From Paracoccaceae bacterium (GTDB lineage: Bacteria; Pseudomonadota; Alphaproteobacteria; Rhodobacterales; Rhodobacteraceae): a DNA stretch of 33,352 nt. The first letter of the stretch is position 1; each line of letters opens with the position of its first letter. This document shows positions 1-33,352 of this stretch, piece by piece. Under the pieces are notes generated by a model, which had not been told where the DNA came from, made no database searches, and saw nothing but the letters and a program-made list of their open reading frames with translations. The stretch lies in assembly GCA_017510335.1 (NCBI GenBank), contig JAFWNM010000021.1:1-33352 (forward strand), in the 5' to 3' direction. Made by a program: the position numbers and the translations under genes.

Positions 1-165
1 ATCGCGGTCAATGAAGGGCGGCCCCCAGCGGCGGGTGTCATCGCCTTGCGGGGCTTCCACCTTGATGACCTCGGCGCCCAGATCGGCCAGCGTCTGCCCC
101 GCCCAGGGGCCAGCCAGAATGCGCGCCAGTTCAATGACGCGAATACCGTCAAGTGGTCCGGCCAT
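1..165 (-). CDS. CaiB/BaiF-type (class III) CoA-transferase, N-terminal fragment
   Basis: Only the first 55 codons are inside the window; the gene continues past position 1. The N-terminus [20 protein letters not shown], followed by a GADVIKVE-like stretch ([20 protein letters not shown]), is the hallmark beginning of family III CoA-transferases such as formyl-CoA:oxalate or succinyl-CoA-dependent enzymes. These move CoA between carboxylic acids in the cytoplasm. The catalytic Asp normally lies near residue 170, so it cannot be checked here. The gene is on the same strand as the DUF4387 and AtuA-family genes upstream, with a 180-bp gap that shows no other convincing gene, so it probably belongs to the same catabolic operon. 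The acyl substrate cannot be deduced from this fragment. Confidence 0.85.
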
Positions 166-345
166 GGGCGTGTTGTCCTGTGTTGTGGTCAGACTTGCAA
201 AAAACGGCGCGCGCTGTCGTGCAGCTTGTCTTGACCTGATGATCTTGCCTGTTTCGGGTCCCGAACCCCGAACGCTGCGTCGTGCAAAGCATGTGACGGG
301 CCGCCAGTGCCTGGCAAAGACGCCCCGCCGCCGGAAATGCCGCCC

Positions 346-678
346 CTAGCCTGCCGAAAGGTCGATTTCAAGATCAAGGAAGGGGGCGTATTGCTGCGCC
401 CCGAAAATGTCGCCATCCCCCGCGCTGCCCGAAGGCCGCAGGCGCAAGATGGTGAATTTTATCGCCAGTCCGGGGTCGTATTCGACAAAGTCCGTCAGGC
501 GTGCAGGGTCAATATTGAGCACCTGACACACGGTTTCGCGGGTCAGGGAACCGGACCGGCGCACAAGGTCATATGCCTCGCGTTCGCGGAAGATGATATC
601 AAAGGTAATCTTGTCCGTTCCGGCGTTCTTGCTGCGGATGGTCTTGGCCAGCGTAGCCAATGTGGTGGGCGTGTTCAT
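346..678 (-). CDS. DUF4387 family protein, partner of AtuA-family protein
   Basis: A 110-residue soluble protein beginning MNTPTTLATLAKTIRSKNAG, with an internal stretch (TFDIIFREREAYDLVRRSG...LTRETV) that I recognise as the DUF4387 family. Its ATG overlaps the stop of the AtuA-family gene by 4 nt (ATGA), so translation is probably coupled. DUF4387 genes are commonly found directly after DUF1446/AtuA genes. In larger AtuA proteins a C-terminal domain of about this size is fused on, so this looks like the split form of one functional unit; that is inference. No catalytic residues are known for the family. The biochemical role is unknown, most likely an accessory subunit in catabolism of an acid or terpenoid-like compound. 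Confidence 0.82.
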   Translation of the reverse strand: MNTPTTLATLAKTIRSKNAGTDKITFDIIFREREAYDLVRRSGSLTRETVCQVLNIDPARLTDFVEYDPGLAIKFTILRLRPSGSAGDGDIFGAQQYAPFLDLEIDLSAG

Positions 679-2048
679 GCCGCTGCTCCTGTTGTGACGA
701 TTTCACTATGGGTCGGGAAAAGTTCCAGCGGGTCACGCACAGCCATAGTATGGTTCAATGTCCATCGATAGGCAGGGCTGGCGCGCATGACTTCGTCCAG
801 AACGAAGGATACCCCCCCCGCAGTGCCCTTCACATCCGGCAGGCGGGCATAGAACAGTTGCCGCGTGCCTGTCATGGCCACTTCTTCGGCCATGTCCAGC
901 GTAGGCGCGACACCCTGAACCACAACGCACAGTTCATGGCCGGGTTTGTCGCGCATGGGGTCCATGTCACCCATCACGCCATTGCGCCCGAAGACATTAT
1001 AGTGAAGTTCCCAGCCATCATCCCCGAAACGGTCGCGGGTTTGCTGGCGTGCCCATTCGATGACTGCATCGACATTGGCAATTGTATAAGGGTCGCGAAT
1101 GCCGGCCATCCCGACGAAGCGTTCGCCGACCTTGCCCGACCCTTCCAGCTTGACGCGGATTTCAGTGGCAGGGACGAATTTCATGCCTGTCACGCGGGTG
1201 GTTTTATCGGCAATCTGGTCGTAGTGACAGTCCGTCATATCCAGCATTCCGCCAGCCACAAATTCGTGGAAGGGGTTGGAACGTTCATACATGGCGTGCC
1301 CGGCCACAGATGCGATGGTGCAGCGTTGTTCGGGGGACATGGCCGTGACATCCACCCAGTCGCGCGTAATTTCGCCCAGAACAGTTTCCTTCGCGCCATA
1401 GGGTTCGGCACAAAAGCTGGCGCATTCCAGCACCTTGCCAAGATAGTAGGCCTGCGCTTCGGGAAACCCCCGGTGCAGCGCGGGGGCTGCGAAAATGGCG
1501 CTGTCGGACGATCTGCCGCCAATGATGACATCGCAGCCGTCTTCAAGAAGCTTCAAAAACGGGTGCACGCCAGCCATGGCAACGATGCGGTCTGTCGCGT
1601 CAAGTTCGTCTTCGGTAAGGTCGGTGCGCGCATCAAGCCCCTGCACGGCCGAACCCGCCCGGATGCTGGCGCGCACGCGTTCGGGGTCCACCTCGGAATA
1701 GAACCACCCCAGCCGGAAGGGTGCAAGCCCATGTTTGGCCGCCAGATCGCGGATGATCTGCACATACATGTCAACGCGGCTATTGGTGCCGGTATCGCCT
1801 GCGGACCCGATGATCATGGGCACATTCTTGTCGCGTGCGGCCAGAAGCATCAGTTCCAGATCATGTTCCTGCCAAGCCCGGGGGCTGGCGCAGGTGTCAT
1901 TTCCCAAGGGGCCAGGCCCGATGTCATCGCTGCCCGAATCTGCCGCGATGATGTCAGGGGCGGCTGCAACGCCCAACTGGAAACTGCCGTTCTTGAGGGG
2001 GGCGAACCCCAGATGCCCGTTGGGGCTGATGACCTTCATAGATGACAT
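675..2048 (-). CDS. AtuA-family (DUF1446) protein
   Basis: A 457-residue cytoplasmic protein of the DUF1446 / 'acyclic terpene utilization AtuA' family. Diagnostic segments are the GSAGDTGTN motif near residue 88, CDVIIGGRSSDSAIFAA in the middle and VQGVAPTLDMAEE near the C-terminus. Pseudomonas AtuA acts in citronellol/geraniol degradation, but most family members have no defined reaction, so terpene use should not be assumed. I start at MSSMKV (2048) because a GAGAGG Shine-Dalgarno sequence lies about 7 nt upstream; MKV at 2039 has no such spacing. An in-frame extension to about 2459 would run through the sigma-54 promoter and the upstream gene and is rejected. It is the first gene of a probable operon with DUF4387 and a CoA-transferase, driven by the promoter at 2084-2099. 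Confidence 0.85.
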   Translation of the reverse strand: MSSMKVISPNGHLGFAPLKNGSFQLGVAAAPDIIAADSGSDDIGPGPLGNDTCASPRAWQEHDLELMLLAARDKNVPMIIGSAGDTGTNSRVDMYVQIIRDLAAKHGLAPFRLGWFYSEVDPERVRASIRAGSAVQGLDARTDLTEDELDATDRIVAMAGVHPFLKLLEDGCDVIIGGRSSDSAIFAAPALHRGFPEAQAYYLGKVLECASFCAEPYGAKETVLGEITRDWVDVTAMSPEQRCTIASVAGHAMYERSNPFHEFVAGGMLDMTDCHYDQIADKTTRVTGMKFVPATEIRVKLEGSGKVGERFVGMAGIRDPYTIANVDAVIEWARQQTRDRFGDDGWELHYNVFGRNGVMGDMDPMRDKPGHELCVVVQGVAPTLDMAEEVAMTGTRQLFYARLPDVKGTAGGVSFVLDEVMRASPAYRWTLNHTMAVRDPLELFPTHSEIVTTGAAA

Positions 2049-2083
2049 GTCTGCCTCTCTTATATCTGTTTCATCTATATAGA

Positions 2084-2099
2084 TGCAGCTTTCGTGCCA
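2084..2099 (-). promoter_or_regulatory. Sigma-54 (-24/-12) promoter of the AtuA operon
   Basis: On the minus strand the sequence reads TGGCACGAAAGCTGCA. It has the invariant GG and GC separated by exactly 10 nt and an exact TGGCACG -24 block; the -12 block is CTGC instead of the common TTGC. The predicted start of transcription is near 2073, giving a leader of about 25 nt with a good Shine-Dalgarno sequence before the ATG at 2048. A sigma-54 activator gene ends 220 bp upstream, and a nearly identical element precedes the ABC operon at 10221-10236. A 12-bp perfect palindrome, ATCTATATAGAT (2073-2084), spans the predicted -11 to +1 region. Confidence 0.8.
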
Positions 2100-2155
2100 T
2101 AATTTGATTTCAGGTAATGCATTGTAATAAATTAATTTTATAAAATTATTTGGCA
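2100..2155. other. AT-rich block between promoter and palindrome, candidate IHF/bend region
   Basis: About 55 bp of strongly AT-rich sequence (runs such as AATTAATTTTATAAAATTATT) sits in otherwise GC-rich DNA, exactly between the -24/-12 element and the 44-bp palindrome. Sigma-54 promoters usually have an IHF-bound or intrinsically bent segment here that loops the activator onto the polymerase. A loose IHF-like word (AATCAA on the minus strand) is present but does not match the full consensus, so the assignment rests on position and composition. Confidence 0.4.
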
Positions 2156-2167
2156 AAGCGCGTGACT

Positions 2168-2211
2168 GGCGGGCGCGCAATTCCCGCACATGCGGGATTT
2201 GCGCGCCCGCC
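2168..2211. repeat. 44-bp near-perfect palindrome, candidate activator-binding site (UAS)
   Basis: Two 21-nt arms (2168-2188 and 2191-2211) are reverse complements with one mismatch, around a 2-nt centre; the core is CCCGCACATGCGGG. The centre lies about 117 bp upstream of the predicted start of the AtuA operon, the usual distance for an enhancer of a sigma-54 activator. No T-run follows the stem on either strand, so a classical intrinsic terminator for the upstream activator gene is less likely, although the transcript could fold there. A double role is possible. Confidence 0.6.
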
Positions 2212-2319
2212 GGGCCAACCGGGTGGGGCGGGCACTGCCGCACCAGCGCCGCGCCTTGGTTTAGGGTAATGGGGTGCAATCGACGCGGAAACCTGGAAAC
2301 CCGATTTTCGCCAAAGGCG

Positions 2320-3327
2320 CTATAGGCCCAGTTTCTGCATCTGGTGGCGCAGGGCATGCCGGCTGAGGCGCAGCAGGCTTGCGGCGTCTTGCTGGTTGCC
2401 GCCGGTTTGTTGCAGGGCGCGCACCAGAAGGCCGCGCTGAAATTCCGCCGTGGCGTCATGAAAACCGCCGCTGGTGGTCAGCGCCGTTTCGCCTGCTGGC
2501 GGTATCACGCGTGCGCCTGAACGGACTGTGCGCAAAATGCGGTCGGGCAGGTGGCGCGGCAGGATGACGTTTTCATCTTCAAGGATGAAAATCCGCTCCA
2601 GCAGGTTTTCAAGTTCGCGCACATTGCCCGGCCAGGGGTATTTGCGCAAGATATCGGCGGTTTCAGGGTCCAGCCCGCGAATTTCGCGCCCGAAGGCCAT
2701 GTTGAAGCGTTCAATGAAATGTTGTGCAAGAACAAGCACATCATCGCCCCTCTCGCGCAGGGCTGGAATGTTCAGCGACACAACCTGAAGCCGGTAATAC
2801 AGATCTTCGCGGAAATTTCCGGCCATCACCTCGGACAGCAAGACCTTGTTGGTGGCCGCGATGAAGCGCAGATCGACATGCGTGGATTTCACCGCCCCCA
2901 CCCGCCGGAACTGGTGGGTGTCCAGAAGGCTAAGCAGTTTTGCCTGCAAATGCGGGTCCATCTCGCGGATTTCATCCAGAAAGACACTGCCGTGATTTGC
3001 CGCTTCCACTAACCCGATCTTGCGTTCGCTGGCCCCTGTGAAGGCGCCTTTTTCATGGCCGAAAAATTCGGATTCCATCAACCCTGACGGGATGGCCGCA
3101 CAATTGATGTCCAAAAACGGCTTGTCGGCGCGGCGTGATCCCTGATGGACCATGCGCGCAAGCAGGCCCTTGCCGGTGCCCGTTTCGCCATAGATCAATA
3201 CAGTGCGCGCCGCCGAACGGGCCACGCGCCGGGCAAGCTGGCGCAGGGTTTCTATTTTGGGGTCGTTTCCAACAAGTTCGCTGCCGTAATCGGCCATCCG
3301 TTCCCCGCCATGCAGTTGCGCCGTCAT
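2320..3327 (-). CDS. Sigma-54-dependent activator (bEBP) without sensor domain
   Basis: About 335 residues consisting of an AAA+ sigma-54-interaction domain and a C-terminal Fis-type helix-turn-helix. Visible motifs are Walker A GETGTGKG (about 47-54), the sigma-54-contacting loop GAFTGA (about 94-99), Walker B SVFLDEI (about 114-120) and the C-terminal HTH GGNQQDAASLLRLSRHALRHQM. There is no N-terminal receiver, GAF, PAS or V4R domain, so it resembles PspF or HrpR/S in layout. The start at 3327 overlaps the upstream stop (ATGA), like the other junctions of this operon; MADYGSELVG at 3297 has a slightly better ribosome site and is the alternative. It is the last gene of the ABC operon and lies just before the AtuA promoter, so it probably activates both operons. 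Confidence 0.9.
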   Translation of the reverse strand: MTAQLHGGERMADYGSELVGNDPKIETLRQLARRVARSAARTVLIYGETGTGKGLLARMVHQGSRRADKPFLDINCAAIPSGLMESEFFGHEKGAFTGASERKIGLVEAANHGSVFLDEIREMDPHLQAKLLSLLDTHQFRRVGAVKSTHVDLRFIAATNKVLLSEVMAGNFREDLYYRLQVVSLNIPALRERGDDVLVLAQHFIERFNMAFGREIRGLDPETADILRKYPWPGNVRELENLLERIFILEDENVILPRHLPDRILRTVRSGARVIPPAGETALTTSGGFHDATAEFQRGLLVRALQQTGGNQQDAASLLRLSRHALRHQMQKLGL

Positions 3328-4424
3328 TCCGGTAGGGCAAACCAATGCCAGTTGCCTGCACATGGGTTTGCATTATGGAAATATACGCGACGCGACGCGA
3401 TTGCAAAGATGATAGATGACAAGGTGCTGGTGTCATCGGCCGTGTCGGGGTGCTGACAGACGGGCGCGCCTTGTGGGTCATGGGCGTGAAGGGCCAGCAG
3501 GTTTGCCGCTTGCGCCAGCGTCGGCGCGGCAGCAGACAGGTGGTGTGTCAGCCCCCCAAGGCGGTGTGCGGAATTGTTGTCGATGGTGGCCCCCCCGTGC
3601 AGCAGCGTATCTTGCGCAAGCTGGGGTGACAGGAAATGATTGGTGCGCCAGTTGCGTGCCCCTGTGGTGACGGCGAGTGTGGCCGCGCCCAGTTCCACCG
3701 CTGCTGTGGCCCCGCTGGCATCGGCCAGGATAAGCGACCCCCCGCCCGCGTGGGGCCTTGCGCGCAGCCAGTCCAGCGCGTCGGGCACGGTCGCGCAGGC
3801 TGCCAGAAGCCGCGTCATTGCCATATAACGCAACCAGCCAATCCCGTGGTGGCGTGCCCCGATCTGGGTGTCGGCAATGGCAAGCCCTGCTGCGTTCATT
3901 CCGCTGGAATACGCCCCCGGGCTGCCCAGACTGCCAAGGCACAGCATCCCGCCTGTCGTGATATCCGGCCCGTCATGCCAGAACAGGCGCTGCACGCCCA
4001 GATGTGCGCCGCCGAAATCGCGGTTCTTGGCCAGAAACGGCCCGTCTGGCCCGTCACCCGCCGCGAAGGCGCTGCATCCATCCCCCGATAGCATTGCGCC
4101 ATTGGTCAGGTCGCGCAATGTGCCAAGATGCAGGTGCACGAACAGCGTTTCTTCCGGTAGCCCGAACCCTTGGGCGATACCGGCAAGTTCTGCCATGCCC
4201 GCGGGGTCGTGGGCCATATGAAAGCGGTGCTGCGCTGCCACATAGTCCAGCATTGCGTCCGTGACGCGCCCTTCGTTGCGCAAGGATTGCACGCGCGCGA
4301 CTGTGGCCATCGCAACCTGGTCGCGCAGGTCGCTGTCTGCACCTGCCGCCTGCATAAGGCCGCGGGCATGGGCCGTGCCCGACAGGGTTTGCACTGTCAT
4401 CGAAGCAGCATTGGCCAGGGTCAT
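3324..4424 (-). CDS. C45-family acyltransferase/amidohydrolase (penicillin acyltransferase-like)
   Basis: A 366-residue Ntn-hydrolase of the acyl-CoA:6-aminopenicillanate acyltransferase (peptidase C45) type. The key segment is SGDGCSAFAAG with Cys117 as the expected nucleophile, freed by autocleavage after Gly116 as in the fungal enzyme. It is followed by the family's AKNRDFGGAH and by GMNAAGLAI. There is no signal peptide, so it should act in the cytoplasm. Family members form or hydrolyse amide bonds of N-acyl amino acids, peptides or lactams; the substrate here is unknown. Its ATG overlaps the stop of the ABC ATPase gene (ATGA), which suggests it processes what the importer brings in. The start at 4424 is fixed by that overlap; an upstream extension to 4526 would overlap the ATPase gene by about 100 bp. 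Confidence 0.8.
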   Translation of the reverse strand: MTLANAASMTVQTLSGTAHARGLMQAAGADSDLRDQVAMATVARVQSLRNEGRVTDAMLDYVAAQHRFHMAHDPAGMAELAGIAQGFGLPEETLFVHLHLGTLRDLTNGAMLSGDGCSAFAAGDGPDGPFLAKNRDFGGAHLGVQRLFWHDGPDITTGGMLCLGSLGSPGAYSSGMNAAGLAIADTQIGARHHGIGWLRYMAMTRLLAACATVPDALDWLRARPHAGGGSLILADASGATAAVELGAATLAVTTGARNWRTNHFLSPQLAQDTLLHGGATIDNNSAHRLGGLTHHLSAAAPTLAQAANLLALHAHDPQGAPVCQHPDTADDTSTLSSIIFAIASRRVYFHNANPCAGNWHWFALPE

Positions 4425-5440
4425 TGCGCAGCCCCTTCCAGAAGCGACAGGTTTTCGGACAGGCGGTGACAGGCTGCGCTGTGGCCGGGGGCCACCGTTT
4501 CGGTCACTGGTTTGCGCTGGCGGCATATGTCGGTGGCCAGCGGGCAGCGGGTGTGAAACTTGCAGCCCGATGGCGGGTCAAGGGGGGACGGCAGATCGCC
4601 GGTCAGGCGCACGCGCTGGCCCTTGCGCGTGCCATCCACTTCGGGAACTGCGGACATCAGGCTTTGGGTATAGGGATGGCGCGGCGCGGCAAGCACCGAC
4701 TCGACAGGGCCCATTTCCACAATCTCGCCCAGATACATGACTGCGACCCGGTCACTAAGATAGCCAATGACCGAAATATCATGCGAGATGAACAGATAGG
4801 TCAGGTGAAATTCGCGCTTCAATTCCAGCAAGAGCTGGATGATCTGGGCCTGGATAGACACATCAAGGGCGGAAACAGGTTCGTCACACACCACGAATTC
4901 AGGGTTCGAGATCAGCGCGCGCGCAATCCCGATGCGTTGGCGCTGCCCGCCAGAAAACTGGTGCGGGTAGCGGTCGATCTGGCCTGCCTTCAGCCCCACT
5001 TTTTCCAGCATGGCAGCCACCTTTTCGCGCATATCCTCGCGGCCCTTGGACAAGCCGTGCAATTGCAGCGGCAGGCCCACGATATCGCCCACTGTCCGGC
5101 GCGGGTTCAGCGACGCATAGGGGTCCTGAAAGATGATCTGCATGCGCCGCCGCATGGCCTTCAGGTCGGGTGGGGACAGGGATGTGACATCTGTTCCGCC
5201 AAATTCCACGCGTCCCGCACTTGGTTCGTGCAACCGCAAAATGGCCCGCCCAAGGGTCGATTTGCCGCAGCCGGATTCACCGATCAGCCCCAGGATTTCG
5301 CCGCGTGCCACATCCAGCGACACGTCCGATACCGCGCGCACCTGAACAGGCTTGCGTCCAAGAAGGCGCGCGATGGTGCCGGGGCTGCCAGTATAGGTTT
5401 TGGTCAGGTTCGTGACCTTCAGCAAGGGATCAGTGGTCAT
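4421..5440 (-). CDS. Peptide-type ABC importer ATPase (DppF/OppF-like)
   Basis: A 339-residue ATPase subunit of a dipeptide/oligopeptide-type ABC importer. Walker A GESGCGKST (54-62), signature FSGGQRQRIGIARAL, Walker B FVVCDEPVSALD and the switch histidine in FISHDISVIGYL are all intact. The C-terminal oligopeptide-family extension HPYTQSLMSAVP...FHTRCPLATDIC carries the cysteines typical of this subfamily. It would pair with the ATPase encoded just upstream to power import through the two permeases. The ATG overlaps the previous stop (ATGA). Substrates of this subfamily include peptides, glutathione, nickel and opines, so sequence alone does not name the ligand. Confidence 0.93.
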   Translation of the reverse strand: MTTDPLLKVTNLTKTYTGSPGTIARLLGRKPVQVRAVSDVSLDVARGEILGLIGESGCGKSTLGRAILRLHEPSAGRVEFGGTDVTSLSPPDLKAMRRRMQIIFQDPYASLNPRRTVGDIVGLPLQLHGLSKGREDMREKVAAMLEKVGLKAGQIDRYPHQFSGGQRQRIGIARALISNPEFVVCDEPVSALDVSIQAQIIQLLLELKREFHLTYLFISHDISVIGYLSDRVAVMYLGEIVEMGPVESVLAAPRHPYTQSLMSAVPEVDGTRKGQRVRLTGDLPSPLDPPSGCKFHTRCPLATDICRQRKPVTETVAPGHSAACHRLSENLSLLEGAAQ

Positions 5441-6450
5441 GCCTTGGCCCTTTCGGTCTGGAAAAGTTCAGTGCGGATGCAGCGCGCGCGGCGGCCCGGT
5501 CCGGCGGGGTGCATGTCGATAAGATGGCGGCAATCCTTATCCGCGTGCGGGCAGCGGTCCAGAAAACGGCATTGCGGCGGCAGGTCGATCAGGTCGGGCA
5601 CCTGTCCTTGAATCGGGCGGATGGGCTGGCCCCGCAATGCAGCACGCGGAATCGATGCCAGCAACCCGCGCGTATAGGGGTGGCCGGGGGCGCGAATAAC
5701 ACTGTCTGTTGGCCCTTCTTCCACCACCTGACCTGCATACATGACCATAACACGGTCGCAATGTTCGGCCACAACGCCCAGATCATGGGTGATCAGCACC
5801 ACACTCATACCCAGTTCGGTGCGCAGGTTCGAGATCAGTTCAAGCACTTGCGCCTGAATGGTGACGTCCAGTGCAGTTGTCGGTTCATCCGCGATCAGCA
5901 GGCGCGGCTTGGACGCCAGCGCGATGGCAATCATGATCCGCTGGCGCATGCCGCCGGAAAATTCATGCGGATACTGGCCCAGACGATCGCCGGCCGATGG
6001 AATGCCCACCAGATCCAGCATGTGCACCGAGCGTTCGCGGATGGCCTGCCTGCGTGCCGCCCCGCGGCGCGGCAGGTCATCTGCATGTGCATCCAGCATT
6101 TCGGCAAGCTGCAATCCGATGGTCAGGGCTGGGTTCAGCGCGGTCAGCGCATCTTGCATCGTCATGGCAATGTCACGCCCGCGCAAGGCTTGCATCTGGC
6201 GTGGCGGCAGTTTGCGAAGATCGGTCCCTTCAAAGATGATTTCGCCGGCCTCAATTCGCCCGGGCGGGCGCACCAGGCCCATGACCGATGCGAAGGTTAC
6301 GGATTTGCCCGAACCGGATTCGCCCACAATGCCAAGGCATTCGCCACGCTGGACCGTGACATCCACGCCGTCCACCGCACAAACCTGTCCGGCGCGTGTG
6401 TCAAAGACGGTGCGCAGCCCGCGCACTTCCAGAAGGATCGGATCGCTCAT
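5437..6450 (-). CDS. Peptide-type ABC importer ATPase (DppD/OppD-like)
   Basis: A 337-residue ATPase, the DppD/OppD-type partner. Walker A GESGSGKS (43-50), signature FSGGMRQRIMIAIAL, Walker B LLIADEPTTALD and the H-loop VLITHDLGVVAEH are intact. The family's C-terminal segment HPYTRGLLASIP...CRFLDRCPHADKDC is present. Start and stop overlap the neighbouring genes by 4 nt, consistent with stoichiometric synthesis of a heterodimeric ATPase pair on the cytoplasmic face. Confidence 0.93.
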   Translation of the reverse strand: MSDPILLEVRGLRTVFDTRAGQVCAVDGVDVTVQRGECLGIVGESGSGKSVTFASVMGLVRPPGRIEAGEIIFEGTDLRKLPPRQMQALRGRDIAMTMQDALTALNPALTIGLQLAEMLDAHADDLPRRGAARRQAIRERSVHMLDLVGIPSAGDRLGQYPHEFSGGMRQRIMIAIALASKPRLLIADEPTTALDVTIQAQVLELISNLRTELGMSVVLITHDLGVVAEHCDRVMVMYAGQVVEEGPTDSVIRAPGHPYTRGLLASIPRAALRGQPIRPIQGQVPDLIDLPPQCRFLDRCPHADKDCRHLIDMHPAGPGRRARCIRTELFQTERAKA

Positions 6451-7340
6451 TCTGTAAACCTCGGGTCAAATGCGTCGCGCAGCCCTTGGCTGGCCACGTT
6501 GATGGCAAGAACCAGCAGCAAAATGGCCAGCCCCGGAAAGGTTGAAACCCACCAGCTTTCAAGGATGAAGGCGCGCCCGTCCGCCACCATTGCGCCCCAG
6601 CTTGCGGTTGGCGGCTGCACCCCCAGACCAAGAAATGACAGGGACGCTTCCAGAATGATGACATGGGCCATGCGGATGGTGGCAACCACAATCACCGGCG
6701 ACAGGATGTTGGGCAAAATCTCGCGCAGCATGATATGGCGGCCAGATGCGCCAAGGGCGCGCGCGGCCTCGACATATTCCAGTTCGCGCGTGACCAGCGT
6801 TTCCCCGCGCACCACGCGGCAGGGGATGACCCATTCCTTGTAGGCCAGCGCAAGGATAATATTGCCCAAGCCCGGTCCCATCATTGCCATCAACCCGATG
6901 GCAAAGATCAGGTAGGGAAAGCCCAGCAAAATATCGACCAGCCGCGAAATCACCACATCGACCCAGCCGCGCAGATACCCTGCCGCCAGCCCCGCCAGAA
7001 TACCTATGCTGGTGGCCACCAGAATGACAGCTGCCCCGATGAAGATGGAAATGCGTGCGCCATAGATGATGCGTGACAGAATGCACCGGCCCAGGGAATC
7101 CGCACCAAGCGGATAGGCCCAGTCCCCGCCTTCCATCCAGACCGGGGGTTGCAGCCGAAAGAAAAGATTGGTCGCATAAGGGTCGTTGGGCGCAATCCAT
7201 GGCGCGAAAACTGCCATCAGGATGAACAGAACCACCACAATCGCGGACCCGAAGGCAAGGCGGTTTTCCATAAAGGCGGCCATGTTGCGCCGGAACAGGG
7301 ATTCCGCGACAACGGGGGGGCTTTGCTCTATCACGCTCAC
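6447..7340 (-). CDS. ABC importer permease (DppC-like)
   Basis: A 297-residue inner-membrane permease of the DppC/OppC type. It has a cytoplasmic N-terminus, a first membrane helix (about 29-47), the DppC N-terminal segment APWIAPNDPYATNLF and then the transport domain with the EAA-type coupling loop EAARALGASGRHIMLREILPN. Several further hydrophobic helices follow. The start codon is GTG at 7340, overlapping the stop of the upstream permease gene (GTGA); this is why I prefer it. It forms the channel with the DppB-like subunit. Confidence 0.92.
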   Translation of the reverse strand: MSVIEQSPPVVAESLFRRNMAAFMENRLAFGSAIVVVLFILMAVFAPWIAPNDPYATNLFFRLQPPVWMEGGDWAYPLGADSLGRCILSRIIYGARISIFIGAAVILVATSIGILAGLAAGYLRGWVDVVISRLVDILLGFPYLIFAIGLMAMMGPGLGNIILALAYKEWVIPCRVVRGETLVTRELEYVEAARALGASGRHIMLREILPNILSPVIVVATIRMAHVIILEASLSFLGLGVQPPTASWGAMVADGRAFILESWWVSTFPGLAILLLVLAINVASQGLRDAFDPRFTE

Positions 7341-8350
7341 AGCTTCACCCTCGGGTTAAGAATGGTATACAGAATATCAGCGAAGAAGTTCAGCATCACA
7401 TAGATGACGGCATAAAGAAGCACCGCCGCCTGCACCAAGGGGTAGTTGCGCACGAAAATGCTCTCGACCACCAGCCGTCCCAGACCGGGCCAGCCGAAAA
7501 CAGTTTCGATGATCATATTCCCCCCCAGCAGACTGCCGGTTTCAATGGCCGCCACCGAAACGGTCGGAATAAGCGCGTTCTTCAGCGCGTGACGCCATAA
7601 AATACGCTGCCGGCTTAGGCCCTTGGCTTGCGCGAAGGTGATGTAGTCGGCGCGCAGCACTTCCAGCATTGCCGTGCGGGTTACGCGCATCAAAATGGCA
7701 GTCATGGGCAGGCCAAGCGTGATCGCGGGCAGGGCAATATGGGCCAGTGCATTGCGAAACGCGTCCAGACGCCCGTTCAGCAATGTGTCAATCAACAGGA
7801 AATGCGTATAGGGCGTGATGCCTTGACTGATGCCATAGTTGATGCGCCCTGCAACCGGCAGGATATTCAGATGCACTGCAAACAGCATCAACAGCAAAAT
7901 ACCGAACCAGAACCCCGGCAAGGACACGCCCAGAAGGCCGCCCACAGTGGCAATGCGGTCAAAAATGGAATTCTTGCGCACCGCCGCCAGAACACCCAGC
8001 GGAATAGCCGTCACCAGCGCGATAATCATCGCAACAAGGGTCAATTCGATTGTGGCTGGCAGGCGTTCGATAATAACATCAGCCACAGGGCGACGATGAT
8101 AGAAGCTTTGGCCGAAATCGAACTGGATGGCATTGCCAAGGAAGACGAAGAAGCGTTCCACCATGGGCCGGTCAAGGCCGATATCGCGCCGCATCTGGGC
8201 TTCCTGTTCGGGGGTGACGATCTGATCACCGATCATGATCTGGATCGGGTCACCCGGTGTCAGCGCCATCATCACAAAGACAATCACGCTTACCCCCAGA
8301 AGCACGGGCACAAGTTGCACCAGTCGTTCAAGAAGCTTGGTCAAGGTCAT
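7337..8350 (-). CDS. ABC importer permease (DppB-like)
   Basis: A 337-residue inner-membrane permease of the DppB/OppB type. The N-terminal helix LLERLVQLVPVLLGVSVIVFVMMALTPGDP is characteristic, and the coupling loop DYITFAQAKGLSRQRILWRHALKNALIP is near the C-terminal third. I start at MTLTKLL (8350), where GGGAG lies about 8 nt upstream; an 11-residue extension to 8383 has no such support. It is separated from the binding-protein gene by 249 bp that hold two stem-loops. It is the first of six genes joined by 4-nt overlaps. Confidence 0.92.
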   Translation of the reverse strand: MTLTKLLERLVQLVPVLLGVSVIVFVMMALTPGDPIQIMIGDQIVTPEQEAQMRRDIGLDRPMVERFFVFLGNAIQFDFGQSFYHRRPVADVIIERLPATIELTLVAMIIALVTAIPLGVLAAVRKNSIFDRIATVGGLLGVSLPGFWFGILLLMLFAVHLNILPVAGRINYGISQGITPYTHFLLIDTLLNGRLDAFRNALAHIALPAITLGLPMTAILMRVTRTAMLEVLRADYITFAQAKGLSRQRILWRHALKNALIPTVSVAAIETGSLLGGNMIIETVFGWPGLGRLVVESIFVRNYPLVQAAVLLYAVIYVMLNFFADILYTILNPRVKL

Positions 8351-8366
8351 GCCGTTCTCCCGGTTG

Positions 8367-8401
8367 CAAGGACATCTGGCCACAAGCAGCCGATGTCCTT
8401 G
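8367..8401 (-). repeat. Inverted repeat ahead of the permease gene
   Basis: A perfect 10-nt inverted repeat, CAAGGACATC (8367-8376) and GATGTCCTTG (8392-8401), with a 15-nt loop. On the transcript it lies just upstream of the ribosome site of the DppB-like permease gene. No T-run follows, so I read it as an mRNA structure or a protein-binding site that could limit permease expression relative to the binding protein; the function is inferred. Confidence 0.45.
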
Positions 8402-8552
8402 GGCAGTTGCACAAAGCTGGAAGGATGTGCGTCAGAGCATGTCGCAGAAAACTGGCTACCGGCTTTCTGGACGGATAACATGCGTTCCTGGAAAATAAGA
8501 TCGGGTCGCGTGGGTGCCAATGAACGCGATACGATCCGGGGTTGCGCAAAGT

Positions 8553-8592
8553 GCTGTTGCGCAAAACAGCGGTGGCTGTCCTGCGCAACAGC
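8553..8592 (-). repeat. Strong stem-loop just after the binding-protein gene
   Basis: Arms GCTGTTGCGCA (8553-8563) and TGCGCAACAGC (8582-8592) are perfect complements of 11 nt. Inside them a second stem ACAGC/GCTGT closes a 4-nt loop. The structure begins 7 nt after the stop of the binding-protein gene on the transcript and has no T-tract. Such hairpins between a binding-protein gene and permease genes commonly protect the upstream mRNA and cause excess binding protein, as known for malE and hisJ operons; here it is inference. Confidence 0.55.
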
Positions 8593-8599
8593 AAGGGTT

Positions 8600-10135
8600 T
8601 CAGTTCAGGCAAGCCCGATGCAGGTTGATGCGGCTGTCGGGGCTGGGGGACCAGTTGCTGATGCGTGTTGACACCCCATACAGGTCTTGGGGAACCCACA
8701 GATAGATATAGGGCACATCTGCGTTCACCAGTGCTTCGGCCTGCTGGTACAACTCGCCGCGTCTGTCGCGGTCCAGTTCCACCCCGGCTTCGTCCAGCAG
8801 CGCATCCAATTCAGGGTTGGCATAGCCCGCCGAATTGCCGCGGTCATCGGTGCGGTGGGTCGGCACGAAAATATCGAAGGGGTCAAGCGTGGAATTTCCC
8901 CACGAACTTAGATACATGTCGCCTTCTTTCGCGCCGCCCTGCGTGCGCCATTTTTGCGTCAGCAAGGTGCCTTCGCCAACCTGCACGCGCGTGGTGATGC
9001 CAGCATTCGTCAACAGCGAGGCAATCGCTTCGGCGGTGTCGCGCAGCGACCCTTCGGTGTCGAGCGTGATTGAAATACCGTCGGGATAGCCTGCTTGCGC
9101 CAGCAATTCGCGCGAACGGTCGGGATCATAGGCATAGCTGGGCAGGTCGTGGTTCTTGCCAAAGGCATCCGGGCTTAGGATACCGTCAATCGTGGTGGCG
9201 GTGCCGCCAAGAATGCGGTCAATGATCAGGTCACGGTCAATTGCATGCGCCACAGCCTGACGCACCAGCACATCGTCGAATATCTCGCCTTGATTGTTCA
9301 TGGCCAGAAAGAAGCTGCGCGTGCCGTTCACGGCCATGACTTGCGCATTGGGGCTGTTATTGACCTGATTCATGGAATGGGGCGGCAGTTCGTTGATGAT
9401 ATGCACATCCCCCGACAGCAGCGCGGCCACACGCGAAGCCGATTCCGGGATCACCTGAAAAATGACGCGCTCCACACAGGCAGGGCCAGCTTCGGGAATG
9501 CCTGTTGCGCCACCATAATAGTCGTCAAACCGTTCCAGAACAACGGAATCCCCGCGCCGCCAGTCGGCCAGTCGGAATGGGCCGGACCCCATGGGTTGGG
9601 TGGCCATGCCGTCAGACCCGACAGCGTCCACATGGGCACGCGAGACGATCTGTTGATGGGGCAGCATGGCAGGCAGCAGCGGCCATGGTTCACTTAGGGA
9701 AATGCGGATGGTGGTGTCATCCATGATCTCGACTGATTCCACGGGTCCCATCAGGCTTGCGCGCGGGCTGGACTGGCCATTGCCCATGCCGCCTTCCTGA
9801 ACGACGCGGTCCAGCGTGAATTTCACATCCTCGATTGTCAGGCTTGACCCGTCGTGAAAGGTAATCCCGGAACGGATGGTAAAGTCATAGACAGTGGGTG
9901 AAACCTGCGTGTAGCTTTCGGCAATTTCGGGATGGATCTGCATGTCCGAAGACCGCGTCAGAATGCCATCATAGATATTGCGAATGATGGTTTCGGTTTC
10001 CCGGTTTCGGTGGTTGGCAGGGTCCAGCGTATCGGCGTCGCGGGTAAAGCCAACGATCAACTCCTGTGCGTGAACCGCCGGGGCAGCGCAAAGCGCAATG
10101 GCCGAAGCGACAAGAGTTCGGTGGAAAATTCTCAT
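8600..10135 (-). CDS. Periplasmic solute-binding protein, family 5 (peptide type)
   Basis: A 511-residue extracytoplasmic binding protein. A Sec signal peptide (MRIFHRTLVASAIALCAAPAVHA, cleavage before QE) is followed by a mature start with the family 5 pattern ADTLDPANHRNRETETIIRNIYDGIL. Further family segments are DFTIRSGITFHDGSSLTIEDVKFTLDRV, the central GSGPFRLADWRRGDSVVLERFDDYY and AVAHAIDRDLIIDRIL. Family 5 proteins bind di- and oligopeptides, opines, glutathione, nickel-chelates or sugars, so the ligand is open. It is the first gene of the ABC operon. A sigma-54 promoter lies about 75 bp upstream of the ATG. Confidence 0.93.
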   Translation of the reverse strand: MRIFHRTLVASAIALCAAPAVHAQELIVGFTRDADTLDPANHRNRETETIIRNIYDGILTRSSDMQIHPEIAESYTQVSPTVYDFTIRSGITFHDGSSLTIEDVKFTLDRVVQEGGMGNGQSSPRASLMGPVESVEIMDDTTIRISLSEPWPLLPAMLPHQQIVSRAHVDAVGSDGMATQPMGSGPFRLADWRRGDSVVLERFDDYYGGATGIPEAGPACVERVIFQVIPESASRVAALLSGDVHIINELPPHSMNQVNNSPNAQVMAVNGTRSFFLAMNNQGEIFDDVLVRQAVAHAIDRDLIIDRILGGTATTIDGILSPDAFGKNHDLPSYAYDPDRSRELLAQAGYPDGISITLDTEGSLRDTAEAIASLLTNAGITTRVQVGEGTLLTQKWRTQGGAKEGDMYLSSWGNSTLDPFDIFVPTHRTDDRGNSAGYANPELDALLDEAGVELDRDRRGELYQQAEALVNADVPYIYLWVPQDLYGVSTRISNWSPSPDSRINLHRACLN

Positions 10136-10220
10136 GGTCCGAGTCTCCCTGTTTCATCCGACGACCGGAATGGCCGAAGGTTTGCATTGGCAGGCGAAGA
10201 ATATACCTGCACCAGTTTAA

Positions 10221-10236
10221 TGCAGTAATCGTGCCA
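10221..10236 (-). promoter_or_regulatory. Sigma-54 (-24/-12) promoter of the ABC importer operon
   Basis: On the minus strand the sequence reads TGGCACGATTACTGCA, with GG-N10-GC spacing, an exact TGGCACG block and the same CTGCA -12 block as the AtuA promoter at 2084-2099. The predicted start near 10210 leaves a leader of about 75 nt before the binding-protein ATG. The rpoN gene ends 137 bp upstream. The intervening DNA is AT-rich, as expected for a bendable spacer. Confidence 0.8.
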
Positions 10237-10251
10237 AAATTCCACATACAA

Positions 10252-10271
10252 AAAGGTTCAGAAAAACCTTT
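10252..10271 (-). terminator. Weak stem-loop between rpoN and the sigma-54 promoter
   Basis: AAAGGTT and AACCTTT (10252-10258 and 10265-10271) pair around a 6-nt loop. Read on the minus strand the stem ends in a short T-run, so it could be a weak intrinsic terminator of rpoN. The stem is AT-rich and short, and it also lies just upstream of the -24 element, so a protein site is equally possible. Confidence 0.3.
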
Positions 10272-10331
10272 ATTTATTATGTTGTTATATCCGTTTTGAA
10301 AAATTCTTGCTGCGGCAGGCACGGACAATTC

Positions 10332-10346
10332 GCGTGATTTTCACGC
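10332..10346. promoter_or_regulatory. Candidate activator site upstream of the ABC operon promoter
   Basis: GCGTGA-ttt-TCACGC is a short inverted repeat centred about 129 bp upstream of the predicted transcription start. That is close to the distance of the 44-bp palindrome from its own promoter (about 117 bp). The two elements do not obviously share sequence, so this is a positional guess. Confidence 0.25.
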
Positions 10347-10372
10347 ATTCTGGACAACTTGCACACAAGGGG

Positions 10373-11710
10373 TCAGCGGTCCGTTGCGCGCGTCAACTTG
10401 TAGCGGGTGCGGCGTTGGTGCGACGACCCCGCCCCGATAAGGTCGCGATATTTCGCAATGGTGCGTCTGGCCACCTGAATGCCCTCAGTGGCCAGAATGT
10501 CGGCCAGCGCGGCATCATTCAGGGGGGCAGCAGGGTTTTCTGCGCCAATAATTTCGCGCAACCTGTGGCGAACGGCGCTTGCGGCGATGGCGTCCCCGTC
10601 GGCGGTGGCCTTCAGCGCAGGTCCAAACAGGCTGCGCAGCGGCAATGTGCCTTGCGGGGTCTGGATCAGCATTGCAGTGGCCACGCGTCCGATGGTTGTT
10701 TCATGTAGCCCCGCCTGATCGGCGACCTGAACGCGGGTCAGGGGGCGCAACCCGGACACCCCGTTGCGCAGGAAATCCGATTGCAGGGTCACCACGGCAC
10801 CAACAACGCGCAGCACTGTCGCATTGCGCCGCGACACAGCGCGCAGAATCCAGCGCGCTTCGGCAAGGGCCGCATCATAGGCGTCATCGTTTGCGGTGCC
10901 TTCGGGCGGCGGGCGTAGTGTGATTTCGGGTGTCGTTGCGTCATTCAGTTCGACACGCCAGCCATCCGGTCCGGCGTCATGGATTATGGCATCTGGCGGC
11001 CTGATCGGGGTGTCGGCGGGTGCAAATACCAGTCCGGGCTTGGGGTCAAAACTGCGGATCTGTCCGATCAGACCCATGATCTGGCTTGCGTCGGTGTTGC
11101 AAAGCTCTGCCAGGGTATCGATTTTTCCGCGCGCTATCAGGTCCAGATGCTGCAAAACGGTGGCCATGGCGTCATTCAACAGCCCGCGTTCACTGGCCTG
11201 AAGGCGCAGGCATTCCGCAAGATCGCGGGCGAATATACCTGCAGGTTCGATCTGTTGCAGGCGCATCAGAATGCGTTGGGCGTGATCAGCTGCGCAACCC
11301 GCACGCATGGCCAGTGTCGCAAGTGGTTCGCCCAGCCAGCCCGTGGGTTCCAGTGCCTCCGCGAAGATGGACGCGATGCGCTGGTCTTCGGGCGTGCGAA
11401 ACGCAATTGCGATTTCGGTTGCGACATGGTCGCGCAGGCTGGCATCAGGCGCGGCAAGCCGCAATTCCGTCAGCGCGGTGCCCCCCGCGCCGGGCGCTAC
11501 CGGCCGTGATGGCGGGGGGGGCGTGCTGCCCGGCTGGGGCGGCAGATTGCGCAAGCCAAGGGCGGGATTGGCATCTGACAGCGTTTTCAGCCGCTGCGCC
11601 AGGGCCTGATTGTCAAGTTTCAGAAAATCGATTGCCTGCCGCAAGGCCCCTGTCATAGCAAGCCGCCGGGTGGGGCGCATGTCAAGCTGGTGGTGCGTCG
11701 CGTTTTGCAT
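10373..11710 (-). CDS. rpoN: RNA polymerase sigma-54 factor, probable accessory paralogue
   Basis: A 445-residue sigma-54 factor. Region I is visible as RLAMTGALRQAIDFLKLDNQAL (compare the usual MTPQLQQAIKLLQLSNLEL). A proline-rich linker near residues 55-75 corresponds to region II. The HTH region is LTRVQVADQAGLHETTIGRV and the RpoN box is ARRTIAKYRD (about 414-423), close to the consensus ARRTVAKYRE. I start at MQNATHHQLD (11710), which gives the normal distance to region I; upstream methionines would add a non-conserved tail. The usual neighbours of a housekeeping rpoN (lptB, hpf/raiA, ptsN) are absent. Instead it abuts an operon with a sigma-54 promoter, so I infer a dedicated copy like the multiple rpoN genes of Rhodobacter sphaeroides. 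The 218 bp upstream show no clear promoter. Confidence 0.92.
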   Translation of the reverse strand: MQNATHHQLDMRPTRRLAMTGALRQAIDFLKLDNQALAQRLKTLSDANPALGLRNLPPQPGSTPPPPSRPVAPGAGGTALTELRLAAPDASLRDHVATEIAIAFRTPEDQRIASIFAEALEPTGWLGEPLATLAMRAGCAADHAQRILMRLQQIEPAGIFARDLAECLRLQASERGLLNDAMATVLQHLDLIARGKIDTLAELCNTDASQIMGLIGQIRSFDPKPGLVFAPADTPIRPPDAIIHDAGPDGWRVELNDATTPEITLRPPPEGTANDDAYDAALAEARWILRAVSRRNATVLRVVGAVVTLQSDFLRNGVSGLRPLTRVQVADQAGLHETTIGRVATAMLIQTPQGTLPLRSLFGPALKATADGDAIAASAVRHRLREIIGAENPAAPLNDAALADILATEGIQVARRTIAKYRDLIGAGSSHQRRTRYKLTRATDR

Positions 11711-11928
11711 GACGCAAGCTTGGTCTTGTCCATGCGCCATAGTCAAGCGGTTTGGGCTATGGGGCACAAAGCCGGTGGCCGAATTTCTGGGGATACAATG
11801 CGCGCTGAAACAGGCCCCGCCACCCTGACATTGCCGCGATGCAGCAGGCCGAAGCGTTCTGAATCCCTTTAGCGATAGTCCTTCGGCGTTTTGGCCTGTG
11901 CCAAGGGTGTGGTGTCGGGCCGCGCGGT

Positions 11929-12579
11929 TTATTCTGACAGCATCGCGCGCAAAACATGCAGCGCGGCTGTCGTGCCATCGACAATCGGCAGGTCGATATA
12001 TGGCGCGAAGTTCTGTGCCAGACCAGCCAAAGGCCCGCCCCCCAGAACAATACTGTCAATCCCGCCCGCCTTGGCGCGTTGCTGGCACAGCTGCAGCAAG
12101 GGTTGCGCCAATTCGTGATGGATGTGTCCGGGGTCAGACCACATGCTGTTTTCCAGCACGGTGACATCTGCCAGATGGTCCAGCAAACCGTAATGGGCAA
12201 CAATTGCGCGCAACGACGCCTGCACACTGGGGCTGAAGGACACAATGGAAAAACGCGGTCCATGCGCCAGTGCCTGTGTCAGGGCGGACTGCGCGATCCC
12301 GACCACCGGCTTGCCGGTGCGCGCGCGGACCTGATCAAGGCCCGTATCCCCGAAAGACGCCAGCACGATGGCGTCCATACCATCATGATGCTGATCGACG
12401 GCCGCCAACACACCTTGCATAGCATGAACGCTGTCGGCCGGTGTGACAATCAGATCAGGCCCGAATGCCGCCGGAACTGTGCGAACCACATCCCCTGGTC
12501 GTGCGGCGGCGCGCGCGGCCAGATCAATGCGCCGGGTTACACCGATATTGGTGTTCGGATTTACAACAAGCACCCGCAT
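11929..12579 (-). CDS. Asp/Glu/hydantoin racemase-fold protein lacking catalytic cysteines
   Basis: A 216-residue cytoplasmic protein with the family's opening MRVLVVNPNTN, the central DAIVLASFGDTGLDQVRA and the C-terminal GIDSIVLGGGPLAGLAQ...LPIVDGTTAAL. In hydantoin and allantoin racemases two cysteines (near 76 and 181, in ACFxDPGL and LGCAG contexts) act as acid/base pair. Here those positions are Ser75 and Gly181, and the only cysteine (about 165) is elsewhere. It therefore either uses a different chemistry or is not a racemase. The gene follows the TRAP permease gene by 4 bp, so it should act on the imported compound or a product of it. No strong Shine-Dalgarno sequence is seen; translation is probably coupled. 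Confidence 0.82.
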   Translation of the reverse strand: MRVLVVNPNTNIGVTRRIDLAARAAARPGDVVRTVPAAFGPDLIVTPADSVHAMQGVLAAVDQHHDGMDAIVLASFGDTGLDQVRARTGKPVVGIAQSALTQALAHGPRFSIVSFSPSVQASLRAIVAHYGLLDHLADVTVLENSMWSDPGHIHHELAQPLLQLCQQRAKAGGIDSIVLGGGPLAGLAQNFAPYIDLPIVDGTTAALHVLRAMLSE

Positions 12580-12583
12580 CGCG

Positions 12584-13870
12584 TTACAACAACACCGATG
12601 GCAGCCAAAGCACAATGGCCGGGAATATATTGACCAGTGCCAGCGCAATCAGCATCGCGCCGATGAACCACAGCATTGACGGAATGATCTGCGCCAGCGA
12701 AATGCGCGCAATCGCGCAGGTGATCAGCACCACCGACGCCACAGGCGGCGTTTGCTGCCCGATTCCCAGATTGATGGTGATGATCAGCCCGAAATGCACC
12801 CGGTCAATTCCCAATTGGTCGGCCAGCGGCAGAAAGATCGGCACCAGCATAAGAATGGCGGGCGTGCCATGCACAATGGTGCCTGCCAACAGGAAAAACA
12901 CATTGATGGCCAGCAGCACAATCCAGTAATTTTCGGAAATGCCAAGGATGGCATTCGCAATATCCTGTGGAATGCGCTGGTTGGTCAGATACCACCCCAG
13001 CAAGGTTGATGTTGCCACAATGAACATCAACATCGCGCTGCGTTTTCCGGCAATGCGCAATGTGTCCAGAAACGCGGCAACTGTTACTGTCCGATACAGG
13101 AACGCGGCCATGATGATGGACCATAGCGCCGCCACGGCACCGGCTTCGGTTGCTGTGAAAATTCCGCCCAGAATGCCCACCAAAATCAGGATGGGCAGTG
13201 TCAAAGGCACTGCAGCATCCTTGCCGGTGGCGGCAACCCGCGCCCATGAAAACGCCCCTTCGGTCGGGTAGCCCCGTTTGACGGATATGAAATAGGCGGT
13301 CATGATCAGCAGGAAACATACCAGAAACCCCGGCACAATGCCCGCTGCAAAAAGCTGCGCGATCGAGGCATTGGCCACATACGCATACAGGATCAGGTTC
13401 AGGCTGGGGGGCACAATAATGGCCATTGTTGCAGATGTGGACGTAACTGCCGCTGCAAAGGCCGCCGGATAGCCGCGCTTTTTCATCTGCGGAATCATCA
13501 CCGACCCGATGGCGGCGGCGTCAGATGTCGCTGTGCCCGATATTTCCGAAAAGAACAGCGATGTCAGAATATTGACATGGGCCAGCCCGCCACGAATATG
13601 CCCGACAAGCGAAGATGCAAAGGCGATCAGCTTTTCTGCGATCTTGCCCTGGTTCATGATTTCGCCCGCGATCATGAACAACAGCGCCGCAACCAGCAGA
13701 TAGTTGTTGGCGCCGCCAAACGGGATCAGCCCGATGATTTGCGGCACCACTGCCGGGTCCAGCATGATCATGACCGATGCGGTCACGCCCAGCACGAAGG
13801 CAATCGGCATGCCCATCATCAGCAGGCCGACCAGCAGGATAAGGATTATATAGCCAGGGTCCAGAAACAT
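12584..13870 (-). CDS. TRAP transporter large permease (DctM type)
   Basis: A 428-residue, highly hydrophobic inner-membrane protein with about 12 predicted helices. It begins with the DctM hallmark GYIILILLVGLLMMGMPIAFVLG. The conserved FFSEISGTATSDAAAIGSVMIPQMKKRGYPAAFAAAVTSTSATMAIIVPPS is the Na+/substrate-binding segment of the family, and GIGQQTPPVA near the C-terminus matches the second conserved motif. It is the ion-coupled transport subunit, working with the small permease and the periplasmic binding protein. Its ATG shares one base with the stop of the small permease gene (TGATG). Confidence 0.93.
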   Translation of the reverse strand: MFLDPGYIILILLVGLLMMGMPIAFVLGVTASVMIMLDPAVVPQIIGLIPFGGANNYLLVAALLFMIAGEIMNQGKIAEKLIAFASSLVGHIRGGLAHVNILTSLFFSEISGTATSDAAAIGSVMIPQMKKRGYPAAFAAAVTSTSATMAIIVPPSLNLILYAYVANASIAQLFAAGIVPGFLVCFLLIMTAYFISVKRGYPTEGAFSWARVAATGKDAAVPLTLPILILVGILGGIFTATEAGAVAALWSIIMAAFLYRTVTVAAFLDTLRIAGKRSAMLMFIVATSTLLGWYLTNQRIPQDIANAILGISENYWIVLLAINVFFLLAGTIVHGTPAILMLVPIFLPLADQLGIDRVHFGLIITINLGIGQQTPPVASVVLITCAIARISLAQIIPSMLWFIGAMLIALALVNIFPAIVLWLPSVLL

Positions 13871-14391
13871 CAGCCGTCACTTTGCGTCATAAGGTCATGG
13901 GGGGTGATCCGGTTGGTCAGCAGGCCCGCCAGCCGGACAAGACAGATCAACACGATCAGTGCACCGCCCAGCGGCATGGCCGCGCGAAACAACATGACAG
14001 GCAGATCAACCGAAATCAGTTGGCGCGCACCGAAGCTTAGCGCGGCCTTGCCGCCATACCAGGCCAGCACGCCGCCCAGCCATGCCATCAGCATCAGGTT
14101 CAGGCCCATAACGACCCTTTGCATCATCTGCGGCAGGCTGCGCAGAACGCTGTCAAATCCCAGATGCTCATTCGTGCGTGTCAGATAGGCCGCGCCGATA
14201 AATGTAAGCGCGGCCAGCATTTGTGCGGGCAGTTCCTCGCCCCATGATACGGACGAATTCAGGATGAAGCGCGAATATACCGCATAGTTCAGCAAGACCA
14301 GAAGCGCCCCGGCCATGAAGATGACAAACGCGTCCAGCATCCACTGCACTGCCGCGTCCAGACGCAGAATAATCTTTTCAATCATCTCCAT
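13870..14391 (-). CDS. TRAP transporter small permease (DctQ type)
   Basis: A 173-residue inner-membrane protein with four predicted helices and the DctQ motif VSWGEELPAQMLAALTFIGAAYLTRTNEHLGFD. It connects the binding protein with the large permease. The gene lies between the binding-protein gene (12-bp gap) and the large permease gene (1-bp overlap). The start at 14391 is preferred; MIEK at 14385 would be only two codons shorter. Confidence 0.9.
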   Translation of the reverse strand: MEMIEKIILRLDAAVQWMLDAFVIFMAGALLVLLNYAVYSRFILNSSVSWGEELPAQMLAALTFIGAAYLTRTNEHLGFDSVLRSLPQMMQRVVMGLNLMLMAWLGGVLAWYGGKAALSFGARQLISVDLPVMLFRAAMPLGGALIVLICLVRLAGLLTNRITPHDLMTQSDG

Positions 14392-14403
14392 GGCCGCGAT
14401 CCG

Positions 14404-15384
14404 TCACTCGATGCCTAGTGCGGACAGGGTCGCGGCAACCATGTCGGCCCCGGCCACATCGACAAATGTGGGGCTTTCATACAGGGGCAGGGCGGCGGCC
14501 TGAAACGCTGCGAAGTCGACGTCATTTATAGCGATCTTGTCGGCCAGTTCGGCCACGACAGTCGCATCTGTCTCCTCTCCCCATGCGAAGGTCCATGACG
14601 CCATGTCCGCGGCAATATCCAGCAATTGCGCGCGCGTGTCGTCATCAAGGCTGGCAAGGAAGGGTTCGCCAAACAACAGGAATGTGGGCAGATATACATG
14701 GTTCGACATCGACATGTAGCTTTGCACTTCATACAGGCGTGCAGATTCCGTGATCTGAGCAGGGTTTTCCTGCCCGTCGACGACACCCTGATCCAGCGCT
14801 GAATACACCTCTCCAAATGACAGGGGTGTTGCGTTTGCACCAAGGGTGTTGAACATCTCGACACGTTGGCGGCTTGTGGGGGTGCGGATTTTCAGACCGA
14901 CCAGATCATCGGGGGTGGTGATGGGGCGCACCGAATTGGTAATGACCCGAAACCCGTTATCCCAAAGTGCCACAAGCCGCATGCCCGCATCGGAAAACCC
15001 TTCGGCCAGCATATCGCCAGCCGGGCTTGCGGCGAAGGTCTGGACTGCGGCGCGGTCTGCAAACAGATAAGGCAGGTCGAAAATTGCCGCGCGCGGGTTG
15101 ATCTGCACCACCGCAGAGGCAGACAAGGACGCGTGATGCGTGCCAAAGCCCAGGCCCTGCAACACGTCTTCTTCCGACCCTAATGTATTGCCCATGAAGA
15201 TTTGCACATCAATCTTGTCTGACATCGCGTCTTCCACGCGTTTGGCGTATTCGGTCAGGAAAACATGGGCAAATGACCCATCGGGCAGCGAGGAGTTGAT
15301 TTGCAGGACTGTCGGGTTCGCAAATGCCGCACCGGGCAGCGATAATGCGAAAGTCGATGCAAGCAGGACGTGACGAATGGCCAT
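14404..15384 (-). CDS. TRAP transporter periplasmic binding protein (DctP type)
   Basis: A 326-residue binding protein with a Sec signal peptide (MAIRHVLLASTFALSLPGAAFA). Family landmarks are LPDGSFAHVFLTEYAKRVED, PYLFADRAAVQTFA, the substrate-carboxylate arginine in LVGLKIRTPTS and the FGEVYSALDQGVVDGQENP motif. The conserved Arg indicates that the ligand is an organic acid; its identity cannot be read from sequence. An AAAGGA ribosome site lies about 8 nt before the ATG. It is the first gene of the TRAP operon, with 266 bp of regulatory DNA before the RpiR-type gene. Confidence 0.92.
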   Translation of the reverse strand: MAIRHVLLASTFALSLPGAAFANPTVLQINSSLPDGSFAHVFLTEYAKRVEDAMSDKIDVQIFMGNTLGSEEDVLQGLGFGTHHASLSASAVVQINPRAAIFDLPYLFADRAAVQTFAASPAGDMLAEGFSDAGMRLVALWDNGFRVITNSVRPITTPDDLVGLKIRTPTSRQRVEMFNTLGANATPLSFGEVYSALDQGVVDGQENPAQITESARLYEVQSYMSMSNHVYLPTFLLFGEPFLASLDDDTRAQLLDIAADMASWTFAWGEETDATVVAELADKIAINDVDFAAFQAAALPLYESPTFVDVAGADMVAATLSALGIE

Positions 15385-15459
15385 GGCAATGATCCTTTGT
15401 TGGGGTATGACGGACGCGATCTGGTAATGTTAAAATTTTTGCACGGTCTGGGTTATTCT

Positions 15460-15473
15460 GAAAATTACTTTTC
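15460..15473. promoter_or_regulatory. Inverted repeat GAAAA-N4-TTTTC upstream of the TRAP operon
   Basis: A perfect 5-nt inverted repeat separated by TTAC lies about 80 bp upstream of the binding-protein ATG, between it and the RpiR-type regulator gene. The symmetry suits a dimeric HTH regulator such as the neighbouring RpiR protein. AT-rich inverted repeats arise easily by chance, so this is a candidate only. Confidence 0.35.
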
Positions 15474-15492
15474 TTGCGCGGCTGTCATAAAT

Positions 15493-15506
15493 CCCTGCAT
15501 GCAGGG
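15493..15506. promoter_or_regulatory. 14-bp perfect palindrome upstream of the TRAP operon
   Basis: CCCTGCATGCAGGG is a perfect palindrome centred about 115 bp upstream of the TRAP binding-protein ATG and about 150 bp after the RpiR gene stop. Its spacing and symmetry suggest an operator; the alternative is a small stem-loop ending the regulator transcript, but no T-run follows. Confidence 0.45.
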
Positions 15507-15650
15507 GCTGATGTCCAGTTTGCGCGCAACGCGCGTAATTTTTCGCCAGTTTTGAGTCGGCATAGCCATTGGCGTTGCGCGACTCGGGCAGGGAAGGGCC
15601 AGTTGCCTTGGACGGGGCAAACCTTGGCAGCAGCCGTCCACAGACCCGTT

Positions 15651-16496
15651 CTAGACCTCGTCGAGATCACCATGGATGGCTTCGATCGCGCGCATCCTGT
15701 GCCGGCCTGCAACGCCGGAATGTTCGATCACGCGCGTTGCAATGATATGGCACAGTGTCAGCACCGCCACATGATTGAACAGCGGCCCGGGCGAGGCCGT
15801 CTCGCAGGCAAACCGCCATGTGAAGGGCAGTTCCGGCAGGGCGTTCGTATCGTGGACATAGGCAACACTTGCGCCGCTTTTCACAACCTGCCCCATCACT
15901 TGCGGCAGACTGCTAAGCGACCGGCGCAACCCGAAGGCGATGACACAATCCTTGCTGGAAATTGCGGAAATTGCTTCGCCCAGCGTTTCATTATTGGACG
16001 GAATGATGGTGATTTGCGGGATGACCTGAAACATCTGCAAACCCAGATACTGGGCAAAGTTCGCACTGCGCCGCGTGCCCAACAACCACACCCGCCGCGA
16101 TGCAATGATCTGACGCGCCAGTGCATCGATTTCGGCTTCTGCAATCATATGGAATGTTTGTTCGATATCGGAATGCGCCTGCAACACATGGGCGGCGATG
16201 AAGTCCTTTTTGCCGGGGGTTCCGGGGGCCACACGAAACAGGGACGCGCCCGCTTGCTTGTTGTCGCGGACATGCTGGCGGGCTTCTTCGAAATTGGTGT
16301 AGCCCACCTTGCGCACGAAACGTGTCACCGTGGCGTTGGAAACATTCGCCAGCCGCGCAAGTTCTGTCGCGGAATAGCTGGCCAGTTCGCCCGGAAAATT
16401 CAGCACCAGTTCGGCCAGCCGCTTTTCACTGGGATGCAGGGTCGGCAAGGCGTCGCGCACGCGTGTGGTAAACAACGCAGTGTGTTTCTTTTGCAT
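15651..16496 (-). CDS. MurR/RpiR-family transcriptional regulator
   Basis: A 281-residue regulator with the RpiR N-terminal HTH (LHPSEKRLAELVLNFPGELASYSATELARLANVSNATVTRFVRKVGYTNFEEAR) and a C-terminal SIS-like effector domain (VWLLGTRRSANFAQYLGLQM...DCVIAFGLRRSLSSL). SIS domains in this family usually sense phosphosugars or related acids. I use the ATG at 16496 (MQKKHTALF); a TTG at 16535 would add 13 non-conserved residues. It is encoded just upstream of the TRAP operon on the same strand and probably controls it. The 233 bp upstream (16497-16729) show no gene and no clear promoter. Confidence 0.9.
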   Translation of the reverse strand: MQKKHTALFTTRVRDALPTLHPSEKRLAELVLNFPGELASYSATELARLANVSNATVTRFVRKVGYTNFEEARQHVRDNKQAGASLFRVAPGTPGKKDFIAAHVLQAHSDIEQTFHMIAEAEIDALARQIIASRRVWLLGTRRSANFAQYLGLQMFQVIPQITIIPSNNETLGEAISAISSKDCVIAFGLRRSLSSLPQVMGQVVKSGASVAYVHDTNALPELPFTWRFACETASPGPLFNHVAVLTLCHIIATRVIEHSGVAGRHRMRAIEAIHGDLDEV

Positions 16497-16689
16497 AAGA
16501 CTGGCCCGCTTTTCGGCAATTAAGGCAAAGCGCAACTGGTGCGTTCCCCGCCGACATTAAGCCTATGATCTGGATAAATCGAACCATTTTTCAGGTGTTC
16601 GGGGCGCAAGCGGGGCTGTCGGCGGATTGCGCGCCATGCTGGGCCACACCTGTTTTCGGGCGCGGGCCGGTTTATTCGCCTGAAGATGG

Positions 16690-16721
16690 TGCGCGCGCCT
16701 GGCCCATGGCCTGCGCGCGCA
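16690..16721 (-). repeat. GC-rich stem-loop after the first gap gene
   Basis: TGCGCGCGC (16690-16698) and GCGCGCGCA (16713-16721) are perfect 9-nt arms, with an inner GGCC/GGCC pairing around CAT. The structure starts 8 nt after the stop of the GAPDH gene on its transcript. It has no T-run, so it is either a 3'-end-protecting hairpin or a weak terminator. Confidence 0.45.
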
Positions 16722-16729
16722 AGGGGTAT

Positions 16730-17731
16730 TCAGCCCGCGCGGGCCATGGCCGCCGCTGTGTCCAGCATGCGGTTTGAAAAGCCCCATTCATTGTCATACC
16801 AGCTAAGAACACGCACCATGCGCCCTTCCAGAACCTTGGTCTGGTCCAGATGGAAAATGCTGGACCGCGGATCATGGTTGAAATCCATGCTGACATTGGG
16901 CTGGTCGGTCACGCCCAGAATGCCCTTCAGCGGGCCATCAGCGGCAGCGGCAACCATTGCGGCGTTGATTTCCTCGGCGGTGACATCGCGCATCGCCTCG
17001 AATGTCAGGTCCACGACCGACACATTGGGTGTTGGCACGCGAATGGCAACGCCGTCCAGCTTGCCGTTCAGTTCGGGCAGCACCAGACCCACAGCGCGCG
17101 CCGCGCCCGTCGATGTGGGGATCATGCTCATGGCGGCGGCGCGGGCGCGATACATGTCCTTGTGCATGGTGTCCAGCGTGGGCTGGTCGCCCGTATAGCT
17201 GTGGATGGTGGTCATGAAGCCACGCGAAATACCCACAGTGTCATGCAACACCTTGGCCACCGGGCTAAGGCAATTGGTGGTGCAGGACCCGTTGGACACA
17301 ATGCGGTCCGCAGCGGTCAACTGGTCATGGTTCACGCCAAACACAATGGTCTTGTCCGCGCCGCCAGAGGGGGCCGATACCAGAACCTTGCCCGCGCGCC
17401 CCAGATGCACCTTGGCCTTCTCGGCGTCGGTGAAAATACCAGTGCATTCCAGCACGATGTCGATGTCATCCCAAGGCAGGTTAGCGGGATCGCGTTCTGC
17501 GGTCACCTTGATGGGGCCGCGCCCGACATCAATGCTGTCACCGTCAACAGTCACGGTTGTCGGGAACCGCCCATGCACGGAATCAAAGCGCAGCAAATGC
17601 GCGCTGTTTTCAACCGGGCCAAGGTCGTTGATGGCAACGATTTCCAGATCATCGCGGTTCTGTTCGACCAGGGCGCGCAGCACCAGCCGCCCGATACGGC
17701 CAAACCCGTTAATGGCAAGACGTGTGGTCAT
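16730..17731 (-). CDS. gap: Glyceraldehyde-3-phosphate dehydrogenase, NAD-type coenzyme site
   Basis: A 333-residue type I GAPDH that interconverts glyceraldehyde-3-phosphate and 1,3-bisphosphoglycerate. The Rossmann motif INGFGRIGR (7-15) is present. Asp36 in AINDL is the usual NAD-selecting acidic residue. The active-site SNGSCTTNC has its cysteine near residue 150, with the catalytic His in the HSYTGDQ segment, and the C-terminus has [13 protein letters not shown] start at MTTRLA (17731), with GGGGAA upstream; MGNSLM five codons earlier is possible. A paralogue lies 676 bp upstream on the same strand, with a rhodanese gene between. A candidate operator overlaps its promoter region at 17772-17785. 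Confidence 0.95.
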
Positions 17732-17771
17732 CAGGCTATTCCCCATGTTTGAAGCGTGGTTTCAAATTCTG

Positions 17772-17785
17772 TGATTGCGCTAACA
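17772..17785. promoter_or_regulatory. Candidate LacI/CceR-type operator upstream of first gap gene
   Basis: TGATTGCGCTAACA matches 12 of 14 positions of the CG-centred palindrome TGTTAGCGCTAACA. CG-centred palindromes of this kind are typical of LacI-family regulators, including the alphaproteobacterial carbon-metabolism regulator CceR (motif recalled from memory). It lies about 40 bp before the ATG of the GAPDH gene. Its 12-nt core GATTGCGCTAAC recurs, inverted, upstream of the second gap gene. Confidence 0.5.
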
Positions 17786-17863
17786 TGATCGGGACAGGAA
17801 AATCAAGCGGCAAGCGGGAAAACATCCTGCCGCGCGGGGGGGCGGTGGCCCCTTGGGGCTGCG

Positions 17864-18277
17864 CTAACAGATGGTGCAGCCCTGTGCGCGGGTCGGGCGT
17901 TCAGGGGTATAGCCCGCGTCCATCAACCCGAACATTCCGCCCTGCACGTCGATAACCGGCACATCCAGCTGTTGGGCCAGAATGCGCGCCGCGCGGCTTG
18001 TGCGGCTGCCCGTCCGGCAGATCAGCGCAACAGGCTGGCCGGGTTGCAAATGCGGGCGCAATGCGGCCAGAAATGTATCTGGCGTGTCGAATGGCAGTAA
18101 CACTGCATTTGGCAAAACCCCGGTTTCGATCCATTCATGGGGCTGTCGAATATCGACCAGCAGCACTGGCGCTTCCTGCAATTGCTGCGCCGATGGTTGG
18201 GCGGTGAACACCTGACCGGCGATGGCGGGGGTGTTTAGAACTGACAGGGCAATCAGCAAAGGGGCAAGACAGCGCAT
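17864..18277 (-). CDS. Exported rhodanese-like sulfurtransferase
   Basis: A 137-residue single-domain rhodanese with a signal peptide (MRCLAPLLIALSVLNTPAIA). The active-site loop CRTGSR (87-92) with Cys87 is intact, preceded by VDIRQPHEWIETGVLPNAVLLPF. The expected location is the periplasm, where it could transfer sulfane sulfur to an acceptor. The C-terminus ends in CTIC, a CxxC pair at 134 and 137 that the basic rhodanese fold does not need and that could be redox-active or bind metal. The start is the ATG at 18277 with AAGG about 12 nt upstream; two TTG codons just before are rejected. It lies between two gap genes on the same strand, but a terminator separates it from the upstream one. 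Confidence 0.88.
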   Translation of the reverse strand: MRCLAPLLIALSVLNTPAIAGQVFTAQPSAQQLQEAPVLLVDIRQPHEWIETGVLPNAVLLPFDTPDTFLAALRPHLQPGQPVALICRTGSRTSRAARILAQQLDVPVIDVQGGMFGLMDAGYTPERPTRAQGCTIC

Positions 18278-18352
18278 TCTCAACAACCTTTATGATTTTG
18301 TGAATGTGTATCAGCAGGCCGTGCCGCGCGGAAGGGGACAGAGCGTCGCATG

Positions 18353-18378
18353 AAAAAGCCCGCCTTTCGGGGGCGGGC
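18353..18378 (-). terminator. Intrinsic terminator of the second gap gene
   Basis: On the minus strand a 7-bp GC stem (GCCCGCC / GGCGGGC) with a 7-nt loop is followed by TTTTT. It begins about 28 nt after the stop codon of the GAPDH gene ending at 18407. It separates that gene from the rhodanese gene. Confidence 0.85.
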
Positions 18379-18406
18379 CTTCGGGCTATGCCTTGCGCAG
18401 ATGTGT

Positions 18407-19411
18407 TCAGTGGATCAAGCGGCCCATCGCGGCGGCCACATCTGCCATGCGGCACGAAAAGCCCCATTCATTGTCATACCATGCCAGCACACGCACCATG
18501 CGCCCGCCCACAACCTTGGTCTGGTCGGGTGCAAAGATGGACGAATGCGGCGTGTGGTTGAAATCGATGGACACTTTGGGTTCGGGATCATAGGCCAGAA
18601 CTGCGCCCATAGGCCCGTTTGCGGCGTCGCGCATGATGGCGTTGACTTCTTCCACAGTGACATCGCGCCCCGCATAGAAGGTCAGATCCACCGCGCTGAC
18701 ATTGGGCGTGGGCACGCGCAGCGCTGTTCCGTCCAGTTTGCCCGCCAGTTCCGGCAGCACCTCGCCCAGGGCTTTGGCGGCGCCGGTTGATGTGGGGATC
18801 ATGGCCATGGCTGCGGCGCGCGCCCGATACAGGTCCTTGTGGCGGCGGTCCAGTGTGGGCTGGTCGCCGGTGTAGCTGTGCACGGTGGTCATGACGCCGG
18901 ATTCAATGCCGATGGCGTCATTGAGAACCTTGGCAAGCGGGGCAAGGCAATTGGTGGTGCACGACCCGTTGGACACAACCAGTTGGTCTGCGCGCAAACT
19001 GCGATGGTTCACCCCATAGACGATGGTGGCATCCGCATTTTTGGCAGGCGCCGAAACCAGCACACGCGACGCCCCGCGCCCCAGATGCACCGCCGCCTTG
19101 TCGCGGTCGTTGAATTTTCCGGTGCATTCCAGCACCACATCCACCCCGTCCCAGTCCAGTTCTTCGGGGTTATAGGTGGACATCACCTTGATTGGTCCGC
19201 GCCCCAGATCAATCGTGTTGCCATCAACCCGGATGGTCCCGGGAAACCGCCCATGCACGGAATCGTATTTCAGCAAATGCGCGTTGGTTTCAATCGGGCC
19301 GGTGGCGTTGATCTTGACCACTTCCACGTCATTGCGGGCGCTTTCGGCAATATGCGCCAGCGTGCAGCGCCCGATGCGCCCGAATCCGTTGATGCCAATG
19401 GTGATTGTCAT
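18407..19411 (-). CDS. gap: Glyceraldehyde-3-phosphate dehydrogenase, paralogue lacking the NAD-selecting Asp
   Basis: A 334-residue type I GAPDH, clearly paralogous to the product encoded at 16730-17731. INGFGRIGR (7-15), the catalytic [20 protein letters not shown] and [12 protein letters not shown] are conserved, so it should be active. At the position of Asp36 in the first paralogue it has Ala36 (KINATGPIE), which removes the acidic residue that favours NAD over NADP. That suggests a different coenzyme preference, perhaps a biosynthetic, NADP-linked role, but this is inference. The start at 19411 has a GGAGAG ribosome site. It is monocistronic, with its own terminator at 18353-18378. Confidence 0.95.
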   Translation of the reverse strand: MTITIGINGFGRIGRCTLAHIAESARNDVEVVKINATGPIETNAHLLKYDSVHGRFPGTIRVDGNTIDLGRGPIKVMSTYNPEELDWDGVDVVLECTGKFNDRDKAAVHLGRGASRVLVSAPAKNADATIVYGVNHRSLRADQLVVSNGSCTTNCLAPLAKVLNDAIGIESGVMTTVHSYTGDQPTLDRRHKDLYRARAAAMAMIPTSTGAAKALGEVLPELAGKLDGTALRVPTPNVSAVDLTFYAGRDVTVEEVNAIMRDAANGPMGAVLAYDPEPKVSIDFNHTPHSSIFAPDQTKVVGGRMVRVLAWYDNEWGFSCRMADVAAAMGRLIH

Positions 19412-19499
19412 GTCCCACTCTCCGCGCTGTGCTGCTTAAGGGTGGGTATAGACAGCACATCAGGGCGAAAAAAGGGTCAAAACCTGTTTCGTGCGAACA

Positions 19500-19532
19500 C
19501 GTTAGCGCAATCTTGGGGTGATAGGGCTAACG
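19500..19532. promoter_or_regulatory. Operator-like inverted repeat upstream of second gap gene
   Basis: CGTTAGC (19500-19506) and GCTAACG (19526-19532) form a perfect 7-nt inverted repeat with 19 nt between. The left part, GTTAGCGCAATC (19501-19512), is the exact reverse complement of the 12-mer GATTGCGCTAAC found before the first gap gene. The site lies about 90 bp upstream of the ATG. This supports common control of the two gap genes by one regulator; the regulator is not encoded here. Confidence 0.5.
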
Positions 19533-19636
19533 CTGCCGCGCAATTAGGCGATGTGCGTGCGGCCCCGCCCCTTGCGCCGCGCCCCCTGCCGTTGCAAGAA
19601 GTAGGGCGGGTGCCGCCCGTGCAGTGATACCCGCCC

Positions 19637-20182
19637 ATGCAGGAGCAGACCGCTTTGGCCCTTCTTGATAACATCCTAAGCCTGATCGATATGCGGTCCT
19701 TTTCCTCGGTCTGGTTCTGGATTGTGGTTGCGTTGTTCTGGTCTGCGGTAACGCATAATGTGCTTGGGGTGTCCTATGACATGATCGTTCAGGCGCGCCG
19801 CAATGGCGGGCACACAATGGCCGATGTGCAGACACTGGTTGAAATCCATGTCCGGCGCATGTTGACGATGGTGCGCAATATCGGTCACTGGATCATGGCC
19901 TTTGTGACGGCGGTAATGTCGCTTATCTTTGTTCTGGCGTTTGTTTACGGGCTGGAATTTGCGCAGGCGTTATTTCTGTTGCTGCTGCCGTTGACAATAA
20001 CCCGCCTGATGGTGTTGCGGCTGGCCTTCCGGATTGAACGCGAAAGGCTGGATGAAGACAGGCTGCTGCGCGCGCTGTTGCGCCACAGGCTGTGGGTGCA
20101 GCTGCTGGGGGTTGTGATCATTTTCCTGACAGCAATCTGGGGCATGTTGCGGGTCATGACGGCCTCTGTCCTGTCGATCTAG
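19637..20182 (+). CDS. Conserved inner-membrane protein of unknown function
   Basis: A 181-residue protein with about four hydrophobic segments (roughly 25-45, 83-105, 106-122 and 152-172) and a charged stretch, FRIERERLDEDRLLRALLRHR, before the last helix. The N-terminal motif LIDMRSFSSVWFWI is conserved in a Rhodobacterales family that is, as I recall, often labelled 'component of SufBCD complex'. I see no basis for that label here, since no suf genes are nearby. It is followed after 58 bp by mfd on the same strand. The start at 19637 has only a weak ribosome site, and MRSFSS eighteen codons later is the alternative. Confidence 0.72.
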   Translation: MQEQTALALLDNILSLIDMRSFSSVWFWIVVALFWSAVTHNVLGVSYDMIVQARRNGGHTMADVQTLVEIHVRRMLTMVRNIGHWIMAFVTAVMSLIFVLAFVYGLEFAQALFLLLLPLTITRLMVLRLAFRIERERLDEDRLLRALLRHRLWVQLLGVVIIFLTAIWGMLRVMTASVLSI

Positions 20183-20240
20183 GGGCAATGGACGGATTTC
20201 AGGCATTGACACCGGATCAGCGCGGGGTAGGTCAGGCGCG

Positions 20241-23200
20241 ATGACACACACCTTTTCGCAGATCACACTGGGCGGAGCGCCCGAAGGTTTTGACGCCGCC
20301 TTGCTGGCGCGCGAGCTGGAAAAATCCGGCGCGCCCCTGCTGCATGTCGCCCGCGACGACAAACGCGCCGAGGCGATGGCCCGCGCGCTGGCCTTCTTCG
20401 CGCCCGAACTGACGGTTCTGCGTTTTCCGGCTTGGGATTGTCTGCCCTATGACCGGGTGTCCCCCAATGCTGATGTGTCCAGCGCGCGCATGGCCACGCT
20501 TGCTGCGCTTGCCCATGGGGTGCCGGGGCCGTTTGTTCTGTTGACAACACTATCAGCGGCCATGCAGGCCGTGCCTGCCCGCGACGTGGTGGCGGGGGCG
20601 TCCTTCGTGGCGCAGGTCGGGCGGCGCATTGACGAAGGGGCCTTGCGCGGCTGGCTGGTGCGTATGGGGTTCACACAGGCCCCAACAGTGACCGAACCGG
20701 GCGACTATGCCATTCGCGGCGGAATTATCGATATTTATCCCCCCGGCGAGCTTGGCCCTGTGCGGCTGGACATGTTCGGTGACGTGCTGGAAGCCGCGCG
20801 CCGGTTTGACCCGGCCACCCAGCGCAGTCTGGAAAAGCTGGATGTGGTGGAATTTGCCCCCGTATCCGAGATTATTCTGGATGAGGCCGCGATCACGCGG
20901 TTCCGGCAGAATTACCGCATCGAATTCGGTGCCGCCGGCAGTGATGACCCGCTTTATGAAGCGGTCAGCGCGGGGCGCAAGCATCAGGGCATGGAGCATT
21001 GGTTGCCCTTCTTTCATGCGCGCATGGAAACGCTGTTCGACTACCTGCCAGATGCCAGTGTCATGCTTGATGACCAGATCACGCCCGCGCGCATATCGCG
21101 CTGGGACGGGATTGCGGACCAGTATGATGCCCGCCGCGAAGCGATGGCCGACCGCAAGCGGCTGGACACCATCTATAAGCCTTGTCCCCCTGAACAGTTA
21201 TATCTGGATGAAGCTGCATGGGAGCGCGCGCTGTCATCGCGCCGCGTTCTTCAGGTGCAGCCCCTGAAAACCGCACCGGGGCCGGGGGTTGTGGATGCAG
21301 GCGGGCGGATGGGCCGCAGCTTTGCCCCCGAACGGCAGGCGGAAACGAATGTCTTTGACGCGCTGGCCGCGCATATCAATGACCGGCGCAAGCTGGGCGA
21401 TGTGGTGATTGCCAGCCATTCGGACGGCGCGCGCGAACGGCTGGCGGGCCTGCTGGAAGACCACGGGGCAGGGGCAGCGCAGCACATCGCCACCGCGCGC
21501 GAGATTGGCCCGGCGTCCAAGGGGCGGCTGTTTCTGACAGTCTGGCCGCTGGATCAGGGCTTTGAAGCGCCCAACCTGACTGTAATTTCCGAACAGGACG
21601 TGTTGGGCGAACGGCTGGTCGGACGCGCCAAAGGGCGCAAACGCGCCGAGAATTTCCTGACCGAAGCGCAAAGCCTGTCGCCCGGTGATCTGGTTGTGCA
21701 TGTCGACCACGGTGTGGGGCGGTATACGGGGCTGGAAACCATCACGGCTATGGGCGCGCCGCATGAATGCATTGCGCTGGAATATGCGGGCGGCGACCGT
21801 CTGTTCCTGCCTGTGGAAAATATCGAACTGCTGTCGCGCTATGGCCATGAAGAAGGGCTGCTGGACCGGCTGGGCGGGGGCGCATGGCAGGCCAAGAAAG
21901 CGCGGCTGAAACAGCGTATCCGCGAAATCGCAGACAAGCTGATCCGCATCGCGGCCGAACGCCAGTTGCGCAGCGCCCCCCAATTCAGCCCGCCCGAAGG
22001 GATGTGGGACGAATTTCTGGCCCGCTTTCCCTATGCCGAAACCGATGACCAGTTGCGCGCGGTTGAAGATGTGCTGGACGATTTCGACAGTGGCCGCCCG
22101 ATGGACCGGCTGGTGGTGGGCGATGTGGGGTTCGGCAAGACCGAAGTGGCCATGCGCGCGGCCTTCATCGCGGCCATGTCGGGGGTGCAGGTGGCCGTCA
22201 TCGCACCGACCACGCTATTGGCGCGCCAGCATTTCAAGACATTTTCGGAACGCTTCCGTGGTCTGCCGGTCGTGGTCAGGCCGCTGTCGCGTTTCGTGTC
22301 CGCCAAGGATGCCAACGCCACCCGCGAAGGGTTGGCCAAGGGCACAGTCGATATTTGTATCGGCACCCATGCGCTGCTGGCCAAGGGGGTGAAATTCGCC
22401 AATCTGGGGTTGCTGGTCATCGATGAAGAACAGCATTTCGGCGTAGGCCATAAGGAACGGCTGAAGGAATTGCGCAGTGACATCCATGTGCTGACACTGA
22501 CGGCAACGCCCATCCCGCGCACGCTGCAACTGTCGCTGACAGGGGTGCGCGATCTGTCCATCATCCAGACCCCGCCTGTGGACCGGCTGGCCATCCGCAC
22601 TTATGTCAGTGAATTCGATACCGTTACCCTGCGCGAGGCGTTGTTGCGCGAACATTATCGCGGGGGGCAGTCGTTTTTCGTGGTGCCGCGTATTTCCGAC
22701 CTGCCGGAAGTTGAAGATTTCCTGCGCAATCATGTCCCTGAAATCAGCTATGTGACAGCGAATGGCCAAATGGCCGCCGGCGATCTGGATGAACGGATGA
22801 ACGCGTTTTATGATGGCAAATATGACGTGCTGGTCGCGACCAGTATCGTTGAATCGGGCCTTGATATTCCGCGCGCCAATACGATGATCGTGCATCGCGC
22901 TGATATGTTCGGGCTGTCGCAATTGTATCAGATACGTGGGCGTGTCGGGCGGGCAAAAACGCGCGCCTATTGTTTCCTGACCACGAAACCGCGCGCGCCG
23001 CTGACCCCGCAGGCCCAGAAACGCCTGCGCTTGCTGGCCAGTCTGGACAGTCTTGGGGCGGGGTTCAACCTGGCCAGCCATGATATGGACCTGCGCGGCG
23101 CGGGCAATATTCTGGGCGAGGAACAATCCGGCCATATCAATGAGGTCGGCTATGAATTGTATCAACAGATGCTGGAAGACACGATTGCCAAGATCCGTTC

Positions 23201-23690
23201 GGGCGAGATTGCGGATCTCTCCGATCTGGACGGTCAATGGGCGCCGCAAATCAATCTGGGCGTGCCGGTGCTGATACCAGAGGACTATGTGCCCGATCTG
23301 GATGTGCGCCTTGGCCTGTATCGGCGGTTGTCGGGGCTGACCAACAAGGTTGATCTGGAAGGGTTCGCCGCCGAACTGATTGACCGTTTTGGAAAGCTGC
23401 CGCGTGAAGTGAACACGCTTCTGGTCGTCATGCGCATCAAGGCCGAATGCAAGCGCGCAGGCATCGCGAAGCTGGATGCAGGACCAAAAGGCGCGACAAT
23501 CCAGTTCCATAACGACAAATTCGCAAATCCTGCGGGGTTGGTGGAATTTGTGACCGACCAGCAAGGTCTGGCAAAGGTGCGCGACAACAAGATTGTCGTG
23601 CGCCGTGACTGGAGCACCGAGAAGGAACGCGTGCGCGGTGCCTTCGCGATTGCGCGTGATCTGGCGGTCAAGGCCGATGCCAAGGGCTAA
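20241..23690 (+). CDS. mfd: Transcription-repair coupling factor Mfd
   Basis: A 1149-residue translocase, the same length as E. coli Mfd (1148). It displaces RNA polymerase stalled at DNA lesions and recruits UvrA. The N-terminal UvrB-like region is followed by the polymerase-interacting CarD-like domain (LSPGDLVVHVDHGVGRYTGLE, from about 477). The RecG-type helicase motor has Walker A GDVGFGKTE (about 627-635), the DEEQ box LLVIDEEQHFGV (about 727) and motif III TATPIPRTLQ (about 753). The second RecA lobe has IVESGLDIPRANTMIV and RGRVGRAKTRAY. The C-terminal domain (about 1000-1149) is full length. No frameshift is seen. Start: ATG at 20241. Confidence 0.97.
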   Translation: MTHTFSQITLGGAPEGFDAALLARELEKSGAPLLHVARDDKRAEAMARALAFFAPELTVLRFPAWDCLPYDRVSPNADVSSARMATLAALAHGVPGPFVLLTTLSAAMQAVPARDVVAGASFVAQVGRRIDEGALRGWLVRMGFTQAPTVTEPGDYAIRGGIIDIYPPGELGPVRLDMFGDVLEAARRFDPATQRSLEKLDVVEFAPVSEIILDEAAITRFRQNYRIEFGAAGSDDPLYEAVSAGRKHQGMEHWLPFFHARMETLFDYLPDASVMLDDQITPARISRWDGIADQYDARREAMADRKRLDTIYKPCPPEQLYLDEAAWERALSSRRVLQVQPLKTAPGPGVVDAGGRMGRSFAPERQAETNVFDALAAHINDRRKLGDVVIASHSDGARERLAGLLEDHGAGAAQHIATAREIGPASKGRLFLTVWPLDQGFEAPNLTVISEQDVLGERLVGRAKGRKRAENFLTEAQSLSPGDLVVHVDHGVGRYTGLETITAMGAPHECIALEYAGGDRLFLPVENIELLSRYGHEEGLLDRLGGGAWQAKKARLKQRIREIADKLIRIAAERQLRSAPQFSPPEGMWDEFLARFPYAETDDQLRAVEDVLDDFDSGRPMDRLVVGDVGFGKTEVAMRAAFIAAMSGVQVAVIAPTTLLARQHFKTFSERFRGLPVVVRPLSRFVSAKDANATREGLAKGTVDICIGTHALLAKGVKFANLGLLVIDEEQHFGVGHKERLKELRSDIHVLTLTATPIPRTLQLSLTGVRDLSIIQTPPVDRLAIRTYVSEFDTVTLREALLREHYRGGQSFFVVPRISDLPEVEDFLRNHVPEISYVTANGQMAAGDLDERMNAFYDGKYDVLVATSIVESGLDIPRANTMIVHRADMFGLSQLYQIRGRVGRAKTRAYCFLTTKPRAPLTPQAQKRLRLLASLDSLGAGFNLASHDMDLRGAGNILGEEQSGHINEVGYELYQQMLEDTIAKIRSGEIADLSDLDGQWAPQINLGVPVLIPEDYVPDLDVRLGLYRRLSGLTNKVDLEGFAAELIDRFGKLPREVNTLLVVMRIKAECKRAGIAKLDAGPKGATIQFHNDKFANPAGLVEFVTDQQGLAKVRDNKIVVRRDWSTEKERVRGAFAIARDLAVKADAKG

Positions 23691-23748
23691 GGCTTGCCGA
23701 TCATCAGGTAATCTGGCAGATATTCAGCATATTTGATAAGGCTGAGTT

Positions 23749-24684
23749 ATGAAAGTTACCCTCAAGCAGCTTGCCTATTTCCGTGCGCTTGCGCAGGCAC
23801 GCAATTTTGGCCGCGCGGCAGAATTGGCGAATGTGACACAGCCGGCCCTGTCCATGCAGATCAAGGAACTGGAAGCCATTCTTGGCGTGGCGCTGGTGGA
23901 ACGGTTGCCGCGCGATGTGCGCCTGACACGCGCTGGGCGCGACGTTCTGGCGCGTGCCGAACGTATTTTGTCCGAAGCGATGGAACTGGAAACCTCGGCG
24001 CGGCGGCAGGGGTTGCAGGCAGCCTTGACGCTGGGCATGATTCCCACGATTGCGCCTTATCTGCTGCCCGGCGCGCTGGCGCGGTTGCGTGCCGGTGACA
24101 TTACCCGCGATCTGCGCCTGCGCGAGGCACAGACGGCAGACCTGCTGTCGGGCTTGCGCGAAGGGCGGCTGGACGCGGTGGTTCTGGCCGATCCTGTGCC
24201 CGCGCCTGATCTGGTTATTGCGCCGCTGTTTCAGGACCGCTTCTTGCTGGCGGGGTCCGAAGGGCGCATCGGTGCGCTGGAACAGGGCCGCTGCGCGCTG
24301 GACCCGACCACGCTGAACCCCGACCATTTGCTGTTGCTGGATGACGGGCATTGTCTGGCCGATCAGGCGCTTGCCTTTTGCGCGATTGACCGGCGCCAGA
24401 CGCGGCTGGACCTGGGCGCATCCACGCTGTCCACGTTATGCGGGCTGGTGGCGCAGGGGTTCGGGCTGACATTGTTGCCCGAACTGGCGGTGCGCGCCGA
24501 AGCGGCGGGCGGGCAGGGCATTGTCTTGCAGCGCTTTGGCCAACCCGAACCCTTCCGGCAGATTGCGCTTTTGCGCCGGGCCTCGTCCGATGGGGGGGGG
24601 TGGTTCGATGATCTGGGCGCCCATCTGTGTGCGGCGGGGCAGGATCTGATTGCCGCCGCGCGCATGCGATCAGCGCCAGTGTGA
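23749..24684 (+). CDS. oxyR: OxyR-type LysR-family peroxide sensor/regulator
   Basis: A 311-residue LysR-family regulator with an N-terminal winged HTH (LKQLAYFRALAQARNFGRAAELANVTQPALSMQIKELE) and a ligand domain. OxyR identity rests on DDGHCLADQALAFC, with Cys202 and Cys211 nine residues apart, exactly the spacing of the E. coli redox pair C199/C208 in GHCLRDQAMGFC. It would sense hydrogen peroxide through disulfide formation and activate antioxidant genes. No catalase or peroxidase gene is adjacent; neighbours are mfd and lipA. The 58-bp upstream gap contains the imperfectly symmetric ATCTGGCAGAT (23711-23721), a weak candidate autoregulatory site. Confidence 0.9.
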   Translation: MKVTLKQLAYFRALAQARNFGRAAELANVTQPALSMQIKELEAILGVALVERLPRDVRLTRAGRDVLARAERILSEAMELETSARRQGLQAALTLGMIPTIAPYLLPGALARLRAGDITRDLRLREAQTADLLSGLREGRLDAVVLADPVPAPDLVIAPLFQDRFLLAGSEGRIGALEQGRCALDPTTLNPDHLLLLDDGHCLADQALAFCAIDRRQTRLDLGASTLSTLCGLVAQGFGLTLLPELAVRAEAAGGQGIVLQRFGQPEPFRQIALLRRASSDGGGWFDDLGAHLCAAGQDLIAAARMRSAPV

Positions 24685-24787
24685 TGCGGCCATGCAGCCA
24701 GCGCATGGCCGCTGTGAACTGTGCCCGTTGTTTTTGCCCTGAATTAGGGCTAGATGAAGACTGGCAGCGTCCAGAGGAGGGTAACCC

Positions 24788-25738
24788 TTGCGCGATTTGA
24801 AATTGCCTGACCAGCGCCATCCGGAAAAAGCCCACCGCGCGGTGCAGGCCCAGCCCAAGAAACCCGACTGGATTCGCGTCAAGGCCCCCGGCGGCAAGGG
24901 TTATGCAGAAACCCACAAGATCATGCGCGAACATAAGCTGACCACGGTGTGCGAAGAAGCCGGTTGTCCCAATGTGGGCGAATGCTGGTCGCAAGGTCAC
25001 GCCACCATGATGATCATGGGCGAGATCTGCACGCGCGGCTGCACGTTTTGCAATGTGGCCACGGGCCGCCCCGACACGCTCGACGCGTTTGAACCGGGGC
25101 GCGTGGCGCATGCTGTCGAAAAGCTGGGCCTGAAACATGTGGTCATCACATCGGTGGACCGCGATGATCTGGATGATGGCGGGGCAGAGCATTTTGCCCA
25201 GACCATTCGCGCCGTGCGCCACCGCGCGCCCGACACGACAATTGAAATCCTGACGCCAGATTTCCTGAAATGCGCGCCATCGGTGCTGGAAACCGTGGTG
25301 GCTGCGCGCCCCGATGTGTTCAACCACAATCTGGAAACCGTGCCGGGCCTGTATCCCGAAGTGCGCCCCGGCGCGCGTTATTTCCACAGCCTGCGCCTGT
25401 TGCAGCGCGTCAAGGAACTGGACCCGTCCATGTTCACCAAATCGGGCATTATGGTGGGGCTGGGTGAAGACAGGCAAGGCGTGCTGCAAGTGATGGATGA
25501 CATGCGCGCGGCAGATGTGGATTTCATTACCATCGGCCAATACCTGCAACCGACCCCGCGCCATCACCGCGTTGACCGGTTTGTGACGCCTGATGAATTC
25601 AAGGCCTATGAAAAAGCGGCCTTTGGAAAGGGGTTCCTGATGGTGTCCGCCACCCCGCTGACGCGGTCCAGCTACCATGCAGGTGATGATTTCGCGCGCC
25701 TGCGTGATGCGCGGCTGGCCAGGCTGGCGGGCGCTTAG
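24788..25738 (+). CDS. lipA: Lipoyl synthase
   Basis: A 316-residue radical-SAM enzyme that inserts two sulfur atoms into protein-bound octanoate to make lipoate. Both clusters are visible: the auxiliary cluster [12 protein letters not shown] (Cys55, 60, 66) and the radical-SAM cluster CTRGCTFC (Cys81, 85, 88). The C-terminal [10 protein letters not shown] carries the conserved serine ligand. The start codon is TTG at 24788: a very strong AGAGGAGG ribosome site at 24774-24780 lies 7 nt upstream, and no ATG fits. A TTG start may limit translation. A small inverted repeat at 24736-24750 lacks a T-run in the right place. Confidence 0.96.
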
Positions 25739-25899
25739 CTGCGGTTTCGCAGGGCCGCTGTGTGGTATGCCTTCGGCAGAGAGTATTTGTGGCAAGATGA
25801 AACCGGCAGGTGCGGCTGTCGAGGCCGATGTGAAGGGGTGCATTTGTCCCGATCGGGCGCTATGAACAGGCCGACAAGCCGACTCAGGAGTGCTGCATC

Positions 25900-26598
25900 A
25901 TGACTTTCTCGCGCGCCATAAAGATTGCGCCATCCATTCTGGCTGCTGATTTTGCCAATTTCGGCGCGGAATGCCGCGCTGTGGAAGATCAGGGGGCGGA
26001 TTGGGTGCATGTCGATGTGATGGACGGGCATTTCGTGCCCAATATCACCTTCGGGCCCGCCACATGCGCCGCCATTCGCCCGCATATTCGCGGTGTCATG
26101 GATGTGCATCTGATGATTGCGCCAGTAGACCCCTATATTGAAGGCTTTGCCAAGGCGGGTGCCGATGTCATAACCGCGCATATGGAAGCAGGTCCGCATA
26201 TTCACCGCACCTTGCAGGCCATTCGTGCCAGTGGCGCGAAAGCAGGGCTGGCGCTGAACCCCGGCACTGGGCTGGACGGGGTGGAGAACCTGCTGGGCCT
26301 GCTGGATCTGGTTTGCGTGATGACAGTGAACCCCGGTTTTGGCGGGCAGAACTTCATTGATATGACAGACAAGGTGCAGCGCCTGCGTGCCATGATCGGG
26401 GCGCGGCCCATCCATATTGAAATTGATGGCGGGATAACGCCCGACACAGCCCCAGTCATGGCGCGCGCGGGGGCGGATGTGCTGGTTGCGGGGTCTGCGG
26501 TCTTCAAGGGCGGGTCGGTGGACACCCCCGCCCCGTATGGCGATAATATCCGCGCCATTCGCGCCGCAGCAGAAGGTGCCATAGGGGTTGCGGTGTGA
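25900..26598 (+). CDS. rpe: Ribulose-phosphate 3-epimerase
   Basis: A 232-residue TIM-barrel enzyme that interconverts D-ribulose-5-phosphate and D-xylulose-5-phosphate in the pentose phosphate and Calvin pathways. The motifs IAPSILAADFANF, VHVDVMDGHFVPN (metal-binding His and Asp), MDVHLMI, VMTVNPGFGGQ and IEIDGGI are all intact. A CAGGAG ribosome site lies 8 nt before the ATG. Its last codon and stop overlap the GTG start of the phosphatase gene that follows (GTGA), so the two are translationally coupled. The 161 bp before the gene show nothing further. Confidence 0.96.
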   Translation: MTFSRAIKIAPSILAADFANFGAECRAVEDQGADWVHVDVMDGHFVPNITFGPATCAAIRPHIRGVMDVHLMIAPVDPYIEGFAKAGADVITAHMEAGPHIHRTLQAIRASGAKAGLALNPGTGLDGVENLLGLLDLVCVMTVNPGFGGQNFIDMTDKVQRLRAMIGARPIHIEIDGGITPDTAPVMARAGADVLVAGSAVFKGGSVDTPAPYGDNIRAIRAAAEGAIGVAV

Positions 26599-27254
26599 TT
26601 CGCGCTGTTATTTTTGACCTTGACGGAACGCTGATTGACAGCGCCCCTGATATTCATGCTGCTGCAAATCTGGTGCTGGAGGGCGAAGGGCTGCCCCTTG
26701 TGAGCCTTGAGCAATCACGCAGTTTTGTCGGGCGCGGGGCCCGCGTATTTGTGGAGCGGATGGAACAGGCCGTCACAGGGCGCAACGATCCCGCACTGAC
26801 CGCCCATTTGCATGCGCGGTTTTTGCATTTCTATGAGCGTGCCCATGAAAACACGCGGGTGTATCCCCATGTGCCCGAAATGCTTGCGCATTTGCGTGAC
26901 AGGGGGCTGGCACTGGGCCTGTGCACCAATAAGCCCTTGCGGCCCACGCATGCGGCACTGGCGCATCTGGGCTGGGGCGAGATGTTTGATGTTGTGCTTG
27001 GCGGTGACAGCCTGGCGGTTGCCAAACCCGACCCCGCGCCGTTGCTTGCTGTGGTGTCCGGGCTGGGACTGAGTTTGCCCGATATCGTCTATATAGGGGA
27101 CAGTGAAACCGACGCGGAAACGGCGCAACGCGCGGGCGCGCGGTTTGGCCTGTATACGCAAGGCTACCGCAAAACCCCGGTTGACCAGATGTTCCACCAT
27201 TTCCGGTTTGACGATTACCGCCAGATGGCCGGTCATATTTTCCCGCCAAGCTGA
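26595..27254 (+). CDS. gph: Phosphoglycolate phosphatase-type HAD hydrolase
   Basis: A 219-residue HAD phosphatase. Motif I is FDLDGTLIDS (nucleophile Asp8, Asp10), motif II is LCTNKP, with the conserved Lys in VAKPDPAP, and motif IV is YIGDSETDAETAQRAG. The helical cap after motif I fits Gph. It starts with GTG at 26595, overlapping the rpe stop by 4 nt. The rpe-gph pairing is common and supports 2-phosphoglycolate as substrate, which accumulates from Rubisco oxygenation or DNA repair; other HAD phosphatases with similar motifs cannot be excluded. Confidence 0.88.
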   Translation: MIRAVIFDLDGTLIDSAPDIHAAANLVLEGEGLPLVSLEQSRSFVGRGARVFVERMEQAVTGRNDPALTAHLHARFLHFYERAHENTRVYPHVPEMLAHLRDRGLALGLCTNKPLRPTHAALAHLGWGEMFDVVLGGDSLAVAKPDPAPLLAVVSGLGLSLPDIVYIGDSETDAETAQRAGARFGLYTQGYRKTPVDQMFHHFRFDDYRQMAGHIFPPS

Positions 27255-27264
27255 AAGTCCGCCC

Positions 27265-28257
27265 ATGACCCAACCCCGCCGCCCCATGCCACCGCCGCTT
27301 TATGTTCCAAAACCCGGCTTCGGGCGGCGCACCCCGCCTGCGATATTCGCGCCCATTATGGGGCTGTTCGGGCTTGGGCTGGCGTGGCGAGAGGGGGCGG
27401 GCATGTTTGGCATGCCCCCTGCCATCGGCGATATGATCCTTGGGGCGGTCGCGGTGCTGTTTGTGTTCGCGGTGGTGGCTTATTTGGCGAAACCCGCGCG
27501 GAGGGTGGCCGTGCTGGTCGAGGATATGCGCGTTTTGCCGGGGCGGGCGGGGCTGGCAGCGGCCAGCCTTTCGCTGATGTTGCTGGCCGCCAGCCTTGCG
27601 CCCCTGGTGCCCGCGCTTGCCACAGGGCTGGCGCTCAGCGCCTTTGGGCTGCATCTGGGGCTTGTGGGGCTGCTGGTGTATGTCCTGCGCACCAGCCCGC
27701 CCGAAGGGCGCGTTGTCACGCCGGTGTTCCATCTGAGTTTTGTTGGGTTCATCATCGGGGGTGTCGCGGCCAATGCACTTGGCCACCCTGATATCGCGCG
27801 CTGGGTCGTGTGGGCCATGGTGGTTCCTGCCGGGGTCATCTGGGGCGTCAGTCTGCGCCAGCTGTTCACCCGCATACCGCCCGCGCCACTGCGCCCGCTG
27901 CTGGCCATTCATCTGGCCCCTGCGTGTCTGTTCACGATCGTGGCGCAGGGTGCTGGAATGCACAGTGTTGCCCAAGGGTTTGCGGTGCTGGCTATTGTGA
28001 TTTTTGTAACGCTTCTGGCCGCGTGGCGCTGGCTGACTGCGGCAGGCTTCTCGCCGCTATGGGGGGCGTTCACATTTCCCCTAGTGGCATTCGCAACAGC
28101 GTTGCTGATGGTGTCGGGGGGCGTTGGCGCGCTTTTCTGGGCGGGGGGGCTTGTGTTGGTGGTGGCAACAGGTGCCGTGCCCGTCATTGCCTACAAGGTG
28201 TTGAAACTGTGGCCGGGCGGCACCCTGGCCGCCAAGACCAACGCCGCCGAAGCCTGA
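27265..28257 (+). CDS. TDT/SLAC1-family (TehA-like) membrane transporter
   Basis: A 330-residue inner-membrane protein with about ten hydrophobic helices. Features are an N-terminal segment FGRRTPPAIFAPIMGLFGLGLAWR, typical of TDT/TehA-like proteins in this group, then GRVVTPVFHLSFVGFIIGGVAANALG and a C-terminal helix pair. The family contains anion channels (SLAC1), TehA (tellurite phenotype) and dicarboxylate permeases, so the substrate is uncertain. The chosen ATG (27265) lies 10 bp after the phosphatase stop; a longer frame starting inside that gene is rejected. It is probably cotranscribed with rpe and gph. Confidence 0.8.
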   Translation: MTQPRRPMPPPLYVPKPGFGRRTPPAIFAPIMGLFGLGLAWREGAGMFGMPPAIGDMILGAVAVLFVFAVVAYLAKPARRVAVLVEDMRVLPGRAGLAAASLSLMLLAASLAPLVPALATGLALSAFGLHLGLVGLLVYVLRTSPPEGRVVTPVFHLSFVGFIIGGVAANALGHPDIARWVVWAMVVPAGVIWGVSLRQLFTRIPPAPLRPLLAIHLAPACLFTIVAQGAGMHSVAQGFAVLAIVIFVTLLAAWRWLTAAGFSPLWGAFTFPLVAFATALLMVSGGVGALFWAGGLVLVVATGAVPVIAYKVLKLWPGGTLAAKTNAAEA

Positions 28258-28288
28258 TACAGGGGTTTTCATTTCCGCCAAGACGTGA

Positions 28289-29779
<1,491 letters not shown>

Positions 29780-29785
29780 GCGCGC

Positions 29786-30568
29786 ATGACCTTGCTGGAG
29801 CAGATGACCCTGTTTGGGGACTGGCCTACATTGGCGGCGGCGCTGGCCGCCGTTTTCCTTGTGGGCCTGTCCAAGGGCGGGCTTGGCGGCGCATTTGCGT
29901 TGCTGGGGGTGCCGATATTGGCGCTTGTCATGTCCCCGGTGCAGGCGGCGGCGCTGTTGCTTCCCATTTTGCTGATGATGGACAGCGTCAGCCTGTGGAC
30001 ATGGCGCGGCTGGTTTGACCGTGCCACGCTGTTGCATTTGTTGCCCGGCGCGGTGCTGGGCCTTGCAATTGGCGCAATGGCCGCCGCGTTCACATCCGAA
30101 GCCTTGGTGCGGTTGATTGTGGGCGTCGTTGCGCTGGGATTTGTGGCGCGCATGGCGCTGGCGCGGTCTGGTGGCGCGGCCCAAGGGCAGGGGCGCGCGC
30201 GCGGCGGGGTCTGGGGCACGGTTGCGGGGTTCACCAGTTTCGTGGCCCATGCCGGTGGTCCGCCATTTCAGGTATATGTGTTGCCCCTGCGGCTGGACCC
30301 GAAAATATACACAGGGACCAGCGTGATATTTTTCGCCGTGGTCAATGCAATCAAGGTTGTTCCCTATGCGGCGCTGGGCCAGTTTGACCGGGTAACGCTG
30401 GTATCGGCTGTCGTGATGCTGCCGCTTGCGGTTATCGCCACATTGATGGGCGCCGCCGTGGTAAAACGCATGCGCGCCGAGGTGTTTTATCCCCTGATGT
30501 ATGTGATGGTCACGCTTGTGGGGCTGAAACTGGTGTGGGATGGGGTGTCGGCACTGCTTATCGGATAA
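29786..30568 (+). CDS. TauE/SafE-family sulfite/anion exporter-like membrane protein
   Basis: A 260-residue inner-membrane protein with about seven to eight helices. The N-terminal FLVGLSKGGLGGAFALLGVPILALVMSPVQAAALLLPILLMMD is the family signature (GGlGGGG.l..P.L). A second repeat contains GVWGTVAGFTSFVAHAGGPPFQVYVLPLRLD. Family members export sulfite, sulfoacetate and related C2 sulfonates, or other anions; nothing here fixes the substrate. It starts 6 bp after guaB and its 3' end overlaps the convergent hydrolase gene by 11 bp. Confidence 0.88.
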   Translation: MTLLEQMTLFGDWPTLAAALAAVFLVGLSKGGLGGAFALLGVPILALVMSPVQAAALLLPILLMMDSVSLWTWRGWFDRATLLHLLPGAVLGLAIGAMAAAFTSEALVRLIVGVVALGFVARMALARSGGAAQGQGRARGGVWGTVAGFTSFVAHAGGPPFQVYVLPLRLDPKIYTGTSVIFFAVVNAIKVVPYAALGQFDRVTLVSAVVMLPLAVIATLMGAAVVKRMRAEVFYPLMYVMVTLVGLKLVWDGVSALLIG

Positions 30569-31514
30569 GCCCTGCGCGCTTTGCAGTGCGCAAAATGGCC
30601 TGCGCCACCGCATCCGGGCGGGCATGGTGGGGCATATGGCCGACCCCGTCCAACCGGGTAAGGTTTGCAGACTCCACGTCCTGTTCCAGCCGTTCGGAAT
30701 GGATGGTCATGCCCACGGTTTCATCTGCCGTGCCATGCACCACTTCGATGGGTAATGTCAGCGCAGAATACCCCGCCGCCATGCCGTCCACATAGGCCTT
30801 CAGGCTGTTGACCTGCTGTGCATTCAACGAAAGCTGGCTGGCGCGCAATGTCAGGTCGCGGCCCAGATGGTCCAGATACCCGTCTGGCACGGGATTGGGC
30901 GCAAATACCCCTTCCAGTGTTGACTCCACTGCCGATGCGGGCGCAAGCCGGGCCACCAGGGGCAGCACGACATATTGCCCCAGTGCCGAGGCGCTGATGC
31001 GATACCACAGGCCCAGATCGCCCGGCCACGGGTGCGACGCGGGTGCCAGCAATGTCAGGCCCGCCACGTCCCCTTCCGCGCGCAACGCCCATGCCAGCGC
31101 AACAGCGCCCCCATAGGAATGGCCCAGCACGATGGGGCGGTCCACGTCCAGTTGCGCAACAGCCGCGCGCAGAATATCGGCTTGTTCAACTGGCCCTTCC
31201 GGACCGCCGAAATCATCGGAAAACCCGAAACCGGGCCGGTCCAGCGCAATGACGCGGAAATCACCGGCCATGCGGTCGATCAGGTCGAAACTGAAATCGC
31301 GCGCATTGCCATTGGCCCCATGGATCATCACCAGATCCGGCCCTTGCCCGCGAATGATTGCGTGAATGCGCCCCTCGGGCAGGGTGACGAACGCCCCTTC
31401 GGGTTGGGTCTGGGCATGGGCCATCTGGTCCTCCACCACGCCCGCGCAGGCCGTCAGGATTCCTGCGCCGAACGCAAGTGCTGCAAGTCTACTGGCCGAT
31501 GTTTTCAAGGTCAT
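30558..31514 (-). CDS. Alpha/beta-hydrolase, predicted lipoprotein
   Basis: A 318-residue hydrolase with a lipobox (GILTAC, lipidated Cys23) after a short signal sequence, so it should be anchored in the envelope. The catalytic core is complete: [10 protein letters not shown] near residue 65 (oxyanion region), nucleophile elbow GHSYGG with Ser133, an acidic residue in [10 protein letters not shown] and the histidine in GVGHMPHH. It resembles epoxide hydrolases, haloalkane hydrolases and esterases; the substrate is unknown. The ATG at 31514 lies inside the 3' end of metA (26-bp overlap), suggesting coupled expression. Earlier start codons would lengthen the overlap and spoil the signal sequence. 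Confidence 0.86.
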
Positions 31515-32406
31515 AGGGTGTTGTCTGGTAAATCTGGTTAATCCAGTTGCCATATAGAAGATGTGCGTGGCTTCGCCAGCGATTGAGCGGCATTTTCGCG
31601 GGATTGTCATCCGGATAGTAGTTCAGCGGCACATTTATGGGCTTTCCTGCAGCCACGTCGCGGTCGTATTCATCCTTCAGGGTTGTGCTGTCATATTCGA
31701 AATGGTTGAAAATCATCAGCGCGCGGTGCTTTGGGTCCTCGACCAGACAGGGGCCAGCCTGATCAGACGCGATCAACGTGCCAAGCCCTTCCACAGCGTC
31801 GATATCTGCCTGCCGCAATTCGGTCCAGCGACTGACGGGAATAAGTAAATCATCCGAAAAGCCGCGCAAATACGGCGACGCGGGCGCAAGATTGCGGTGC
31901 CGGAAACACCCGAACGCCTTGGCGTCCAGCATGTGTTTGTTGATTCCGTGGAAATGCCACAACATGGCCATGCCGCCCCAGCACACACCGAAAGTGTTGT
32001 GCACATGGGTTTGGGTCCAGTCCAGGATTTCAGTCAGTTCATCCCAATAGGTGACATCTTCATAAGGCAGGTGTTCGATCGGGGCGCCAGTGATGATCAG
32101 CCCATCAAAGCGTTCGTGCTTCACATCCTGAAACGGGCGGTAGAATTCCGCCATGTGTTCGGCGGCGGTATTCTTGGTTTCATGTTCGGACATGCGGATC
32201 AGGGACAGTTCGATTTGCAAGGGTGTGGACCCGATCAGACGCGCGAACTGGGTTTCGGTCTGAATTTTCTTTGGCATCAGGTTCAGAAGCCCAATGCGCA
32301 GGGGGCGAATATCCTGCCGTGCGGCGTCTGTGTCCGACATCACCATGACCCCTTCGCGGGACAACACATCGAAGGCGGGCAGCGTGGCAGGCAGCTTGAT
32401 GGGCAT
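31489..32406 (-). CDS. metA: Homoserine O-acetyltransferase (MetA family)
   Basis: A 305-residue enzyme of methionine synthesis that activates the hydroxyl of homoserine. Catalytic Cys142 (GVCWGG), His235 and Glu237 (NHFEYD) align exactly with the E. coli numbering. Residue 111 is Glu (TGAPIEHL) rather than the Gly of E. coli; in characterised MetA proteins Glu111 gives acetyl-CoA and Gly111 gives succinyl-CoA specificity, so I call an acetyltransferase. No frameshift is seen. The gap of 29 bp to the upstream gene is too short for a SAM riboswitch. It lies in a minus-strand run with an ATPase gene upstream and a lipoprotein hydrolase gene downstream. Confidence 0.94.
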
Positions 32407-32435
32407 GGGCGTTCGTTCCTTAGTCAGGTCTTCCG

Positions 32436-33293
32436 TCAGTCAGGCAGTTTTTCGGCAATCAGGGCAGTGAAATCTGGTGCGGTGCGAATGGCGGCCACCT
32501 CCTCGGCGGTGATGGTCACGCCCCAGTTTTCCGCCATCGCGCGGTAGCGGGGCGCGCGGTGGGCCAGCGCGCGCGCATAAGTCCACCGCACGAAGGCGTC
32601 AGGGTTTATACGGTCAGCGGGCAAATTGGTTTCAACCTGATAGGCGGCCCATGCATCGCGCAGGAAATCGGGCTGGTAATACATGGGTTTGGGCGCGCGG
32701 TCAAAACGGCGGATCAGTTCTGATGTATGCGCGTCGGACCCTTGTATCCAGACCGGCAGCACATGCTGGGTCAGGTGCGCCATCAGCGGGTCATTGGGGT
32801 CATTCGGGTCGATCACCTCGCAAATCGATCCGCCCGTGTCGCAGATGAAATTTGCATAGCCATACAGATCGCCCGCGCGGGTAATGAAATGGGGCGTGTC
32901 CGACAGGGCCGCGATTTCTGCGGCGCGGTGCTGGTCCTGACGGGTCATATAGTCGTCAAAGGGCAGGCCGCCTTGATCTGCATTGCCCGGTTTGCCCAGA
33001 TAGGTGGACAAGGGCGCCAGATTGTCGAAGGTGATGTTGGAACTGATATAGACCGAGTCCGACAGCAGCAATTCACGCAGCAGCGGCACTTTCATCGCTT
33101 CGCGTTTGAAATTATCGGCAATGAATTCGCCCATATAGCGGGTGCCGATGCGGTAATCGACCGAATAGTGGAACCAGTCGCCCGCGTCGCGCAGCAGTTT
33201 GGACAAATGCGTTTTGCCAAGGCCGGACATGCCAAACAGCATGACACGCTTTGCAGGGGCGTTTCGCCAGATCTGGGCATTCGGGTAAAGCAT
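32436..33293 (-). CDS. P-loop ATPase of unknown function
   Basis: A 285-residue soluble protein whose only recognisable motif is a Walker A sequence, [18 protein letters not shown] (GMSGLGKT near residues 21-28), at the start of a kinase-like P-loop fold. It continues with segments such as [18 protein letters not shown] and [18 protein letters not shown] that I cannot assign to a named family. I recall similar ATPase genes beside metA in Rhodobacterales, but this is from memory. The ATG at 33293 has a poorly spaced AAGGA upstream. The 59 bp between this gene and the window end are unresolved. Confidence 0.78.
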
Positions 33294-33352
33294 GGGCGCG
33301 CGGTCCTTGGTCGCAATACAGTGACCTTGCCTATCTACAGGCGGGCATGGCG

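Follow-up and report, generated by a model that had tools for sequence, protein, structure and literature searches.

Our computational analysis of the window, a stretch of 33,352 nucleotides that forms one whole contig of a Paracoccaceae genome, reveals what is very probably a portable cassette for catabolism that brings along a sigma-54, an activator and two matching promoters. At the level of sequence, we establish the gene unit, its promoters, the dyads upstream of them, a sole rpoN and a sole intact GAFTGA loop in the genome, conservation across genera, and one instance of co-loss. We favor a model in which rpoN would be read from a promoter upstream of it and the RpoN holoenzyme would act chiefly, or even exclusively, on the cassette's two -24/-12 elements. 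A sensor-less enhancer-binding protein (EBP) would bind TGCGTG-N5-CACGCA-like palindromes and open both promoters. Promoter 1 is predicted to drive the importer, the C45 hydrolase and the EBP itself, which would therefore be under positive feedback, and promoter 2 to drive the AtuA–DUF4387 pair. The cargo may import a small amide- or peptide-like compound for cleavage by the C45 Ntn hydrolase, and the released hydroxy-acid could then be split by a citramalate-lyase-like enzyme of two subunits.

Layout of the ten-gene unit

The unit spans positions 346-11710. As the first-pass annotation had it, the named genes and both -24/-12 elements lie on a single strand, here the minus strand, in the order rpoN, SBP-dppB-dppC-oppD-oppF, C45, EBP, AtuA and DUF4387:

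10373..11710, minus: rpoN, putative private sigma-54, 445 aa; AID, core-binding and DNA-binding domains (Pfam, NCBIfam)
10331..10347, minus: putative activator site (UAS), TGCGTGAAAATCACGCG, a recurring dyad starting 111 bp upstream of the promoter 1 -24 box
10221-10236, minus: -24/-12 promoter 1, TGGCACGATTACTGCA, upstream of the SBP operon; perfect GG-N10-GC
8600..10135, minus: SBP, family 5 solute-binding protein (PF00496)
7337..8350, minus: dppB-type permease (PF00528/PF19300)
6447..7340, minus: dppC-type permease (PF00528/PF12911)
5437..6450, minus: oppD-type ATPase (PF00005/PF08352)
4421..5440, minus: oppF-type ATPase (PF00005/PF08352)
3324..4424, minus: C45 autoproteolytic acyltransferase/hydrolase (NF040521 above cut-off)
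2320..3297 (called ORF to 3363), minus: sensor-less sigma-54 activator (EBP), AAA+ and Fis-type HTH (PF00158/PF25601/PF02954)
2172..2207, minus: two adjoining palindromes, putative activator sites, upstream of promoter 2, scoring 18.5 of 21 each
2084-2099, minus: -24/-12 promoter 2, TGGCACGAAAGCTGCA, upstream of AtuA; perfect GG-N10-GC
675..2048, minus: AtuA family, citramalate lyase subunit A homologue (PF07287; PDB 9erq_A)
346..678, minus: DUF4387, citramalate lyase subunit B homologue (PF14330; PDB 9erq_B)
1-165, minus: start of a CoA-transferase, partial, named from its sequence

The EBP start at 3297 is likelier than that at 3363, because the orthologues begin near MADY.

The C45 protein scores 135.3 bits against NF040521 (cut-off 85), and its Cys117, which we take to be the nucleophile, is invariant in all 25 aligned sequences, the window's included. 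AtuA and DUF4387 match chains A (E=5.9e-74) and B (E=1.3e-21) of citramalate lyase CmlAB (PDB 9erq, 9evf) nearly over their full length, and their genes lie side by side; the pair are distant homologues, with citramalate activity only putative here. The CoA-linked breakdown envisaged earlier becomes doubtful, because the two proteins correspond to the subunits of a citramalate lyase of solved structure. Nor does the CoA-transferase, cut in the window by the contig end, belong to the core as had been supposed: its start follows the unit in only three (G028, G143 and G383) of 19 related loci, 15 of them with 4 kb or more of sequence beyond the unit and four with less than 700 bp, making it an occasional neighbor. 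Our literature search found no paper on DUF4387 or on AtuA together with DUF1446, and none on the citramalate lyase enzyme among the matches listed; the papers found from 2022 on concern other matters, judged by title and abstract.

Sigma factor, activator and promoters

The island RpoN contains all three sigma-54 domains (PF00309, PF04963 and PF04552), scores above the cut-off of TIGR02395, and carries the RpoN box ARRTIAKYRD. In Alphaproteobacteria, the housekeeping gene usually sits in an lptB-rpoN-hpf-ptsN context. In the window, the neighbors are instead racemase/TRAP-like genes and the SBP gene, with no ABC ATPase directly upstream of rpoN. The gene is the single PF04552 match in a genome that is 99.99% complete, and the earlier label "rpoN paralogue" is thus wrong for this genome. 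In a tree, one branch separates 20 island RpoNs from 20 class-wide copies, taken as housekeeping; its support (86/84) is only moderate, which we count against a private sigma factor. By this placement the island RpoN is not the housekeeping gene and comes from a clade of its own, as the first reading required. A second rpoN in seven of the 20 island genomes also weighs against a private role.

The EBP combines the GAFTGA loop with an AAA+ domain (PF00158) and a DNA-binding domain (PF02954), as expected of a sigma-54 enhancer-binding protein. Among the eight NtrC-type ATPases of the genome, it alone has an intact GAFTGA loop; two of the other seven have GAFPGA loops, which we count against the private-sigma reading. 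Nineteen of the 20 island EBPs read have GAFTGA and one has GSFTGA, the EBP of G017 lying beyond its contig end and outside this count. A DNA search for such loops across 32 genomes was too noisy for counting (137 matches versus 157 in the reversed control). Judged by these loops and the rpoN count, the island sigma factor and activator look like the only working sigma-54 system of the genome. Sensor-less sigma-54 activators of the PspF/HrpS type are known, and the EBP resembles them in consisting of AAA+ and Fis-type HTH domains with no N-terminal sensor domain; unlike them, it has no recognizable PspA-like partner among the ten genes. The missing sensor leaves the signal input unexplained, a point against our preferred model.

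The genome has three occurrences of the pattern TGGCACGNNNNCTGCW, and the island promoters account for two of them (reversed-pattern control: 2). Elements of the -24/-12 type precede SBP in 21/21 and AtuA in 20/20 rpoN-headed islands, and because they are kept in this way, chance is no reasonable account of them. The putative activator dyad, a TGCGTG-N5-CACGCA-like palindrome, is in most cases located 65-115 bp ahead of the -24 box; 34 of the 45 upstream regions have a best score of 19 or higher, compared with 3% of 4000 random 190-bp windows, the model having been scored on the same sequences from which it was built.

Does the sigma factor serve a broader regulon? Words of the -24/-12 type number 32 genome-wide, against 5 in the reversed-pattern control, which alone would suggest an excess. 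Strings with the right spacer number 15, those with each of six wrong spacers 9-12, and those of all spacers 76 (reversed control: 6). Since wrong spacers show the excess too, we read it as word bias. In addition, among the 30 of the 32 right-spacer sites that had a locus, a dyad scoring at least 18 at 65-115 bp together with a gene start within 100 bp occurs only at the two island sites. On the wrong-spacer control and the dyad check, we reject a broad sigma-54 regulon; a few further RpoN targets may exist elsewhere in the genome.

Conservation and co-variation

The first-pass proposal of a self-contained sigma-54 regulon is borne out across the family, where the gene set stays together in most relatives. 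Among 394 sampled family genomes, EBP orthologues of at least 69% identity occur in 15 other genera of 393 sampled. The ten genes follow the same order, headed by rpoN, on one contig in 14 other genera, and on two contigs in G198. AtuA orthologues of at least 71% identity number 18, 16 of them inside an rpoN-headed unit, and the SBP is 91-65% identical across 20 other rpoN-headed islands. RpoN itself evolves far faster, with a median identity to other genera of 41% compared with 52-85% for the neighboring genes, and all 20 island RpoNs compared have long open frames.

Outside the family, three relatives have the genes in the same order but without rpoN; the cassette occurs without the sigma gene elsewhere and with it at the head in Rhodobacteraceae. 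Within the family, G251 represents a special case. No rpoN was found in its genome, its activator loop has changed to GSFAGA, and no -24/-12 element precedes its SBP, AtuA, EBP or C45 gene. It does retain a weaker dyad before AtuA (17 of 21; 18% of random windows score at least as high), which we count against the model. Nor did we find promoter 2 in G616, which lacks the island rpoN, and this too counts against the model.

At the two positions that precede TGC, both promoters of a given genome have the same base in 17/20 and 13/20 cases (shuffle means 6.5 and 5.7), and the three bases further upstream show no such sharing. The recognition-helix residue, T or S, matches the promoter-1 base, C or not-C, in 20/20, a pattern amounting to 1-3 independent pairs, for which a sign test cannot reach significance; the match is weaker for promoter 2. 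Co-variation and helix tracking are as expected of a private sigma factor with two clients, with few independent origins.

Alternative readings and related systems

It is conceivable that rpoN is the genome's one ordinary sigma-54, moved beside a catabolic operon and still serving other genes through other activators. Its status as the sole copy found, the seven other NtrC-type ATPases, and 13 further correctly spaced -24/-12 strings, with words exceeding the reversed control, would all fit. We nevertheless consider this unlikely: the protein falls outside the clade of class-wide copies, an intact GAFTGA is missing from all seven of those ATPases, the further strings are hardly more numerous than the wrong-spacing controls, no other site among the 30 read has both a fitting dyad and a nearby gene start, and rpoN of the same clade occupies the same place on one contig in 14 other genera. 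The rapid evolution of rpoN could also be that of a decaying gene, a co-inherited hitch-hiker with no functional link to operons read by sigma-70. This is very improbable given the three matched RpoN domains, the long open frames in 20 islands, and the co-variation both between the two promoters and between them and the recognition helix of the sigma factor; both promoters are present in every rpoN-headed island examined and absent from the rpoN-less G251.

A third reading concerns the cargo, which might take up and remove a signal and so form a regulatory rather than a catabolic module. The C45 hydrolase could degrade a signal. Each flanking gene is shared by four of the compared stretches at most, so that the unit has neither a sensor nor a longer pathway as a constant companion. 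A five-gene importer and a two-subunit citramalate lyase homologue point to carbon catabolism, and we regard a signalling role as rather improbable.

What is the relevance of a catabolic cassette with a probably private sigma factor? The common view of sigma-54 is that of a global factor on which many activators draw; here it looks like the gene of one cassette. A sigma factor with two client promoters would be free to drift. We lean slightly towards a wider view in which sigma-54 has become a portable, operon-specific part in Rhodobacterales. Most sampled genomes have no rpoN match (264 of the 394 family genomes have none to the island RpoN), and catabolic cassettes would carry their own fast-drifting rpoN, with the -12-reading helix co-evolving with their own promoters only. 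The island would be the best-conserved case, and others appear next to genes for alkene/propane-type monooxygenase, acetoin dehydrogenase and acetone carboxylase. The cassette itself may serve as a natural experiment that shows why one rpoN copy cannot stand in for another, since 20 lineages provide matched sigma–promoter pairs for deriving a -12 recognition code. It is also a caution against labelling such genes nitrogen regulators, and provides an entry point to an uncharacterised importer–C45–lyase pathway.

A study of Cereibacter (Rhodobacter) sphaeroides (PMC11999139) describes four rpoN paralogues in one genome and the dedicated pairs RpoN1–NifA, RpoN2–FleQ and RpoN3–AprX, AprX having a REC domain. 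The island resembles these pairs as described there, in that every RpoN studied is paired with a single activator at a separate set of promoters and related bacteria carry several divergent rpoN copies. It differs from that description in its sole rpoN and sensor-less activator, and in uniting sigma factor, activator, importer and enzymes within a single conserved unit of ten genes. G120, a four-rpoN genome that is presumably C. sphaeroides-like, has none of its four RpoNs in the island clade, although the branch of one of them is long and its position uncertain. For Paracoccus aminophilus, a paper (PMC3925955) describes a plasmid-borne rpoN, the only copy in the genome, beside a monooxygenase operon, and assigns it to nitrogen metabolism and general regulation. 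As far as that account goes, both are the sole rpoN of a Rhodobacterales genome, and the island RpoN differs in belonging to another lineage and in its cargo.

The ten-gene unit and its conservation

Contig C15 lies complete in the window and belongs to a source genome of 3.61 Mb in 43 contigs (99.99% complete). Its minus strand carries, in order, rpoN, a family 5 importer (SBP, dppB, dppC, oppD, oppF), a C45 proenzyme, a sensor-less sigma-54 activator (EBP) of about 325 residues with its AAA+ domain right from the N-terminus, AtuA and DUF4387, followed at the contig end by the first 55 codons of a CoA-transferase, a name taken from sequence only. The window holds two perfect GG-N10-GC elements, 85 bp before SBP (promoter 1) and 35 bp before AtuA (promoter 2). 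The gene inventory of the first-pass annotation was correct, all listed genes and both -24/-12 elements being present on this strand. The unit and its surroundings are as follows, flanking genes being named by sequence reading.

346-11710, minus strand: the ten-gene unit
3324-4424, minus strand: C45 proenzyme
11929-15384, minus strand: Asp/Glu-racemase-like and TRAP transporter genes, next to rpoN on its upstream side, none of them widely recurrent in relatives
16733-17731 and 18410-19411: GAPDH-like pair with a rhodanese-like gene between

Co-occurrence of the ten genes was borne out in relatives. Our analysis is computational throughout and uses draft genomes, several of which are metagenome-assembled; the family sample comprised 394 genomes from 393 genera. 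In 15 other genera an EBP orthologue is present at 69% identity or above, the next match reaching only 53%; 14 of these genera have rpoN on the EBP contig, at a distance of 6.7-6.9 kb, and keep all ten genes in the same order. In genome G198 the unit is split, with rpoN-SBP-dppB at the end of one contig and the remaining genes on another. AtuA orthologues of at least 71% identity were found in 18 of the 394 genomes, 16 of them within the unit and the other two in G109 and G251. The unit also occurs in four genomes of the same genus (G004, G031, G028 with rpoN truncated at a contig end, and G017, whose contig ends inside dppC) and in Rhodobacteraceae bacterium HLUCCA09 (locus L104). In the latter, pieces of a second importer of the peptide type (35-49% identity) are found upstream of the island rpoN (L104 16-2878). 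Among 37 stretches compared (ORFs of at least 100 residues, E up to 1e-15), no flanking gene recurs in more than 4. A CoA-transferase starts downstream in 3 of 19 related loci, directly after DUF4387 in G028, like in the window, and about 1.2 kb off in G143 and G383.

Sigma factor, activator and promoters

The source genome gives a single match to Sigma54_DBD (PF04552), the window rpoN. PF00158 gives 13 matches, among them eight NtrC-type proteins including the window EBP (one protein yields two matches), and reading of their loops found GAFTGA, the motif known to contact sigma-54 (available part of PMC11999139), only in the window EBP. The loop is altered or lost in five others (L008-L012); of the four remaining weak matches, two are ClpA-/MoxR-like and two (L015 and L016, 25 and 20 bits) fell outside the in-frame reading. 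The last two NtrC-type activators, L006 (C6:133638) and L007 (C4:48506), have GAFPGA instead and, in a genome with a private sigma-54, have possibly turned to sigma-70. An rpoN match above cut-off occurs in 12 of 38 genomes of the genus, and 130 of the 394 family genomes match the window RpoN in a single-sequence search, which may miss divergent copies. Because 7 of the 20 island genomes give another rpoN match besides the island copy (G028, G267, G418, G367, G273, G454 and G322), the description "sole sigma-54" holds for 13 of the 20, HLUCCA09 not being counted.

In a tree of 81 RpoNs, 20 island copies fall on one side of a branch (support 86/84), with 20 copies sampled across Alphaproteobacteria and 41 other family copies on the other; a quickly built second tree, with 71 rows, shows the same island grouping (support 85). 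Labelling the non-island copies as nif- or fla-type, from nearby activators, is a guess. Between genera, RpoN changes fastest in the unit, with a median identity of 40.7% as against 52.0% for C45, 70.4% for EBP and 68.8-85.3% for the remaining proteins; within the genus, RpoN and C45 are tied at 67% (medians over loci, two genomes counting twice).

In rpoN-headed islands, all 21 SBP genes and all 20 AtuA genes examined have a -24/-12 element ahead of them; the SBP elements score at least 23.5 of 27 (shuffle p no higher than 0.023) and the AtuA elements at least 25 (no higher than 0.007), under our own weights modelled on the known consensus. Upstream of these elements a dyad, TGCGTG-N5-CACGCA, recurs as a putative EBP-binding site. 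In 17 of 21 SBP regions the best dyad begins 108-114 bp ahead of the -24 box; before AtuA, most lie at 65-66, 77-78 or 86-89 bp, in steps of about one helical turn. Dyads scoring at least 19 of 21 occur in 34 of 45 upstream regions (41 from rpoN-headed islands, 4 others) as against 3% of 4000 random windows, a contrast that is descriptive because the model was built from the scored sequences.

In the source genome, a manual tally over 76 rows gave 15 correctly spaced -24/-12 strings versus 10, 11, 10, 9, 9 and 12 for spacers 2, 3, 4, 6, 7 and 8. The reversed pattern is much rarer (6 versus 76 in the spacer search, 5 versus 32 in the right-spacer search), an excess that we read as word bias because wrong spacers show it too. 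Among 30 of the 32 right-spacer sites, read for dyad and gene start, only the two island sites combine a dyad scoring 18 or more at 65-115 bp with a gene start no further than 100 bp away; at L205 a dyad scoring 19 lies at -103, but a gene start is lacking.

Promoters 1 and 2 of one genome share the two bases before TGC in 17 and 13 of 20 cases (shuffle means 6.5 and 5.7), and in 11 and 8 of 14 once close relatives are removed (p 0.001 and 0.002, uncorrected over six positions); at the three bases further upstream, agreement is no better than chance. The recognition helix tracks the promoter 1 base before TGC in 20 of 20 copies, H-E-T-T going with C and H-x-S-T with another base, and G stands there in 4 of 5 copies lacking the glutamate versus 1 of 15 with it. 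The T/C association is less strong at promoter 2, with C in 6 of 7 versus 3 of 12. The helix changes in only 3 steps on the tree, giving 1-3 independent pairs, too few for significance. A link between helix residues and promoter base is plausible, since in the closed complex of sigma-54 two residues of that helix, E378 and R383, can be crosslinked to promoter DNA (available part of PMC5505868). The varying glutamate probably corresponds to E378.

Loci without the island rpoN

Beyond the family, the genes from SBP to DUF4387 keep their order, with no rpoN at the head, on a Ciceribacter thiooxidans plasmid, which has both promoters, in G658 (one strong, one weaker) and in G616 (only one, before SBP); in a set of 385 genomes of the class, G658 and G616 were the only others matched at E up to 1e-85. 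Cupriavidus plasmids carry EBP, AtuA and DUF4387, with no adjoining importer in the one plasmid read. Two family members have a rearranged unit. In G109, rpoN lies elsewhere in the genome, and AtuA, on C4, adjoins a different importer with no EBP or rpoN match within 20 kb. In G251 the activator loop reads GSFAGA, no rpoN match was found, no -24/-12 element precedes SBP, AtuA, EBP or C45 (173 bp covered before C45), and strong activator dyads are absent from the upstream regions. This joint loss of sigma factor, loop and promoters is, in a single case, what dependence on sigma-54 predicts. The G251 activator may still bind DNA, since a weaker dyad is left before AtuA; it scores 17 of 21, as do or exceed 18% of random windows.

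Other packaged rpoN genes and the cargo

Dedicated RpoN-activator pairs are already known in C. sphaeroides (available part of PMC11999139). In a survey of sigma-54 regulons published in 2025, about 5% of the organisms are reported to have more than one rpoN; the part available does not mention an operon-packaged sigma-54 (PMC12316311). None of the literature matches listed, from a search mostly outside subscription journals, describes a catabolic unit equipped with a sigma-54 of its own. In P. aminophilus the only rpoN is reported on plasmid pAMI4 (available part of PMC3925955), where it adjoins a monooxygenase operon. The rpoN loci found beside other catabolic genes are:

L052, L053, L054 (RpoN 9679-10920) and L056: very divergent, monooxygenase-linked RpoN
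L245, 10941-12203: plasmid rpoN
L246, 9001-10287: plasmid rpoN
L247, 9001-10299: plasmid rpoN
L248, 7956-9146: plasmid rpoN

The very divergent copies, in G023, G026, G032 and G003 of the same genus, stand beside a methane/phenol/alkene-type monooxygenase operon and an amidohydrolase, and give a second example of the packaging of rpoN with a catabolic operon. About 180-220 bp before the alpha-subunit frame there are -24/-12 matches of weak to fair quality (23.5-25 of 27). The plasmid copies adjoin monooxygenase genes (Paracoccus aminophilus, Gemmobacter fulvus), acetoin dehydrogenase genes (P. denitrificans) and acetone carboxylase/CoA-transferase genes (Neorhizobium petrolearium), with an annotated sigma-54 activator nearby in three of the four. 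Here -24/-12 matches precede the monooxygenase and acetoin operons and the Neorhizobium rpoN operon; none was found before the Neorhizobium carboxylase genes.

AtuA matches chain A of PDB 9erq/9evf, named citramalate lyase subunit A, and DUF4387 matches chain B, named subunit B; no paper on this lyase appeared among the matches listed. Cys117 of C45 is kept in 25 of 25 sequences. The pathway would run from import of an amide- or peptide-like compound through hydrolysis to hydroxy-acid cleavage, and citryl or citramalyl amides are our guess at the substrate. Between genera, only RpoN diverges faster than C45 among the proteins of the unit (median identity 52% for C45 versus 69-85% for importer, activator and lyase); the rapid change of C45 may reflect substrate diversification.
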